Below, in pieces: positions 1 to 64,000 of a DNA stretch of 64,000 nucleotides; position 1 is the stretch's first letter, and each line of letters opens with the position of its first letter. Origin of the DNA: Gemmatimonadota bacterium (lineage in GTDB: Bacteria; Gemmatimonadota; Gemmatimonadetes; Longimicrobiales; Gaopeijiaceae); NCBI GenBank assembly GCA_022823145.1, contig JAJDXS010000028.1, positions 1 through 64,000 on the forward strand, read 5' to 3'. A model generated the notes under the pieces. It was not told the DNA's origin. It was given only the letters and a program-made list of their open reading frames with translations, and made no database searches. A program made the translations under genes and the position numbers.

Positions 1-104
1 TGTGGATGCCTCCTCCCTCTGATGGTCAGACCTCTCAAGGTCGCAATCGCTTCAGTACCATCCTTGGCACATTGCGATGCCGCCGGGAGGGGGCGTCCAC
101 TCCA

Positions 105-125
105 TCAGTTTAGGCCATAAACTGA
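105..125. repeat. AT-rich inverted repeat downstream of the DUF3179 gene
   Basis: Arms TCAGTTTA and TAAACTGA (8 nt each, perfect) flank GGCCA. It lies about 80 nt past the stop of the minus-strand DUF3179 gene. There is no T-run after the stem on either strand, so it is not a classic intrinsic terminator. It could be an operator for a gene left of the window or an RNA stem. The rest of 1-206 shows nothing recognisable. Confidence 0.4.
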
Positions 126-206
126 ACTATGACCCGCACGGGCACGGACAAGTGCAACAGACCCGTAGGGGGGCCGATCGACCGCGGTGCCTTTCGGATC
201 GGACCG

Positions 207-1556
207 CTACCTGCGAACGAGTCGCGTCTCCGGGTACTGCGCGTACCACCCGAACCAGAAGGCGCGATGCGCTGGGAGCCGTTCCAGGCGCTCGCCCGCC
301 TGGCCCACCAGCCCGCCCTCGGTGACCGCCCACCGCGCACCGCTGTCGTCCCAGGCCGTGGTGTCGTTGTCCCAACCGGTGAAGCGGCGGCCTGCGCTCT
401 CATAGACGCGACTCGCGCCGCTCTGATCGGTCAGGATCACGAATTCGGTGTCACCGAGCCTGTCGTGGTACACCCGGTTCCTGGACAGGAAGACCACCCA
501 GATCGCGAGCTGCCGGCCGGGGGCGTCCGGGAACCGGAGCGCCAGGACCTCGTCCTTGTTCCGCAGGCGGGGATCCAGCCTGGGAACCCCGAACATCAGC
601 CTGTCGGTCGCGAAGTACTGGCGGTAGGCGACGCCCTCTCCGTAGTCGCGCTCGTGCCCCGTGTCCAGCGAAAGCACGCGGGTCCCGGGGTGTCGCCTGC
701 GCCATTCGCCCCAGGTGGTGGTCACGACATGGCGCGGCTCGAGCCGGAATCCCTGGCCGACGAGGGGGCCCACGGCGGGCTCGCCCGCGAAGGTCGACCA
801 CAGCGACCGCGTCGCATGATCGTACATGAGCTTGTTGGAGCGATAGAGGAATCCGCTGGTCCCCAGCTCGTGGTGCACGCCTTCATGAGCCGACCGATAC
901 AGGATCATGGTCCCGCACAGGGTGCAGTACACCCCGGTATGGTGCTCGCCGGCAATCGAATCCTTGAACATCTCGTGCCAGGCGAGGATCCGTTTTGGAT
1001 AGGCGCGCACGTCACCGTCGAGCGCGATGCCGAAGACGACGTTGTCGTCCTCGAGGTAGGCGGCTTCCGCGGCGGCGATCATCTTCGGATGGTCGAGGGG
1101 CGGGATGCCGTCGCGGCCGACACCGCCCCATCGGATCTCGTCGAGCCGGATGTTCGCGGCCGGATTGTCGTCGAAGTAGTCCTCGAAGCTGGGGTCGAGC
1201 GTCGCGTACAGTACCGCCTTGAATGCCGCGTACTCCGGATGCGTGCCGGGGTCGGTCCGCCAGATCCACTCCCACCACCCCTCCAGGTCGCGCCCCAGCC
1301 TCTGACCGGTCCCGCGCTCGAGCGCCGAGATGATGCGCCGCCGACTCTGTTCGTCCGGGACGTAGCGCATCAACTCGACCAGGATCGACGCGTGGGAGTC
1401 GTCCCAGTACTCCGCGATCAACTGGTCCGAGGCGGCCATCTGCAGACTGTCCCCGGAGACGAGCAGCCAGAAGGCCTCGATCGGAGGCTGTGCGACCAGG
1501 CGGGAAGAGGGCGCAAGCAGCGCCGTACCGATCAGCGGCAGGATGAACGCACGCAT
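207..1556 (-). CDS. DUF3179 domain-containing secreted protein
   Basis: 449 aa. Residues 1-23 form a signal peptide (MRAFILPLIGTALLAP... VAQ). The DUF3179 domain covers roughly residues 145-435 and holds the family's cysteine pair in YCTLCGTMILY (about 209-219), followed by the conserved TSGFLYRSNKLMYDH and TQSLWSTF-like segments (here RSLWSTFAGE). The N-terminal 120 residues are helical and unassigned. No reaction has been established for DUF3179. The two cysteines suggest a metal or redox role, which is inference. It is transcribed divergently from the beta-propeller/amidohydrolase gene that starts 145 bp away. Domain identification is firm and function unknown. Confidence 0.85.
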   Translation of the reverse strand: MRAFILPLIGTALLAPSSRLVAQPPIEAFWLLVSGDSLQMAASDQLIAEYWDDSHASILVELMRYVPDEQSRRRIISALERGTGQRLGRDLEGWWEWIWRTDPGTHPEYAAFKAVLYATLDPSFEDYFDDNPAANIRLDEIRWGGVGRDGIPPLDHPKMIAAAEAAYLEDDNVVFGIALDGDVRAYPKRILAWHEMFKDSIAGEHHTGVYCTLCGTMILYRSAHEGVHHELGTSGFLYRSNKLMYDHATRSLWSTFAGEPAVGPLVGQGFRLEPRHVVTTTWGEWRRRHPGTRVLSLDTGHERDYGEGVAYRQYFATDRLMFGVPRLDPRLRNKDEVLALRFPDAPGRQLAIWVVFLSRNRVYHDRLGDTEFVILTDQSGASRVYESAGRRFTGWDNDTTAWDDSGARWAVTEGGLVGQAGERLERLPAHRAFWFGWYAQYPETRLVRR

Positions 1557-1701
1557 GGTCCTCCGGATGGTCGGCCGCTCCGCTTCCAGGGGTGACAGAA
1601 TCGGGTTTGCCGTATGCTCAAGCCCAGGTCCAAGTTACTCTGCGCGGAAGGGTCGCGCTCCTGCTCGCCGGCGGCCCACCTCTTCGAGCCTGGAGGCAAC
1701 G

Positions 1702-4700
1702 ATGTCGTGGAAACAGAGTCCCGGGTGGGTATCTCTCATCTCTTGTTCGGTCATCAGCCAGCTGTACGTGAGCACCCAGCTCGTAGCGCAAGACGACGAG
1801 GAGGCCGAGGAGACCCGGGAGGAGTGGTCCATCGAGGAGATTCACGGCCCTCCTCTCCCCTTCGAGATCACGCTCGAGGAAGGGACCTGGATGTCCGTGG
1901 ATGTCTCTCCGGATGGACGGACTCTGGTCTTCGATCTTCTCGGGAATCTCTATACCCTTCCCATCACCGGGGGCGAGGCCACCGTCATATCGAGCGGACC
2001 GGCCTACGACCAGCAGCCCCGCTTCTCTCCGGACGGCTCCAGGATCGTCTATATCTCCGACAAGTCAGGCTCCGACCAGGTGTGGATCGCCGATGTGGAC
2101 GGAAGCAATGCCGAGGCACGCACCAGCGCGCCCAACGCCCAGTTCCGCTCGCCTGAGTGGACTCCGGACGGAAGCTATGTGCTGGCGCTTCGACACGATG
2201 ACCTGGTCCAGGGCTTCACCTACGACCTCTACATGTACCATGTCGACGGGGGCTCGGGGGTCAAGGTGATCGACAGGGCCGAAACGCCGGCGGGCCCCGC
2301 CCCGTCGCCCGATGGTCGCTGGATCTACTTCAACAACGCCGAGCGCCAGAACTCGACGATCTGGCGCTTCAACCGGGAGACCGGAGAGAGCTACGTGCTG
2401 GCGGCAGGATATGGGGGTGCGGTGCGGCCCGCGGTGAGCCCCGATGGCCGCTGGCTCGCCTACGGTCGTCGCTTCGACTCCGAGCAGAGGTTGGTGCTGA
2501 GAGACCTGCAGACCGGGGCCGAGAGGGTGCTGGAACTGCTGCTGGACCGGGATCAGCAGGAGGGAATCGGAGACGGGGACGTTCTTCCAGGCTACTCCTT
2601 CACCCCGGACGGCGCGGGTATCGTCTACTCGGCCCACGGCAAGATCCGGCGCTACGATCTCGCAACCGACACTTCCGCCGTGATCCCCTTCCGCGCCGCC
2701 TTCGAGCAGACCCTCACCGGGAAGGTGCACTTCGACCGCGAGATCCAGGACGGCCCCGTCCGGCTCAAGCTCCTGCGCTGGACCCACCAGAGCCCGGATG
2801 GAGGCACCCTCTACTTCAATGCCGCCGGCAGGAACTATCGCTATGACATCGCGAGTGGCGGCGCGTCCCCGATCGCCGACGGTCCGAACATGGAATACTC
2901 GCCGGCTGTCTCGCCCGACGGACGCTGGCTCGCATACTCGACCTGGTCGGACTCGGACGGCGGCCACATCTACAAGGTGCCGTTGGACGGGGGATCGCCG
3001 GTGCAGCTCACCGAGACCGCGGGCCACTACGAGCATCTGGCCTGGGCGCCCGACGGTAGCAAGCTGACCTTCCTCCGCTACACCGGCGGCGCCTTCCGTG
3101 GCGAGGCCACTCTGGAGGAAGCGCTCCAGGTCGAGATTCACTGGCTGGACGCCGGTGGCCGGGGAGAGACCCGCTTCGTCACGCCTCTTCAGCCCCGCGG
3201 AACCCGACGCCAGACCGTTCGGCCGGTCTTCAACACCGACGGCGAGCGCATCTACTACGGTGAGACGATCAACCGGCAAGGGTTTGTCCCACAGGACAAC
3301 CACCTCACCTCGATCCGGCTCGACGGCACCGATCGCCAGAGACACCTGGAGTTCAGGTTGGCCGACGATGTCATTCCGTCGCCCGATGGCAGATGGGTCG
3401 CCTTCACCGAGCAGTTCGAGGTCTATCTCACGCCAATGCCCCAAGCCGGCGGGGATCCCGTGCCGGTCCGTCTCACGGACGGCCAGATCCCGGTCTACAA
3501 GCTCAGCGACGAAGGCGGCTACTTCGTGAATTGGGCCGACGGGGGCGAGAGCATCACCTGGGGATGGGGGCCGAGCTTCTATCGGATCTCGCTGGAGGAT
3601 GCGCTGAGCCGGGACGAAGAGTCGGAACCCGAGGAGACCGTGATCGAGATTACCGCGCCGCGGGCGCTGGCCACCGGGCAGGTGCTGCTGCAAGGCGCCC
3701 GTATCATAACCATGGGCGACGCCGGGGTCATCGAACGGGGTGACATCCTGATCAACGGGCACCGGATCGAAGCTGTCGGCCGGTCGGGAGAAATCCAGGC
3801 GCCCCCCAGCACGCGGGTCATCGACGTCTCCGGCAAGACCATCATGCCCGGGATCATCGACGTCCACGCTCATCATCTCCGGGGCTTCGACAGCGAGGTC
3901 CTGCCCGAGGAGGACTGGCAATACGTCGCCCAGCTCGCGTACGGCGTGACGACCATTCACAACCCCTCGGCCCGGGCCCAGATCGTCTTCGCCCAGGCGG
4001 AGATGATCGAGACCGGTGCCTACCTGGGGCCCAGGGTCTACAGCACCGGTGACATCATCTGGCTCATCGAGGCCGCGATGGCGCGTCCCGTGACCGACCT
4101 GGACGACGCGCGCATGCAGGTTCGACGGTTGAAGGCGCTTGGAGCCACCTCGATCAAGCAGTACCTCCAGCCCCGTCGCGAACAGCGCCAGTGGGTCGTT
4201 CAGGCCTCCCGCGAGGAGGGACTCATGGTCCTGCCGGAGGGAGGCGGGAGAACCTTCCACGACATGACGCTGGTGATGGACGGCCACACCACCATCGAGC
4301 ACGCCATCCCGATTGCTCCGCTGTATCAGGACATGAAGTCACTTATCACCCATACGGGCACCTACTACGTGCCAACCCTCATGGTCGGATACGGCGGCCC
4401 CACGGCGGAGGCCTACTTCTACCAGATGAGCGACGTCTACGAGGACGAAAAGCTGCTCACCTTCACGCCGTACACGGACGTCGCCTCGCGGGCGCGTCGC
4501 CGCCAGATGGCGCCCATGGAAGATTATCACTTCATAACCATTGCGAAGACCGCCGCCGAGATTCTGGACGAGGGCGGGAACGTGGCCCTCGGGGCCCATG
4601 GGAACCGGCAGGGCCTGGGCGCCCACTGGGAGCTGTGGGCAATGGCAATGGGCGGGCTCTCGAACATGGATGCTCTGCGCACGGCCACGACCATCCCTGC

Positions 4701-4935
4701 CGAGTCCATGGGATTCGACCGCGACATCGGGACGCTGGAGCCGGGGAAGCTGGCCGACCTGCTGGTGCTGGACGCGAACCCCCTCGACGATATCCGCAAT
4801 ACCAATACCATTCGGTATGTGATGAAGAACGGATTCCTCTGGCACGGCGACACCATGGATCAGATCTGGCCGGAGCAGAAGGAGTTTCCGGGATTCCACT
4901 GGGAGCGGTACCAGGCGTGGCAAAGGGGACGATGA
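1702..4935 (+). CDS. secreted TolB-like beta-propeller / amidohydrolase fusion protein
   Basis: About 1077 aa from the ATG at 1702, which has GGAGG six bases upstream. An in-frame start at 1543 would add an implausible Arg-rich leader. An N-terminal signal segment (to about residue 30, ending LVAQ) is followed by WD40/PD40 TolB-like blades with repeated SPDG motifs (about 50-640). An amidohydrolase domain (about 680-1065) follows, with the metal motif HAH in PGIIDVHAH, a later GHTTIEH and the C-terminal GKLADLLVLDANPL. Known relatives are secreted imidazolonepropionase-like amidohydrolases with PD40 repeats, with substrates mostly undefined and peptide-like or cyclic amides suspected. The proC start lies 4 bp beyond the stop, suggesting an operon. 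Confidence 0.85.
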   Translation: MSWKQSPGWVSLISCSVISQLYVSTQLVAQDDEEAEETREEWSIEEIHGPPLPFEITLEEGTWMSVDVSPDGRTLVFDLLGNLYTLPITGGEATVISSGPAYDQQPRFSPDGSRIVYISDKSGSDQVWIADVDGSNAEARTSAPNAQFRSPEWTPDGSYVLALRHDDLVQGFTYDLYMYHVDGGSGVKVIDRAETPAGPAPSPDGRWIYFNNAERQNSTIWRFNRETGESYVLAAGYGGAVRPAVSPDGRWLAYGRRFDSEQRLVLRDLQTGAERVLELLLDRDQQEGIGDGDVLPGYSFTPDGAGIVYSAHGKIRRYDLATDTSAVIPFRAAFEQTLTGKVHFDREIQDGPVRLKLLRWTHQSPDGGTLYFNAAGRNYRYDIASGGASPIADGPNMEYSPAVSPDGRWLAYSTWSDSDGGHIYKVPLDGGSPVQLTETAGHYEHLAWAPDGSKLTFLRYTGGAFRGEATLEEALQVEIHWLDAGGRGETRFVTPLQPRGTRRQTVRPVFNTDGERIYYGETINRQGFVPQDNHLTSIRLDGTDRQRHLEFRLADDVIPSPDGRWVAFTEQFEVYLTPMPQAGGDPVPVRLTDGQIPVYKLSDEGGYFVNWADGGESITWGWGPSFYRISLEDALSRDEESEPEETVIEITAPRALATGQVLLQGARIITMGDAGVIERGDILINGHRIEAVGRSGEIQAPPSTRVIDVSGKTIMPGIIDVHAHHLRGFDSEVLPEEDWQYVAQLAYGVTTIHNPSARAQIVFAQAEMIETGAYLGPRVYSTGDIIWLIEAAMARPVTDLDDARMQVRRLKALGATSIKQYLQPRREQRQWVVQASREEGLMVLPEGGGRTFHDMTLVMDGHTTIEHAIPIAPLYQDMKSLITHTGTYYVPTLMVGYGGPTAEAYFYQMSDVYEDEKLLTFTPYTDVASRARRRQMAPMEDYHFITIAKTAAEILDEGGNVALGAHGNRQGLGAHWELWAMAMGGLSNMDALRTATTIPAESMGFDRDIGTLEPGKLADLLVLDANPLDDIRNTNTIRYVMKNGFLWHGDTMDQIWPEQKEFPGFHWERYQAWQRGR

Positions 4936-4939
4936 CACG

Positions 4940-5770
4940 ATGACCGGCGGAATGACACGGATCGACAGAGTCGCCGTCCTGGGTGGCGGCAATCTCGGCG
5001 GAGCCATAGCAAGGGGCTTCGCGACATCCGGGTTCGTCGCGCCGGGGAATGTGGCGGTCACGAGAAGGCGGGTGGAGCTTCTCGCGGATTTGGCCGCCGA
5101 GGGCTTTCACACCCTCTCCGACAACCGCGAGGCGGTGCAGGGCGCAGATGTCGTCATCCTCTGCGTCCAGCCGCAGCAGATGGAGGCTCTGCTGGACGTG
5201 GTCGCCCCCGCGCTCGACACCCGAAGGCAGGTCGTGATCTCGACTGCCACCGGCATGTCGATCGCCGACATCCGCCGCTGGGTCGGATCCGAGATTCCGG
5301 TTCTGCGGGCCATGCCCAACCTCGGGATCGCCATCGGCGAGTCGATGACCTGCCTGGCCGCCGACGAAGCCTCGATCGACGCCGTGCCCGTGGCCCGGAC
5401 GGTGTTCGACGTGATGGGCTCGACCCTCCTGATCCGGGAAGACCAGATGACGTCGGCTACGGCGCTGTGCGCGTGCGGCATCGCCTTCTTCCTGCGAGCG
5501 ATCCGCGCGGCGTCCCAGGGAGGGATCGAGATCGGCTTCCACGCCGAGGAGGCGCTACAGCTCGCGTCCCAGACGGCGAAGGGGGCTGCCGCGCTGCTGC
5601 TGTCGAACCGCAATCACCCCGAGATGGAGATCGACAAGGTCACCACCCCTCAGGGATGCACCATATCCGGCTTGAACGAGATGGAGAATCGCGGCTTCAG
5701 CTCGGCGATGGTTCGCGGCATCATCCGGTCCGCCGACAAGGCGGGCGGGCTCTACCAATCCGGGGAGTGA
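4940..5770 (+). CDS. proC: pyrroline-5-carboxylate reductase (ProC)
   Basis: 276 aa, the usual family length. It reduces 1-pyrroline-5-carboxylate to L-proline with NAD(P)H in the cytoplasm. The Rossmann motif VAVLGGGNLGGAIARGF sits near residue 12. Also visible are DVVILCVQP, the RAMPN motif (VLRAMPNLGIAIGESMT) and the C-terminal dimerisation segment with QGCTISGLNEMENRGF, equivalent to PGGTT.ai..le..g. It starts 4 bp after the amidohydrolase stop. An alternative ATG lies 12 bp downstream (MTRID). Its 3' end overlaps the convergent vapC gene by 19 bp. Context with a secreted peptidase/amidase-like protein could mean use of proline-derived products, but that is inference. Confidence 0.9.
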   Translation: MTGGMTRIDRVAVLGGGNLGGAIARGFATSGFVAPGNVAVTRRRVELLADLAAEGFHTLSDNREAVQGADVVILCVQPQQMEALLDVVAPALDTRRQVVISTATGMSIADIRRWVGSEIPVLRAMPNLGIAIGESMTCLAADEASIDAVPVARTVFDVMGSTLLIREDQMTSATALCACGIAFFLRAIRAASQGGIEIGFHAEEALQLASQTAKGAAALLLSNRNHPEMEIDKVTTPQGCTISGLNEMENRGFSSAMVRGIIRSADKAGGLYQSGE

Positions 5771-6183
5771 CTTGAGATCCAGCTGTCCGGACTGATCGCA
5801 CCGGCCCGTGCGATCAGCTCTCGATCCCATGACACCAGCTGGCCCTCCACTGCCCGTGCGACGGCGGCGTACAGAGCATCTCCCGCGCGAAGGTAATCTC
5901 GAGTCCCCAGCTGGATGGCTCTTCGCAGCACCGCCCGACTCGCCGAATGCGTGGACATCCGGGGCGACTCCAGCATCCGATCGGCAAGACTGCGGCCGCG
6001 CTCGGCGTTGCGAAACCGACGGGCCAGCGCGCACGCGATTTCCAGCTTCGCGAACTCCGGCATGACGATCGGGAGTTCCTGGTCCGCGACCCGGGTCAGA
6101 AAAGCCCGGCTGGGTTCCGACATGGTATCCGTCGGATCCGCGGCCGAGACCCACACGCTGGCGTCGATGACAAGAGCTGTCAC
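5752..6183 (-). CDS. vapC: PIN-domain toxin (VapC family)
   Basis: 143 aa. PIN-domain acidic residues are visible as the N-terminal VIDASVWVSAADP (first Asp), EFAKLEIACALARR (Glu), and GDALYAAVARAVEGQLVSWDRELI (the two C-terminal Asp residues). VapC proteins are Mg2+-dependent ribonucleases acting on tRNA or rRNA and neutralised by a DNA-binding antitoxin. Its start overlaps the antitoxin stop by 4 bp, the standard toxin-antitoxin coupling. The 3' end runs 19 bp into the opposite-strand proC. The catalytic residues are present, so the toxin looks intact. Confidence 0.85.
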   Translation of the reverse strand: MTALVIDASVWVSAADPTDTMSEPSRAFLTRVADQELPIVMPEFAKLEIACALARRFRNAERGRSLADRMLESPRMSTHSASRAVLRRAIQLGTRDYLRAGDALYAAVARAVEGQLVSWDRELIARAGAISPDSWISSHSPDW

Positions 6184-6446
6184 TTCGGCTCAAGGCGGTT
6201 ACGGTCCGCCTCCAACTCCTCCCTCGCCGAAGGGCCTGCCGGAGCCCGTTTGATCGCCTCGTCGGCCGCTTCCAGCCAAGAGCGAATCCACGCTGACGAG
6301 GTCCCCCGGGTTGCTCCACTCTCCCCCTCGGCCAGCCAGCGTCGATAGAGCTGCGTAGTGACCTCCCGCACGGTCACTCCCCGCAGAGCAGCCTCTGCCT
6401 TGACCTGCCTGTACAGATCATCCGGAATGTCGATGGTCGCTTTCAT
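6180..6446 (-). CDS. ribbon-helix-helix antitoxin paired with VapC
   Basis: 88 aa. The N-terminal MKATIDIPDDLYRQVKAEAA with an alternating beta strand, then helices with GVTVREVTTQLYRRWL, matches an RHH/Arc-type DNA-binding antitoxin. The C-terminal part (GTSSAWIRSWLEAADEAI...) would bind the PIN toxin. Toxin and antitoxin overlap by 4 bp (ATGA). Such antitoxins normally repress their own promoter, and a candidate promoter directly abuts the start codon. Pairing with the toxin is clear; the exact antitoxin subfamily is less so. Confidence 0.8.
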   Translation of the reverse strand: MKATIDIPDDLYRQVKAEAALRGVTVREVTTQLYRRWLAEGESGATRGTSSAWIRSWLEAADEAIKRAPAGPSAREELEADRNRLEPK

Positions 6447-6452
6447 GTGATC

Positions 6453-6482
6453 ATGGTAACCGTATTACTGTATAGCTGTCAA
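6453..6482 (-). promoter_or_regulatory. candidate promoter of the RHH antitoxin/vapC operon, possibly leaderless
   Basis: On the minus strand a perfect TTGACA (6482-6477) is followed after 18 nt by TACCAT (6458-6453, 4 of 6 matches to the -10 consensus). Initiation would fall at or within one or two bases of the ATG at 6446, so the mRNA may be leaderless. The spacer holds the near-direct repeat ACAGTA / ACGGTT, a possible antitoxin-binding site. The -10 is weak. Confidence 0.35.
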
Positions 6483-6584
6483 TTGGCGCCCTCTTCTGCC
6501 GAGCTTGCGTCTGAAGTCAGGTGCTGGAGCTCACGCCCCTCGTCCTGTCGCGCGACCGCGCCGGGAACCGTAGTCTTGTTTGCA

Positions 6585-6611
6585 GGGACACGGTTCTGGT
6601 CCCCGTGTCCC
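6585..6611 (+). promoter_or_regulatory. stem-loop/dyad upstream of the LVIVD-like gene
   Basis: Perfect 9-bp arms GGGACACGG and CCGTGTCCC flank a 9-nt loop, ending 39 bp before the ATG at 6651. No T-run follows, so it is more likely an operator dyad or a 5'-UTR structure than a terminator. GGTCC in the loop can also pair with GGGACC at 6612-6617, giving an alternative hairpin. Confidence 0.45.
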
Positions 6612-6650
6612 GGGACCACCCGCGCAAAACCCTGAAGGAGCCGCAAACAA

Positions 6651-8036
6651 ATGACCACGCGCCGCCTGTTCAGCCGAGCCGCCCTCGCAGCCGCACTCAT
6701 CGTTCTCGCCGCCGCATACGCATTCCTCGCCGCGCCTGCCGCCGCTCAGGAGGGGCCCGACCGCGAGAACACCTCGAACCTCCAGCGCCTCAAGCACGTG
6801 CCGCTCGAGGTGGGGCCGCAGTTCAGCCGGTCGGACGTCGAGATCGAGCAGGAACTGCACCGCCCGTTCATCTACGCCAGCCGGATCATGAACCCGACCT
6901 TCGGCTTCGACATCATCTCGATCGAGGACCCGAACAACGCCGAGGTGATCTACGAGTGGCGGATCGAGGACGCGGAGTTGCACGTCGGGCTCGGGGGCAT
7001 GGACCCCAAGTACTTCAAGCACGACGACCGCTACTACCTGGTCCAGTCCATCCAGTTTGCACCCGGCGGGCCGAATGTCGACCTCGGCGCGGTGGTCTTC
7101 GACGTGACGTCGCTGCCGGACACCGAGGGTGTCACCGAGGTCGGCCGCATCCGCGCCCCCGACACCCCGGGCGGATTCCACAACATCTTCATGTACAAGC
7201 ACTCGTCGGGGGCGCCGCTGCTCTTCGCGACCACGAGCGGCCAGCACGCCAACGTGTACGACATGGCGAAGTTCATCGCCGGCGACGCCGAACAGGGGCT
7301 GGTCGGCCGCATGCCCTGGCCGTCCACCGCCACCCCGTCCCCCTACGGAATGCTCCAGGGCTACCACGACTTCTACGTGGCCTTCGACCACGCGACCGGC
7401 AAGGACATGGCGTACGGCGCCGGGCTGGACGGCTACTACGTCTATGACGTGACCGACCCGGCCAATCCCGTTCTCGCAACCTCGGTCGTCGGGGTGCTCG
7501 GCGTGCAGCTGGCCCACACCATGAGCGCCACCCCGGATCACAAGTACGCAGTCGGGCAGACCGAGTACCTCTACTCGCCGGTGCGCCTCTACGACCTGCA
7601 GCCGGGACTCTCGGGCGAAGTCGAGACGATCAACGAGGAGATCGCGGTGTGGACGCCCAACTGGAAAGGGTTCACCCACAACCACGAGATGCGCTGGCCC
7701 TATGTCTTCGTGTCGTCGTTCGAAGACGGGCTCTACGTCTTCAACATGCGCGACCCGAAGAACCCGTCGACCGTGGGCTTCTTCGACACCTACCACGGCC
7801 CCGAGCGCCGCGGACTCGACCCCCGCACCATGGGCGAGGGCAACACGGGCTTCAACGGTGCCTGGGGGATCGACGTGCGCAACGCCGACGGCCTCATCGT
7901 CGTGAGCGACTTCACCACCGGCGTCCACATCATGAAGCTCGACGGCTTCGACGGCTGGAACGGCGCCGATTGGGGCATGCCGAACGTGTCCAGCGTCCAG
8001 GACTGGGACAACGCGCCCCGCCGGGTGATTCCGTAA
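6651..8036 (+). CDS. Tat/Sec-exported LVIVD-repeat-like protein
   Basis: 461 aa. The start at 6651 has AAGGAG ten bases upstream. The leader MTTRRLFSRAALAAAL... APAAAQ has a twin-arginine-like TRRLFSR and ends near residue 34. The mature protein shows propeller-like blades with LVIVD-style phrases (FDIISIEDPNNAEVIYEW, GYYVYDVTDPANPVLATSV, GLYVFNMRDPKNPSTVGFFDT, GLIVVSDFTTGVHIMKL) and several conserved His positions (ELHVGLG, GGFHNIFMYKH, GYHDFY, HNHEMRW). It resembles secreted LVIVD/selenium-binding-protein-like propellers, some metal-binding. The reaction is unknown. The next gene begins 6 bp later and is probably co-transcribed. Confidence 0.65.
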   Translation: MTTRRLFSRAALAAALIVLAAAYAFLAAPAAAQEGPDRENTSNLQRLKHVPLEVGPQFSRSDVEIEQELHRPFIYASRIMNPTFGFDIISIEDPNNAEVIYEWRIEDAELHVGLGGMDPKYFKHDDRYYLVQSIQFAPGGPNVDLGAVVFDVTSLPDTEGVTEVGRIRAPDTPGGFHNIFMYKHSSGAPLLFATTSGQHANVYDMAKFIAGDAEQGLVGRMPWPSTATPSPYGMLQGYHDFYVAFDHATGKDMAYGAGLDGYYVYDVTDPANPVLATSVVGVLGVQLAHTMSATPDHKYAVGQTEYLYSPVRLYDLQPGLSGEVETINEEIAVWTPNWKGFTHNHEMRWPYVFVSSFEDGLYVFNMRDPKNPSTVGFFDTYHGPERRGLDPRTMGEGNTGFNGAWGIDVRNADGLIVVSDFTTGVHIMKLDGFDGWNGADWGMPNVSSVQDWDNAPRRVIP

Positions 8037-8042
8037 CCTGAT

Positions 8043-8627
8043 TTGACTGAAGTACGAGTGTTGAGATCGCGCTCGCGACGCCGCGTCCCGCCCCTCGGCG
8101 CGTTGCTGGGCGCGGCCCTGGTGGGGAGCACCGCCATCTCGATGCCGGCATCGGCCCAGACCGTGGCGCCCCCGTGCGAGCCCGTCCTGGACCACGCAAC
8201 CGCCGAAATCGGGCACCTCGCGCGCTTCAACCTCGGCCCCGCCCCGGGCCGCGAAGGCTGCGGCCTGGCCGAACTCGTCGGCGCGTGGTCGCCCTTCGGC
8301 CTCGCGGTCATGCGCTCCGGCCACCTCGAGCAGGAGCTGCGCCTCGTCCTCGACCTCCCGCCGGCCGAGGGCGAGGCGCGCTACGTCGCCTGGGTCGCGA
8401 CCCCCGCCCTCGACCGCATCGAGGCGCTCGGCACGATCACTCCCGGCGAGCCCTTCGCAGCCCCCGTCCACTGGAACAAGATGGTGATCGTCGTCAGCCG
8501 CGAGGACGGCGCCCCGGCCGCCGACGCCCCGCGCTGGAGCGGACCGGTCGTGCTCTTGGGGCGGTCACGCAGCGCCCTGCTCGAGAACCTGATGGGGCAC
8601 TCGATCTTCCGCAGGGCGGAGATGTAG
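8043..8627 (+). CDS. secreted protein of unknown function
   Basis: About 194 aa from a TTG at 8043. GTG 8058 or TTG 8061 in the same frame are equally possible, and none has a clear Shine-Dalgarno. An Arg-rich n-region, a hydrophobic segment (LGALLGAALVGSTAISM) and PASAQ give a signal peptide. The mature part has two Cys (PPCEPV, REGCGLAE) and a compact beta-rich core with YVAWVATPALDRIEALGTI and PVHWNKMVIVVS. This vaguely recalls the C-terminal sandwich of anti-sigma-K/RskA-like proteins, which I do not assert. It immediately follows the LVIVD-like gene and ends with MGHSIFRRAEM. No function assigned. Confidence 0.55.
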   Translation: MTEVRVLRSRSRRRVPPLGALLGAALVGSTAISMPASAQTVAPPCEPVLDHATAEIGHLARFNLGPAPGREGCGLAELVGAWSPFGLAVMRSGHLEQELRLVLDLPPAEGEARYVAWVATPALDRIEALGTITPGEPFAAPVHWNKMVIVVSREDGAPAADAPRWSGPVVLLGRSRSALLENLMGHSIFRRAEM

Positions 8628-8731
8628 GGCGCAAGATGTGCTGACTGCCAGCGCGAGGCAGGGAACTACTGGCCCGGATAGGAAAGGTCTCTGCGGGCCT
8701 CGTCGTCCGAGTACAAGATGCTCCCGCTCCC

Positions 8732-9883
8732 CTAGGCTCCCCGAAACGCCGCCGGCAACTCCTCCTCCCGCTCCGGCGCCAGCCCCGAGCGCAATACCTG
8801 CCGCTCGGCGTCCTGCGCGTTGAACCACTCCAGCGTCTCGACGGCGGTCTGTTCCAGGGGCCGCATCTCGAAGCCGGCCGCGTGCGCCCGGTCGCCATTG
8901 ACCTGCATCATGCCGAGGTAGTCGCCTGCGGGTTCGGTCCAGTAGGTGAGGGCGGGGAGGTCGTGCTCGCGCAGGAAGGCCGCATCCACCCAGGTCAGGG
9001 TCGCGTCGGAGCCCACCGCCGCGCGGGTGCCCTCCAGCAGGCCCCCCATGGTAAGGGGCTCGCGCGGGCCGACCACGTTCATGGTGCCCGTGAGGTCGTC
9101 CTCGACGGCCTTGATCATGAAGGCGCCCAGGTCGCGCACGTCCACGTGCTGCATCGGGTCGGACGGGTCGCCGGGAGCGAGCACCTCGCCGCCCCGCGAG
9201 AGCCGGACGGGCCAGTAGGTGTAGCGGTCGGTGGGGTCGCCGGGCCCGATGATATACGTGGGGCGCACGACCAGGTGGTTGTCCGGGAAGGCGCCCCGGG
9301 CCTCGTCCTCGGCCAGCGCCTTCAGCGCGCCGAACGTGCGTCCGTCCACGACCTCTGTCTCCGGATCCTCGATGGTGTCCACGGGCGCGTCCTCATGGAT
9401 GTCCGTGGTCAGGTACGGGACGTAGACGCCGGTGGAAGAGACGTAGACGTACTTCCCCACCGAGCCGCTGAGCGCTTCGGTCGACAAGCGGACCCAGCGC
9501 GGAATGTTGGCCGGGTTGTCGATCACGACGTCCCATTCGCGTCCCGCGAGCGAGGCGAAGTCGCCTTCGCGATCGCCGATCAGGGTCTCCAGGTCGGGGA
9601 AGAGATCCGGGTTCGTGATGCCGCGGTTGAACAGGGTGACTTCGTGTCCCCGCGCAACGGCAGCCCGCACCTGGTGGGGCCCGATGAAGTTGGTGCCGCC
9701 GAGGATGAGGATCCTGAGCGGGGTCGGGGACCCGTCTCCACTCGCGTCGGCGCCGTCCTCCGCACCGCACGCGCCGAGCGCCAGGCCGCCGACCGCGACC
9801 GTGGCCGCCCCCACGAACTGTCGCCGCGTGAGGTCCGTTGCATGTTGTGGAAGATCCCTCGCACTCATCGTGCCGTCGTCCAT
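8732..9883 (-). CDS. Tat-exported lipoprotein of the NAD-dependent epimerase/dehydratase family
   Basis: 383 aa from ATG 9883, with GGGGAG about 8 bases upstream. A further 21-residue in-frame extension to 9946 lacks support. A twin-arginine motif (TRRQFVGAA) and lipobox-like LGAC indicate Tat export and lipid anchoring. The extended-SDR fold follows, with Rossmann motif LGGTNFIGPHQV, VIDNPANIP, VSSTGVYVPY (catalytic Ser and Tyr; the usual YxxxK is relaxed to GxLKALAEDEAR) and VVRPTYIIGPGDPTDR. Relatives are annotated as NAD-dependent epimerases or isoflavone-reductase-like. Extracytoplasmic SDRs with Tat signals occur where the cofactor must be loaded before export. Substrate unknown. It is divergent from the MATE gene, 92 bp apart. 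Confidence 0.75.
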   Translation of the reverse strand: MDDGTMSARDLPQHATDLTRRQFVGAATVAVGGLALGACGAEDGADASGDGSPTPLRILILGGTNFIGPHQVRAAVARGHEVTLFNRGITNPDLFPDLETLIGDREGDFASLAGREWDVVIDNPANIPRWVRLSTEALSGSVGKYVYVSSTGVYVPYLTTDIHEDAPVDTIEDPETEVVDGRTFGALKALAEDEARGAFPDNHLVVRPTYIIGPGDPTDRYTYWPVRLSRGGEVLAPGDPSDPMQHVDVRDLGAFMIKAVEDDLTGTMNVVGPREPLTMGGLLEGTRAAVGSDATLTWVDAAFLREHDLPALTYWTEPAGDYLGMMQVNGDRAHAAGFEMRPLEQTAVETLEWFNAQDAERQVLRSGLAPEREEELPAAFRGA

Positions 9884-9975
9884 GCCTTCGCTCCCCGTTG
9901 AGCGCCGCCGCGGTGAAACCCGGCCCCCGGCCCAGCCCCCCGGCACGCGCGAATCGCGCTACCTTAAGCGCCACA

Positions 9976-11424
9976 ATGGACACGGGCGACGGAAAACACA
10001 ACCGGGCGGGGATGGGGACGGCGGAAGCGGAAGGCGCCCCCGAGAGCTGGTGGCAGGTATTCGTCCATGCCGTAAAGGGCACCGGTGGCGACCCCACGGA
10101 CGGACCGATCCGGCGCGCGGTCATACTCCTGGCCATTCCGATGGTGCTCGAGATGGCCATGGAGTCGCTCTTCGCGGTGGTCGACATCTACTTCGTGTCC
10201 AGACTCGGGGACGCGGCGATGGCGGGCGTCGCGCTGACCGAATCGGTGCTGGCGCTGATCTACACCATCGCGATTGGACTCAGCATCGGGGTCACGGCCC
10301 TGGTTGCGCGCCGGATCGGCGAAGGCGACCGAGGCAGGGCGGCCCGGGGAGCGGCACAGGCCATCCTGCTCGGGCTGCTGCTCGCCATTGCCTTCGGCGT
10401 CGCCGGCGTGGTCTACGCGCCCGACGTCCTGCGGCTCATGGGCGCCGACGACACGGTCGTGGCCACGGGCCTTCCCTATACGCGCATCATGCTCGGGGGA
10501 AACGTCGTCATCATCCTCCTCTTCCTGCAGAACGCCGCTTTCCGCGGGGCGGGCGACGCCGCGATCGCGATGCGCGTGCTCTGGATCGCCAACGGGCTGA
10601 ACATCGTCCTCGATCCCCTCCTCATCTTCGGTATCGGCCCCTTCCCCGAACTGGGAGTGCAGGGGGCGGCCATCGCCACCACCATCGGCCGCGGCACGGC
10701 GGTCCTGGTGCAGGTCTACACCCTGCTTCGCCTGGGAGGGAAGCTCCGGGTCCGCCTTCCCCACCTGCGGATCCAGCCACGGGTCATGAAGCGGCTGGTG
10801 GAGCTCTCGGCGACGGGCATGCTCCAGACCTTCATTGCGACCGCAAGCTGGATCGGGCTGACGCGGGTCACGGCAATGTCGGGGGCCGAAGCGCTGGCCG
10901 GCTACGTGATCTCAATACGCATCATCCTCTTCGCGATCCTGCCGGCGTGGGGACTCTCCAACGCGGCATCCACCATGGTCGGGCAGGGCCTCGGTGCCGG
11001 CGATCCGGTCCGGGCCGAACGCGCGGCGTGGATCGCGTGCAAGATGAACCTTGCGTTCCTCGGGGCGCTCAGCGTGCTCTTCATCGCCTTCGCCCCCGCG
11101 ATCGTCAGTCTCTTCGGCGGCACCAGCGGCGCGTCCGAGGTCGCGGTGACGGGCCTCCGCATCGTGTCGATCGGCTTCGTGTTCTACGCCTACGGCATGG
11201 TGTTGACGGCCGCGTTCAACGGCGCGGGGGCGGTGTGGACACCCACGATTCTCAACTTCTTCTGCTTCTGGCTCTGGGAGATTCCGCTCGCGTGGGTTCT
11301 CTCCGTCTCGGGGGGGCTCGGCCCCACCGGGGTGTTCATCGCCATGACTGTGTCGTTCTCGACTCTGGCGGTCGTCGCCGCGCTGCTGTTCAGGCGGGGA
11401 AGGTGGAAGGAGGCAACGGTTTGA
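9976..11424 (+). CDS. MATE family multidrug/organic cation efflux transporter
   Basis: 482 aa from ATG 9976. An upstream in-frame extension to 9838 overlaps the divergent epimerase gene and lacks MATE features. Twelve hydrophobic segments are visible. The two MATE halves are marked by IRRAVILLAIPMVLEMAMESLFAVVDIYFVSRLG near residues 40-75 and LSATGMLQTFIATASWIGLTRVTAMSG near 275-300. Family members export drugs or metabolites by H+ or Na+ antiport in the inner membrane. A hydrophilic N-terminal extension of about 35 residues precedes the first helix. No neighbouring regulator is seen. Confidence 0.85.
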   Translation: MDTGDGKHNRAGMGTAEAEGAPESWWQVFVHAVKGTGGDPTDGPIRRAVILLAIPMVLEMAMESLFAVVDIYFVSRLGDAAMAGVALTESVLALIYTIAIGLSIGVTALVARRIGEGDRGRAARGAAQAILLGLLLAIAFGVAGVVYAPDVLRLMGADDTVVATGLPYTRIMLGGNVVIILLFLQNAAFRGAGDAAIAMRVLWIANGLNIVLDPLLIFGIGPFPELGVQGAAIATTIGRGTAVLVQVYTLLRLGGKLRVRLPHLRIQPRVMKRLVELSATGMLQTFIATASWIGLTRVTAMSGAEALAGYVISIRIILFAILPAWGLSNAASTMVGQGLGAGDPVRAERAAWIACKMNLAFLGALSVLFIAFAPAIVSLFGGTSGASEVAVTGLRIVSIGFVFYAYGMVLTAAFNGAGAVWTPTILNFFCFWLWEIPLAWVLSVSGGLGPTGVFIAMTVSFSTLAVVAALLFRRGRWKEATV

Positions 11425-11496
11425 AGTTGACACGGGGCAATCCTGAAGGGCAGTTTGCGTGCCCGATCCGCCGTCGCCAAGTGCCCAGGAGGCCGT

Positions 11497-12699
11497 ATGA
11501 CCTGGCGGAAATGGTGGCCCGCATCAGCCCTGAGAACCGCCACGCCGAGGTGGACACCGGCGCCCCTCAGGGGAAAGAGGCGTGGTAGCGCCGGTAAAGC
11601 CAATCCTGACCGACTATTCGCCCCGCCACCGAGGCTGATCATCGCTGCGGGGGTGGCGCTTTCCGCCTGCGCTCCGATTGCCCCCGGGCCGGAGCCGCTG
11701 CTCCCCGCCGCGGCCTGCTACGATCGCGCCACCCAGCCTCAGACCGCCGTCGTGGACAGCCACCTGCACTTCCGCGCATTCGGCGGGCCGTCCGTGCCCT
11801 TCGACGAGGTCATGGGATACCTGCGCGAGACCGGTGTGCGCTTCGTGAACATCTACGGGATCGGGCAGATGCTCCCGATCGGCTCGCCGTGCACGTACTA
11901 CCTGGACTGCCCAGGTACGCCCGTCATCCCGACGTTGAAGAACGACTTCGCGAACGCGGAGAGTCTTCTCGCAAACCCGCCGGAGGGGATCCATGCTACG
12001 CTGGCCATGACCTTCCCCGACCTGTCCCGGCCCGAGTCGGTGGTGGCGGGGATCGAGGTCCTCGACAGGGAGTTTCCGGGGATGTTCCGCTGGATGGGCG
12101 AGGTCAACCTCGTGAAGCAGGCGCTCTTCGGGAACGCGCACGAACCGGTGCCACTCGCGACGATCCGCGGATGGGCGCCCTTCATGAGCCTCCTTCGCGA
12201 ACGCGGCATCCCGATCGCCATTCACTCGGATCTGGGGCGCGACGAGGACCCCACCCTCTACCTCCCCCTCATGCAGGAAGTCCTCGACCGCTACCCCGAC
12301 AACCGCGTCGTGTGGATGCACATGGGGCTGTCGCTGGAGTTGACGACCCTGTCCGCAGCGGAGCACATCGCGCTCATGGAGTCGATGCTGGACCGGTATC
12401 CAAACCTGATGCTCGACATCACGTGGCGGATCATCGACGACAACTACTTCTCGCGGGCCGACTACCAGCCCCTGTACGTCGCGTTTCTGAACGAGTACTC
12501 GGACCGGATTCTGCCCGGGACCGACTTTCTGGCGTCGTCGAACAAGGATTTCGACGTGTACAGAACCGAGCTGGAGGTCACGAGCCGGATTCTGCAGTTC
12601 GTCGACGACGAGGCCTTCCGCAACATCGCGCTGGGGGAGAACTACTTCCGGCTGCTGGGGCTGGAGTACGAGGCGCCGATGGTGTGTGCGGCGGGATGA
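11497..12699 (+). CDS. amidohydrolase-family protein with lipoprotein-like segment
   Basis: About 400 aa from ATG 11497, which has AGGAGG four bases upstream; an ATG or other start at 11455 is less supported. The first 45 residues are unusual (Arg/Trp/Pro-rich) before the hydrophobic LIIAAGVALSACAP, which looks like a lipoprotein signal with Cys. The real start could therefore be nearer 11600, though no standard start codon lies there in frame. The TIM-barrel domain shows VDSHLHFRAFGG (HxH), EVNLVKQALFG, IPIAIHSDLGRDEDP, VVWMHMGLS and ILPGTDFLAS, matching the amidohydrolase_2 family. Substrate unknown. Confidence 0.7.
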   Translation: MTWRKWWPASALRTATPRWTPAPLRGKRRGSAGKANPDRLFAPPPRLIIAAGVALSACAPIAPGPEPLLPAAACYDRATQPQTAVVDSHLHFRAFGGPSVPFDEVMGYLRETGVRFVNIYGIGQMLPIGSPCTYYLDCPGTPVIPTLKNDFANAESLLANPPEGIHATLAMTFPDLSRPESVVAGIEVLDREFPGMFRWMGEVNLVKQALFGNAHEPVPLATIRGWAPFMSLLRERGIPIAIHSDLGRDEDPTLYLPLMQEVLDRYPDNRVVWMHMGLSLELTTLSAAEHIALMESMLDRYPNLMLDITWRIIDDNYFSRADYQPLYVAFLNEYSDRILPGTDFLASSNKDFDVYRTELEVTSRILQFVDDEAFRNIALGENYFRLLGLEYEAPMVCAAG

Positions 12700-12710
12700 A
12701 TAGTAAACGC

Positions 12711-12742
12711 CACATTACAGAATGTAATGTCGATATTACATT
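12711..12742. promoter_or_regulatory. three-half-site TTACA element, copy 1
   Basis: TTACA (12715-12719), GAA, TGTAA (12723-12727... read as the middle reversed half-site), eight bases, then TTACATT (12736-12742). The same spacing recurs at 53238 and 63942. It sits between the convergent ends of the amidohydrolase and the plug-only lipoprotein gene, an odd place for a promoter. The dyad TACA-N3-TGTA resembles BlaI/MecI/CopY-type operators (inference). Confidence 0.5.
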
Positions 12743-12771
12743 TTTCGATTCTCAGGTAGCCCAAACCTACC

Positions 12772-13143
12772 CTACCGCATCGTTACGTCGATCACCCCCG
12801 CCATGTAACCCGTGCCCCATCGGGTCGTGGCGTCCGTCGAGTCGATGTATCGAAGCTCCGTAACCATTTCGCGTCGGAAGGTCCGCAGTTCGCTGAGTCC
12901 TCCCCTGGGCGCACCGTTCACGAACACCTGGGGTGAGCGCCCGGACCGCTGGGTGAACCAGGCCGGCCGAAGCAGCTGAATCACCTCGTATGCATCATCG
13001 GCAGGGACGCTCTGCAGCTCTTCGCTGGTGATGAGGTACGGGTTCCGGTCGGTGCCGCTGGTGCCCGCCCGAGCAGGATAGCAGGCCGCAGCAAGGAGGG
13101 TGAATAGCGCGAGGGCCGCCAGCCCCGATCTCCTGGTTTTCAT
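12772..13143 (-). CDS. plug-only lipoprotein (TonB-receptor plug-like), paralogue 1
   Basis: 123 aa. The signal peptide ends in a lipobox (LAAACYPARAG). The rest is a short plug-like domain: SEELQSVPADDAYEVIQLLRP, VFVNGAPRGG, ELRYIDSTDATTRWGTGYMAGVIDVTM. These are the small-scale counterparts of the TonB-receptor plug elements VxVDGxxx, I..I.vl.G..as..yG and G.I.I.tk. There is no barrel. It is a paralogue of the gene at 13216-13620 and the last gene of the susC-susD operon. It could cap, regulate or partner the receptor. Function inferred only. Confidence 0.65.
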   Translation of the reverse strand: MKTRRSGLAALALFTLLAAACYPARAGTSGTDRNPYLITSEELQSVPADDAYEVIQLLRPAWFTQRSGRSPQVFVNGAPRGGLSELRTFRREMVTELRYIDSTDATTRWGTGYMAGVIDVTMR

Positions 13144-13215
13144 GAGAGTCCGTTCCTTTTGCTGTTCTGTTGGGGCCCGGCGCAGCCCGTGGAGCGTCGT
13201 CCACGGGCCGCGCGG

Positions 13216-13620
13216 TCAGCGCTCGAGGGTGATGAGAATCGCTCCGTTCACGTAGCCCGTGCCGTAGCGCGTGGACGCATCGGGGCCATTGAGGAAACGC
13301 ATCTCCCGGACGTCGCGGGCGTCGATCTCTTCCAGTTCGGCGATGTTCTGCAGAGGCACGCCGTTGAGGTGAACCCTGGGATAGGTGCTGGATTGCCCCA
13401 CCGCGATCGCCGGCCTGGTCCCGCCCCGGAGCCAGGCGGGACGCAGGCGGCGAATCGCATCGAGGGCATTGTAGTCCGCCAGCTCCTGGAGCTCCCAATT
13501 GCCGATCAGGTCGGGGCTTCCTCCGGAGCCGGAATTCGCCCTGCCGGGATAGCACGCTGCGAGAAAGCCGACGGTCAGCAAGAGCCAGACGGATGCCACG
13601 CAAATCCGGTGATTCCGCAT
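13216..13620 (-). CDS. plug-only lipoprotein (TonB-receptor plug-like), paralogue 2
   Basis: 134 aa. The signal peptide with lipobox (LAACYPGRANSG) is followed by SGGSPDLIGNWELQELADYNALDAIRRLRPAWL and then the plug-like block VHLNGVPLQNIAELEEIDARDVREMRFLNG, PDASTRYGTGYVNGAILITLER. Its start is 6 bp after the susD stop with GGGAG upstream, so it is translated with susC-susD. Two Cys-anchored plug mimics in one operon is unusual. The domain assignment rests on motif similarity to the plug of the SusC in the same operon. Confidence 0.7.
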   Translation of the reverse strand: MRNHRICVASVWLLLTVGFLAACYPGRANSGSGGSPDLIGNWELQELADYNALDAIRRLRPAWLRGGTRPAIAVGQSSTYPRVHLNGVPLQNIAELEEIDARDVREMRFLNGPDASTRYGTGYVNGAILITLER

Positions 13621-13626
13621 GGTGCG

Positions 13627-15147
13627 TCAGCTCCCTACACCGGGGCAGGTGATATCACCGTTCGCGTCGCACTCGATGTCCGCGATCGGCATGCAGAATG
13701 CCAACCTTGCGGCCCCGTTTTCGGCTTCCACCCGGGGATTGATCGCGTGCGCCTCGGTGATGTACGGGTGCTGCCAGCGACGCATGTCCGCGAACCGCCG
13801 GCCCTCCAGGTGCATGAGCGTATAGCGCTCACCGTCCAGGATCGACCAACCGTCATCCAGCGCGTTCGGGTACTCCAATGCACCAGCGGTGGCCGGTGTC
13901 TCGATGGGGTCCATGCCGTACACGGCTCTCCCCTGGTTCACCAGGTTGGCGAACTGCGACAGGTTGCCGTCCATCAGCGCCTTCTCAGCGCGGATCAGGA
14001 GCATTTCGGTGCCCCGAACCATGGGGAAGTCGGCGTCCTCGCCGGTCTCGCCGTCCGGACGCGTGAGCAGACCCTCGGTTTCGGATTTCAGAGAGGAGTA
14101 GAGCGGCATCCTGTTGCTCTCGGCGCGGAACTCGCCTCCGTAGCCCGCGGCGAAGTCGCACCGGCCGGTGTCGATGATGTCGCGGGCGCTCCTTGTATGT
14201 GTCGTCCGCAACGTGTCGCTCCGCCACTCGCCGCACTTGACCCAGGGGACCCGGGGGTCGTCATGGAAGACCCGGTGCACCGGCGTGTTCCAGAGAGTAA
14301 AGTCGTCGTTCTGGAAGGAGACGTCGAACCAGCCGTTGTCCTCGACCTCCGGGTCGGCGTGGCTGTACAGGATGAAATCGTCGGGGACCTGCGCGGCGTG
14401 CTGCACCGCCAGATCCCAGTCGCCCATCAGCATCGCCGCCTGCGCGATGCCGCCGTGCGCGGCGTACATGAGCTTCAGCGGGTCGAAGATGCGCGAGTCC
14501 CCGTCGGGCGTGGGGGCTCCGCTCGCCACGGCGGCCTCGGCAACGGCCAGCGCGTTCTGCATGGCGTGCACCGACCTCCTCATGATCGAGTCGGTCTGGA
14601 CGATTTGTGAGGGGTCGTACTGGTCGTTCGGCCCCATGAGAGCTCCTGCATCCGGCCCGTAGTTGTAGATGGACTCGCAGAACAGCTCGCCGATCATGCG
14701 CTCGGCCCACCCGGAGATGATCCATGAGCGTGCGATCAGGGGATGGGAGGCGGCCTCCTCGGCGAAGACCCGGTTGGTGACATGCACGCCGTAATAGCCG
14801 GCCCACGCGGCCTCGTGGAGCTGCGCCCACGGGAAGTTCCCGGGACGGTCCGAGTAGTTGCGGTACTCCAGGATTTCTTCGCCGCTGGAGCTGGTACCGT
14901 CGTTGTTGAAGTCGTCGGTCGCGGAGCCTGCGAACCACCACACGCCACTGAAGTCACGCATGTTGTCGTGGAGTTCGGAGTTGATGCCCCGGACAAATGG
15001 CACCATCAGGTTGGGATCCTCGATGTCGTCCTCGATGATCACGCCGGTGATCTGCGTGTCGACACATCCGGCCGTCGCCAACACGGCGGCAACGGCCAGC
15101 AGTCCGCGGAGCGAGCTTCTCTTCTTCGTTGTCTTGTTCATCGTCAT
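13627..15147 (-). CDS. SusD/RagB-like outer-membrane nutrient-binding lipoprotein
   Basis: 506 aa from ATG 15147 (MTMNKTTKKRSSLRG); the longer in-frame extension to 15543 runs into susC. The signal peptide has the lipobox LATAGC. Helical TPR-like pairs and the family's C-terminal hallmark LEGRRFADMRRW with a final CMPIADIECDAN segment identify SusD/RagB. It sits on the cell surface and closes over the SusC channel to hand oligosaccharides or peptides to it. It starts 14 bp after susC. Full length and intact. Confidence 0.9.
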   Translation of the reverse strand: MTMNKTTKKRSSLRGLLAVAAVLATAGCVDTQITGVIIEDDIEDPNLMVPFVRGINSELHDNMRDFSGVWWFAGSATDDFNNDGTSSSGEEILEYRNYSDRPGNFPWAQLHEAAWAGYYGVHVTNRVFAEEAASHPLIARSWIISGWAERMIGELFCESIYNYGPDAGALMGPNDQYDPSQIVQTDSIMRRSVHAMQNALAVAEAAVASGAPTPDGDSRIFDPLKLMYAAHGGIAQAAMLMGDWDLAVQHAAQVPDDFILYSHADPEVEDNGWFDVSFQNDDFTLWNTPVHRVFHDDPRVPWVKCGEWRSDTLRTTHTRSARDIIDTGRCDFAAGYGGEFRAESNRMPLYSSLKSETEGLLTRPDGETGEDADFPMVRGTEMLLIRAEKALMDGNLSQFANLVNQGRAVYGMDPIETPATAGALEYPNALDDGWSILDGERYTLMHLEGRRFADMRRWQHPYITEAHAINPRVEAENGAARLAFCMPIADIECDANGDITCPGVGS

Positions 15148-15161
15148 GCTCCTCGGTGCGG

Positions 15162-18100
15162 TCAGAAGTTCAGGCGCAGGTTCAGCGAAAACTGTCGGGC
15201 TGGCGGCAGGATGTAGCCGTTGCCGCGCGCCGTCTGCTGGGCGGGTCTGATCAACGCGTCGGGATAGAGACCCGAGAAGTTCGTGAACGTGAACAGGTTG
15301 GTCGCGCGGAGCTGGACCGTTGCCCCCGTTACGCCGCCTCGCAGCCATTCCTGCGGCACCCGGTAGGAGAGGCTCGCGGACTGCAGCCGGAAGTAGTCTG
15401 CGGGCTCCATCCAGTCTTCGTTGTCGGACTCGTTCTCCCAACACTGACCGATCTCCCTCGCCGTGTACTGGGAGTACAGACTCGGGTCTTCGGCCTCGAT
15501 ACCGGCCTTCACCGCGTTGTTGACCGGCCAGCACGCCGGCCACAGGCCGTCGGCCGCGAGCTCCTGGGCCATGTCGTCGTAGAGCCAGTGCCCCATCTGC
15601 GCGACACCGAATACATCGAGAATGAAGTCGTTGAAGAGGGTTGCCCTGACGCCCACCGACGCCTCGTGGGGCGGCCGGCTGGGCGCATAGAAGAAGGTGT
15701 CGGGATGGTTCTGTATCTCGACGCCGTTCAGGATGCAGTTGTCGTCATCCGTGTAGGTCGGCAGCGCGCCCATTTCGTCGCCGTTGCAGATCTTCTTCCC
15801 GTACAGAGATGGGATTGGCCGGTCCGGCCGGTAGCGGTTCAGGTAGTTGAACGAGAATTCCTCGAACTGGGGATCGCCCAGGTCGACCATTCTGGTCTGG
15901 TTGTACTGGTAGTTCGCGTTGATGCTCACGCGGCTCGTGAAGCCCTCGAAGACCAGGAAGTCGACGCCAACCTCGATGCCCTCGCTGTCCCAGATGCCGA
16001 CGTTCTGCGGAATGGACTCGGCGACGCCGTTGGACGGGGCCGGGGCAACGTAGATGAGGCCGTCGAAGGTTCTCCGTTTGTAATAGGTGCCGTTGAGGGC
16101 CAGAATCCCCTGGAAGAGCGAGGCGTCGAAGCCGCCCTCGTACTCCTCGGCCCTTTCCGGCCCGAGCGAGAGGTTGGCCAGGTTCTGGATGATGAAGCCC
16201 AGGTTGTTCTCGTCGGCCAGAGAGGAAGCCTCGAAGACCGTCACCGAGCCGGAGGCCGGCGGTGCCTCGCCCGACTCGCCGTACGCCCCGCGCAGTCGGA
16301 AGGTCTCCCACCAGGACGGCCAGAAGTCGTGGTCGGAGAGGGTATAGGTGGCCTGGGCCTTGGGGTACATCGTGAAGCGGACATCGCGGGTGTATTCCCG
16401 CCCGAAGGAACTGTGCGTATCGGCGCGGAGACCCACGTTGACGAATAGCCGGTTCCTCCAGCCGATCTGCTCCTGGACGAAGAACCCGCCGCCCTCGGTG
16501 GCACTCCGATCCTCGTTGTAGTTGGTGACGTCCTCGGCGTTCTCCAGGACCTTCGCTCCGGGCCCGATGAAACCTTCCACGTCGGTGCGGTTGCCCAGGT
16601 GCTCGTTCTGGTTGTACTGGGCACCGATGGAGGTGGTGGAGGTGAAGTCGCTCGTCAGCTCGTGCAGGTACGTGGACGCATAGTCCAGCGTGATCACCCG
16701 GCGATTCTCGATGTCCACGGTGCGTGTGCCGCGGGGGTTGTTCCAGAAGAGCCAGGGCCGCTGGGTGACGAAGTGGGAATTCGAGTAGTCCAGGCCGAAC
16801 GTCAGCCGATGGCGCATGTTGTCCATCGGTGTCCAGTCGATGTTGGCGCTGGTGTTGAAGTGGTTGATGACCTGGTCCTGCGTCAGATCGAACACCGCGG
16901 AGTCGTCGTTGTCCGGTGTCTCTCCCTGGTCGCCGCGGGCCACGTTGAAGAGCAGTCCTTCGGCGTTGTCGCCGTTGGGGATCCAGGTGATGTCCCGGCG
17001 CGTGTAGAAGTTGTTGAGGTTGATCTGAAAGTTCTCGAAACCGGAGAAGGTGAAATTCGCGCGGACATTCACGTCCTCGGACTCGTTCGGATCGATCACT
17101 CCCTCGGTGATTCCGTATGCTCCGGACGCGAAGTAGGTGACCTCCTGGCTCCCGCCCCTGACGGACATGGAGTAGTCCTGGACGTGGGCGTCCCGGAGCC
17201 AGGTACCGCTCGCCGGGCAGCCGGGATCCGACATCAGTGCTCCCGACTCGTCCCGGTTGAAGTGGTAGCCCTCTTCGAGGGAGTGGTTGAACTGGCGGGT
17301 ACAGTCGTTCACGCGGAGTCCGGTGGGGTCGATGTCCGGCCCCACGTGGCCGATCCGCTGGACGGCCTGTTGCACGTTCATGGTCCAGCGCGGCGCGCCG
17401 GGCGCCCCCTTCTTGGTGAAGATCTGGATCACCCCGGCGCTGGCGTCGGTGCCGTACAGACTCGACGCCGCCGGCCCCTTGATGATCTCGATCCGGTCGA
17501 TGTCCTCCTCGCGGATGCTGCCGAGGAATGTGGCGTGCTCCTGCGATTCTCCGGTGGCGTCCTCGAAGGTGCCCGCGGGCATGCGGACGCCGTCGACGTA
17601 GATCAGCGGCCGGTTGCGTCCGTTCACGGAGTTGGTGCCCCGGAGCAGAATGTCGGATCCCGCGCCGGCCGTGCCGGACGACCCGGTGACGCTTACACCC
17701 AGGGCGCGGCCGCGGAGTGCGTCCTCCAGGTTGATGGCACCGGCATAGAGAAGTTCGTCGGATGTGACCAAGGAGATGCTGTTGCCGACCTCCCGCTTCT
17801 GTGCGGCGATGGCCGTTCCCGTCACCACCATGCCCTCCAGCTCCACCGCCTGAGGGTACATGGAGAGGTCGACGAGCGCCGACTCTCCGGCGCCTACGGA
17901 CACCGTGGCCCGCTCCTCCCGGAAGCCGATCAGCTGCGCAACGAGTTCGTGCTCTCCTGTGGGCACCTCCAGGATCAGGAACCTGCCCTGGTTGTTGGAA
18001 ACGGACCCGAGCCCGCTGCCCTGGATCGACACCTGGACGTTGGAGAGGGGTTCTCCGGTCTCACCGCTCGTCAGTGTGCCGGTGACGGTTCCCGATTGTG

Positions 18101-18242
18101 CCGAAAGGGGGTTGACAGGAAGGGCGAGAGCAAGGACAAGAAGCGTCGCTCCTCCCCCGATTCCGCCACATGTGGTTTGTCCGCGGCCTTTCCGGGTTTC
18201 CCGGGACCGCTGTCGGTTGTAAGCGAACAGACGAGTTGACAT
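15162..18242 (-). CDS. SusC/RagA-type TonB-dependent outer-membrane receptor
   Basis: 1026 aa from ATG 18242, which has AAAGGAGGA nicely spaced upstream. A signal peptide is followed by a carboxypeptidase-like regulatory domain (TGTLTSGETGEPLSNVQVSI), then a plug with LIYVDGVRMPAGTFED, IDRIEIIKGPAASSLYG, DASAGVIQIFTKKG, then a beta-barrel ending in aromatic FSLNLRLNF. These receptors import glycans or peptides using TonB energy together with SusD. SusD and two plug-only lipoproteins follow in the same operon. No sigma or anti-sigma pair lies next to it, unlike many Bacteroidetes PULs. Substrate not deducible. Confidence 0.92.
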   Translation of the reverse strand: MSTRLFAYNRQRSRETRKGRGQTTCGGIGGGATLLVLALALPVNPLSAQSGTVTGTLTSGETGEPLSNVQVSIQGSGLGSVSNNQGRFLILEVPTGEHELVAQLIGFREERATVSVGAGESALVDLSMYPQAVELEGMVVTGTAIAAQKREVGNSISLVTSDELLYAGAINLEDALRGRALGVSVTGSSGTAGAGSDILLRGTNSVNGRNRPLIYVDGVRMPAGTFEDATGESQEHATFLGSIREEDIDRIEIIKGPAASSLYGTDASAGVIQIFTKKGAPGAPRWTMNVQQAVQRIGHVGPDIDPTGLRVNDCTRQFNHSLEEGYHFNRDESGALMSDPGCPASGTWLRDAHVQDYSMSVRGGSQEVTYFASGAYGITEGVIDPNESEDVNVRANFTFSGFENFQINLNNFYTRRDITWIPNGDNAEGLLFNVARGDQGETPDNDDSAVFDLTQDQVINHFNTSANIDWTPMDNMRHRLTFGLDYSNSHFVTQRPWLFWNNPRGTRTVDIENRRVITLDYASTYLHELTSDFTSTTSIGAQYNQNEHLGNRTDVEGFIGPGAKVLENAEDVTNYNEDRSATEGGGFFVQEQIGWRNRLFVNVGLRADTHSSFGREYTRDVRFTMYPKAQATYTLSDHDFWPSWWETFRLRGAYGESGEAPPASGSVTVFEASSLADENNLGFIIQNLANLSLGPERAEEYEGGFDASLFQGILALNGTYYKRRTFDGLIYVAPAPSNGVAESIPQNVGIWDSEGIEVGVDFLVFEGFTSRVSINANYQYNQTRMVDLGDPQFEEFSFNYLNRYRPDRPIPSLYGKKICNGDEMGALPTYTDDDNCILNGVEIQNHPDTFFYAPSRPPHEASVGVRATLFNDFILDVFGVAQMGHWLYDDMAQELAADGLWPACWPVNNAVKAGIEAEDPSLYSQYTAREIGQCWENESDNEDWMEPADYFRLQSASLSYRVPQEWLRGGVTGATVQLRATNLFTFTNFSGLYPDALIRPAQQTARGNGYILPPARQFSLNLRLNF

Positions 18243-18596
18243 CGTTCCTCCTTTGCGAATGGACGCGCCTGGGCGCTGCAATGGCCTTGTGTCAGCCATG
18301 GGGAAGGGCGTACGGATGTGGAGGGGAGTGGTTTCCGGTTCGAGGGCGCACGCCCCGCGACGAAGTGCGACCTTAACGGCCTGCCGTGAAGCCCCGTGCC
18401 CGGCCATGGATGCATCGTCCAGCTCCCTCTCGAGACGAGATTCGGCGGAACCCGGTCATTCGGACTTCCGGCGCGCACCCTGACGACGGGGCGAATCGAT
18501 CATTCTTCGTCCTCCACCCGGCCTCCCTCGCCGTCGCCCGGCTGCGGCCTCACCTCGGTACGGCATTGTATTGGTGCCGCGCGGCCTCCGCAAACT
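18243..18596 (-). promoter_or_regulatory. 354-bp leader/intergenic region upstream of susC, with candidate promoter
   Basis: No gene is supported here. On the minus strand TTTGCG (18594-18589) and TACAAT (18570-18565), 18 nt apart, form the only convincing -35/-10 pair. If used, the susC mRNA would carry a leader of about 315 nt. No strong hairpin or riboswitch motif was recognised by eye. A strong Shine-Dalgarno (AAAGGAGG) sits just before susC. Confidence 0.3.
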
Positions 18597-19841
18597 CTAC
18601 GACACCGGCCGCTGCCCCGGCCAGTCGCCGCGCTGCACCACGACCTTCCCGTCGCTGACGACCATCAGAACGTCCTGCACGACCGCGATGTCGTCGAGCG
18701 GGTTGTGCTCCAGTACGATCAGGTCGGCTTCGAGGCCCGGGGCGATTGCGCCCACCCGGCCCTCGAGGCCAAAGAGCTCGGCGGCGGTGGTCGTGGCGGA
18801 GCGCAGCGCTTCCAGCGGCGTCATTCCGATCCCGGCGAACTCGATCAGCTCGTGGGCGAGGGTGGTGGTGCTTTCCGGACCGTATCCGGTGTCGGTCGCG
18901 GCGACGATCTTCACACCCATCTCGTGGGCGTTGCGTGCCATCTCGCGGACACGGGGCAGCATGTGGCGTCCGCGGATGTTGAGGACGGCGTTGTCGTAGT
19001 CGCCGCCGGGGATGGTCAGGTCGCTGACGATCGCAATGGTGGGGACGAGGTAGGTCCCCATCTCGACCATGGTGGCCAGCGTCTCGGGGCTGATGTAGGT
19101 GCCATGCTCGATGCTGCGGACACCGGCCAGGACCGCGGCCCTGGCGCCGGCGTCCCCGTGGGCGTGGGCGGCGACCGGTATCCCTGCTCTGCGCGCTTCC
19201 TCCACGATCGTCCGCAGTTCGGCTTCCGAGTAGAACTGTCTGCGTGGGTCGGTGTCAGGCAGGCCGGCGCGCTCGGTGGCGTTTGTCTTCACGAAGTCAA
19301 CGCCGCGGGAAACGATCGCACGGGTCATGGCCCGAACGGCCTCTCCGCCCCGGACGTCCTGGCCATAGAGGTGGCCCAGCTCGGGGTGGTCCTGGAAGAA
19401 GGCCTCGGCGGCGGGTGGACGCACGTGGTATCCGGCGGCGAGGTATTGCGGGACTTCGAGGTGACCCGCGGCCTGGAGCTCGCGCATGCCGACGTCGACG
19501 TAGTGGGAGGTGCCCATGCTGCGCATGGTGGTCACGCCCTGGAGCAGCGCGCGTCTGGCGTCGGCGGCCGACGAGACATGGACGTGGGCGTCGAGCAGGC
19601 CGGGGGCAAGGTAGCGGCCCACGAGGTCGACGGTGGTCGCACTTTCGGGCACCTCGGCGGCGGCAATCACGGTGATGCGACCACCCTCGACGACGACCGT
19701 CGTGGGCTCCGAGACCGTGCCGTCGTTCACGTCCACGACGCGTGCGTTGGTGATGACGAGGTCCTGTGCCGCGGCATTTCCCGTGGCGATGGGGGTGAGC
19801 GCAATCGCAATCGCGAGGGCAGCCTGCCTGGCGGTCGTCAT
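18597..19841 (-). CDS. secreted amidohydrolase (imidazolonepropionase-like)
   Basis: 414 aa. Signal peptide MTTARQAALAIAIALTPIATGNAAAQ. All canonical metal-site elements are visible: LLDAHVHVSS (HxH), the segment carrying the usual bridging Lys (FVKTNATERAG), PVAAHAHGD, SIEHGTYIS and VAATDTGYG (Asp), then GLEADLIVLEHNPL. This is the subtype III metal-dependent amidohydrolase seen in cyclic dipeptidase/prolidase-like and imidazolonepropionase-like enzymes. It overlaps the preceding S9 peptidase gene by 4 bp, suggesting joint peptide processing outside the cytoplasm. The exact substrate is unknown. Confidence 0.85.
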   Translation of the reverse strand: MTTARQAALAIAIALTPIATGNAAAQDLVITNARVVDVNDGTVSEPTTVVVEGGRITVIAAAEVPESATTVDLVGRYLAPGLLDAHVHVSSAADARRALLQGVTTMRSMGTSHYVDVGMRELQAAGHLEVPQYLAAGYHVRPPAAEAFFQDHPELGHLYGQDVRGGEAVRAMTRAIVSRGVDFVKTNATERAGLPDTDPRRQFYSEAELRTIVEEARRAGIPVAAHAHGDAGARAAVLAGVRSIEHGTYISPETLATMVEMGTYLVPTIAIVSDLTIPGGDYDNAVLNIRGRHMLPRVREMARNAHEMGVKIVAATDTGYGPESTTTLAHELIEFAGIGMTPLEALRSATTTAAELFGLEGRVGAIAPGLEADLIVLEHNPLDDIAVVQDVLMVVSDGKVVVQRGDWPGQRPVS

Positions 19842-21769
19842 TCGTTTTCCCCTTTCAGCTTCCGGTCGAAGAATTCCTCGGCGCGCGTGTACATGTCGAT
19901 CCGAGCCGCCGGGCGCAGGCCGTGAGTCTCGCCCGGGTAGCTGCGGCTCTCGAAGACCTTTTCGTGGCGCTCCAGCTCGGCAACCGCGATCTCGAACTGC
20001 CGGTACGGCGCGCGCACGTCCAGCTCACCATGCATGATAAGCAGCGGCGTGTCGATGTTCTCTATGCGCGCGAGGGTGTTGCTCACGGCGTAGATCTCGG
20101 GCTGCTCCTCCGGCGACCCCGAATGCCCGGTCTTGATGAATATCCGGCCGATGCGGTCCGCGTTCGTGTAGGCGTCGCCGAAATCGTAGATCCCGGCCAT
20201 CGGAACCGCCGCGTCGAAAACGCCCGGCACCCGCGCGATCGCGGCCATGCTCGTGATGCCGCCGTAGCTGTAGCCGTAGATCCCGACCTTGCCGTTGGTG
20301 TAGTCCTGCGTGCGCAGGAAGACGCCGGCCGCCGCCGCGTCGCGCGCCTGTCCGTTGGCCCAATCGTTGATGCCGAGGTCCTGGAACTCGCGGCCGAAGC
20401 CGGAGCCGCCGCGGTAGTTCACCGCCAGCACCACGTAGCCCTTCGACGCCAGGTACTGTTCGAAGAGATTCTCGCCGTGAAGGTACGAGTTGGTCCCGCC
20501 GCCGTGCACCTGCACCAGGGCCGGGTGGCGCTCGCCCGGGGTGTGGTCCGGCGGCATGTACAGGAAGCCCTGGATGTAGAGGCCGTCGTAGCTGCGGAAC
20601 GAGATCTCGACCGGGTCGACCACGGTGTTCCACGTCGCCGCGAAATCGGTAAGGCGTTGGAGTGGGCCTCCGGCAGAGGGGATGAGGTCGACGTCGGAGC
20701 CGCGGGTCGGGGTGGCGCGGGTGAAGGCGAAGGTCTCCGCCCCGGCGGAGGATGAAATGGAGCCGAGTGATCCGCCCATGTTGGTCACGCGCGTGGCGAC
20801 CCCGCCCTGGGAGGGCACTGACCACAGGTCGAAGTCGCCGCGCTCGTGGTACGGGAAGTGGATCCGCTCGCCGTCGCCGGACCAGAAGATGCGCATGCGG
20901 TGCAGCCAGTCCGTGGCATGGATCTGCATGTCCACCGTGCGCTCGGTGCCCGCCGCCGGATCGAGGATGAAGATGTCGGCGAGGTCCTCGTACCAATACC
21001 CGTCCTTGTGCGTGCCGAGCAGCGCGATCTTCGTGCCGTCGGGCGACCACACGGGCTCGGTCGAGGCCATCAGGGTGCGCGAGACCTGGCGGGTGTCCAT
21101 GGTCTCGATGTCGACCACCCAAATGTCGTCGTGCCAGTAGTCGGCAGCGTTCGACACGTAGGCGATCCGGCGGCTGTCCGGCGCCCACGCCGGCGACCAA
21201 CGGAAGTCGTCGGGCGCGAAGGCGTCGAAGGTGACCTGGCGGGGATCGCCTGAACCGTCGGCGGGCACCACCCAGATGTCCTGGTAGCCGGAACGGCCCG
21301 AGTAGAAGGCGACCAGGCGACCATCTGGCGAGACGCGCGGCGCGCGCTCGTTGTCGTCGTCGTTGGTGAGGCGGGCCGATTCGCTGCTGCCGACCGCGAC
21401 GGTCCAGAGGTCGCCGCCGCGCCGGAAAACGATGCCGTCGCTGGACGGGAACCAGGACGGGGAGTTGCCGTCGCTCCAGAGGGTACCGGTGGTGGGCTCG
21501 CCGGGCACGGGCGCTTCGCCGGCATCGGTCTCCCGACCTGTCGGCACCAGGTAGATCCCAGACCCTTGAGGCCCCGTGGCCGACACCGCGACGTACCTCC
21601 CGTCGGGGCTGATCTCGCTGGCGCCGGCGCGGCCGCGGGGACCGAAGATGTTATCGAGGGTGAGGTCGAGAGGCTGGGTGGATCGGCCCGCCTGAGTGCC
21701 TTGATCCGGAGTGCACGCGAAGAACACGCAACACGTCAGAAAAATGCTGGCTGGTCCGGATTTGTTCAT
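19838..21769 (-). CDS. S9 prolyl-oligopeptidase family lipoprotein peptidase
   Basis: 643 aa from ATG 21769 (MNKSGPASIFLTC); a GTG five codons upstream is in frame. The N-terminal CCVFFACTPDQG looks like a lipoprotein signal. An N-terminal TolB-like propeller (about 40-380, SPDGRYVAV, SPDGRLVAFYSGR, SPDGTKIALLG) precedes an alpha/beta-hydrolase domain. The nucleophile is in GIYGYSYGGITSM, the Asp in MHGELDVRAPYRQ and the His in YPGETHGLRP. Such enzymes release dipeptides or cut after Pro in oligopeptides. It is the first gene of a pair with the amidohydrolase downstream (4-bp overlap). Its ATG shares one base with the stop of the upstream vapC. Confidence 0.88.
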   Translation of the reverse strand: MNKSGPASIFLTCCVFFACTPDQGTQAGRSTQPLDLTLDNIFGPRGRAGASEISPDGRYVAVSATGPQGSGIYLVPTGRETDAGEAPVPGEPTTGTLWSDGNSPSWFPSSDGIVFRRGGDLWTVAVGSSESARLTNDDDNERAPRVSPDGRLVAFYSGRSGYQDIWVVPADGSGDPRQVTFDAFAPDDFRWSPAWAPDSRRIAYVSNAADYWHDDIWVVDIETMDTRQVSRTLMASTEPVWSPDGTKIALLGTHKDGYWYEDLADIFILDPAAGTERTVDMQIHATDWLHRMRIFWSGDGERIHFPYHERGDFDLWSVPSQGGVATRVTNMGGSLGSISSSAGAETFAFTRATPTRGSDVDLIPSAGGPLQRLTDFAATWNTVVDPVEISFRSYDGLYIQGFLYMPPDHTPGERHPALVQVHGGGTNSYLHGENLFEQYLASKGYVVLAVNYRGGSGFGREFQDLGINDWANGQARDAAAAGVFLRTQDYTNGKVGIYGYSYGGITSMAAIARVPGVFDAAVPMAGIYDFGDAYTNADRIGRIFIKTGHSGSPEEQPEIYAVSNTLARIENIDTPLLIMHGELDVRAPYRQFEIAVAELERHEKVFESRSYPGETHGLRPAARIDMYTRAEEFFDRKLKGENE

Positions 21770-22191
21770 CACCGCTTCTCCCACGGATTGAGGACCGCGA
21801 TCTCGATCCCCTCGAAATCGCGGACGTTCCTGGTTACCACCGTCCCACCCCGTGCAGCCGCAATGGCGGCGATCTGGCAGTCGGCCTGCGAGATCGGTCT
21901 GCCGGACCGCCGTCGGGCGGCGGTGATCCCGGCATAGGCGTGCGCTGCCGATCGGTCGAACGGTAGCACGCGGTCTGCGAACATTCCGTTGAAAGCACGA
22001 TCGGCTGCGGCGGCCAGACCCTCTCGCCGTTGCCCTGGGGGCATGATGGCAATGCCGGTCAGAACCTCGGCCTGGGTCACCGCCGTAACGAACAAATCGC
22101 GCTCCAGTCGGTTGTCGAGCCAGTGCACGACCGAGGGATGCGGTCGCTCCTGCATGAATTCCGAGACGACGTTCGTGTCGAGAACGAACAT
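21769..22191 (-). CDS. PIN-domain toxin (FitB/VapC type)
   Basis: 140 aa. N-terminal MFVLDTNVVSEFMQERPHPSVVHWLD, then TAVTQAEVLTGI, SQADCQIAAIAAARGGTVVTRNVRDFEGI. These match FitB-like PIN nucleases with the acidic quartet in place (D5, E in QAEVL, D in QADCQ, D in VRDFEG). It follows its FitA-type antitoxin by 8 bp. The toxin should be an Mg2+-dependent RNase. The stop codon shares its first base with the ATG of the S9 peptidase, so weak read-through coupling is possible but probably accidental. Confidence 0.88.
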   Translation of the reverse strand: MFVLDTNVVSEFMQERPHPSVVHWLDNRLERDLFVTAVTQAEVLTGIAIMPPGQRREGLAAAADRAFNGMFADRVLPFDRSAAHAYAGITAARRRSGRPISQADCQIAAIAAARGGTVVTRNVRDFEGIEIAVLNPWEKR

Positions 22192-22199
22192 TTCACGCC

Positions 22200-22442
22200 T
22201 CAGCCGAAACGGGGAGGTTCACGCATCGGTTCCCGCGGGGGAATCTCCAACTCCACTCCCCTAAAGGGTTTGAACAACTCGTGGAGCTTCGTTCCAAGTC
22301 CCTTTTGCGAGGCTTCTTCCTCCACCGCCTCGCGCAGGATGACACGCGCCTCTTCCTCCATTGAACGACCGTTCGTCGCCGCTCGCACACGCAGCTTCGT
22401 TTTCACCTCGTCGGCAAGGTTGCGGATTGTGATGCTGGCCAT
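22200..22442 (-). CDS. FitA-type ribbon-helix-helix antitoxin
   Basis: 80 aa. The N-terminal MASITIRNLADEVKTKLRVRAATNGRSMEEEARVIL is the classic FitA RHH region. The C-terminal LHELFKPFRGVELEIPPREP is the toxin-binding tail. AGGGAGG lies before the ATG. FitAB complexes bind palindromes in their promoter, and a perfect 17-nt palindrome fills the -35/-10 spacer directly upstream. This is an intact toxin-antitoxin pair with the gene downstream. Confidence 0.88.
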   Translation of the reverse strand: MASITIRNLADEVKTKLRVRAATNGRSMEEEARVILREAVEEEASQKGLGTKLHELFKPFRGVELEIPPREPMREPPRFG

Positions 22443-22498
22443 CGCCGGCCTCCCTTCGGTCCCCTGCGTTTCACCCGGTCAGCTTTGGGTCAAGTAAG

Positions 22499-22527
22499 AT
22501 AGTATGATTGCATTGCAATCACGTCAA
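22499..22527 (-). promoter_or_regulatory. promoter and operator of the FitAB-type operon
   Basis: On the minus strand TTGACG (22527-22522) and TACTAT (22504-22499) are separated by exactly 17 nt. Those 17 nt (22505-22521) are themselves the perfect palindrome TGATTGCATTGCAATCA (8+1+8). Binding there would exclude RNA polymerase. The geometry strongly suggests autorepression by the RHH antitoxin. Confidence 0.65.
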
Positions 22528-22708
22528 CTCTTCTGGCGGCTCCCCGCGGCCTGGTTGGCAACCTCGCGTCGCCCCGGCTTGATCAGTCGGCTGACCCTGC
22601 GTAGAGTTGCTGTCGGTGCCGGCCTCGCGAGGCCGGTGTGTGAGTCTGCGGGGAAAGGCGGAACGGACCATGGCCCACCTGATCGGTCCAGGAGGATCGC
22701 AGGGGGGC

Positions 22709-22984
22709 ATGCGTGCGTTGGTGGGAATCGCCATCGCCCTTTCGGTGCTCGTCGCCACCACCGTCGAGGCTTCCCACATGCACACCGGATCCGACATGTC
22801 AGCCGTGTGCTCCGTGTGCGAGATCGGCCACCAGGGCGTGCCTGCATCCGCCGCAGACCCACCGGTCGTCGTCGGGGCGGGAGTGCTGCAAGCTCCCACA
22901 CTTCCCGGACACCAGCTGTTTGCCGGAATCGTCCATCTCTCCCCTCATCGCAGCCGCGCACCGCCGCTTCCCGTCTCTCTGTAG
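22709..22984 (+). CDS. small secreted His/Cys protein preceding the ABC operon
   Basis: 91 aa from ATG 22709. The leader MRALVGIAIALSVLVATTVEAS is a clear signal peptide. AGGAGG (22690-22695) lies 13 bases upstream and a G-run just before the ATG. An in-frame ATG at 22670 is also possible. The mature N-terminus has SHMHTGSDMSAVCSVCEIGH, a His-x-His plus CxxC set typical of metal-binding sites and of DUF2946-like proteins. The rest is Pro/Ala-rich with no domain. It ends 92 bp before the ABC ATPase gene on the same strand. A metal-related role for the transporter is a tempting but unproven inference. Confidence 0.5.
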   Translation: MRALVGIAIALSVLVATTVEASHMHTGSDMSAVCSVCEIGHQGVPASAADPPVVVGAGVLQAPTLPGHQLFAGIVHLSPHRSRAPPLPVSL

Positions 22985-23076
22985 CGATGAGCCCCTCTGC
23001 CGACCCGGGCGTCGGCGGAAGACCTGTCCATGGTTGCGCCGGTGACGGCGTACCCAACGCGAGAGATGGAAAACAC

Positions 23077-23817
23077 ATGCAGAACGGCGAATCGCGGGCG
23101 GGGCACGCACCCCTTCTCGAAGCCCGCGGACTCAGCAAGAACTACGGTGCCACCCGAGCCCTCGACACCCTCGACCTGGCCATAGCGCCAGGAGAGGTCT
23201 ACTGCCTCCTCGGCCCCAACGGCGCGGGGAAGACCACCACAATCAACCTCTTCCTCGGATTCGTGTCACCCTCGGGGGGCAAGGCCCTCGTCTCCGGCCT
23301 GGACGTGGCCACCCACGACCGCGAGACGAAGCAGCGGCTCGCCTATATCCCCGAGCAGGTGATGCTGTACCGCAATCTCAGCGGACTCGAGAACCTGGAG
23401 TACTTCGCCGCATTGGGCGGCAAGGGAGTGCTGGGTCGGGAACGGCTCACCGACATCCTGGTCGAAGCGGGCCTGGAGCGCGACGCGGTCAACCGCCGCG
23501 TATCCGAGTACTCCAAGGGCATGCGGCAAAAGGTCGGCATCGCGATTGCCATCGCCAAGGAAGCCGACGTCCTCCTGCTCGACGAGCCGACATCCGGGCT
23601 CGATCCCAAGGCCGCGAACGAGTTCTCGGCGCTGGTCGAGCGGCTCAGGAATCGCGGCGTCGCGGTGCTCATGGCGACCCACGATCTGTTTCGGGCGAAG
23701 GAGACCGGCACGCGTGTGGGCATCATGCGATACGGTCGCCTGGTGACGGAGTTGAGCACGGAGGAGATCGGTCACGCCGATCTCGAGCGCATCTACCTGG
23801 AACACATGCACGATTAG
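23077..23817 (+). CDS. ABC transporter ATP-binding protein
   Basis: 246 aa from ATG 23077; the longer in-frame ORF from 22504 lacks a supported start. Walker A LLGPNGAGKTTT (about residues 45-56), signature SEYSKGMRQK (about 142-151), Walker B DVLLLDEPT and the H-loop MATHD identify a NosF/GldA-type ATPase of ABC-2 transporters. The Q-loop position reads YIPEQVMLY. It is the only ATPase of an operon with four permeases; the first permease starts 9 bp after its stop. Energises export or lipid/complex assembly at the inner membrane. Confidence 0.92.
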   Translation: MQNGESRAGHAPLLEARGLSKNYGATRALDTLDLAIAPGEVYCLLGPNGAGKTTTINLFLGFVSPSGGKALVSGLDVATHDRETKQRLAYIPEQVMLYRNLSGLENLEYFAALGGKGVLGRERLTDILVEAGLERDAVNRRVSEYSKGMRQKVGIAIAIAKEADVLLLDEPTSGLDPKAANEFSALVERLRNRGVAVLMATHDLFRAKETGTRVGIMRYGRLVTELSTEEIGHADLERIYLEHMHD

Positions 23818-23826
23818 GAGACGGTC

Positions 23827-25239
23827 ATGATCAGGCATATCGTCCGCAAGGAGTTCACCGACGTGCTGCGGGACGGCCGCTTCCGCTGGTGCTCGGTTCT
23901 GGTGGGAGCGCTGCTGCTGGTCTCGCTGGGGCACGGGTGGGTCCAGGCGCGCAGTGCGCATGAGGAGCGCGCGGCTGCGCAGGCCACCGCCCGGGAGCAC
24001 TGGGAGACGCAGGGTGAGAAGAATCCCCATTCGGCGGCGCACTACGGGATCTACGCGTTCAAGCCCCGTCTGGCGCTGTCGTTTGTCGACGAGGGCGTGG
24101 ACCCGTACACCGGTACGTCGGTGTGGCTCGAGGCCCACCGGCAGAACGACTTCCTTCTGCGACCGGCCCAGGACGCGACGGCGGCGCAGCGCATCGGGGC
24201 ACTTACGGCGGCGCAGGTGCTGCAGCACCTTGTGCCGCTGCTCATCATCCTGCTGACCTTCGGCGCGCTGGCCGGTGAGCGGGAACGTGGCACACTGCGC
24301 CAGCTGCTGGCCTCCGGAATCGGCCGGCGCGATCTGGCCGCCGGCAAAGCGCTGGGCGTGGCGGGCGCACTGGGGTTGCTGCTGGTGCCGGCTGCCGTGG
24401 TGGGAGCGGCAGCGCTGGTCGTTGCGAGTCCCGGTCCGGCGGCATCGCCGCTGGCTCGGGGCACCGTCCTGGCCGGCGTCTATCTGGCGTATTTCACCGC
24501 CTTCCTGGCGCTGTCACTCGCCGTATCCGCATGGGCGCGCTCGGCGCGCACTGCCCTGGTCGTCCTGCTTGCCGTGTGGGTGGTGAACGGGCTCGTGGCG
24601 CCTCGCGTCGCGGTGGATCTGTCGAAATGGCTCCACCCGACGCCCTCCGCGTTGGAGTTTGCCCGTACCGTGGAGCAGGAGATGGCCAGCGGCGCAGGGG
24701 ACATCTCCCCTCCGGACCGGGACGCGTCGACCCAGCGTCTGCTCGCCGAATACGGAGTGGCGCGGGTCGAGGACCTGCCCATCAACGCAGTGGGCGTCTA
24801 CCTGCAGGAGAGCGAGGAGTTCGGCAACCGGATCTTCGACCGCAACTACGGTGCGCTGTGGGACACCTTCGAGCGCCAGAGCGTCGTGCACGAGACGGTT
24901 GCGCTGGCGGCGCCCCTGCTCGCGGTGCGCACGCTCTCGATGGGACTGGCCGGTACGGATGTCGAGCAGCACCGGCACTTCGCTGTCGCCGCCGAGACGT
25001 ACCGCCGCGACCTGATGCGGCAGATGAACGGCGACATGACCGAGAACTCCCTGACCGGGGACTTCACCTACACGGTCGGGGCCGAGGTGTGGGAGGCAGT
25101 TCCCCCGTTGCAGTACGCCGCCCCGACACTGGGTTGGGTGCTGGGCAACCGGGTCCTTTCACTCCTTGTTCTTGGAACGTGGCTCGTCGGAGCGATCATT
25201 GCCGCCGCAGTGCGGGTACGGCGCGCGGAGGTGGCGTAG
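23827..25239 (+). CDS. ABC-2 permease, DUF3526 type (A1)
   Basis: 470 aa. One N-terminal helix (about residues 20-38), a large soluble region (about 40-130) and then a cluster of helices. Hallmarks are PRLALSFVDEGVDPYTGTSVWLEAHRQNDFLLRP, GERERGTLRQLLASG and a second soluble loop before the final C-terminal helix. Its closest relative in the window is the third permease (26671-28119), which shares the GTSxxLEGHRQN-type and GERERGTLRxLLAxG blocks. The next permease starts directly at the stop codon. A partner of the single upstream ATPase. Substrate unknown. Confidence 0.85.
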   Translation: MIRHIVRKEFTDVLRDGRFRWCSVLVGALLLVSLGHGWVQARSAHEERAAAQATAREHWETQGEKNPHSAAHYGIYAFKPRLALSFVDEGVDPYTGTSVWLEAHRQNDFLLRPAQDATAAQRIGALTAAQVLQHLVPLLIILLTFGALAGERERGTLRQLLASGIGRRDLAAGKALGVAGALGLLLVPAAVVGAAALVVASPGPAASPLARGTVLAGVYLAYFTAFLALSLAVSAWARSARTALVVLLAVWVVNGLVAPRVAVDLSKWLHPTPSALEFARTVEQEMASGAGDISPPDRDASTQRLLAEYGVARVEDLPINAVGVYLQESEEFGNRIFDRNYGALWDTFERQSVVHETVALAAPLLAVRTLSMGLAGTDVEQHRHFAVAAETYRRDLMRQMNGDMTENSLTGDFTYTVGAEVWEAVPPLQYAAPTLGWVLGNRVLSLLVLGTWLVGAIIAAAVRVRRAEVA

Positions 25240-26670
25240 ATGACCGCGCGCACCGTGTTGCGAAACGAGTGGCGGCTGCTCATGGCCGATCGGGCGCTCC
25301 GGATCGCGCTGGGGCTCTTCGCCGTCCTCCTCGTCTACGCGCTGGCAAACGGCATGGTCTGGTTGCGGTTTCAGGAGCACACCGTAGAGGCCGTGGAGAG
25401 CGGCAACGCCGAGCGTTCCAGCGCCTTCGAACAGGAACTGACCGCCATTGCGAACGGCGGCGAACCGTCTTCGCCCTTTGCGGATCCGCGCTCACCGCTC
25501 GTACTGGGTGGGCCCAGCGGCAGCCACACCGCGGCGCTGGCGCCGGGTCCTCTGACGGCTCTGGCGGTCGGGCAAAGCGATCTCCTGCCCTACTACTACG
25601 ACGTCAACATCTACACCAACGAGTCGTCGTTTCAGCAGAACGGCGAGGTCGAGAACCCCCTCAACCTGATGGTCGGGCGCTTCGACCTGGCCTTCGTCGT
25701 GATCTACCTGCTGCCGCTTCTCGTTCTGGCGATGAGCTTCAACGTGCTTTCGGAGGAGCGTGAGCAGGGGACGCTTGCGCTGACGCTTTCGCAGCCCGTG
25801 TCGGCCCGCAACGTAGTGACCGCGAAGCTCGCATTCCGGGCGTTTCTGGTTGTGGGAATGGTGCTGGCGGTCTCGTTGCTCGGCATTCTGGCCACGGGGG
25901 GATTTGGCTCGCCCGGCCGAGTGCTTCTCTGGTGTGCCACGATCGTTGCCTACTCGCTCTTCTGGTTCGTGCTTGCGGCCTGGGTGAACACGCTGCGGCG
26001 GTCCTCGGCCTGGAACGCCACGGTTCTGGTCGGTGCGTGGCTGGTGCTCGTGGTGGTGGCGCCGGCGGCGATCAACATCGCGGCGGGCCTGCTGCACCCG
26101 TTGCCGTCGCGCGTCGAGATGATCACCGCCCAGCGCGAGGCCTCGAACGACGCCGTGAACCAGCGCAGCGAGCTCCTCGCGCGGTACCTGGAGGACCACC
26201 CCGAGATGGCCGAGGGCGTAGTGGCCGACGAGCCCGGGCTGGGCGCGCTCGCGTGGGCCGCCACCGACGCCGTAAATCGCCGCCTGGAGGAAGTGACGTC
26301 GGAGCACGATGCGCAGCGTGCCGAACAGATTGTCCTGGTCCGCCGTTACCGCTTCCTGTCGCCGGCGCTCCTGGCCCAGGAAGTCCTCATCGACGCCGCA
26401 GGGACCGGCGACGCGCGCTTCGCCCACTTCCAGGCGCAGGTGCGGGCATTCGCAGAGCAGTGGCAGGAGTTCTTCGTGCCCGCGATCCTCGCGGACGAGC
26501 AGATGAGTGCCAGCGTCCTCCCCGACCTGCCGAGGTTTCGGCTGGCGAACGAAGAATCCGCCGATGTCGGACGCCGTGCGATCGTTCCGCTCGTGGTGCT
26601 GGGCGGACTCGTGCTGGTGGTGGGCACGGGCGCCGGGGTCGGGCTCGGAAGGGTGCGAGGGGCGGACTAG
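25240..26670 (+). CDS. ABC-2 permease, DUF3526 type (B1)
   Basis: 476 aa. The architecture matches the preceding gene but it is a distinct subtype. It has VGQSDLLPYYYDVNIYTNE, ENPLNLMVGRFDLAFVVIYLLPLLVLAMSFNVLSEEREQGTLALTLSQP and a C-terminal helix after DLPRFRLANEESADVG. It most resembles the fourth permease (28131-29513), which shares LDLGFVLIALLPLFVIAITYDIVSGERERGTW. It starts with no gap after permease A1 and ends one base before A2. It likely forms an A-B heterodimer with its neighbour. Confidence 0.85.
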   Translation: MTARTVLRNEWRLLMADRALRIALGLFAVLLVYALANGMVWLRFQEHTVEAVESGNAERSSAFEQELTAIANGGEPSSPFADPRSPLVLGGPSGSHTAALAPGPLTALAVGQSDLLPYYYDVNIYTNESSFQQNGEVENPLNLMVGRFDLAFVVIYLLPLLVLAMSFNVLSEEREQGTLALTLSQPVSARNVVTAKLAFRAFLVVGMVLAVSLLGILATGGFGSPGRVLLWCATIVAYSLFWFVLAAWVNTLRRSSAWNATVLVGAWLVLVVVAPAAINIAAGLLHPLPSRVEMITAQREASNDAVNQRSELLARYLEDHPEMAEGVVADEPGLGALAWAATDAVNRRLEEVTSEHDAQRAEQIVLVRRYRFLSPALLAQEVLIDAAGTGDARFAHFQAQVRAFAEQWQEFFVPAILADEQMSASVLPDLPRFRLANEESADVGRRAIVPLVVLGGLVLVVGTGAGVGLGRVRGAD

Positions 26671-28119
26671 GTGGGACTCCGCAACACGCTGCTCGTGGCA
26701 CGGCGGCAGCTGGGCACGATGCGCGAGGATCGGTACATCCTGTTCCTGCTGGTGCTCGTCGTCGCTCTGGGGGTCGTCTCCGTGCTCGGGGCCCGGCATC
26801 ACACCGCGAGTGAGACGGAACAGCGTGCCCGCTATCAGGGGCTGGTCGATCGCCAGTGGGCGGAGCAGCCCGACCGCCATCCGCACCGGGTGATCCACTA
26901 CGGGTTCCTCGTCTTCCGGGAAGAGGCGCCCCTGGCGTTCTTCGACCCGGGGGTCGGCACCTACGCGGGTACGTCGCTCTTCCTAGAGGGACACCGGCAG
27001 AACACGGCCAGCTTCGGGGACGCCCGGCACGCGACGGCAATGTTGCGTTTCGGGCGTCTCACCCCGGCCGCCGTGCTGGGGCTGCTCCTGCCGCTGTTCG
27101 TGGTGGCGGCAGGTTTTTCATCGATAAGCGGCGAGCGAGAACGGGGCACGCTTCGGCTGCTCCTGGCGCAGGGCGCGACTCCCGCGCAGATCATGGCGGG
27201 CAAGGCGCTGGGCGTCGGGGCGGTGGCCGTCGCGGCGGCGCTTCCGATCGGGCTGATCACAGCCGGGTTCGTCGCCGTTGGAGGCCCGGACCAGCCCTCG
27301 ATCGCACGGATGCTGGCGCTCGCGGTGACCTACGCGGCGTATCTTGCGGGATGGGTGCTGCTGACCGTGTGGGTCTCGTCACGCAGGGCCTCTTCGCGGG
27401 CCGCGCTCGCCCAGCTGGTGGCCATATGGGTCGCGCTTTGCGTTGCCGCCCCGCGCCTCGGTGCTTCCCTCGCGGCCGCACTCCATCCCATCCCGTCGCG
27501 CGCCCAGTTCACCGCCCAGGTGGAGGCGGCGCAGAGGGAGGTGGGAGACAGCCACAACCCGGACGATCCCTTCTTCCGCGCCTTGCGCGACGAGTACCTG
27601 GCGCGCTACCAGGTGGCGTCGGTCGAAGAGCTTCCGATCAACTGGGGCGGAGTGGTGAGCCGCGAGGGAGAAGAGGTCACCAGCCGGATCCACGAGGAGC
27701 ACCAGCAGGAACTGGTCGCCGCGTATCGCAGGCAGGACCAGGTCATGGCGTGGCTCGGGCTGCTGTCCCCCTACCTGGCGGGCCGGGACCTGTCAATGGC
27801 GGCGGCGGGCACAGGCCCGGAGGCGGTCGAGGCGTTCCGCGCGCAGGCCGAGGCCCACCGCTATGACATCATTCAGCGCCTCAACGACCTGCACATCCAC
27901 GAGATCAGATACGAGAACGACCGCGCTCAGCGCATTGAACGGCAGGAATGGACCCGGTTCCCGGTCTTCGAACCGAGTCTTCCTTCGCTCCGCCTAGCTC
28001 TGGCCGACCGTCCCCAGTCGCTGGCTGCACTGGGACTGTGGGTCGTCCTTCCCCTCGCGGGCCTCGGGCTTGGGCGAAAGCGGCTGCCGCGCGTAGGTGT
28101 GGACGGGTCCGGATCCTGA
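26671..28119 (+). CDS. ABC-2 permease, DUF3526 type (A2)
   Basis: 482 aa with GTG start directly at the previous stop. The A-type blocks are present: EEAPLAFFDPGVGTYAGTSLFLEGHRQN, SGERERGTLRLLLAQG, NWGGVVSREGEEVTSRIHEEHQQEL. It is a clear paralogue of the first permease, sharing 5' membrane segment, soluble region and helices. The GC-rich coding and zero-gap spacing match the rest of the operon, so duplication within the operon is the simplest origin. Confidence 0.85.
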   Translation: MGLRNTLLVARRQLGTMREDRYILFLLVLVVALGVVSVLGARHHTASETEQRARYQGLVDRQWAEQPDRHPHRVIHYGFLVFREEAPLAFFDPGVGTYAGTSLFLEGHRQNTASFGDARHATAMLRFGRLTPAAVLGLLLPLFVVAAGFSSISGERERGTLRLLLAQGATPAQIMAGKALGVGAVAVAAALPIGLITAGFVAVGGPDQPSIARMLALAVTYAAYLAGWVLLTVWVSSRRASSRAALAQLVAIWVALCVAAPRLGASLAAALHPIPSRAQFTAQVEAAQREVGDSHNPDDPFFRALRDEYLARYQVASVEELPINWGGVVSREGEEVTSRIHEEHQQELVAAYRRQDQVMAWLGLLSPYLAGRDLSMAAAGTGPEAVEAFRAQAEAHRYDIIQRLNDLHIHEIRYENDRAQRIERQEWTRFPVFEPSLPSLRLALADRPQSLAALGLWVVLPLAGLGLGRKRLPRVGVDGSGS

Positions 28120-28130
28120 GCGCCGACACG

Positions 28131-29513
28131 ATGAGGTTCGCAGGCACGATCGCGTGGATGCGCCTGATCCGGCTCGAAATCGCCCGGGTCATCCGCGCTG
28201 GCGGTGTCAGGGTCGCGGTGCTTCTGCTGCTGGGGCTCGGAGTGTATGCGGGCTGGCAGGGGCATCAGAGGATTCAGACGGCCGACGCCGCCACCGCAGC
28301 AGCTGAGGCCGCCTACCGGGATCAGCTCGCCTACCTCGCCTCCATCTACCCCCCGACGACGGAAGCGGGCGAGTTGCTGTACTACCTGGCCTTTCCGGCA
28401 CCACAGCCATCGTCCCCGCTGTCGGCGCTTGCCAGCGGCAGGGCGGAGGTCGAGACGGCAAGCCTGCGGATACGTCTGCTGGCGCTCGAGGGACAGCTGT
28501 ACGAACACGAGACCCTGAATCCGCGCCTAGCCGCCGCAGGGCACCTCGATCTGGGCTTTGTGCTCATCGCCCTGCTTCCGCTCTTCGTCATCGCCATCAC
28601 CTACGACATCGTTTCGGGCGAACGCGAGCGCGGCACCTGGCAGATGGCCCGGCTCTTCGCCCGGCCGCGGCGGCTGGTCGCCGCAAAGGTCGGCGCACGC
28701 ATGATTCTCGTGGCAGGCCTGGTCATGTCGCTGGCCCTGATCGGGATGCTCCTTGCGGGAATCGATGCCGATGGCCGTGCAGGCTGGGCGGTTGCGCTGA
28801 TTTCCCTGCACACGCTCTTCTGGTTCGCGCTCTGCCTGGGTGTCGCCGGCGGGCGCCGCTCCTCGACCACCAACGCGATGCTCCTGGTGGGCGTATGGGT
28901 GGCGCTCACGTTCCTGGCTCCGGCGGTCCTTAGCCTGACGAACGCGATCCTGCACCTCGTACCCGAAGCCCTGGAGCTGACCGTGCGCCAGCGCCAGGGG
29001 TATCACGAAGCGTGGGATCTTCCCAAGGCGGCGACGATGGACGGCTTCTTCGAAGACTACCCCCAGTGGAGCGGCCAGACAGTCCCGGAAGATGAATTCA
29101 CGTGGGCTTGGTACTACGCGATGAATCACCGTGGCGACCGGGCCGCCCGCGATGCATCACGCGCCTACCGCGATATCCTGACGCGGCGGGACGAGTGGGC
29201 CCGTCGCTGGTCGCTGCTGGTGCCGCCGCTTGCAGCCCAGGTCGCGCTCGACCGGCTCTCTTCCAACGACCTGGCCACGCAACTCGCCTACCAGGAAGCG
29301 GTCCGGCGGTACCACGAACGACTCAAGGCCCACTTCCAGCCGATTCTGTTCTCGGCCGCGCCGATCGCCGAGGTGGACTGGGAGCGGACACCCGCCTTTG
29401 AGCCGGCTGCTCCCGTGGGTGCGGCATCGCAAGCCGGACTGCCGGCCGCGGCCGCTCTGATCCTGATCTCGGTCTGCGTGTTGTTGCCTGCGGTCCGTGG
29501 TGGCGGCGCGTAA
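28131..29513 (+). CDS. ABC-2 permease, DUF3526 type (B2)
   Basis: 460 aa from ATG 28131; the longer ORF from 27948 overlaps A2. The N-terminal helix is followed by a shorter periplasmic region than the others, then LDLGFVLIALLPLFVIAITYDIVSGERERGTWQMARLFARP and several helices. The C-terminal segment is IAEVDWERTPAFEPAAPVGA followed by the last helix. It pairs with A2 as B1 pairs with A1. It is the last gene of the operon and ends 21 bp before the higB remnant. Confidence 0.82.
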   Translation: MRFAGTIAWMRLIRLEIARVIRAGGVRVAVLLLLGLGVYAGWQGHQRIQTADAATAAAEAAYRDQLAYLASIYPPTTEAGELLYYLAFPAPQPSSPLSALASGRAEVETASLRIRLLALEGQLYEHETLNPRLAAAGHLDLGFVLIALLPLFVIAITYDIVSGERERGTWQMARLFARPRRLVAAKVGARMILVAGLVMSLALIGMLLAGIDADGRAGWAVALISLHTLFWFALCLGVAGGRRSSTTNAMLLVGVWVALTFLAPAVLSLTNAILHLVPEALELTVRQRQGYHEAWDLPKAATMDGFFEDYPQWSGQTVPEDEFTWAWYYAMNHRGDRAARDASRAYRDILTRRDEWARRWSLLVPPLAAQVALDRLSSNDLATQLAYQEAVRRYHERLKAHFQPILFSAAPIAEVDWERTPAFEPAAPVGAASQAGLPAAAALILISVCVLLPAVRGGGA

Positions 29514-29534
29514 CGCTACGCGCTACAGTTATTC

Positions 29535-29714
29535 ATGAAGATCAGCCACAAGGGACTGCGGGCACTCCATGAGCGGGACGATCGGGCTCGGCTTCCGGCA
29601 CACTTGGTGCCACGCCTTCGACGCATCCTGTTTCGGCTGCAGGAAGCAACCCACCCCAGGAGCGCGGACGCGCCCGGTTTCCGGCTGCATCCGTTGAAGG
29701 GAGACCGATCATGA
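29535..29714 (+). pseudogene. truncated HigB-type toxin
   Basis: 59 codons, too short for many gene finders. MKISHKGLRALHERDDRARL, then a helix RLRRILFRLQEA, then PGFRLHPLKGDRS and a stop. HigB toxins have this N-terminus and continue after HPLKGD with a beta-sheet half (GxWxVxVxGNWRxxFRF...) that carries the active site; here that half is missing. The TGA overlaps the antitoxin ATG (ATGA), so the reading arrangement of a higBA operon is kept. The toxin is probably inactive. Deletion rather than frameshift is likely, since no continuation was found in other frames. Confidence 0.7.
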
Positions 29715-30022
29715 ACGGCGAGCGCGTGGATGCGATGCTGAACCCCCCGCACTTGGGGGAACTGATCCGTGAGAGCATGGACGAGGTCGGATGGAACGTG
29801 ACCGAGACGGCATCGCGTTTGGGGTGTGAGCGGGGGACCTTGTCGCGACTGCTCAACGGCAAGGCTGGCGTCTCGGCAAACATGGCGCTCGCGTTGGAGG
29901 CCCTTGGCTGGGGTACGGCCGATCACTGGATGCGAATGCAAGCGAGCTACGAGCTTGCGCAAGCTCGAAGGGCGCGCGGGTGGCAGAATGAGATTCCGGT
30001 GCGCGATGCGGTCCCGCAGTAA
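29711..30022 (+). CDS. higA: HigA-type antitoxin (HTH Xre)
   Basis: 103 aa. LNPPHLGELIRESMDEVGWNVTETASRLGCERGTLSRLLNGKAGVSANMALALEALGWGTADHWMRMQASYELAQAR is the standard HigA helix-turn-helix pattern. The first nine residues before LNPPH are longer than usual. It binds its own promoter and normally neutralises HigB. Here the toxin is truncated, so this may be an orphan antitoxin acting as a repressor or as anti-toxin for a related HigB elsewhere. Confidence 0.88.
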   Translation: MNGERVDAMLNPPHLGELIRESMDEVGWNVTETASRLGCERGTLSRLLNGKAGVSANMALALEALGWGTADHWMRMQASYELAQARRARGWQNEIPVRDAVPQ

Positions 30023-30088
30023 TGCGTTGACCCAGAGCGCATCCCGGCGATCGGTAGCAATCGACCACCGGGCGTCGCCCGCGCCGGC

Positions 30089-31483
30089 CTACCCCGTGAC
30101 CTTTCCCGGATTCATGATCCCCTGCGGGTCGAGCGCCGCCTTCACTGCCCGCATCGCAGCCACACCCGCCGTCCCGAACTCGGACTCCAGGTAGCCGATC
30201 TTCCCCAGACCGATCCCGTGCTCGCCGGTGCAGGTGCCCTCCATGGCGATCGCACGCCGCACGATGCGCTCGTTGATCGCCTCGGCTTCCGCCAGCTCCG
30301 CCTCCGAGTCCGGATCGATGATAAAGACCGCGTGGAAGTTCCCGTCGCCCACGTGCCCCACGACACCCCACGGCATCGAAGCCGTCTTCAGATCCTCCTC
30401 GCTCTCGGCAATGCAGCGGGCCAGACGTGAGACGGGTACGCAGACGTCGGTCGTCAAGCCGTGACAGCCGGGCCGCAGCCCCAGCAGCGCGGGGTAGGCG
30501 TCGTGGCGCGCCTTCCACAACCGCGCCCGCTCGTTCTGCTGGCGGGCGTATTCGAACGCGCTCCCTCCGAGGCCGCGGCTGATCTCCTCGATCAGGGCAC
30601 CGTGCGCCCGCACCTCGTCCTCCGAACCGTGGAACTCGAAGAACACGGTGGGCGCCTCGGCGTAGGCGTACCCCGAATAGCCGTTGACTGCCCGCATGGC
30701 CGTCCCGTCCAGCAGTTCCGCACGCGCGACCGGAATCCCCATCTGCACGGCCTCCACCACCGACCCCACGGCCTCCTCCATGCCCGGAAAGGCGCACACG
30801 GCGGCGGCCATCGCCTCGGGCACCGGATGCAGGCGCACCGTAAGCTCGGTGATCACTCCCAGTGTCCCCTCCGACCCGACCAGCAGATTGGTGAGATCGT
30901 ACCCGGCCGACGATTTCCGCGCGCGCCCGCCCGTCCGCACCACCTCGCCGCTCGCGAGCACGGCGGTGAGCGAGACCACGTTGTCGCGCATGGTGCCGTA
31001 CCGCACGGTAGTCGTCCCCGATGCGCCCGTGGCCGCCATCCCGCCGAGCGTCGCGTCCGCCCCCGGATCGACCGAAAAGAACAGCCCCGTGCCGCGAAGC
31101 TCCCGGTCCAGCTGCATCCGCGTCACCCCGGCCTCGACCGTCGCGTCCAGGTCGTCGGGCCGGACCGCCAGCACCCGGTTCATGCCGCTCATGTCGATCG
31201 AGATCCCGCCGCGCACTGCCTGCACGTGTCCCTCGATCGAGGTGCCGGCGCCGAACGGGATCACAGGCACCCCGTGCCGCGCGCAGGTCCGCACCGCGAA
31301 CGCGACCTCTTCGGTGGACTCCGCGAAGACCACCCCGTCGGGCGGAATCACGGGGTGGTGCGAGTCGTCCTTGCCGTGATGGTCGCGGACGGCGGCCGCG
31401 GTGGAGTAGCGCTCGCCAAAGCGGCCACGGAGTTCGTCGTGGAGGTTGGTGTCGGCGGCGGCAGTCAGTTCCGCTTTGGCCAT
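30089..31483 (-). CDS. FAD-binding oxidoreductase (D-lactate dehydrogenase/GlcD family)
   Basis: 464 aa. FAD_binding_4 PP-loop region VPVIPFGAGTSIEGHVQ, then SVDPGADATLGGMAATGASGTTTVRYGTMRDN, and the C-terminal FAD-oxidase_C domain ending VCVPVSRL, GHVGDGNFHAVF, GTCTGEHGIGLGK. The His/Glu-rich metal site (HVGDGN, EHGIG) is typical of LDHD-like 2-hydroxyacid dehydrogenases. These enzymes oxidise D-lactate or related 2-hydroxyacids and pass electrons to cytochrome or quinone. There is no iron-sulfur partner nearby. The 5' end overlaps a lipoprotein gene by 19 bp. Confidence 0.88.
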   Translation of the reverse strand: MAKAELTAAADTNLHDELRGRFGERYSTAAAVRDHHGKDDSHHPVIPPDGVVFAESTEEVAFAVRTCARHGVPVIPFGAGTSIEGHVQAVRGGISIDMSGMNRVLAVRPDDLDATVEAGVTRMQLDRELRGTGLFFSVDPGADATLGGMAATGASGTTTVRYGTMRDNVVSLTAVLASGEVVRTGGRARKSSAGYDLTNLLVGSEGTLGVITELTVRLHPVPEAMAAAVCAFPGMEEAVGSVVEAVQMGIPVARAELLDGTAMRAVNGYSGYAYAEAPTVFFEFHGSEDEVRAHGALIEEISRGLGGSAFEYARQQNERARLWKARHDAYPALLGLRPGCHGLTTDVCVPVSRLARCIAESEEDLKTASMPWGVVGHVGDGNFHAVFIIDPDSEAELAEAEAINERIVRRAIAMEGTCTGEHGIGLGKIGYLESEFGTAGVAAMRAVKAALDPQGIMNPGKVTG

Positions 31484-31935
31484 GTGCCGCTTTCCACTGG
31501 ACCGCGGTTCGGGTAAACCCTGGTGAAGATCGGGTCTGGAAGAAGCGGATCGGCCAGGAAGGGTTCGGCCGAGAGCGGACTGGCCCCATGGAGAAGCCGG
31601 ACGAGTGACGTGTCAGGAATCGGGCCAACCGGCTCCATGAACATCCTTTCCCTGCAGTTGTTCACCCTGCGCAACCCGGTGTAGGACGAGAAGCCGAGTC
31701 CCCCGCCAAGGACCGCGCCGAACCTGACGGCATCCCCGTCGGAGCTGGTGAGGGCTGTAACCAGAGAGGCACCGGCTCCGACGGCGTCCAGAATGGGCAG
31801 AACCCTCTCTATGCTGCACGACCCGGGGGGTACGGGCTGATCGGCGGGTATGAAGTCCGGCGGGCCGTCCACAAAGGCCAGCGAGCAACCAGACAAGAGA
31901 ACCAGGGAGCCGACCGAAAGTAGTCTGGCGAACAT
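31465..31935 (-). CDS. lipoprotein of unknown function
   Basis: 156 aa. Signal peptide with lipobox LVLLSGCSLAF. The mature part has Cys pairs (PGSCSIERVLPILD, VNNCRERMF) and a Gly-rich hydrophobic middle (FGAVLGGGLGFSSYTG), a pattern seen in small outer-membrane lipoproteins. The C-terminal ~40 residues (SLVRLLHGASPLSAEPFL... ) overlap the dehydrogenase start. No homologue recognised. Divergent from imuA. Confidence 0.5.
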   Translation of the reverse strand: MFARLLSVGSLVLLSGCSLAFVDGPPDFIPADQPVPPGSCSIERVLPILDAVGAGASLVTALTSSDGDAVRFGAVLGGGLGFSSYTGLRRVNNCRERMFMEPVGPIPDTSLVRLLHGASPLSAEPFLADPLLPDPIFTRVYPNRGPVESGTWPKRN

Positions 31936-32005
31936 GAGATCTCCTCTCTGCCGGGATGGATCGCGGGAGAAAACCTAGCGTGCGCACGCGAAGAGCAGCA
32001 AGAAC

Positions 32006-32034
32006 TTGTATATACGGTATTTATTCGGTATCTT
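32006..32034 (+). promoter_or_regulatory. imuA promoter with phased repeat operator
   Basis: TTGTAT (32006-32011), a 17-nt spacer and TATCTT (32029-32034) precede the ATG at 32044. Initiation would fall at or beside the ATG and no Shine-Dalgarno is seen, so the mRNA may be leaderless. The spacer carries CGGTAT twice, 11 bp apart (32015 and 32026). The same block lies upstream of imuB, with 19 of 27 positions identical. Likely SOS control, inferred. Confidence 0.55.
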
Positions 32035-32043
32035 GTCCGGCCC

Positions 32044-32805
32044 ATGGCCACCCTGCCGAAGACGAAACGAGACGCCGCAGACGCGCTCCGCCGGACGATC
32101 CGCGGAATCGAGGAAGCCGCATCGCCGGAGCAGCCGCGTTTGCCCCTGGGTGTTTCAAGGATCGACCGGGCCCTCCCGGGCGGCGGTCTGCGCCTGGGCT
32201 GCATCCATGAAGTGGCCGGGGATGAAGCCGCTACCGGGTTCTGCGCGGCACTGTTGACCCTTGCCCTGGCTGCCGGGGCGCCCGGTGGAAAGATCCTGTG
32301 GCTCGCTCGGGGCGACGACCTTTACGCGCCCGGCCTCGTCCGCTACGGGATCGAAGCCGGACAGCTCCTGGTCGTTTCGGGGCTGCGCCGCCAGGAGGAC
32401 ATGCTGTGGGCCATGGAGGAAGCGCTTCGCTGCCGGGCCGTGAGGGGGGTGGTGGCCGAGATGGGAGGGGTGGCCGGGGGGGGAGGGGTCGGCCCGGCGG
32501 CGGGGCGGCGCCTGATGCTGGCGGCCGAGGGGACCGGGGTGCTGGGGCTGGTATTGTCGCGCCGCGACGGAGAGCGGCGGCGGGGTGGGGGGGGAGTGCA
32601 GGTGGCGGTCAGCCGCTGGCGGGTCACGGGGGTCCCGGGCGGACATGGAGGCAGCGACGGGCCCGAGACGCGGTGGCGCGTCGAGCTGCGGCGCTGCCGC
32701 GGTGGCAGGCCGGCGGAGTGGATCGTGGGGTGGGGAGACGAGGGCTGGAAGGCGGTGCCACCCTCGGATGCGGCCAGCGGACCGGGCATGCGCCGCGCCG
32801 GCTGA
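32044..32805 (+). CDS. imuA: ImuA, RecA-like accessory protein of the mutasome
   Basis: 253 aa. The N-terminus LPLGVSRIDRALPGGGLRLGCIHEVAG is the ImuA/RecA-like start. Then come the ATPase-like core (ILWLARGDDLYAPGLVRYGIEAGQLLVVSGLRRQEDMLWAMEEALRC), AAGRRLMLAAEGTGVLGLVL and the C-terminal WRVELRRCRGGRPAEWIVGW. ImuA associates with ImuB and DnaE2 in damage-induced mutagenic translesion synthesis. A Gly-rich insert is coded by two G8 tracts (32476 and 32587), which could slip. Unusually, two antisense genes separate it from imuB. Confidence 0.88.
   Translation: MATLPKTKRDAADALRRTIRGIEEAASPEQPRLPLGVSRIDRALPGGGLRLGCIHEVAGDEAATGFCAALLTLALAAGAPGGKILWLARGDDLYAPGLVRYGIEAGQLLVVSGLRRQEDMLWAMEEALRCRAVRGVVAEMGGVAGGGGVGPAAGRRLMLAAEGTGVLGLVLSRRDGERRRGGGGVQVAVSRWRVTGVPGGHGGSDGPETRWRVELRRCRGGRPAEWIVGWGDEGWKAVPPSDAASGPGMRRAG
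32463..32488 (+). other. G-quadruplex-like run with G8 homopolymer inside imuA
   Basis: Four G tracts (GGG, GGGG, G8, GGGG) with short loops lie on the coding strand of imuA. A second G8 lies at 32587-32594. Such runs can form quadruplexes and are slippage hot spots; a one-base change would frameshift imuA. Confidence 0.45.
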
Positions 32806-32827
32806 TCCGGTGCGCCACAGACATGTT

Positions 32828-32881
32828 TTCAACGATTTCAGAGACAGATTTTCAACGCATTCAGAGACAATAATTCAACGC
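32828..32881. repeat. 23-bp tandem repeat, 2.3 copies
   Basis: TTCAACG recurs at 32828, 32851 and 32874, exactly 23 bp apart. The two full units share TTCAGAGACA at the same offset. It lies between the convergent ends of imuA and the DUF1697 gene; the third partial copy runs over the DUF1697 stop codon. Confidence 0.6.
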
Positions 32882-33435
32882 TCGTCCATCAGCTGCAGCA
32901 GCCTGGTCGTCGTGTTCCAGTTGCGGATCGTCATGCTCTGGTACACGGGCATCGAGGCGAGACGGCTGAGATGGCTCCGGGACGCCTTCTCGATCAGCCG
33001 CGAGAAGTAGAGAACACCTTCTCCCGCCCAGGCTTCGTCCACGCCGGGCCGGGTACGGACATGCTCCATGGCGGCAGCCGCCGTCAGGGGGGCCATCACG
33101 AAGAGGACGTCGTAGCGGTAGACATCCGGTCGCGAACCAAACCCCTCCGGCGCTTCTTCAACAACCGCCCGCATCTGCCTGCGGGATCGCAACGCGACCT
33201 TCGCGCTGTAGTCGAACGCTGCCGCCAGCATACCCTCGATTCGGGCCGTCAGCGTGCCGGGAGCCGACGCCTGTGAACGGAAGATCACGTTCCCGCTCTG
33301 GATGTATGTGACGACGTCCTGGAAGCCTTCGGCCTCGAAGCACTCGCGGAGGTCCGCCATCCGGATCACGTTCCTGCCGCCGACGTTGATTCCGCGCAGG
33401 AGCGCCAGATGGATCGTGTCCGATTTCCCGCGCAT
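32875..33435 (-). CDS. DUF1697 family protein
   Basis: 186 aa. The N-terminus LALLRGINVGGRNVIRMADLRECFEAEGFQDVVTYIQSGNVIF is the DUF1697 signature, followed by LTARIEGMLAAAFDYSAKVALRS and a C-terminal VYQSMTIRNWNTTTRLLQL. The family is common and cytoplasmic, with no assigned reaction. It is antisense to and inserted between imuA and imuB. The 3' end carries part of a 23-bp tandem repeat. A DoxX gene follows on the same strand upstream (36-bp gap). Confidence 0.9.
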   Translation of the reverse strand: MRGKSDTIHLALLRGINVGGRNVIRMADLRECFEAEGFQDVVTYIQSGNVIFRSQASAPGTLTARIEGMLAAAFDYSAKVALRSRRQMRAVVEEAPEGFGSRPDVYRYDVLFVMAPLTAAAAMEHVRTRPGVDEAWAGEGVLYFSRLIEKASRSHLSRLASMPVYQSMTIRNWNTTTRLLQLMDER

Positions 33436-33471
33436 GGTCAGCGCTCGGGGTTGCGAGAATGCCTGCCCGCG

Positions 33472-33813
33472 CTACCGCGAACTGCGTGCCACAAACGCCG
33501 CCAGCAGGAGGGTGACGACCGGTACCACGACCTGTCCCATCTGGCCCGCCCTCAACAGCGTGAAGATCGCGCCGAGCATGACGACGATCACGGCCGCGGC
33601 AGCATGGAAGCGCGTCTTGCTGATCAGGAGGCCCACGCCGGCAGCCGTTTCGGCCACGCCGATCAGGTACTGGAACCAGGCGGGATAGCCCCACGCGCCA
33701 AACTGTTCGACCATCATCCCGGCGAGCTTGGTGACGCCCTGGAACAGGAAGAGCAATGCCAGCACGATCGATACCACCGTCGTCAACTTCCCTGTCTTCG
33801 CCTTGTCGGCCAT
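33472..33813 (-). CDS. DoxX family membrane protein
   Basis: 113 aa from ATG 33813 (MADKAKTGKLTTVV); a 13-residue in-frame extension to 33852 adds an Arg-rich stretch and is less likely. Four hydrophobic segments with LLFLFQGVTKLAGMMVEQF and the small GVAETAAGVGLL motif match DoxX-type inner-membrane proteins, often linked to oxidative-stress or sulfur metabolism. It reads into DUF1697 on the same strand. Confidence 0.8.
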   Translation of the reverse strand: MADKAKTGKLTTVVSIVLALLFLFQGVTKLAGMMVEQFGAWGYPAWFQYLIGVAETAAGVGLLISKTRFHAAAAVIVVMLGAIFTLLRAGQMGQVVVPVVTLLLAAFVARSSR

Positions 33814-33935
33814 TGGTCCGCTCCTTGTGGTCCGCTGCGCATATCTGAACAACCCCGGAGAAAGTACGTGCGACCGGAGTCCGGGACCACGCGGCAGGCT
33901 TTCCCCTCCGTCAACCCTGACGTAACGTTAGGGTA

Positions 33936-33964
33936 TTGATATTTCGGTATATATTCGGTTACCC
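33936..33964 (+). promoter_or_regulatory. imuB-dnaE2 promoter/operator copy
   Basis: TTGATA (33936-33941) lies nine bases before CGGTAT (33945), with CGGTTA 11 bp further, exactly the geometry of the imuA promoter. 19 of 27 aligned bases match. The -10-equivalent reads TTACCC and is poor, so the -10 may be one base shifted or the element may work mainly as an operator. Confidence 0.5.
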
Positions 33965-34044
33965 TACACGGTTGCAGTCTGTGGTGAAACCCCGCGTAGC
34001 ACCGAGAACGGCGAGGCGCCCGGCTGACAAGGCGCGACGAGAGA

Positions 34045-34061
34045 GAATAGCAACGCTATTC
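34045..34061 (+). promoter_or_regulatory. stem-loop in the imuB leader
   Basis: GAATAGC-AAC-GCTATTC, a perfect 7-bp stem with 3-nt loop, ends five bases before the GAGGAG of the leader ORF. It could be an RNA hairpin affecting ribosome access or a DNA operator dyad. Confidence 0.4.
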
Positions 34062-34076
34062 GAGCGAGGAGCAACG

Positions 34077-34148
34077 ATGAGCGAAGCGATTCAGCCGGGA
34101 TGCATCGCCGGTCGAATGCAGCGGGGATTTCCACTGCGGGCTGCATAA
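34077..34148 (+). CDS. 23-aa leader peptide overlapping imuB start
   Basis: MSEAIQPGCIAGRMQRGFPL plus three residues. GAGGAG sits five bases before its ATG, the best ribosome site in the region, while imuB itself has none. Its TAA overlaps the imuB ATG (TAATG). Translational coupling is likely if it is translated; conservation is not checkable here. Confidence 0.4.
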   Translation: MSEAIQPGCIAGRMQRGFPLRAA

Positions 34149-35811
34149 TGTCCCGTGAACGAAATCCCGCGACTCAGCCCGGTGCGCCTGCCCTATCGGG
34201 ACCGCGCATCTCCCGGCGCATCCTCGCCGCCTGGCTCCCCTGGTGGCCCAGTGAGCGGCTCGCCCGGCACCGTCCCGAGGCGCGCAGCCGCCCCTTCGTC
34301 ACCGTCGCCGAGCACAACGGCCTGCTGATCGTCGACGCGGCCAACCCCCGCGCCACGCGGGCCGGCCTCACTCCCGGCATGCCCCTGGCCGACGGGCGTG
34401 CCATCGTGCCCGACGTGATCGTCCGCCCCGCCGACCCTGCCGCCGACGCCCTCGCGCTGGAGCGCCTCGCGCGCTGGGCCGACCGCTTCACCCCGCGCGT
34501 CATGCCCGACGGAACCGACACGCTCTTCCTCGACATCGCCGGCTGCACGCGCATCTTCGGCGGCGAGGAGGCGCTGACGGCATCGTTGCGGAGTGCCCTG
34601 GAAGGCTTCGGCCTGACCGTGCGGCTCGCCCTCGCCGACACGCCCGGTGCGGCCTGGGCACTGACCCGCTACGGTGCCGAGAACCCTGCCGTGGCGCCTT
34701 CCGGCGCTGGCCCCGACGGGCTGAAACGTGCGCTCTCCCGGCTGCCCGTGGCCGCACTGCGACTCGGTTCCGACGTGGCGGAAGCGCTGGTCTCCTTCGG
34801 GCTGGACAGAATCTGCACCCTGTTCGCCATCGAGCCCGTCGAACTGATCCGGCGCTTCGGCACGGAACCGGTAAGGCGGCTCGATCAGGCCCTGGGCCGG
34901 ATCGACGAGCCGATCACGCCGCTGCGTCCCCTGCCACCGCGCGAGGCCCACCGCGCCTTCGCCGAGCCGATCTCGACGGCGGCGGACATCCGCGCGGCGG
35001 TCGACGGTCTCCTAGACGACCTCTGCGGGGAGATGGGCCGCGCCGGCGAGGGCGCGCGCCGACTGTACCTCGTCTGCCACCGGGTCGAGGGAGACCGGCG
35101 GACCCTTACCGTCGGCACCAGCCGTCCCCTTCGCCGCAAGAAACCCCTGATGGGACTCTTTGCTGAGAAGCTGGACCAGGTGGAGCCCGGCTTCGGCATC
35201 GACGAGATCGTCCTGGCCGCCGACATCGTCGAAACCATCGACGAACTCCAGACCGACTGGTCAGGGGAGACCCCCGGGGGATACCGCGCGGCCGACGAGG
35301 AAGAGCTGGCGAACCTGCTCGACCGGCTGGGGAACCGCTTCGGCTTCGGCCGCATCGGGCGGCCGGTACCGCGTGAGAGCTGGCTGCCGGAGCGCGCGGC
35401 TGTTCGGGAGGGATTGCTGGGTAGTGGGTCAGGTGTGCGCCCTGGATCGGGCCCGCACCCCGGGTCCGCCGCGCAGCCGAAGCCGGCCGCTCACCCCGCG
35501 GTCCCTGCCAGCTGGCCGGAGGACCGCCGCCGGCCCCTGCGGTTGCTGTCCCCTCCCGAACCGGTGGAAGCCGTCAACCTGGAACCCGGCGGTTCCCCCT
35601 TCGGATTTCGCTATCGAGGCCGGTTCCGCCAACTGCGCGCGGTCGAAGGCCCCGAACGACTGGAGTGTGAGTGGTGGCGTGAAGACGCGCCGCGCCGCGA
35701 CTACTATCTGGCCGAGGACGAGGCGGGCTGTCGCTACTGGATTTATCGAGCGGGCACGCAGGACCCCGGGACAACGCCCCGTCCCCGCTGGTTTCTGCAC
35801 GGGGTATTCGC

Positions 35812-35815
<4 letters not shown>
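34148..35815 (+). CDS. imuB: ImuB, Y-family polymerase-like mutasome protein
   Basis: 555 aa from ATG 34148; the ORF open from 34100 lacks a ribosome site. SRRILAAWLPWWPSERLARHRP replaces the first catalytic acidic motif of Y-family polymerases, and LFLDIAGCTRIFGG stands where active polymerases have an S-x-D-E motif. This is typical of the catalytically inactive ImuB scaffold. The C-terminal region ends with RRDYYLAEDEAGCRYWIYRAG and WFLHGVFA, diagnostic for ImuB. It binds the clamp and bridges ImuA and DnaE2 during mutagenic synthesis. The stop overlaps the dnaE2 GTG by four bases (GTGA). Confidence 0.9.
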
Positions 35816-39018
<3,203 letters not shown>

Positions 39019-39041
39019 GGGGGAATCAGACCGATTTGAAC

Positions 39042-39158
39042 ATGGGAACGCCCCCGATCCCCGATTACCTTTTCCATTCCGAAATCGTCATTGAACCCGG
39101 TTGGCTCGCCAACGAGCCGGAAGTCGTCCCTGAACTCGAAAAACGCGATGATGCCTGA
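39042..39158 (+). CDS. possible 38-aa acidic ORF
   Basis: MGTPPIPDYLFHSEIVIEPG then WLANEPEVVPELEKRDDA. Lies in the 250-bp gap after dnaE2. It has no clear Shine-Dalgarno. It could be a small protein, the 3' remnant of a lost gene or chance. Nothing else is recognised at 39019-39268. Confidence 0.2.
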   Translation: MGTPPIPDYLFHSEIVIEPGWLANEPEVVPELEKRDDA

Positions 39159-39268
39159 AGACCAACCACATAGCAATGCGGACGCAGCATCTGAGGGAGC
39201 CCACTTCGTCCGAAACGTTGTCCCGAAAGGCCGTCCCTACGACGTAGCCTCCCCACCGCGCCGTTCTC

Positions 39269-39880
39269 TCACTCCTCATCCCCCAGGAACTCACACAGCG
39301 CGAACATCTCCACCCCGAGTTGTCGCAGCCGCTCCGCACCTGGCAACTCCGGCAGGTCCACAACGAACCCGGCGCCCACCACGTCCCCTCCCATTCCGCG
39401 GATCAACTCGATCGCAGCGGCAGCGCTTCCTCCGGTGGCCAGCAGGTCATCGATCAGCAGCACACTCGTTCCGGCGCTGATGGGCGCAACCGCCTGCATC
39501 TCCAGCCGCGCGCTCCCATACTCCAGGTCGTAGTCCACACCGCTGACTTCTCCCGGCAGCTTCCCCGCCTTCCGGACGGCCACGAACCCCACGCCGAGTT
39601 CCTGCGCGACCGGCACCCCGAAGATGAAACCGCGCGCCTCGATGCCGACCACGACCTCGGGCGCAGCGGCCCGGAACCGGCGGGCCAGGGCCTCCGTCGC
39701 CGCCCGGAAGCCATCGGAGTCCTCCACCAGTCCCATCACATCGCGGAAGCGAATCCCGGGGATGGGGAAGTCCGGCACTGCGCGAATCAGAGACTTGACG
39801 CGGGCCGCGAGGCGGTCGTCCCGGTCCGCGTGCGGCCGCATCGGAGGGGTCGAGGGCGCAGCGTGCTTCGATACAGTCAT
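39269..39880 (-). CDS. apt: adenine phosphoribosyltransferase
   Basis: 203 aa with a 25-residue N-terminal extension. IRAVPDFPIPGIRFRDVMGL is the APRT N-terminal signature, GIEARGFIFGVPVAQELGVGFVAVRKAGKLPG the flap region, and VLLIDDLLATGGSA the PRPP-binding loop. It converts adenine and PRPP to AMP in purine salvage. It is monocistronic, between the dnaE2 cassette and the glycosyltransferase pseudogene. Confidence 0.95.
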   Translation of the reverse strand: MTVSKHAAPSTPPMRPHADRDDRLAARVKSLIRAVPDFPIPGIRFRDVMGLVEDSDGFRAATEALARRFRAAAPEVVVGIEARGFIFGVPVAQELGVGFVAVRKAGKLPGEVSGVDYDLEYGSARLEMQAVAPISAGTSVLLIDDLLATGGSAAAAIELIRGMGGDVVGAGFVVDLPELPGAERLRQLGVEMFALCEFLGDEE

Positions 39881-39976
39881 CTTGCCCGTTCCGTGAGTTG
39901 ACCTTCGAGAGGATCCGGCGATAGTGGTGGAAACAGAACGCCGTCAATCAGGCACTTCAAGGCCGAATTCACTCAC

Positions 39977-40940
39977 ATGACGATACTCCCGGTCGCTCAC
40001 GCCGCGCTCGCCCTCGCGGCCCTCACCCTCGGTGCATGGGTAGCCCTCGCCATCGCCGCCCTGTTCGACCGCTACGCGATCCCCCGCCTTGAGGATGTGG
40101 CGCCACCTCCCCCCGACGACCCCCCACTCCCCCGCCTCTCCATCATCGTCACCGCCCACAACGAGGAGCGCTCGATGGAGCGGGCCCTGCGGTCCTTGCT
40201 CGCCCTGCGCTACCCGGACTACGAGGTCGTCTACGTCAACGACCGCTCCACCGACCGCACCGGGGAGATCGCCGAACGCCTGAGCGACGGAGACGCGCGG
40301 CTCACGGTGCTGCACATCGACGAACTCCCGCCGGGGTGGTTCGGAAAGCCTCACGCAGCCCAGCGCGGTGCGGACGCAGCCACTGGCGAAGTCCTGCTCT
40401 TCACCGACGCCGACGTGACCTTTGCCCACGATGCCGCGGCCTGCGGCGTGCGACACCTCGTCCAACAGCGACTCGATCATCTGACCGCGGCCCCCCGACT
40501 CACCCTCACCGGCACCATGCTGCAGGCCTGCACGATTGCATCCCGCCTCCTGGTCGGGGCCAGGCAGCGGCTCTGGAAGGTGCGGGATCCACGGAGTTCC
40601 GCCTTCTTCGGAGTCGGCTCCTACACGATCATGCGCGCCGACTCCTACCGCGCTGTCGGGGGACACGAACGGCCGCTTCTACTGGCTACCGGACAGCCCG
40701 CTCGCTGGCCTGCTCTTTGCTGTCTGCCCCCTCGTCTACTGGGTGGTCGCCATGACCGTCTCACGGGACGACTCCTACCCCTGGTGGAGCGCGCTCCCCT
40801 TCCCGCTTGCCGTCCTCGTTTTCGTCTACGCGCTCTGGCGCTCCACGTTCCTCACCATGTTCCGCGGTGTCGTCTGGGGTGGGCCACCAATCCCGCTTTC
40901 CAGGTTGCACACAGCGCGGATTCGCCGGCGTTCCAGCTGA
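39977..40940 (+). pseudogene. glycosyltransferase family 2, internal deletion and frameshift
   Basis: The N-terminal 230 residues look normal: a membrane segment, SIIVTAHNEERSMERALRSL, VYVNDRSTDRT, FTDADVTF and GSYTIMRADSYRAVGGHE. After GGHE the frame ends in low-complexity sequence, while frame 3 supplies the C-terminal part: NGRFYWLPDSPLAGLLF, two helices and FRGVVWGGPPIPLSRLH. The stretch that normally follows GGHE (metal/acceptor site with the ED and QxxRW region) is missing. A deletion near 40670 that removed dozens of codons and shifted frame is the simplest reading. The annotated 399-aa ORF running to 41176 is therefore not the real protein. Confidence 0.7.
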
Positions 40941-41200
40941 AACGCCCCTCCCGAGGGCGCCAGAGGATGCGTCAGCAGGCGCGCGTTGCGCGGGTTCGCG
41001 GCCGCCATGATCTCGACGTGAGGCCGGTCCCCGTCCCGGCTCACCAGGTAGTCCGGGCTCACCACGATGCGGGGCTGCGCTTCGGCCTGCCGGGCCTGGG
41101 CCCCTTCGACGACGCCCGGCGCCAGCAGACCCGGCGCCAGCAGCGACCCGAATGCGGTCCAGATCAAAATGCGTAAATTGCGTATTTTACGTATTTCCAT
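40826..41200 (-). pseudogene. 5' remnant of a secreted protein, sialidase/BNR-like start
   Basis: The first ~70 residues look genuine: a signal peptide (RILIWTAFGSLLAPGLLAPG ... AQA) and RIVVSPDYLVSRDGDRPHVEIMAAANPRNARLL, a start typical of exo-sialidase-like proteins. After that the reading frame runs antisense to the glycosyltransferase fragment and loses similarity. This looks like a rearrangement scar where two genes lost their facing parts. The upstream DNA has AT-rich TACGTAAA/TTTACGC repeats at 41168-41196. Confidence 0.4.
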
Positions 41201-41235
41201 GTTCAGCGTGCAGGTTCAAGGGGCGTCCATCGTCG

Positions 41236-42489
41236 CTAATCCAATGCCTCGATCACCAGGTTCGCCAGCTTCGGCAGGTGGTCGCCCATCCGTGAATCGT
41301 CGGAATTGATCTGGATCGCCACCGCGACGCCGTGGTCGGCATAGTACGTGACCAGCGAATTGTACCCGGGGAAGAACCCGCCGTGGCCGTAGGTCAGGCC
41401 GTGCTCGCTCTCGGCGACAGCCACCCCCAGCCCATACCCCAGATGCGGCTTCCTCTCGTCGGTCGGGAAGCCGATCCGGAACAGGTCGGGCAGATCGTCC
41501 CCTTCGATCGCCTCACCCTCGTACAGCAGCTTCGCCCAGCGCACCAGCGCCTGCGGGTTGTTCACGACGCCGCCCCCCGTCCACTCCTGCAGCGGGTGGA
41601 CCACCAGATGGCCGTCGACCACGATCTCGAGCGGCGTGTCGAAGAGCCGGACGCTCGCGTGCGCGTAGCCCTGCGACAGCCCGGGCAGGTCCCGACGGTC
41701 GGCCGGCAGGGTCAGGTCGAGCCCGAACGGACCCAGGAACATCTCGTCGAGCAGGTCGTAGTAGTCGCGGCCCGTCGCCGCCTCGATCGCCAGGCCCGCG
41801 AGGGTGTAGTGGACGTCGCTGTAGTGGTATCCCTCGCCCGCGGGGAAGAGCGGCTCGGCGTCCAGCACGGCCTCGGCGATGAACTGCTCCGGGGTCATGT
41901 AGGCGTCGGGGTCGCTGAAGAACTCGGCCAGCCGGGCCGCGAAATCGGGGTCCTCGAAGTACGGCTGGATCATCCCGGCGGTGTGGCTGAGCAGATTGCG
42001 CAAGGTCAGATCCACGTGATTGGGGACCCGCGAGAACCAGTCCTCGTCCTCGAGCCAGGTCGAGACCGGCGTGTCGAGGTCCAGCTCCCCGTTCATCGCC
42101 AGCTGAAGGGCGACCGCCGCAACGTACGTCTTCCCGATGCTGCCCGACGGCATCCGCAGGTCCGGGGTCATCGGAATGTCGTCGTCCATGTCGGACTCAC
42201 CGGTGGCGAAGCCCTGGATGCTCCCGTCCGGGAGAATGAACGCGGCCGTCGCCCCGGGGAAGTTCTCGTCGGTGTCCTGCGCCTGTGCCCACGCCGCGTC
42301 GAGTTCGGCCTGAAAGCGCTCGCCGAGCGCCGCGGCCACCTGCGGGGACAGGGAGGGCTGAGGCCCGGCAGTCGCGTCCCCGTTCGAATCCGCCGCCGGG
42401 CCGCAGGCGGCGACGACGAGAATGCCCAAGCCCGCGAGGTGCAGCCCCGCCGAGCGGAGCAGGAACTTTCCCGGCTGTGCATCAAACAT
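41236..42489 (-). CDS. class C beta-lactamase-like serine hydrolase, lipoprotein
   Basis: 417 aa. The signal segment ends in a lipobox (LVVAACGPAAD). The serine beta-lactamase fold shows SGSIGKTYVAAVALQ (SxxK), YHYSDVHYTLAGLA (Tyr motif, reading YSD rather than YxN) and YGHGGFFPGYNS (HGG). Members include esterases, D-aminopeptidases and beta-lactamases; the substrate cannot be predicted. A second such gene follows 37 bp upstream on the same strand. Confidence 0.85.
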   Translation of the reverse strand: MFDAQPGKFLLRSAGLHLAGLGILVVAACGPAADSNGDATAGPQPSLSPQVAAALGERFQAELDAAWAQAQDTDENFPGATAAFILPDGSIQGFATGESDMDDDIPMTPDLRMPSGSIGKTYVAAVALQLAMNGELDLDTPVSTWLEDEDWFSRVPNHVDLTLRNLLSHTAGMIQPYFEDPDFAARLAEFFSDPDAYMTPEQFIAEAVLDAEPLFPAGEGYHYSDVHYTLAGLAIEAATGRDYYDLLDEMFLGPFGLDLTLPADRRDLPGLSQGYAHASVRLFDTPLEIVVDGHLVVHPLQEWTGGGVVNNPQALVRWAKLLYEGEAIEGDDLPDLFRIGFPTDERKPHLGYGLGVAVAESEHGLTYGHGGFFPGYNSLVTYYADHGVAVAIQINSDDSRMGDHLPKLANLVIEALD

Positions 42490-42526
42490 CCTGTTGTCCT
42501 TTCCCGTGACAGGCGCTTGCGGTCAT

Positions 42527-43960
42527 TCAGCGAGACTCCGGGAGTCGCTCGAAGAACCCGTAATCCAGGAAGAACTGTCGCATCCTGAAGCCTTCGATCT
42601 CCCCGTCGTCGCCCTCTCTGAATTCGAGCTCCAGATCGAACGATCCCCTCTGGAAGAAGCGCGTGTCCGATTCCGGATAGAAGACCAGCGGTGAACCCGG
42701 GTTGAGGTCGAGGTACTCGAACAGAAGCCTGCCGTCGATGGCCGTGACTTCGACCCGCGACTCGAAGTCGTCGTCCCAGTACATGCCGGTCAGGCGATTC
42801 AGCTGGGCCAGCTCGAGGTCGACGGCAACTCGCGCGACCGGCCCGGAGTATTCGTCGCCGCGCAGCAGCTTCACCGCAGCGTCGGCAACGCGATAGTTGG
42901 CCTGGGTCGACGCGTTCGCCATGGCGTAGACGCCCACGCGAGCGTCCTTGTCGCCGATCATGGTGACGCTGTAGCCGTGCCCCATTCCACCGTGCAGGAT
43001 GAGCCTGTGGCCCTGCTCGTCCACCCTCGTCCACCAGCCCAGCCCGTAGTCTTCCATGTTCGCGCGGTGCGCCTCTTCCACCAGCTCTTGCGAGAGAATC
43101 CGGCTCCCGCCGAAAACCCCTCCGTTCAGGTGCGCCCCGAGGAATCGGATCATGTCCTGCGGTCTCACCCAGGCGTCGCCGGCAGGATACAGGTCGGTCC
43201 AGGTTCTGGCCACCGGTCTGAAGGAACCATCGGGATCTTCGAGGTACGGGAACGTCATCATCTCCGCCATGGCATCGGTCGGGTTCACCGGATGGGCCGC
43301 GGCAACGCCCAGCGGTGCAAGGACCCGGGTCACGATGTACTCCTCGTACGAGATCCCGGAGAGCGTTTCGATGAGGAGCCCCGCAACCGCGTACGCCGAG
43401 TTGTTGTAGCGCCACCTTTCGCCGACGGGCCACCGGGTGTTCATCGTCCCGGGTATCTCGTGCAGCGCGACCGGGTGCGGCGGCTGCCGGTCCACGACGC
43501 TCGTCATCGTCTGGCCCAGCTCGTCGCTGAGCCCGGAAGTGTGGTCGAGGAGGCTTCGTACCGTCACGCTGTTTCGCGGGTCATCCATGACCGGATGTTC
43601 CCCGAGATACCGGTTGACCGGATCGTCCAGCCCGAGCCTGCCCTGCTCGACGAGGGTCAGCACCGCGGTCGCGGTAACCGGCTTGAGCGTCGAGGCCGTG
43701 TTGTAGAGCGACTCGGTCGTGGCGGGCGCCTTCAGTCCGACGTTCGCGTATCCGTAGGCCCCGGACCAGACGACCTCGTCACCCACCAGCAGGGAAAGGG
43801 AGATGGACGGAACGCCCGCATCGAGCTCCTCCTGGATCAGCCCTTCCAGCACGGAGATCGTGTGCGCCAGGGTCGCGTCCGCCGAACCCTCTTCGCTCCG
43901 TCCGCAGGCAAGACCGGCGACAGCGATCAGAACCGCGGTGGCGGCGGCGCGGATCCTCAA
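42527..43960 (-). CDS. class C beta-lactamase-like serine hydrolase, lipoprotein
   Basis: 477 aa from a TTG at 43960. The TTG overlaps the stop of the CocE-type hydrolase (TTGA) and has GGAG five bases upstream, while the longer ORF to 44062 runs through that gene's 3' end. Signal peptide RIRAAATAVLIAVAGLACG with lipobox. Motifs are NTASTLKPVTATA (SxxK), RYNNSAYAV (YxN) and LILHGGMGHGYS (HGG). An additional C-terminal lipocalin-like region (residues about 380-477) is typical of the 'serine hydrolase plus DUF' type. Likely coupled to the upstream hydrolase. Confidence 0.85.
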   Translation of the reverse strand: MRIRAAATAVLIAVAGLACGRSEEGSADATLAHTISVLEGLIQEELDAGVPSISLSLLVGDEVVWSGAYGYANVGLKAPATTESLYNTASTLKPVTATAVLTLVEQGRLGLDDPVNRYLGEHPVMDDPRNSVTVRSLLDHTSGLSDELGQTMTSVVDRQPPHPVALHEIPGTMNTRWPVGERWRYNNSAYAVAGLLIETLSGISYEEYIVTRVLAPLGVAAAHPVNPTDAMAEMMTFPYLEDPDGSFRPVARTWTDLYPAGDAWVRPQDMIRFLGAHLNGGVFGGSRILSQELVEEAHRANMEDYGLGWWTRVDEQGHRLILHGGMGHGYSVTMIGDKDARVGVYAMANASTQANYRVADAAVKLLRGDEYSGPVARVAVDLELAQLNRLTGMYWDDDFESRVEVTAIDGRLLFEYLDLNPGSPLVFYPESDTRFFQRGSFDLELEFREGDDGEIEGFRMRQFFLDYGFFERLPESR

Positions 43961-45885
43961 TTCAACTCCAGCAGCCGGCTCGCCCCCACCGGCACCATCG
44001 GCAGCAGCACATGCGACGGATACTCCGGCGAATGGTGCACCGCGTTGTGCGCCACGACCCACTCGGTCTCGTCGTAGTTGTTGCCGCCCGTATTCAGGTT
44101 GCGGTCGAAGCGCGGGAAGCTCGCCGACGCGACCTCGAGGCGGATCCGGTGGCCGGCCGGGAAGTAGTTGCTGGTGGCGTCGAGGACGACGGTGATCTCG
44201 TAGACTTCGCCCTCTTCCATGAAGATCTTGCGGTCGAAGCCCTCCCGGTAGCGCGCGCGCAGGACGCCCTCCTGCAGGAAGAACGCGGTGCCGTCGGGGT
44301 GGACATCGACCAGCTTGGCGGTGAAGTCGGTGTCGCGAGCGTCCGATGAAACGTAGAGCGTTGCCGTGATGGGGCCGGTCATCTCCACGCCGGCTTCGAG
44401 GGGTGGGGTCGTGTAGACGAGCACGTCGTCCCGCTCCTCGACCGGACGCTGGTCATAGAACCCCTCTTCCATACCGTAGGAGCCGGACAGGGAGGGGGTC
44501 GGCGCGCCGGGATCGTAGGTGTATCGGTCGACCGCCCCGTTCTGCGGCGCTTCCGTGGTGAGCACCCCGTCGCCGTCGAGGCTGTTGGCCGCGCCGCCGC
44601 TCGTCAGGTAGTACCGGGTGAACTGCGTGCCCGAGATCGGCCACTCGTCGGCGGCCCGCCATTCGTTCCTGCCCATCAGGTAGTACTGCACGGGCGGCAT
44701 GTCGGTGACACCGTTGTCCTCGCCCTTGAGCCAGTGGTCGTACCAGCGTACGTAGAGGGTCCAGAAGTCGTAGCGGGCGTCGCCCAGGTCGCGTTCGCCA
44801 ACCCGGGTGGGAGCGCCGATGCGCTCTGAGTCGCAGTGCGACACCGGCGAGATGACCACGAACTGGTTGTCGCGGGCGGTGGTCGATACGGCGTTTTCCT
44901 GAAAGTAGTTGAACTGCCAGAGCGTCTCGTTGACCCCGAAGTCATGCCACGAATTGATGAAGAGGGTGGGCACGTCGATCTGCTCGTGGCCCTTGTAGTA
45001 GGGGAACTGGTCCCACCAGGGGTCGGCGAGACCGTAGCTGAGGATCGATTCCCAGTCGGTGTGCGGGCGGTTGGCCCTCTGCATCATTTCGATCAGCGGG
45101 AGCGAGTTGATAATGGCGTCCAGGTCGACCTCGGGCGCGTTGACCGGGCCCGGCGAGTACTGGTACGCGATCCGCTGGAATTCCTCGTCGGAGACGTGGG
45201 ATGGGGGACGCAGGTAGACCTTCGACCCGGCGAAGACCATCCACCCCGCGGCAGCCGCCAGGTTGAACGCGCCTCCGTTGTACGTCCCGAAATACCGGTA
45301 GATGTTGTCGGCCGGACCGTTGATGCTGCCCGAGGCCTGCGGGATCATCGCGGCCAGGCTCGGGGGCTGCGCGGGCGCCATCCATACCTGCGCATCGCCC
45401 AGGTCGGAGCAGCCGTAGGTCCCCACCTTGCCGTTCGACCACGACTGATCGGCCAGCCACTCGACCGCGTCGTAGCCGTCGACGTCCTCCCTGACGGCGA
45501 GCGAATACACCCCCTCGGACTCGAAGCGCCCGCGCTTGTCCTGCACGGCCACGACGTAGCCCTGCCCGACGAACATACGGACTACCTCGCCCGCGTAGCC
45601 GGCGCGGAACGCGGATTTGTCGTACGGCGTCCGGATCAGGATCACGGGGAGCGGCTCGTGCGCGCCGTCCGGAAAATGGAGATCCGTGGACAGGCGGACA
45701 CCGTCGCGCATCGGCACGCGCACCGCCTGCTCGACACGAATGTCGTAGCGCGGCTCCAGCATCGGGTAGGGGGCGCCGTCGGCGGTCTGGGCAGAGGTGT
45801 CGGCATCGCCGCCGGTAGAGGACGGCGCGCAGCTCGCCAGCGCGAGAGAGCCGATGCAGACGAGGAGGGTGGTGGGGCGCATCAT
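43957..45885 (-). CDS. CocE/NonD-type alpha/beta hydrolase, secreted lipoprotein
   Basis: 642 aa from ATG 45885 (MMRPTTLLVCIG), with GGGAGG upstream; a further in-frame 18 codons are not supported. Lipobox LALASC. The S15/CocE N-terminal hydrolase region has RTPYDKSAFRAGY, SNGKVGTYGCSDLG (nucleophile) and, later, INSWHDFGVNE and HCDSERIG for the acid and His. The C-terminal X-Pro dipeptidyl-peptidase-like jelly roll has TATLYVSSDARDTDFTAKLVDVHPDG and GHRIRLEVASASFPRFDRN. It hydrolyses esters, amides or Pro-peptides. It is divergent from the alpha/beta hydrolase at 46029 (143-bp gap) and coupled downstream to the serine hydrolase. Confidence 0.88.
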   Translation of the reverse strand: MMRPTTLLVCIGSLALASCAPSSTGGDADTSAQTADGAPYPMLEPRYDIRVEQAVRVPMRDGVRLSTDLHFPDGAHEPLPVILIRTPYDKSAFRAGYAGEVVRMFVGQGYVVAVQDKRGRFESEGVYSLAVREDVDGYDAVEWLADQSWSNGKVGTYGCSDLGDAQVWMAPAQPPSLAAMIPQASGSINGPADNIYRYFGTYNGGAFNLAAAAGWMVFAGSKVYLRPPSHVSDEEFQRIAYQYSPGPVNAPEVDLDAIINSLPLIEMMQRANRPHTDWESILSYGLADPWWDQFPYYKGHEQIDVPTLFINSWHDFGVNETLWQFNYFQENAVSTTARDNQFVVISPVSHCDSERIGAPTRVGERDLGDARYDFWTLYVRWYDHWLKGEDNGVTDMPPVQYYLMGRNEWRAADEWPISGTQFTRYYLTSGGAANSLDGDGVLTTEAPQNGAVDRYTYDPGAPTPSLSGSYGMEEGFYDQRPVEERDDVLVYTTPPLEAGVEMTGPITATLYVSSDARDTDFTAKLVDVHPDGTAFFLQEGVLRARYREGFDRKIFMEEGEVYEITVVLDATSNYFPAGHRIRLEVASASFPRFDRNLNTGGNNYDETEWVVAHNAVHHSPEYPSHVLLPMVPVGASRLLELN

Positions 45886-46028
45886 GGTGCAGCCTCCCGT
45901 GCCTGGTGTAGTGTCCCGTATCTGACATCCATTAGGCAACGGAGCCGCCGGGCGCGCCAGTCGGTCACGCCGGGGCGCTGGCCGCCCGAGAGAACGAACG
46001 CCCGACGACGCACGAAGAGAAGTCTGCC

Positions 46029-47144
46029 ATGACCCAGCCAGGAGCCCTCAGATTCAGGCCTGCATCCCTCGCCATCCTTGCCCTGGGTGCCGCTTGCGAC
46101 GCCCCGGCCCGGAGCACCGCCATGCCCCGGGATTCGATCATCGCCCGCCTGGCCGACCTGCGAGCGATCCACACGCCGGAAGGGGTCGAGGTCCTGGAGC
46201 CGATCGAGGTCAACGGCTCGACCCAGTGGCTGTCGATCCGCGGGCTGAACCGCGCCAACCCGATCCTCCTCGTGCTCCACGGCGGACCCGGCAGCCCGGT
46301 CATGGGAATGGCCTGGGCGTACCAGAAGCCCTGGGAAGATTTCTTCACGGTGGTCAATTGGGACCGCCGTGGCGTCGGCAAGAGCTTCGCCGCCGCGGAC
46401 TCCGCCCGCCTCGCCCCCACGCTGACCCTCCAGCAGCACGTGGACGACGCCCTGGTGGTCGTCGAACACCTCTTGAACAGGTTCGGACAGGAGAAGCTGG
46501 TGGTGCTCGGATACTCCTACGGAAGCTCGATCGGCCCCCGGCTCGTCGAACAGCATCCGGACCGGTTTCACGCCTACGTCGGGCTCGGCCAGTCGGGCGG
46601 CCCGGGCAGCGAGGCGCAGCTCTATTCCACGCTCATGGAGCGCGTCCGCGAGGCCAACGACACGACCGCGATCCGCGAGCTGGAGGCCCTGCAGCCCTAC
46701 CCGCCGCCGCGAGGTCCCGGCGCCGTCGCCAAGCTCCTGGCCGCCCGCAAGTGGGCCCGGGAGTACGACGGCGGCTGGTACGGCAAGCCCACCTTCGACC
46801 TGTACTTCGCACTCCCCGAATGGGGACCCGAGTACACCGAGGACGACGTGGCGCACCTGCAGCCGGCGATGGCATGGGCGGAGCGGCACCTGATCGACGG
46901 GGCGCCCGAACCCCGGCCAAGCGGGATGGTCGAACGCTTCGAGGTTCCCGTCATCATGCTCCACGGCCGCTTCGACCTGCACACGCCGTACGAGAGCGCC
47001 CTCGCCTACTTCAACCGAATCGAGGCACCCATCAAGCGGTTCGTGACCTTCGAACGCAGCTCACACATGATCATGTTCGAAGAGCCGGGCCGAATGCTGA
47101 TGACCCTGGTGGACGAAGTGTTGCCGCTGGCGGAGGGTCGCTAG
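46029..47144 (+). CDS. alpha/beta hydrolase lipoprotein, proline-iminopeptidase-like
   Basis: 371 aa. Lipobox ILALGAACDAP. LLVLHGGPGSPVMGMAW (the oxyanion HGGPG), VVNWDRRGVGKS, VVLGYSYGSSIG (nucleophile elbow GYSYGS), MLHGRFDLHTPY (Asp) and FERSSHMIMFEEPG (His) give the full triad. Family members cleave N-terminal proline or hydrolyse esters. Its end abuts the convergent plug-like gene by four bases. Outer-surface peptide degradation is likely, given the other S9/S15 enzymes. Confidence 0.88.
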   Translation: MTQPGALRFRPASLAILALGAACDAPARSTAMPRDSIIARLADLRAIHTPEGVEVLEPIEVNGSTQWLSIRGLNRANPILLVLHGGPGSPVMGMAWAYQKPWEDFFTVVNWDRRGVGKSFAAADSARLAPTLTLQQHVDDALVVVEHLLNRFGQEKLVVLGYSYGSSIGPRLVEQHPDRFHAYVGLGQSGGPGSEAQLYSTLMERVREANDTTAIRELEALQPYPPPRGPGAVAKLLAARKWAREYDGGWYGKPTFDLYFALPEWGPEYTEDDVAHLQPAMAWAERHLIDGAPEPRPSGMVERFEVPVIMLHGRFDLHTPYESALAYFNRIEAPIKRFVTFERSSHMIMFEEPGRMLMTLVDEVLPLAEGR

Positions 47145-47617
47145 GAACCCTCTTTGGTCTTCGTGAAGATCTGGATCACGCCGTTCCGGGCCTCGCTGCC
47201 GTAAAGCTCCTTCGCGGCGTCGCCCTTGAGCACTTCGACACGGTCGATCTGGTCGGGTTCGAGCAACTGCATGGCTTCGTCCCGGTCACCTTCGACGCGG
47301 ACGCCATCGATATAGATGATCGGTTCGCCGCCCGATTCCAGGGACTCCGACGAACGGATTCTGACCGTAATTCCCTCGCTGGTGGCCGTGCCCCTGACCC
47401 TGATCCGTTGGGCTTCGACGCGCTCCGAGGCCTCGGAAAGCCGCTCCGACAGCCGCTCCGTCAGTTCCGCAACCGCCTGTTGCCTGGCATCGACCTGCTC
47501 GGGTGCTTCGGCCGGCCCGCGTGTGGCCACGACCGCGAACATGGTTGCCAGCACCCCCACGGTGCCCGCCCCGGCGATGAGTGCGATGACCCCCAGGTCG
47601 TTCCTTTTCTTTCTCAT
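47141..47617 (-). CDS. inner-membrane-anchored TonB-plug-like protein
   Basis: 158 aa from ATG 47617 (GAGGAG upstream). An N-terminal KKRND and one helix (LGVIALIAGAGTVGVLATMFAVV) act as a membrane anchor, not a lipoprotein signal. A coiled-coil-like region (QQAVAELTERLSERLSEASERVEAQ) leads to a plug-like end: EPIIYIDGVRV, IDRVEVLKGDAAKELYG, EARNGVIQIFTKTKEG. These match the plug of the SusC at 15162-18242 almost phrase by phrase. A plug on the cytoplasmic membrane is unusual, and similar modules are fused to M56/BlaR1-like proteins in this phylum. Function unknown. Confidence 0.7.
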   Translation of the reverse strand: MRKKRNDLGVIALIAGAGTVGVLATMFAVVATRGPAEAPEQVDARQQAVAELTERLSERLSEASERVEAQRIRVRGTATSEGITVRIRSSESLESGGEPIIYIDGVRVEGDRDEAMQLLEPDQIDRVEVLKGDAAKELYGSEARNGVIQIFTKTKEGS

Positions 47618-47706
47618 CCGGGTGGCTCCTCTCACTGTGGTTCAAGTCAAGTGCGGACTTCCAGCACTCTACACCCAAGCGGCTCCCCACCGCAACTCGG
47701 ACGCCC

Positions 47707-48942
47707 TCAGAAGCGCTCCGGCGAGAACGCCTCCAGCCCCACACCCGCCGTCCCCTCCAGCATCAGTCCGGCCAGCGCCCATCCGCTGCTCGGCGCCAGC
47801 GTCACGCCCAGCATCTGGTGGCCGGTGTTCACGTACACGTTGTCGCGCGACGGCAACTTCCCCATTACGGGGAGGCTGTCCGGCACGATCGGGCGCATGC
47901 CCACCCAGGCGCGGCCTCCGTCCCTGGCCTCCGGGATGTCCACCTGGCGGCCCACCTGCCGGCGGAGCGACTCGATCCGCGCCACGTCCAGCCGCCGGTT
48001 GATCCCCGACAGCTCCATCGTCCCGGAGAAGCGCAGCGCGCCGCGGAAGGGGGTCAGCCCGATCTTGGCACCGCCCAGGTAGAGCGGTTGGCGCAACTGG
48101 TTGACCGGCTCCTCGATGGTGATCGAATAGCCCTTCCCCGCGGTCAGCGGGATCGGCCACCCCGCCATGCGCGTGAGTGAGCCGGTGAGGGCTCCCGCCG
48201 CCAGCACCACTGAATCGACCTCCAGGTCGCCCTGCGAGGTCACGAGCGCCCTGACGCGCCGCCCCCGGGTGTGGAACCCGGTCACCAGCGTGCCCTCGTG
48301 GATCTCGGCGCCGCCCTCGCGCAGCGCCGCGCCCAGCCCAGCCGTCAGTGATTCGGGCCGCACGTGGCGTTCGTCACCCACGAGAAGTCCGAACCGGAAC
48401 CCGGGCCGCAGCATGGGCTCGTGCTCGTACAGCTCGGCCTCGTTCAGCTCGGTGCAAGACGCCGCACCCGCCGCGGCGATCAGCTTGACCTCCTTCTGCG
48501 CCGCCGCGGCCTTGTCGGAGTCGCGGAACACCATCAGGACGCCCGTCCTCGAGTACTCGAAGTCCACGCCGCCGTCCGCCAGTTCGTCGTACCGCTCCAT
48601 CGTGAACCGGTTGAGCGCCGCGAGTACCGCTATTCCACGCTTCTGGTCGGCGTGGTTGCAGAACGAGCGGAACCGGAGCAGCCACGGGGCCAGCTTGAGC
48701 AACGCAGTTGGTTTGATGTAGAGCGGACTGTCCGCGCGCAGCATCCAGGACAGCGACTTGAGGGTGAGACCCGGCGCGGGGAGCGGGCTTGAGATCGACG
48801 GACACACCCAGCCTGCGTTTCCTTGCGAACAGCCGCCGCCGAGCGTCCACGACTCCACGACGACCGGATCGGCGCCGAGCTTCCTGAGGTAGTACGCCGT
48901 GGAGAGGCCGATCACCCCGCCGCCGACGATCCCGACCCGCAT
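47707..48942 (-). CDS. D-amino-acid dehydrogenase-like FAD oxidoreductase (DadA type)
   Basis: 411 aa. GIVGGGVIGLSTAYYLRKLGADPVVVE (FAD dinucleotide fold), GGGCSQGNAGWVCPS (typical of DadA), LKLAPWLLRF, and C-terminal WVGMRPIVPDSLPVMGKLP, VNTGHQMLGVTLAPSSGW. DadA oxidises D-amino acids to keto acids using the quinone pool. It shares one base with the D-acylase gene stop (TGATG), so N-deacylation followed by oxidation of D-amino acids is the natural reading. Full length. Confidence 0.85.
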   Translation of the reverse strand: MRVGIVGGGVIGLSTAYYLRKLGADPVVVESWTLGGGCSQGNAGWVCPSISSPLPAPGLTLKSLSWMLRADSPLYIKPTALLKLAPWLLRFRSFCNHADQKRGIAVLAALNRFTMERYDELADGGVDFEYSRTGVLMVFRDSDKAAAAQKEVKLIAAAGAASCTELNEAELYEHEPMLRPGFRFGLLVGDERHVRPESLTAGLGAALREGGAEIHEGTLVTGFHTRGRRVRALVTSQGDLEVDSVVLAAGALTGSLTRMAGWPIPLTAGKGYSITIEEPVNQLRQPLYLGGAKIGLTPFRGALRFSGTMELSGINRRLDVARIESLRRQVGRQVDIPEARDGGRAWVGMRPIVPDSLPVMGKLPSRDNVYVNTGHQMLGVTLAPSSGWALAGLMLEGTAGVGLEAFSPERF

Positions 48943-50735
48943 CAGCCGGCCGGCCTGTACCCGGGACCGCGCACGATCCGCCCCGGCTTCGCGCCCGTAT
49001 GCTCTCCACCCCGCAACACCGCCACCCCGTTCACGAACACCTCCTCGACACCGACCGAGAGCTGGTGCGGATCCTCGAAGGTGGCCCGGTCGGCCACGGT
49101 CTCCGGGTCGAAGACCACCACGTCCGCATACATCCCCACCCTGAGAAGGCCCCGGTCCTGGATCGACAGCCGCGTGGCAACCGCCGACGTCATCTTGCGG
49201 ATCGCGTCTTCCAGGGTGACCACACCCTCGTCGCGAACGTACTTGCCCAGGATGCGCGGATACGTACCGTACGACCGGGGGTGGGCCATCCCGGTCGCGC
49301 TGTCGGGGTCGAAGCCGGAGGCGTCGGTCCCGATCTTGATCCAGGACTGCTGCAGCTGCAGCGCGACGTTGGCCTCGTCCATCATGAAGACGATCATGCC
49401 CGCCTGGCCGCCGGTCATGAGGATCACCTCGATCGCCGCGTCGACCCAGTCCACCCCCATCTGCTCCGCGACCTCGGCCAGCCGCATGCCCACGAAGCCG
49501 CCCGCGCCGCTCGGCTCGCCGTCCGGCCCCACCTCGGCCGCCGACGTGATCATGACGCCCTCCGGCGTGGCCAGCATGCCGAGGTTCTCCCAGTCCGCCG
49601 TGTCCGCCAGGACCTCGTCGTGGATGCGCCGACGGATTTCGGGGTCGCGCAGGTTGTCGAGGAGCGCTCCGTCCTCCGACGCCCACGGCGGAAGCAGCGC
49701 AGGCAACCCGGTCCCGCCGGCCGTGTAGGGGTACATGTTGGCCTGCACGTCGAACCCCGCCGCCCGCGCCGAATCGATCTTGGCGATCGCCAGCGCGGCC
49801 TTGTGGTAGTTCCGCACGCCCGCCGCCTTCAGGTGATAGATCTCGACCGGCACGCCGCCCCGCTCCCCGATCTCGATGGCCTCGTCGATCGCTTCCAGGA
49901 ACCGGTCGGCCTCGGAGCGCATGTGGGTGATGTACACGCCGCCGTAGGGTGCCGACGCCGCGACCACCTCGCCCAGCTCTTCCGCGCTCGCGAAGTTGCC
50001 GGGCGGATAGATGAGGGCGGTGGCCACCCCGAAGGCGCCGCCCTCCATGGCCCAGCGGGTCGCCTTGCGCATCGAGTCGAGCTGGGCCTCGCTGGCCGGC
50101 CCGCCCGCCTCGCCCATTGCGTAGACGCGAATCGTCGTCGCACCCACGAACGAGCCGAAGTTGGGCGAAGCACCGTTGGCCAGCATCGCATTCAGCCAGG
50201 CATCGAAGCCGCGCGGTCCGGAAAAGTCGGGCCGTTCGCCCGCGAACTCGGGGTCGATCAGGCCCTCGCCGCGGGCCGTGTTGGCGTTGGCCGGCGCGTT
50301 CGTCCACCCTTCGCCCATGATCTCGGTCGTGATGCCCTGCGTGATCTTCCCCAGCAGGCGCCCGTCGCCCTCCAGCAGGGGGCCCCGCGCGTGCGACTGG
50401 ATGTCGATGAAGCCGGGGGACACCACTTTGCCCGTCGCGTCGATCCGGGTCCCGGCATCGACGTCCGCCAGACCGCCGGCCTGCGTCACCGCCGCGATCC
50501 GGTCGCCGCGAATGCCCACATCGCTGTAGAACCAGGCCGCGCCCGTGCCGTCGACCACGCGGCCGTTCGAGATGACCACGTCCATCGCGCCGTCGGCGCC
50601 GCTCGAGGGGGCGCCACCGTAGAGGCCGGTCCCCGCGCTTGTGCCGCCGCCCTCCCCGCAGGCGCACAGGAAGGCGGTCAAGCCGAATGCGACGCCGCCG
50701 ACCAGCGTCCGGGGGTTCGCTCTCGTCTTCATCAC
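48942..50735 (-). CDS. N-acyl-D-amino-acid deacylase homologue, lipoprotein
   Basis: 597 aa. Signal peptide with lipobox (LCACGEGGG). The amidohydrolase_3/D-aminoacylase layout is VISNGRVVDGTGAAWFYSDVGIRGDRIAAV, PGFIDIQSHARGPLL, GITTEIMGEGWTNAPA, YITHMRSEADRFLEAI, EIYHLKAAGVRNYHK, MTGGQAGMIVFMMDE and GTDASGFDPDSATGMAHPRSYGTYPRIL. The first metal His of the normal HTH/HSH motif is replaced by Gln (QSH), a variant seen in one subfamily. The other ligands are kept. It is cotranscribed with the dehydrogenase. Confidence 0.85.
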   Translation of the reverse strand: MMKTRANPRTLVGGVAFGLTAFLCACGEGGGTSAGTGLYGGAPSSGADGAMDVVISNGRVVDGTGAAWFYSDVGIRGDRIAAVTQAGGLADVDAGTRIDATGKVVSPGFIDIQSHARGPLLEGDGRLLGKITQGITTEIMGEGWTNAPANANTARGEGLIDPEFAGERPDFSGPRGFDAWLNAMLANGASPNFGSFVGATTIRVYAMGEAGGPASEAQLDSMRKATRWAMEGGAFGVATALIYPPGNFASAEELGEVVAASAPYGGVYITHMRSEADRFLEAIDEAIEIGERGGVPVEIYHLKAAGVRNYHKAALAIAKIDSARAAGFDVQANMYPYTAGGTGLPALLPPWASEDGALLDNLRDPEIRRRIHDEVLADTADWENLGMLATPEGVMITSAAEVGPDGEPSGAGGFVGMRLAEVAEQMGVDWVDAAIEVILMTGGQAGMIVFMMDEANVALQLQQSWIKIGTDASGFDPDSATGMAHPRSYGTYPRILGKYVRDEGVVTLEDAIRKMTSAVATRLSIQDRGLLRVGMYADVVVFDPETVADRATFEDPHQLSVGVEEVFVNGVAVLRGGEHTGAKPGRIVRGPGYRPAG

Positions 50736-50739
50736 TCCC

Positions 50740-52041
50740 TCAATTCTCCCTCTCGTGGACCAGCTGCCCGCCCACGTACACGCGGGTCGCCCACGTTCGA
50801 ATGCTCAGCGGATCGCCGTCGAAGACGACCACGTCCGCGTCCTTGCCCACCTCCAGGCTGCCCAGGCGATCGGCCACCCCTAGCACCTCGGCCGGGCTCA
50901 GCGTGACCGCCCGCAGGACGTCCGGCTGGCTCATCCCGTGGCCGTGCGCGATCGACGCGTCGATGAGCAGCCATTGGCCGGCCACTCCCGGCCCGAAACT
51001 TCCGAAGCCCCGCGAGAAGCTGGCCAGCGAGACGTGCACCCCGGCCTCGTGGAGCCAGACCGCGTTGCGCTCGTCGACGTCTCCGTAGTCACCTGGATCC
51101 GGGATCTCCTCGCCCGAGATGTAGGGGTGCGAAATCGGCCCGAGGACGACCGGAATCCCGCGGTCCGCGAGCTCGCCCGCCATCTGATGCGCCCCCGCAC
51201 CCCCGTCGATCACCAGCTCGAAGCCGAATTCCTCGGCGAGTTCGATCGCCACGCGGATGTCGCGCGTCGCGTTGGCCTGCACGCGGGCGGGCACCTCGCC
51301 GTTCAACAGCCGCGCGAGCGCCTCCATGCCGAGGTTGCGGGGGACCGCGGGCGCCTCGTCGGACCCGCCTTCCTCTCCGGATTCCGCACCCGAACCGGCC
51401 ATCCACTCCCGCGCCCTCACCAGCAGGTCCCGGAGCTGCGCCACCACCGCCATCCGCGTCGAGGGCGACCGTGACTGCTCGCGGTAGGTTGCCGCCGGCT
51501 TGCCCCCCAGCGTGATGTCGATCGCCGCCGGCTCGCGCACGATCAGGTCGTCGAAGCGCGCCCCGGCCGTCTTCACCACCGCGCCCTGCCCGCCGATCAC
51601 GGTCCCGTCGCCCGGTCCGATGTACGTCGCCGTCACACCGCCCGACAGCAGCTCGCGCACCCGGATCTCGCCCGCCGGACCCGCACCCATCGGCCCGAAC
51701 GGGCTGAACGCCTCGATGATCCGCAGCTCGGGCGTCAGCGGATTCGGCACCTCGTTCATGTCCTCGCCCGCGATCCCGTAGTAGCTCATCGCGTCGATGA
51801 TCCCGGGCATGACCACGCTCCCGCTCACATCCACGACCTCCGCGCCCGCGGGGATCTCCACGTCGGCGCCCACCGCGGCGATGCGGCCGTCCACCATCAG
51901 CACCGTCCCCCCTGCCACGGGTTCCGATGAGACGGGGTAAACCAGCCCCCCGATGAGCGCGACGGTCTGTGCCTGGACTCCGGCCCCGGCGCCGTGGATC
52001 GCGGCCAGGGCGACTGCTGCGACCCGCGCTGCCCCTCTCAT
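50740..52041 (-). CDS. secreted amidohydrolase-like protein with degenerate metal site
   Basis: 433 aa from ATG 52041, overlapping the previous stop by four bases. Signal peptide to QA (AGAGVQAQ). The amidohydrolase fold is recognisable (VMPGIIDAMSYYGIAG, GGVTATYIGPGDGTVIGGQGAVVKT, TLSPAEVLGVADRLGSLEVGKDADVVVFDGDPL), but the HxH after GIID is replaced by MSYYG. Most other metal ligands are not evident. It is a paralogue of the gene at 52038-53261, which keeps HSH. It may be a non-catalytic or substrate-binding partner of it. Confidence 0.8.
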   Translation of the reverse strand: MRGAARVAAVALAAIHGAGAGVQAQTVALIGGLVYPVSSEPVAGGTVLMVDGRIAAVGADVEIPAGAEVVDVSGSVVMPGIIDAMSYYGIAGEDMNEVPNPLTPELRIIEAFSPFGPMGAGPAGEIRVRELLSGGVTATYIGPGDGTVIGGQGAVVKTAGARFDDLIVREPAAIDITLGGKPAATYREQSRSPSTRMAVVAQLRDLLVRAREWMAGSGAESGEEGGSDEAPAVPRNLGMEALARLLNGEVPARVQANATRDIRVAIELAEEFGFELVIDGGAGAHQMAGELADRGIPVVLGPISHPYISGEEIPDPGDYGDVDERNAVWLHEAGVHVSLASFSRGFGSFGPGVAGQWLLIDASIAHGHGMSQPDVLRAVTLSPAEVLGVADRLGSLEVGKDADVVVFDGDPLSIRTWATRVYVGGQLVHEREN

Positions 52042-53261
52042 GGCACCTCTCCTTCCCTGTCGTACGCGACCATCCCGTTGACGTACACCCGCGTCACCAG
52101 CGTGCTGACCTCGTACCACGTCCCGTTCAGCACCACGATGTCGGCGTCCTTGCCCACCTCCAGACTCCCCACACGGCCCTCGACACCCGCGATCGCGGCC
52201 GGGTTGATCGTCACCGCTTCGAGCGCGTCCTGCTCGGTCATCCCGTAGCGGATCCCGAGCCCGGCGTTGCCCCGCTGCCACTTGGAGCCCACCACCGGAT
52301 CGTCGGTGTGGAAGGCGAAGCGCACGCCCTTCTCGTTCATCAGGGTGCCGGTGCCCATGACCTCGTCCGACAGCGCGATGCGCGTGAAGAGCGGCATCCC
52401 CACCACGTCGATCCCGGCCTCGGCGATGTCGTCTGCGACCTTGTAGGCCTCTGTGGAGTGGTGGATCGTGAGCCCGAAGTCGAACTCCTGCGACAGTCGG
52501 ATGATCGCGAGGATGTCGTGCGCCATGTGGACGTGGGAGCGGATCCGGTCTTCGCCGGTCAGGACGCGCACCACGGCTTCCATGGCCAGGTCGCGCGGCG
52601 GGGCCGGGCCCTCCCGGCCTCCCTCCTCCCATGCGTCCCGCGTGGCCTGGTACTCCTGCGCCTCGATGAACTTGGCGCGAAGCAGCCCGGTCACCGCCAT
52701 GCTGGTCGTCGGCGACTGGTCGGGACGCTTCCGCCCCATCGCGATCTTGAGCCCGCCGCGCTCCTTCACGATGCGCTCCTCGAGCGACGACCCCCACGTC
52801 TTGACCACGATCGCCTGCCCGCTCGACACCTCGCCGCTCCCTGGTCCGGTGATGACCGTGGTCACACCGCCGTTCACGGCGTCGTACCAGAACGCATCGT
52901 CGGGCGAGAGCACGTCGCGGATGCGGTGCTGCGGCCCGAACCGGGTCGGGAACTCGTTGAGGTCGCGGCTGTCGGCGCCGATGTGGGAGTGGTTGTCCAG
53001 CATCCCGGGCATGACGACCATGCCGCTCACGTCCACGACTTCGGCGCCGCCGGGCGGGGAGACGTCCGCGCCGATGGCGGTGATCACGCCGTCCTGGAAG
53101 ACGATCGTGCCGTTCTGGATGGCGGGCCCGGCGGCCGTGTGAATGCGCGCCCCGACCAGCGCGACGGGGGTGGCCTGGGGCGCGGCGGGGGCGGGAGCGG
53201 CGCCAGATGCGGCCACCACGGCCCCGAATGTCAATCCCACATTACATAGTGTAAAGCGCAC
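52038..53261 (-). CDS. secreted amidohydrolase
   Basis: 407 aa from GTG 53261. Leader MRFTLCNVGLTFGAVVAASGAAPAPA is a plausible signal peptide. The fold shows MVVMPGMLDNHSHIGADSRDLNEF (HSH), GGVTTVITGPGSGEVSSGQAIVVKTWG, LTIHHSTEAYKVADDIA, FAFHTDDPVVGSKW and EVGKDADIVVLNGTW. The first codons lie inside a copy of the TTACA element, and only a GA-rich run serves as ribosome site, so the start is uncertain. It heads a four-gene operon leading to the D-aminoacylase and DadA-like genes. Confidence 0.8.
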   Translation of the reverse strand: MRFTLCNVGLTFGAVVAASGAAPAPAAPQATPVALVGARIHTAAGPAIQNGTIVFQDGVITAIGADVSPPGGAEVVDVSGMVVMPGMLDNHSHIGADSRDLNEFPTRFGPQHRIRDVLSPDDAFWYDAVNGGVTTVITGPGSGEVSSGQAIVVKTWGSSLEERIVKERGGLKIAMGRKRPDQSPTTSMAVTGLLRAKFIEAQEYQATRDAWEEGGREGPAPPRDLAMEAVVRVLTGEDRIRSHVHMAHDILAIIRLSQEFDFGLTIHHSTEAYKVADDIAEAGIDVVGMPLFTRIALSDEVMGTGTLMNEKGVRFAFHTDDPVVGSKWQRGNAGLGIRYGMTEQDALEAVTINPAAIAGVEGRVGSLEVGKDADIVVLNGTWYEVSTLVTRVYVNGMVAYDREGEVP

Positions 53262-53269
53262 GTTACATT
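53238..53269 (-). promoter_or_regulatory. three-half-site TTACA element, copy 2
   Basis: TTACA (53242-53246), TAG, TGTAA (53250-53254), eight bases and TTACATT (53263-53269), written on the plus strand. It overlaps the GTG start (53261) of the amidohydrolase operon and follows the M19 dipeptidase gene. It is an ideal place for a repressor to block that operon. The dyad resembles BlaI/MecI operators. Confidence 0.6.
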
Positions 53270-53313
53270 CTCTCTCTCTCTTTGCTGAACCGGTGCCCGG
53301 ACGGGACGCCTGC

Positions 53314-54534
53314 TCACACTTCCCAGATCTCACCCAGCACCCGCTGGAAGTTCCCCCCCAGAATCCCGCGTATGTGATCGTCCGTGTATCCCCGCCGGAT
53401 CAGCGCCTCGGTCAGGTCGAACATGCGCTTGGGGTGATCGACGCCCTCGATGTCGATCTTGTCGCGGAACGCGTACGAGTCCTTGTAGGCGCTCTTCAGC
53501 GCCTCGTACTCGTCGGCCGGCATGTCGTCGTAGCCGTGCAGATCGACATCGCTGCCCACGCCCAGGTGCTCGACGCCGATCAGGTCGCGCACGTGGTCGA
53601 AGTGGTCGATGTAATCCTCGATCGTCGTGGGCTCCCTGTCCTTCACGAACATGCGCACGCCCGTCATCCCCATCACGCCACCGGTCGCGGCCATGGCTCG
53701 AATGGCCTCGTCGGTCTTGGTGCGGGGATGGCCGCCCGACAGCACCCGGCTGTTCGAGTGCGTGAAGAGGACGGGCCGCGACGAGACCTCGCAGGCATCC
53801 AGCGTCGTGCGATCGCCCGAGTGCGAGACATCGACGGCCATCCCGATCTCGTTCATGCGCTCGACGATCGCGACGCCGAAGTCCGATATGCCCCCGTCGA
53901 CCCGCTCCGTGGCCCCGTTGCCGATCATGTTGCGCGAGTTGTAGGTGAGCTGTGCCACCCGCTGTCCGAGCCAGTAGAACTGGTTGACGTCGTCGAGGGT
54001 ATGGAAGTGGGACGAGGTCTGCAGGCCGATGAGGATCCCCTGGCGCCCCGACCCGTGCACGTTCGCCAGATCCTCCGCCGAATCGATCCGCACGAAGAGA
54101 TCGGGCCGCGACGCGATAATCGCATTGTAGCCCGCCACGAAGAGCAGCGTGTTCTCGTACTGGTCCTCGAAGTCGCGCCCGCCCACCCCCACCGCGATGT
54201 GGAAGACGTCGATCTGGGAGTCCCGGAAATCCTGCTCCTCCTCGGCCGTCATGCCGCTCAGATCGGGACCCCACCGCTGCTGAATGGACCGGGAGATCAC
54301 CAGGGGCGACAGCATGTCGATCACGAGCGACCCGGTGACCAGGTCGACGCAGCGCGTGGAGTATTCCTGCGGCGTGCCGGCCAGGCCGTCACGGCCGCGA
54401 GCCATCAGCTTGACGCGGCCGAGGTTGAGGAATGGAGCGGCGATGGCGAGTCCTGCGGCTCCACCGGCGGTCTTCACCACGGTCCGACGGGTCAGGATTG
54501 CGGTCGGTCTCTGCCGGGCGCTGTCTTTACTCAT
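53314..54534 (-). CDS. Tat-exported M19 dipeptidase homologue with altered metal ligands
   Basis: 406 aa from ATG 54534 (MSKDSARQ); ATG 54546 is four codons further upstream. LTRRTVVKTAGGAAGLAIAAPF is a Tat signal. The M19 TIM barrel has GMAVDVSHSGDRTTLDACEVSSRPVLFTHSNSR, HLGVGSDVDLHG and ILGGNFQRVL. The N-terminal HxD (usually DGHNDL) reads VIDMLSPL, the Glu of the IGxEGxH motif reads GLQTSSHF, and LTHN reads LTYNSRN. This is a variant subfamily; metal use may differ. It lies upstream of the D-amino-acid operon, suggesting dipeptide or peptidoglycan use. Confidence 0.82.
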   Translation of the reverse strand: MSKDSARQRPTAILTRRTVVKTAGGAAGLAIAAPFLNLGRVKLMARGRDGLAGTPQEYSTRCVDLVTGSLVIDMLSPLVISRSIQQRWGPDLSGMTAEEEQDFRDSQIDVFHIAVGVGGRDFEDQYENTLLFVAGYNAIIASRPDLFVRIDSAEDLANVHGSGRQGILIGLQTSSHFHTLDDVNQFYWLGQRVAQLTYNSRNMIGNGATERVDGGISDFGVAIVERMNEIGMAVDVSHSGDRTTLDACEVSSRPVLFTHSNSRVLSGGHPRTKTDEAIRAMAATGGVMGMTGVRMFVKDREPTTIEDYIDHFDHVRDLIGVEHLGVGSDVDLHGYDDMPADEYEALKSAYKDSYAFRDKIDIEGVDHPKRMFDLTEALIRRGYTDDHIRGILGGNFQRVLGEIWEV

Positions 54535-54976
54535 GTGGCTTCTCATTTACCCGAAGATTCGTTTTCGGAACGGTTTCGACCTGCATGTACCGAGCAGCGC
54601 GAATCAGCGCGCGGTCGAGCGTAGCAAGCTGAACACCACGCCTCATGGCCAGCTCAAGATAGGCTGCGTCATAGGTGCTGAGGCTGCATTCGCGGGCCAG
54701 CAGCAGGGTTTCTCGCAGCGCACGCTCATCGGTCTCGGTATCGGTGACTATCGCGAGCCTTCGCAGGAGATGGAGATAGGTTGCGACCTTCGCCTTCGCA
54801 ATGCGCTTCACCCTTTCAGCGCGCACCAGAACATTGCCGATTTCCAGGTGCCAGATCCCTGGGACCAGCGCACCCTCGCTCCCCAGCCGGTCCAGCAGTG
54901 CCTCGGTCTCCGGCGTACCCTGGTCCGGGAACAGCCACGTAGCCGTCACTGAGCAGTCGAGCACGAACGCGCTCAT
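54527..54976 (-). CDS. vapC: PIN-domain toxin (VapC)
   Basis: 149 aa from ATG 54976, overlapping the Phd antitoxin stop by four bases (ATGA). MSAFVLDCSVTATWLFPDQ (first Asp), WHLEIGNVLVRAER (Glu), LSTYDAAYLELAMRRGVQLATLDRALIRAA (the C-terminal Asp pair). Intact catalytic residues. The 3' end overlaps the dipeptidase start. Probable RNase toxin. Confidence 0.9.
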   Translation of the reverse strand: MSAFVLDCSVTATWLFPDQGTPETEALLDRLGSEGALVPGIWHLEIGNVLVRAERVKRIAKAKVATYLHLLRRLAIVTDTETDERALRETLLLARECSLSTYDAAYLELAMRRGVQLATLDRALIRAARYMQVETVPKTNLRVNEKPHE

Positions 54977-55212
54977 GGACGCCCCTCGTCCCGCAGCTCC
55001 TTCCAATCCAGATCGCCGAGAGTGACGCCCTCGCGGATGGACCGCAGCTCCCGAATCGCGTCCGCAACATCCCGCCTGTCCGGCTCCTCGGCCGGAACGA
55101 GGCGCGCAACGGGCACACCTCGTCTGGTTATCAGGACCTCCTCACCTTTGGCCACCCTCTTGAGCAACGACGAAAGGTGTGTCTTGGCATCGAACGCGCC
55201 AACCGTGATCAT
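54973..55212 (-). CDS. Phd/YefM-type antitoxin
   Basis: 79 aa. ITVGAFDAKTHLSSLLKRVAKGEEVLITRRGVPVARLVP is the Phd/YefM signature. It would dimerise on DNA and mask the VapC partner. A perfect 19-nt palindrome lies 28 bp upstream. Confidence 0.9.
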   Translation of the reverse strand: MITVGAFDAKTHLSSLLKRVAKGEEVLITRRGVPVARLVPAEEPDRRDVADAIRELRSIREGVTLGDLDWKELRDEGRP

Positions 55213-55239
55213 GATGATCCTCCCTCGAAGACACAGACA

Positions 55240-55258
55240 ACTAGTTTAGTAAACTAGT
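55240..55258. promoter_or_regulatory. palindromic operator of the Phd/VapC pair
   Basis: ACTAGTTTAGTAAACTAGT is a perfect 9+1+9 palindrome. On the minus strand TATACT (55261-55256), a good -10, overlaps its edge, so antitoxin binding would block the promoter. No clear -35 was found. Confidence 0.55.
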
Positions 55259-55331
55259 ATAACCGTAATCTGCGTCGGCACACCACCAGAGCAGCTTCAT
55301 CAGGCCGCCGCGCCGAAACCGGGACAAGCCG

Positions 55332-57392
55332 TTAGCTCGCCATCCCCCGGTACCGGTCGAACCACCCCACGATGTACTTGATCTTCTGCATGAAGTGGCT
55401 CGGCCGCACCCGGATCCCGTGCGGCTCGCCCGGCACCTTCACCAGCACCGCCTCCACGCCCTCGAGCTTGAGCGCCTGGAAGTACTGGTCCGACTCCGAC
55501 ATCGGCGTGCGGTAGTCCTCGACGCCGGTCATGACCATGGTCGGCGTCGTCACGTTGCCGACCAGCGAGATCGGCGAGCGCGACATGTAGTGCTCCGGAT
55601 CCTCCCAGGGCATCGACGGGAACCAGTACTTCGACACCGTGATCGGAATGTCCGCGCTCACGGCAAAGCTGTACCAGTTGATCACCGGGTAGAGCACGGC
55701 CGCCGCTTTGTAGCGGTCGGTCATGCCGATCGACCACGACGACAGCACCCCACCGCCCGAGCCGCCCGTGATGTAGAGCTGCTCCGGGTCCACGTACCCG
55801 AGTTCGATCACCGCGTCCACGCCCGAGTCCAGGTCGTAGTAGTCGTTGCCGGGGTATGAGTGGTGGATGAGATTGCCGAACTCCTCGCCGTACGAAGTGC
55901 TCCCCCGCGGGTTGGTGTAGAGCACGACGTAGCCTGCGGAAGCCATCGACTGCTTCTCTATGTCGAACCTGTCGCCGTAGTTCGCGAACGGCCCGCCGTG
56001 GATCTCCAGGATCAGCGGATAGCGCCGCGACGGATCGAATCCCGGCGGCTTGATGATCCACCCATGGATGTCGAGGCCATCGTGCGACGAGGGCCACCAC
56101 AGCTCTTCGACGGCCCCGAGGGTCTTGTGCCCCAGCACGTCCTCGTTCACCGCCGTGACGATGCGTACATCTCCGCCATCGTCCCCGACCGCCAATTCGC
56201 TCATCACCGTCGGTGTCGATGTCGTGTAGGCGAACACGCCGTCCGGCCCCACCGAGAAACTGCCGCCCCCGTACGCGGACCCGCTTCCGCCCATGTTCTC
56301 GGCCACCACGTGGACCTCGTCGCTGCCCGGCTCGACGTACGCGATCTTCGTGTTGCCCATGTCCGCGTACGAGAAGTAGAGCCGTCTCGAGTCCGGCGAC
56401 CAGGCGAGGCCGCCCACGGAGCGGTCGAGCTGGGCAGCTACCTGGCGCGCGTCCGATCCGTCGCGATTCGCCATGTACAGCCCCGTCACCTGGTACCCCT
56501 GGTAGCGGTCGTCGAACCCGGTATACGCGATCCGGAGGCCATCGGGCGACACCGCCACGCCTCCGTCGGGACCCTTGCGGTCCGTCAACGCTCTGATCTC
56601 CCCGTCCAGCGAGACCTCGTAGATCTCGGTGTTGCGGTTCTCAAGCTCCCAGTCCGCATGCCGGTTCGCCACGATCAGCACCGACTCGCCGTCCGCCGAC
56701 CAGACGGGCCGGCCGCTCCCCGAGCGACCCACGTAGCCCCCGTGATGGAAGTCCCCGCTGGTGATCTGCCGCGGCGTTCCCCCTTCCGAAGGGACGACGA
56801 ACAGGTGGGTGAAGCCGTGCTCGAGGTCACCCGCCCCGTCGAAGCGGTGGACCAGCTCATGGATGACGCGCGCGGGCTCGGCCCACTCGGCCCCTTCCGG
56901 AGGCTCCGGCATCGAGATCAGCTGCATGCCGGCGTCCGGCACAAAGGATGAGAACGCGATCTGCGAGCCGTCCGGCGACCAGGCGGGGACCCGCGGCTCC
57001 TCGGCCAGGTTCGTGATCCGGTTCGTGGCCCCGGTGTCCATCCAGCGAATGTGAAGCTGCGCAGAACCGGTCATGTCCGACACGTAGAGGAGGCGGCTGC
57101 CGTCGGGTGCCCAACGCGGCCAGCTGTCCGACTGCTTGCCCGAAGTGAGGGAACGCTGTCCCGAGCCGTCGCCGTTCATGATCCACAGGTTCGAGTACCG
57201 CGTGTCGGTGTGCGGGTCCGCCCATTGCCGGACGAAAACGATCTGCGAACCGTCCGGCGAAACCTGCGGGTCGCTGACGAACTCGAGGTCGAAGACGTCT
57301 TCCGCGGTGAGCACATCCATGTTCTGCTGCGCCAGGGCGCTCGCGGGAACCGCGACGGAGGCGACGAAAACAACGATCAGCAACCGGTTCAT
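55332..57392 (-). CDS. S9 prolyl-oligopeptidase family secreted peptidase
   Basis: 686 aa from ATG 57392; the ORF extension to 57758 lacks a ribosome site. Signal peptide MNRLLIVVFVASVAVPASALAQ. The N-terminal propeller has repeated SPDG motifs (SPDGSQIVFVRQ, APDGSRLLYVSD, SPDGSQIAFSSF). The catalytic domain shows LYITGGSGGGVLSSWSIG (nucleophile), MTGVEDYRTPMSE (Asp) and VPGEPHGIRVRPSHFMQK (His). Cuts short peptides outside the cytoplasm. Upstream is a separate gene for a GNAT protein. Confidence 0.9.
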   Translation of the reverse strand: MNRLLIVVFVASVAVPASALAQQNMDVLTAEDVFDLEFVSDPQVSPDGSQIVFVRQWADPHTDTRYSNLWIMNGDGSGQRSLTSGKQSDSWPRWAPDGSRLLYVSDMTGSAQLHIRWMDTGATNRITNLAEEPRVPAWSPDGSQIAFSSFVPDAGMQLISMPEPPEGAEWAEPARVIHELVHRFDGAGDLEHGFTHLFVVPSEGGTPRQITSGDFHHGGYVGRSGSGRPVWSADGESVLIVANRHADWELENRNTEIYEVSLDGEIRALTDRKGPDGGVAVSPDGLRIAYTGFDDRYQGYQVTGLYMANRDGSDARQVAAQLDRSVGGLAWSPDSRRLYFSYADMGNTKIAYVEPGSDEVHVVAENMGGSGSAYGGGSFSVGPDGVFAYTTSTPTVMSELAVGDDGGDVRIVTAVNEDVLGHKTLGAVEELWWPSSHDGLDIHGWIIKPPGFDPSRRYPLILEIHGGPFANYGDRFDIEKQSMASAGYVVLYTNPRGSTSYGEEFGNLIHHSYPGNDYYDLDSGVDAVIELGYVDPEQLYITGGSGGGVLSSWSIGMTDRYKAAAVLYPVINWYSFAVSADIPITVSKYWFPSMPWEDPEHYMSRSPISLVGNVTTPTMVMTGVEDYRTPMSESDQYFQALKLEGVEAVLVKVPGEPHGIRVRPSHFMQKIKYIVGWFDRYRGMAS

Positions 57393-57418
57393 GGGGGGTG
57401 TTCTCCTGCGTTCGGGTG

Positions 57419-58282
57419 CTAGCGAGAGACCACGTACCTGCCGTGCGTCTCCCCCGGGATGAATTCGCTTATTGCGTACGGCCCGCTCAGCAGGTGATTG
57501 AACGCCCGGCGGGTCGAATGCCTCCAGCCGAGCGCCTCGTCGAAGGAACGGGCTTCCACTTCTTCGATGTCGCGCGGGATCAGAACTTCGATCACGTCCG
57601 CGTCCGATGGGGGCAGCCCGTCGCTGCCAGGGGCCCACACGACCCGCCGGCACGCCGATCTTCCGCCGGACGCTCCCGGGCGTGTGCTCCGGGGCACCTC
57701 CCCCGACGCACTCGCCAGGTCGACTTCCCCGGCCGCGTCCGCGCCCCCGAGGTCCCATTTGGCGATGAACCGGTCGGTGCCCAGCTGGTGGAGCTCGCTG
57801 TCCGATGTCCCGTACATGTCCTGGACGAACTCGTCTACCGTGGCCCCGAGCAGGTTGAGGTTGAGGTGGGCGTTTCGGGCCACCAGGGGGTCGAAGGTCC
57901 AGTACATGGTCTTCACCCCCACACCGCGGAGCTCCTCCTTTTGCGCGAGCTTGAGCCGCCGGCCGATCCCCTGGTTCCGCGCTTCGGGGCGCACGGCCAG
58001 CATGTGCGACCAGTGGGCGAGTTCCCCCCGGCGCAGCCCCGTCACCCCATACACGAAGCCGTACAGGGCTCCGTCAGAACCGAATGCCCCCGTCACGACC
58101 CCCTTCATCTTGGCCGTGATCTGCAACATGCTGAGCGGCACCACGTCCGAGAAGCCGTGGCCCCAGGTTTCGCGCTGGAGATCGACGCACGCGACGAAAT
58201 CGTCGCGAGTCTCAGCCGGGCGAATCTGGACCTGAAACGCGCCGGCGGAGTCTGTGCCGGAGGCGGGGGCTTGCGAGGTCAT
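57419..58282 (-). CDS. GNAT superfamily acetyltransferase-like protein
   Basis: 287 aa from ATG 58282, with AAGGGAG about eight bases upstream. IRPAETRDDFVACVDLQRETWG begins the domain, and MLAVRPEARNQGIGRRLKLAQKEELRG gives the acetyl-CoA Q/RxxGxG/A loop. Then follow TFDPLVARNAHLNLNLLG and a longer C-terminal region. It resembles the COG3375-type predicted acetyltransferases, substrate unknown. Divergent from the GntR gene, 244 bp apart. Confidence 0.75.
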   Translation of the reverse strand: MTSQAPASGTDSAGAFQVQIRPAETRDDFVACVDLQRETWGHGFSDVVPLSMLQITAKMKGVVTGAFGSDGALYGFVYGVTGLRRGELAHWSHMLAVRPEARNQGIGRRLKLAQKEELRGVGVKTMYWTFDPLVARNAHLNLNLLGATVDEFVQDMYGTSDSELHQLGTDRFIAKWDLGGADAAGEVDLASASGEVPRSTRPGASGGRSACRRVVWAPGSDGLPPSDADVIEVLIPRDIEEVEARSFDEALGWRHSTRRAFNHLLSGPYAISEFIPGETHGRYVVSR

Positions 58283-58339
58283 CACGGCGCTCCCTTGAGA
58301 ACGTCCATTCCCTGGCGTCACTTGGGACGGCAACCTAGC

Positions 58340-58368
58340 TTGCAGTTTCGCATACGGCAAGGTATACA
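58340..58368 (+). promoter_or_regulatory. gntR promoter with overlapping GTATAC operator
   Basis: TTGCAG, 17 nt, then TATACA; the -10 sits in GGTATACAAT, which resembles the FCD-GntR operator type (TTGTATACAA). Self-control by the GntR protein is plausible. The leader to the ATG at 58527 is about 150 nt. A strong AGGAGG (58480-58485) in a GGCGG/CCGCC hairpin precedes a 5-codon ORF, not gntR itself. Confidence 0.5.
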
Positions 58369-58526
58369 ATGATTCGAGCCCACGCGGAGTACATTTCTGC
58401 GTTATGTTATCAGGCTGGACAAGATATTTCGGGGTCCTGCTGGAACAACCAGCGGAACCGGGAACAAGGGAATCTAGTAAGGAGGCGGATTCCGCCAAGA
58501 TGCGCGGTCCGCAATGACACAGAGCC

Positions 58527-59222
58527 ATGAGTCTAGTCAACACCACTGTCGATCTCGGGACGCAGGCCTACGAGCGTCTGCGCGAACTTATCGTCCACGG
58601 CCGCCTCGCCCCCGGCTCGCGTCTCATCGAGACCGAGATCGCCGACCGGCTCGGGCTCAGCCGCACTCCCATCCGGAGCGCGCTCCAGCGTCTTATGCAG
58701 GAAGGTTACATCGCCGATACCGGAAACGGCCGTCAGAGCCGCCCGTACGTTTCGCCGCTCACGAAGGACGACGCGCTGGAACTGATGTTCATCGTGGGCG
58801 AGATCGAGGGGCTGGCCGCCTGCCGAGCCGCTCTTCTCGACACCCGCCCCGCCCTGGTGACCGAACTCAACGCGATCAACTCCGAGATGCTCGCGGAGGC
58901 GAGCCTCCGCAGACCCTCCCGCGAGCGGCTCTTCCAGCTCGACAACAGATTCCACAGCGCGTACGTGCAGGCGGGGGCCGGCCCCCGGCTCCTGGTGCTC
59001 AACGACTCCATCAAGCCGCAGGCCGAGCGCTATATACGCCTCTACGTCGATGCGCTGATCGATCAGATCGCCGTGTCCGTCGAGGAGCACGAGAAGATCG
59101 TGAGCGCGATCGCGTCCGGCGACCCGGATCAGGCCCAGGCCACCGTACGGACCAACTGGCGCAACGCCGCGGAGCGACTCGGCGGTGTCATCGCTCGCGC
59201 CGGGGAACTGGGCAGCTGGTAA
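58527..59222 (+). CDS. GntR family regulator, FCD (FadR/VanR) subfamily
   Basis: 231 aa. Winged HTH QAYERLRELIVHGRLAPGSRLIETEIADRLGLSRTPIRSALQRLMQEGYI, then an all-helical FCD effector domain with LFQLDNRFHSAYVQAGAGPRLLVL (D, H metal-ligand positions), VDALIDQIAVSVEEHEKIVSAIASGDPDQAQATVRTNW. These regulators respond to organic acids or acyl derivatives and bind TNGTNNNACNA-type sites. It likely controls the serine hydrolase, propeller lipoprotein and oxidoreductase genes that follow. Shine-Dalgarno weak. Confidence 0.9.
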   Translation: MSLVNTTVDLGTQAYERLRELIVHGRLAPGSRLIETEIADRLGLSRTPIRSALQRLMQEGYIADTGNGRQSRPYVSPLTKDDALELMFIVGEIEGLAACRAALLDTRPALVTELNAINSEMLAEASLRRPSRERLFQLDNRFHSAYVQAGAGPRLLVLNDSIKPQAERYIRLYVDALIDQIAVSVEEHEKIVSAIASGDPDQAQATVRTNWRNAAERLGGVIARAGELGSW

Positions 59223-59259
59223 ACGCCCGCCCACCCGGACCCTACAGGAGACCCCACCG

Positions 59260-60768
59260 ATGAACCGCACCCGATTCCTTGCGCTTGTCTTCTTCGTCGT
59301 TTTCGCTCCGGCCGCGGCCGCGCAGCAGGGACTTGAGGGCCTGGGCGCCGAAATCGAGCAGATGATCGGCGACTGGGGGATCCCGGGAGCCGCCGTCGTT
59401 GTCATTCAGGACGACGAAATCACCTTCGCGCAGGGCTTTGGCGTCAGGGAGATCGGTGGCGGCGATCCGGTCGACGAGCACACGATCTTCGCGGTGGGGT
59501 CCACCTCCAAGGCCTTCACCGCCGCCTCGATCGCCATGCTCGTGGACGAAGGGAAAGTGTCATGGGACGATCCCATCGGCGATCACGTGCCCATCTTCCA
59601 GCTCAGCGACCCCTACATCACGCGCGACCTGCGCGTGCGCGACCTCATGGCCCACAACTCCGGCCTGATGCGCGGTGACCGCCTCTGGTACGCGAGCGGC
59701 CGCAGCCGCGAAGAGGTCCTCGAGCAGGTGAGACACCAGCCTGTGACTTTCCCGCTGCGCTCGACCTTCCAGTACAACAACACGACGTGGATCGCGGCCG
59801 GCGAAGTCATCGAAAACGCCTCCGGCATGAGCTGGGACGACTTCGTGGCCTCGCGCATCTTCCGGCCGCTGGGCATGACCCGGAGCACGACCTCGGTCGA
59901 GGCGCTCAAGCGGCTCGACAATGTCGCCACGCCTCACAATCCGTCGCTGGACGGCGAGGTGAAGGCCATTCCATACCGCAACATCGACAACGCGGGGCCG
60001 GCGGGCTCGATCAACTCCAGTGCGCTGCAGATGGCCCAGTGGATCCGGCTGCAACTCGGTCGCGGCGAATTCGAGGGTGAGCGGCTGATCTCCGAGGAAG
60101 CCATCGGTGAGACGCACACCAGCCAGATGCTCATCCGCAAGGAGGGCACCTGGGCGCTCACCTGGCCCGAATCCGATTTCCTGACCTACGGGCTCGGCTG
60201 GTTTCTGAGCAGCTACCGCGATGTCACGATGATCTCCCACGGCGGCAACATCGACGGCATGACCGCCTACGTCGGATTCGTCCCAAGGCGCGGCTACGGA
60301 ATGGTCATCCTGTCGAACCTGAGCAGCGCAAACGGCTTCAGCTCCGCTCTGGCGCACCGGATCATCGACCGCCTGGAGGGCGGCGAGGGCCTGCCCTGGA
60401 ACGAGAACATGCTCAAGGTCTTCAACGAGTTCACGGACCGGCAGCGCGCCGCCGCCAGGGAGGTCGAAGAGAGCCGCGCGGAGGGCACGTCGACCACGCT
60501 GCCCGTCGCCGAGTACGCCGGCACCTACGCCAACGACATGTACGGCGAGATCGCGGTGACCGAGGACGGCGGGGTGCTGAGCGCCAGCTTCGGCGCCGGC
60601 TACCATGGCTCCCTGGAGCACTGGCACTACGACACCTTCCGGGTCGGCTGGGGCGGCGGCGCCGAGCCCCGTGAGTTCCTGCGCTTCGAGATCGGAACCG
60701 ACGGCAAGGTCGCGGTCCTGCACGCGGAGATCGAGGGAAGCATCGCATTCAGGAGGCAGGAAGGGTAA
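59260..60768 (+). CDS. secreted class C beta-lactamase-like serine hydrolase
   Basis: 502 aa from ATG 59260 (AGGAGACC upstream). Signal peptide MNRTRFLALVFFVVFAPAAAAQ. Motifs are VGSTSKAFTAASIAML (SxxK), QYNNTTWIAAGEV (YxN) and MISHGGNIDGMTA (HGG), with a C-terminal beta domain (YAGTYANDMYGEIAV...). Distinct from the two lipoprotein paralogues at 41-44 kb, as it lacks a lipobox. Substrate unknown. Confidence 0.88.
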   Translation: MNRTRFLALVFFVVFAPAAAAQQGLEGLGAEIEQMIGDWGIPGAAVVVIQDDEITFAQGFGVREIGGGDPVDEHTIFAVGSTSKAFTAASIAMLVDEGKVSWDDPIGDHVPIFQLSDPYITRDLRVRDLMAHNSGLMRGDRLWYASGRSREEVLEQVRHQPVTFPLRSTFQYNNTTWIAAGEVIENASGMSWDDFVASRIFRPLGMTRSTTSVEALKRLDNVATPHNPSLDGEVKAIPYRNIDNAGPAGSINSSALQMAQWIRLQLGRGEFEGERLISEEAIGETHTSQMLIRKEGTWALTWPESDFLTYGLGWFLSSYRDVTMISHGGNIDGMTAYVGFVPRRGYGMVILSNLSSANGFSSALAHRIIDRLEGGEGLPWNENMLKVFNEFTDRQRAAAREVEESRAEGTSTTLPVAEYAGTYANDMYGEIAVTEDGGVLSASFGAGYHGSLEHWHYDTFRVGWGGGAEPREFLRFEIGTDGKVAVLHAEIEGSIAFRRQEG

Positions 60769-60838
60769 GCGGAGGCTCCTCGTCGGCGTACGGTCTGCCA
60801 TGGAATCGTTTTGACAGTCCGTCAGGGAGGATGAACCG

Positions 60839-62056
60839 ATGAACCGCCGCCTGATCGCCCTTCTTGTCACCGTAGCGGCCGCGGGTTGCGTTCCGGAATC
60901 ACCCGCCGAGAGACCATCGCGCGAAACGCTTCCGAACGGAGCGGTCCTAGTGCGCTATCCAGGCCTGCCCGCCATCGATTCGGTCGGCCCGGAGATCACC
61001 GAAGCGCATGTGGACCTCCGGATCGGCACCGTGGACGGGGAAGATCCCAACTACATCTTCGGGGACATCCGGGGCGTGCAGGCCGCCAGCGACGGCACGA
61101 TCTACGTGCTCGACTACCAGGCCGTGGAGGTGCGGGCGTATTCTCCCGATGGCGAACATCTTCGGACGATCGCGCGGCGCGGTGAAGGCCCGGGCGAGAT
61201 CATGGAGGCCAACGGGATCCGGCTCTCGGGCGACACACTCCTCTGGATCAACGACCACGGAAAGTATCAGATCTTCGGCGTGGATGCGGCTGGTGAAGAG
61301 GTATACAGATTCGATATGCCGGTCCGTAGCTATGGATACATCTGGGACGGAACCTTCGACGCGCTGGGCCGTTTCTGGAAGAGTGATTTCCACTCGGACG
61401 AGGAGTTCAGCTGGCCGCCGGAACTGGGGTACGGCGCTGCCAGCTTTCGTGACTACTACAAGTCCTACCACCTGTCCACGGAGGCCCTCGACTCCGTTGC
61501 CATCGGCGAAAGTACCTATGAGGAATACGTGGTTGAAACGAGCAGCGGCGGCTACAGGCACTACCCCATCCCGTTCGTGGCCGCGAACGTCACGGTCCTG
61601 GACCCCGCCGGCGGGTTCTGGCAGGCGAACACCGGGTTCTACCGCCTGGCCCGTACCGCCGAGAGCGGCGACACGCTCGTTGTGGTCGAGGCGGGAGTGT
61701 CGGCCCTCCCGGTCACTGCCGATGACCGCTCCGCCCACATCCAGGGAATCGTGGACAGGAGACCGGAGGACCGGCGTGCGGCCGAAGCAATCGCCGCGCT
61801 CATGCCGGATTTCAAACCGATCCTGGAGAGCTTGTTCGTGGACGACGAAGGGCGGCTCTGGGTGGAGCGGGCCACGCCGAACGAAGTTCCTCCCTTCTAC
61901 GACCTCTTCGCGAGGGACGGCGACTACCTGGGCTCCGTCCGTTTCGCGTTCGAACCGCGGGCGAACAGCAAGGTCTGGGTCCAGCACGGCAACATCTACA
62001 CCTGGGTCGTGGACGAGTTGGATACGCCCTTCGTCGTGAGGGCCCCCGTGTCATGA
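60839..62056 (+). CDS. 6-bladed beta-propeller lipoprotein
   Basis: 405 aa. Lipobox VTVAAAGCVPES. The repeated blade phrases are DIRGVQAASDGTIYVLDYQAVEVRAYSPDGEHLRTIARRGEGPGE, LWINDHGKYQIFGVDAAGEEVYRF, LFVDDEGRLWVERATP. This is the 6-bladed propeller type abundant in this phylum. Ligand unknown. It overlaps the next gene by four bases (ATGA) and follows the serine hydrolase by 70 bp. Confidence 0.8.
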   Translation: MNRRLIALLVTVAAAGCVPESPAERPSRETLPNGAVLVRYPGLPAIDSVGPEITEAHVDLRIGTVDGEDPNYIFGDIRGVQAASDGTIYVLDYQAVEVRAYSPDGEHLRTIARRGEGPGEIMEANGIRLSGDTLLWINDHGKYQIFGVDAAGEEVYRFDMPVRSYGYIWDGTFDALGRFWKSDFHSDEEFSWPPELGYGAASFRDYYKSYHLSTEALDSVAIGESTYEEYVVETSSGGYRHYPIPFVAANVTVLDPAGGFWQANTGFYRLARTAESGDTLVVVEAGVSALPVTADDRSAHIQGIVDRRPEDRRAAEAIAALMPDFKPILESLFVDDEGRLWVERATPNEVPPFYDLFARDGDYLGSVRFAFEPRANSKVWVQHGNIYTWVVDELDTPFVVRAPVS

Positions 62057-63231
62057 ACCCGGTCCCGCGTCGCGACACCGGCGGCCGCGGGAGTACCCAC
62101 ACCACCGACGTCGTCGTGATCGGCGCCGGGATCGTCGGGGCGTCCTGCGCGTATCAGCTGGCCGAGCGCGGCCTGTCGGTCGCCGTCGTGGAACGCGAGG
62201 CCGCACCCGCGCTCGGCTCCACCGGGAGGAGCGCGGCGGGGGTGCGCGTGCAGTTCACCACGGCGCCCAACATTGCGCTGTCGATGTACTCGCTGCCCGT
62301 CTACCGCACCTTCCGCGAGCGGCACGGCCACGAGGTGGGCTACCGCGACATCGGGTATCTGCTGCTGGTCCCGCCGGAGCGCTGGGACGACCACCTGGCC
62401 TCGGTCGCGCTGCAGCGCAGCATGGGCGCCCCGGTCGAGGTGCTCGCACCGGAAGAGGCAGTGCGCTACGTCCCCATGGCCACGGAGGGGCTCGCCGGTG
62501 TGACCTACGGTCCCTGGGACGGGGTCATCGATCCCCACATGGCAACGCACGCATGGGTGTCGATGGGCCGCCGGGCCGGGGTGCGATACCATCTCCGCGA
62601 GGCCGTGACCGGTGTCCGTCCCGAGGGTGACGGATGGTTCGTCGAGACGGAAACTCGAACCTTCTCCTGCGAACACCTGGTCAACGCCGCGGGAACCTGG
62701 TCGGGACGGGTCGGCCGGCTCGCCGGGCTCGAAGTTCCCGTCAGGCCGAAGCGCATCCAGATCTTCCTGAGCGCGCCGATCGCCGACGAGCGCACCTACC
62801 CGCTCACGATCGACCTGGGCACCGGCGTGTACCTGCGCAGCGAGGGCGACCGCATCCTCTTCGGCATGGACACCCACGCCGACGACGGATTCACGGAGGG
62901 GGTCGACTGGGGCTGGCTGGAGGAGGTGCTGGTGGCCGGCGTCGACCGGTACCCCTGGTGGGTGGACCTCGGGGTGGACCGGCAGGGAAGCTGGTGGGGA
63001 TATTACGGCGTCACACCCGACAACAACCCGGTGATCGGCTTCAATCCGGGGGCCAGCCGCTGGGTGGACGCTTGCGGGTTTTCGGGGCACGGGATCATGC
63101 ATGCGCCGGCGACCGGGCTCGCGGTCTCCGAGCTGATCGCCGACGGACGCGCGCACACCCTTGACGTGACCGCCTTCCGTCATGGAAGGTTCGAGGAGGC
63201 GGGGGTGGCGGTGGAGGCCAACATCTTCTGA
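62053..63231 (+). CDS. FAD-dependent oxidoreductase, DAO family
   Basis: 392 aa. DVVVIGAGIVGASCAYQLAERGLSVAVVERE (FAD fold), RSAAGVRVQFTTAPNIALSM, HLVNAAGTWSGRVG, and WGYYGVTPDNNPVIGFNPG, CGFSGHGIMHAPATG. The last matches sarcosine-oxidase/glycine-oxidase-like enzymes that oxidise secondary or primary amines. It starts inside the previous stop (ATGA). It may use an amine released from the substrate of the secreted hydrolases, which is speculative. Confidence 0.85.
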   Translation: MNPVPRRDTGGRGSTHTTDVVVIGAGIVGASCAYQLAERGLSVAVVEREAAPALGSTGRSAAGVRVQFTTAPNIALSMYSLPVYRTFRERHGHEVGYRDIGYLLLVPPERWDDHLASVALQRSMGAPVEVLAPEEAVRYVPMATEGLAGVTYGPWDGVIDPHMATHAWVSMGRRAGVRYHLREAVTGVRPEGDGWFVETETRTFSCEHLVNAAGTWSGRVGRLAGLEVPVRPKRIQIFLSAPIADERTYPLTIDLGTGVYLRSEGDRILFGMDTHADDGFTEGVDWGWLEEVLVAGVDRYPWWVDLGVDRQGSWWGYYGVTPDNNPVIGFNPGASRWVDACGFSGHGIMHAPATGLAVSELIADGRAHTLDVTAFRHGRFEEAGVAVEANIF

Positions 63232-63246
63232 GGAGACCGGACCGGG

Positions 63247-63903
63247 ATGACGCTTAGATTCGCCGAAGAGATCATGCTGCTCCTGCTGGATGACGAAGAG
63301 GGACGCTTCCTGCGGGTACCCGACTGGTCGATGCGGTATGCGCTCGGCGGCGCGGTGCTGATGGACCTCGCTCTCGAGGACCGGATCGACACCGACCTCG
63401 AGAAGCTGGTCCTGGTCGATTCCACCCCGCTGGGCGAAGATCTGCTCGATCCCGTGCTCGCCGAAATCGCCGGCGAGGAGGGTACCCACAACGCGCGCTT
63501 CTGGGTGGAACGCGCCGCGGGACATTCCGACGCGATCCGCGAAGCCGCCGTGACCCGCCTCGTCGAACGCGGGATCCTGGAGCGCAGGGAGGACCGGTTC
63601 CTGTGGGTCTTCCGGTCGCGGCGCTACCCCGTCGTCGACGGGACCGCCGAGCAGGAGGTCAAGCTGCGGATCATGGAGCTGCTCTTCAGCGAGATGATCC
63701 CGACTCCGCGCGACGTCGTCATCATCTGTCTGGCGGACGCGTGCGGCATCTTCGCCGAGCTGCTCTCCAGGCGCGAACTGCAGCACGTCATGCCGCGCAT
63801 TCAGTTCCTGCGCCGGATGGACCTGATCGGCCGCGCGGTGACGGACGCCGTATGGGACATCGAGGTCTCGCTGGCGCAGGCGATCCGACCCCACTTCGGA
63901 TAG
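63247..63903 (+). CDS. GPP34 (GOLPH3/Vps74-like) domain protein
   Basis: 218 aa, domain throughout. LRFAEEIMLLLLDDEEGRFLRVPDWSMRYALGGAVLMDLALEDRI is the GPP34 start, followed by VTRLVERGILERREDRFLWVFRSRRYPV and IMELLFSEMIPTPRDVVIICLADACGIFAELLS. In eukaryotes the domain binds PI4P at the Golgi. Bacterial members are known, function unclear, possibly envelope-related. It is 15 bp downstream of the oxidoreductase. Confidence 0.8.
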   Translation: MTLRFAEEIMLLLLDDEEGRFLRVPDWSMRYALGGAVLMDLALEDRIDTDLEKLVLVDSTPLGEDLLDPVLAEIAGEEGTHNARFWVERAAGHSDAIREAAVTRLVERGILERREDRFLWVFRSRRYPVVDGTAEQEVKLRIMELLFSEMIPTPRDVVIICLADACGIFAELLSRRELQHVMPRIQFLRRMDLIGRAVTDAVWDIEVSLAQAIRPHFG

Positions 63904-63941
63904 GCCCCGGTGGCGCGGTGGGGGCACACGTCTGACAAGTA

Positions 63942-63973
63942 GGCTTTACATTATATAAGGTAAACCTTACATT
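63942..63973. promoter_or_regulatory. three-half-site TTACA element, copy 3
   Basis: TTACA (63946-63950), TTA, TATAA (63954-63958, degenerate middle half-site), eight bases and TTACATT (63967-63973). Spacing is identical to copies 1 and 2. It lies past the end of the GPP34 gene and might serve a gene right of the window. Confidence 0.5.
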
Positions 63974-64000
63974 GTCGGAGTTGTCGGGCCACGCACCAGC

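What the first reader, a model, noticed from the sequence alone, without database searches (positions are those of the whole stretch)
53238..53269. A dispersed three-half-site operator (TTACA-N3-TGTAA-N8-TTACATT) with rigid spacing at three loci
Copies at 12711-12742, 53238-53269 and 63942-63973 share TTACA, reversed TGTAA (TATAA in copy 3) and a second TTACATT exactly 21 bp after the first, in otherwise unrelated GC-rich DNA. The third half-site at constant two-turn spacing is unusual. The dyad resembles BlaI/MecI/CopY operators (TACA/TGTA). Copy 2 covers the start of the amidohydrolase/D-aminoacylase/DadA operon, behind an M19 dipeptidase. A regulator sensing wall fragments or beta-lactam-like ligands through a BlaR1-like partner is a tempting inference.
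Basis: partly seen in the sequence, partly recalled or inferred. Interest (0 to 1): 0.75.

Follow-up and report, generated by a model that had tools for sequence, protein, structure and literature searches.

The report
Scattered sites for molybdate-linked regulator
A group of related bacteria carries many copies of one DNA control site, probably read by a protein encoded beside the molybdate-uptake genes, and many copies sit just after the ends of genes rather than at their starts, which is unusual and not yet explained.

Summary
The motif is real and is part of a genome-wide family: 204 strand matches at up to 3 mismatches against 2 for the reversed pattern. The full site is a 43-bp palindrome of four half-sites, AATGTAA-N8-TTACA-N3-TGTAA-N8-TTACATT. 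Copy 3 lies in front of a gene starting 17 bp beyond the window. That gene encodes a helix-turn-helix plus PBP_like regulator, followed by modA, modB and a modC-like gene; it is not BlaI. A site precedes the regulator in 22 of 22 genus genomes that have it. The one genome without it, G009, has no match at up to 2 mismatches. In 6 of 17 genomes of other genera with a relative of the regulator, a blind scan finds the site just upstream of it; those 17 genomes hold 0 to 8 strand matches. Multiplication was seen only in this genus. Half-sites changed about five times less than the bases between them. Yet sites avoid divergent gene pairs and lie close behind stop codons, and neighbouring genes share no clear theme. 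Best reading: an autoregulator whose operator multiplied and now acts at gene ends as a roadblock or architectural site. Binding and function are inferred.

The parts
12700..12742 (.). Site 1: 43-bp four-half-site element ATAGTAAACGCCACATTACAGAATGTAATGTCGATATTACATT, between converging genes (centre 22 bp past the stop of 11653-12699 + and 51 bp from the end of 12772-13143 -)
   Evidence: present in G002 and G015 with 0 of 24 half-site changes in each
53227..53269 (.). Site 2: 43-bp element AATGTCAATCCCACATTACATAGTGTAAAGCGCACGTTACATT between the M19 dipeptidase stop and the amidohydrolase start, both on the - strand
   Evidence: a recognisable site in the same gap in G002, G015, G017, G004, G010, G019 and G018 while flanks differ; none seen in G007; other minus-strand loci were not printed
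63931..63973 (.). Site 3: 43-bp element TCTGACAAGTAGGCTTTACATTATATAAGGTAAACCTTACATT, the auto-operator; half-sites 2 and 4 overlap a sigma-70-like TTTACA-N17-TACATT (9 of 12)
   Evidence: the regulator gene starts at contig position 64017
63247..63903 (+). GPP34-domain gene, next to the regulator; a syntenic marker retained in G009
62053..63231 (+). FAD-dependent oxidoreductase (DAO/DadA-like), second syntenic marker
53314..54534 (-). M19 dipeptidase whose 3' end abuts site 2
52038..53219 (-). Amidohydrolase whose 5' end faces site 2
11653..12699 (+). Amidohydro_2 protein whose 3' end abuts site 1

Best explanation
The copies are binding sites of one HTH (Xre) + PBP_like regulator encoded just right of the window (G000:C23:64017-65123, +), in front of a molybdate-type ABC transporter operon. 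Shown here: the 43-bp palindrome, its position in front of the regulator, co-occurrence and co-loss with the regulator, purifying selection on half-sites, and a non-promoter distribution. Inferred: two dimers bind the two 22-bp palindromes 21 bp (two turns) apart; at site 3 this covers the promoter and represses the regulator-mod operon, with an oxyanion such as molybdate as ligand. Also inferred: in this genus the operator multiplied, and the extra copies, mostly just 3' of genes, act when bound as roadblocks to RNA polymerase or as architectural anchors rather than as promoter switches.
For: Site within 330 bp upstream in 22 of 22 genus genomes with the regulator, 2-6 of 24 mismatches; reversed control at best 9 in the 19 where it was run. 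Blind scan hits the regulator's upstream region in 6 of 17 genomes of other genera. G009 keeps DadA-GPP34-modABC but lacks the regulator and has 0 matches at up to 2 mismatches, 1 at 3; it is nested in the genus (support 0.959). Half-sites 14/504 changed against 54/399 between them and 214/2481 in flanks; the 4 loci not chosen by site give 1/96 against 13/76. Convergent loci alone: 2/120 against 18/95. G000 sites: divergent 3 against 13.6 expected, P 0.0003; tandem median distance to stop 50 against 160. Model pLDDT 91; solute-binding and LysR effector folds match. An Xre-type C-protein roadblock is known: C.Kpn2I (PMC6237814, abstract and one section).
Against: No binding, ligand or expression data. 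11 of the 17 other-genus genomes show no site at up to 3 mismatches before the regulator. Convergent enrichment alone is weak (11 against 6.8, P 0.067). In G001 and G011 divergent pairs are not rarer than convergent ones (4:1 and 4:3). 16 of 45 G000 sites lie within 100 bp upstream of a start, so a share may be ordinary operators. Neighbouring genes gave no molybdenum theme in the 25 families listed of 38 and of 65. The site-rich G011 carries a shortened regulator. Tree backbone support is low in places.
Confidence: 0.7

Rival explanations
1. A conventional large regulon: the sites are promoter operators and the regulator became a global, oxyanion-responsive repressor or activator.
For: Tandem sites lie a median 93 bp (G000) from the next start, similar to the auto-operator. 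G001, with few sites, has 4 divergent and 1 convergent. A few sites have site-bearing counterparts in distant species, for example L026 and L055 with G001 and L051 with G021.
Against: Divergent pairs are avoided in G000 (3 against 13.6); convergent copies are under selection too; the neighbouring genes are mixed and include housekeeping ones.
Confidence: 0.2
2. Mobile or selfish palindromes (REP- or MITE-like) that copied the operator and accumulate where insertion is harmless, at gene ends.
For: In G011, 13 of 17 sites read have similar flanks, and the aligned repeat has inverted ends. Copy number ranges from 0 to 228 forward matches. Sites at orthologous gaps are present (up to 8 mismatches) or absent (13 or more), nothing between.
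Against: In G000, G021 and G001 only 9 of 46, 8 of 28 and 0 of 12 sites have any similar flank, several of them paralogous genes. No information outside the 43 bp. Half-sites are selected. Total loss with the regulator in G009 is not expected of an independent element.
Confidence: 0.22
3. Chromosome-organising or nucleoid sites without a transcriptional role.
For: 37 sites at up to 1 mismatch are evenly spread on the closed G021 chromosome (KS P 0.88); the HTH protein EspR is a precedent (PMC3315491, passages).
Against: Even spread shows no domain or terminus bias; no contact data; EspR sites are mostly inside genes, unlike these.
Confidence: 0.2
4. RNA-level element such as an intrinsic terminator hairpin.
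For: Position behind stop codons; the 43-mers fold better than mononucleotide shuffles (mean z -2.6 and -2.05).
Against: The N8 arms do not co-vary (P 0.24); TTTT follows within 15 nt in only 2 of 99 approaches.
Confidence: 0.05
5. BlaI/MecI/CopY operators, as first read.
For: Resemblance of TACA/TGTA dyads, recalled.
Against: The regulator and operon in front of which the site is conserved are Xre-PBP_like and mod-type.
Confidence: 0.02

Closest known systems
HTH_3 + PBP_like (PF01381 + PF12727) one-component regulators
   Same: Same two Pfam domains; linked to modABC
   Different: Here the operator is described and, in one genus, is multiplied to dozens or hundreds of copies; the searches listed no paper on such an operator
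ModE, molybdate repressor (recalled; its link to modABC was seen in passages of PMC4349456)
   Same: Linked to a molybdate transporter; presumed oxyanion sensing
   Different: ModE has a different helix-turn-helix and molybdate-binding domain (recalled); here Xre plus periplasmic-binding-protein fold
C.Kpn2I controller protein (PMC6237814)
   Same: Xre-type HTH protein, autoregulated, blocks elongating RNA polymerase when bound
   Different: One local site; no PBP_like domain; no genome-wide 3' set
EspR of Mycobacterium tuberculosis (PMC3315491)
   Same: HTH regulator, autoregulated, 165 loci, sites not confined to promoters, dimer of dimers
   Different: 45% intergenic and 55% within genes, short motif; here a long intergenic palindrome near gene ends
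REP/MITE repeats (recalled)
   Same: Palindromic, intergenic, near gene ends, variable number between species; G011 copies lie in such a repeat
   Different: No shared flanks in most G000 and G021 copies; half-sites under selection; loss coupled to a regulator
Operons of Aquiluna with membrane protein + 70-aa YozG-like HTH
   Same: Exact four-half-site element just upstream; same SRQ-A/T recognition segment
   Different: Single site seen per record, no PBP_like domain

Membership tests
HTH_3 + PBP_like regulator of a mod operon | Xre HTH domain above Pfam cut-off | tested here: met
   PF01381 45.7 bits, cut-off 23
HTH_3 + PBP_like regulator of a mod operon | PBP_like domain above cut-off | tested here: met
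   PF12727 149 bits, cut-off 27; shortened in G011 (27.7 bits, profile 3-78 of 193)
HTH_3 + PBP_like regulator of a mod operon | Adjacent molybdate ABC genes | tested here: met
   TIGR01256 147.9 against 62.5, TIGR02141 209.5 against 182.6; the modC model is below its cut-off, 197.3 against 285.05
HTH_3 + PBP_like regulator of a mod operon | Binds molybdate or tungstate | not testable with these tools
   Only operon context and fold
BlaI/MecI/CopY operator system | Penicillinase_R family repressor encoded beside the site | tested here: not met
   Gene beside site 3 is HTH_3 + PBP_like; genome not searched for BlaI elsewhere
BlaI/MecI/CopY operator system | M56/BlaR1 sensor nearby | tested here: not met
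   The seven large ORFs of 62000-72445 that were scanned gave none; an overlapping part of one ORF only
Intrinsic terminator | Stem followed by U-tract | tested here: not met
   TTTT within 15 nt in 2 of 99; arms do not co-vary
MITE/REP repeat | Copies share sequence beyond the site | tested here: inconclusive
   G011 13 of 17 yes; G000 9 of 46, G021 8 of 28, G001 0 of 12
Promoter operator regulon | Sites concentrated upstream of starts, enriched in divergent gaps | tested here: not met
   G000 divergent 3 against 13.6; G001 alone fits better
Elongation roadblock | Bound protein stops RNA polymerase | not testable with these tools
   Position only

The most novel reading that the evidence does not exclude
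A metabolite-sensing autorepressor was turned into a protein-based, bidirectional transcription terminator or insulator: its 43-bp operator was multiplied to gene ends across the genome, so that an oxyanion signal could change read-through at dozens of loci at once, and the sites vanish when the protein is lost.
Probability: 0.22. Interest if true: 0.92.

Novelty: new variant of a known kind. Interest (0 to 1): 0.7.

Why it matters
It gives a clear case of a local autoregulator whose operator multiplied within one genus, with the ancestral state visible in other genera and a natural knockout (G009) that lost protein and sites together. Selected sites in convergent gaps cannot be promoter operators, so they ask directly whether bacteria use sequence-specific proteins to end or insulate transcription. 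The system is small, one protein and one 43-bp site, and can be tested in vitro and in a laboratory strain.

Tried and rejected
RNA hairpin or intrinsic terminator: arms do not co-vary (P 0.24; the two N8 spacers are slightly alike in direct orientation, P 0.012) and no T-tract follows. A second palindrome, GAGTATG-N-CATACTC, seen in place of the site in G013 and G018, is not multiplied: 0-2 places per genome. Replication- or terminus-linked distribution: even on G021. A general repeat carrying the site: only in G011. De novo palindrome search in fetched G000, G021 and G001 DNA gave this family and no other comparable one; those stretches were chosen around sites. Literature searches for a described Xre-PBP_like molybdate operator gave listings only, none on point; some searches were used for comparisons.

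Dropped or partial rows: 40 stretches of G000 holding 46 distinct sites were read, out of 204 strand matches; 3 of 46 sites were at contig ends and left out of orientation counts. In one search, 21 of 46 loci had a G002 counterpart; 17 of these came from stretches picked because G002 has a similar site. In one search two genomes were not parsed and were added, where three others were not parsed. A first attempt at those two printed nothing for them. In one search and loci on the minus strand were not printed.

Full report
Observation. The three copies exist at the given places and no match is expected by chance in the window. The genome holds 100 forward and 104 reverse matches at up to 3 mismatches against 1 and 1 for the reversed pattern. 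Forty stretches were fetched around listed places; with the window they gave 46 distinct sites. Their profile is a 43-bp palindrome, AATGTAA[TG]N..TTACA-TAA-TGTAA..TTACATT, that is two 22-bp palindromes (AATGTAATGTNNACATTACATT-like) whose centres are 21 bp apart, with no information beyond 21 bp either side of the centre.

Distribution among relatives. At up to 2 mismatches 21 of 22 other genomes of the genus carry it (10 to 228 forward matches); G009 has none. Of 36 genomes of other genera in the family and order, two have a single match. G009 has one match at 3 mismatches. An exact scan of genome contigs found 14 stretches: five in Gemmatimonadota records, four in Microbacteriaceae/Aquiluna, three in Alphaproteobacteria, one each in Balneolaceae and Bacteroidales. 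Three of the five Gemmatimonadota stretches match fetched genus DNA at 72 to 86% identity, so the window's genus probably belongs to that phylum; its name was not determined. In the four Aquiluna/Microbacteriaceae stretches the site stands before a membrane-protein gene followed by a 70-aa YozG-like Xre HTH gene; in Balneolaceae an 84-aa HTH follows. That pointed to the regulator.

The regulator. The Aquiluna HTH protein has a match in 22 of 23 genus genomes, absent only in G009. In G000 it is the N-terminus of a 369-aa protein at C23:64017-65123, just beyond the window and behind site 3. It has HTH_3 and PBP_like domains, a confident model (pLDDT 91.0) that resembles phosphate- and molybdate-binding proteins and LysR effector domains, and HTH relatives such as CylR2 among solved chains. 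Next come modA and modB, both above curated cut-offs, and a modC-like ATPase below its cut-off. The recognition segment GVSRQA(I/V) is shared across the genus and GVSRQ(T) in Aquiluna.

Link between site and regulator. A site with 2 to 6 of 24 mismatches lies within 330 bp upstream of the regulator in 22 of 22 genomes (20; G008 and G005 added). The reversed control never did better than 9 in the 19 genomes. In 17 genomes of other genera with a relative of the regulator, the whole-genome scan at up to 3 mismatches gave 0 to 8 strand matches. In six (G140, G197, G257, G176, G141, G245) a match lies just upstream of the regulator; in four the matches lie elsewhere and in seven there is none. Some of those upstream regions hold weaker versions (5 to 9 mismatches). 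So the auto-operator looks ancestral, and multiplication was seen only in this genus.

A natural knockout. In G009 the order DadA-GPP34-modA-modB-modC is kept but the regulator is missing from between GPP34 and modA, where only about 120 bp without a site remain. A tree of up to three proteins puts G009 inside the genus as sister to G005/G008/G012/G020/G022 (support 0.959), although some backbone nodes are weak and the outgroup has only GPP34. Loss of protein and sites therefore looks secondary and coupled.

Selection. Between G000 and G002, orthology being called on flanks with the site masked, half-site positions changed in 14 of 504 cases, interspersed positions in 54 of 399, flanks in 214 of 2481 (21 loci). 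Seventeen loci come from G002 stretches chosen because they hold a site, which biases towards conservation. The four loci fetched by flank or regulator show the same: 1 of 96 against 13 of 76 (P 1e-4), and 1 of 96 against 15 of 76 for G015. Five convergent loci alone give 2 of 120 against 18 of 95.

Position. In G000, 36 of 45 sites lie within 100 bp behind a stop codon and 16 of 45 within 100 bp before a start (the classes overlap). Against random placement in the same gaps, divergent gaps hold 3 sites where 13.6 are expected (P 0.0003), convergent 11 against 6.8 (P 0.067), and tandem sites lie a median 50 bp from the stop against 160 (0 of 20000 draws). G021 is similar (7 convergent, 17 tandem, 4 divergent); G001 (1, 7, 4) and G011 (3, 10, 4) are not depleted in divergent gaps. 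Gene calls are from a simple script, not a curated annotation. In several cases the TAA of the site is the stop codon of the gene. In three convergent gaps followed through the genus, 25 of 64 genome-gap pairs hold a site (up to 8 mismatches), none has 9 to 12, and the rest have 13 or more; the reversed control gave 2 at up to 8. Outside the G000/G002/G015 group the count is 15 of 54, 9 of them at one gap (L043) and 1 at another (L031), so recurrence is strong at one gap and weak at another. Distances to the stop differ between species.

What the neighbours say. Genes facing sites with their 5' end (27) and genes ending at sites (48) are mixed: amidohydrolases, beta-lactamase-fold proteins, DNA polymerase A, peptide deformylase, GreA/GreB, a sulfate permease, a NUDIX protein and others; among the 25 families listed of 38 and of 65 none is a molybdenum enzyme. 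This does not look like a molybdenum regulon.

Mechanism. At site 3 half-sites 2 and 4 overlap a sigma-70-like TTTACA-N17-TACATT, so bound protein would cover the promoter: autorepression is the simplest reading (inferred). For the 3' copies, promoter control is excluded in convergent gaps, an RNA hairpin is unlikely, and selection argues against pure debris. A bound dimer pair as a polymerase roadblock has a precedent in the Xre-type protein C.Kpn2I (PMC6237814, abstract and one section read), and roadblocking by repressors is reviewed in PMC10310618 (passages). An architectural role has a precedent in EspR (PMC3315491, passages). Transcription-factor sites may also arise by chance (PMC6397444, abstract), but the selection test speaks against that for the set tested. 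I rate the binder identity about 0.85, and the roadblock or architectural role of the 3' copies together about 0.45.

G011. This 2.8-Mb genome has the most matches (228 each way at up to 2). Thirteen of 17 sites read share flanks that align as a repeat of some 200 bp or more with inverted ends, and its regulator lacks most of the second PBP_like part (261 aa). Here a repeat seems to have picked up the operator, so copy number there should not be read as regulon size.

Noticed in passing
L161-L189 (G011); L333 (G016), L087 (G007): A dispersed repeat with inverted ends (GCAGCCCGTGGACA...TGTCCACGGACTGC-like) carries the site in G011; similar repeat sequence without a site is seen in gaps of G016 and G007.
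   Followed up: partly
L223/L253 (G011): The regulator of the genome with most sites is shortened to 261 aa and lacks most of the second half of its PBP_like domain.
   Followed up: partly
L056, L064, L066, L068, L061: The same exact four-half-site element stands before a membrane-protein gene and a small YozG-like HTH gene in Aquiluna/Microbacteriaceae, and before an ORF and an 84-aa HTH in Balneolaceae.
   Followed up: partly
L062, L067, L069: In three alphaproteobacterial records the element lies upstream of an AMP-ligase-like gene, not far from a homogentisate-dioxygenase-like gene; names from reading the sequence, no family search.
   Followed up: no
G021:C1:207277-207817: Three identical sites 249 bp apart, a tandem repeat carrying the site.
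   Followed up: no
G000:C1:5916, C50:19634, C61:3258: Three identical 28-base matches on different contigs, probably one repeated element or contig ends.
   Followed up: no
L284 (G018), L287 (G013): At the L043 gap these two species have a different palindrome, GAGTATG-N-CATACTC; it occurs at 0-2 places per genome.
   Followed up: yes
window 1-20000 and 44001-64000: Terminator-like hairpins are not above shuffled expectation (2 against 7.9; 5 against 7.2), so intrinsic terminators look scarce.
   Followed up: no
window 12772-13143 and beyond: The gene partner downstream of site 1 differs between species although the 3' end of the Amidohydro_2 gene often keeps or regains a site.
   Followed up: partly
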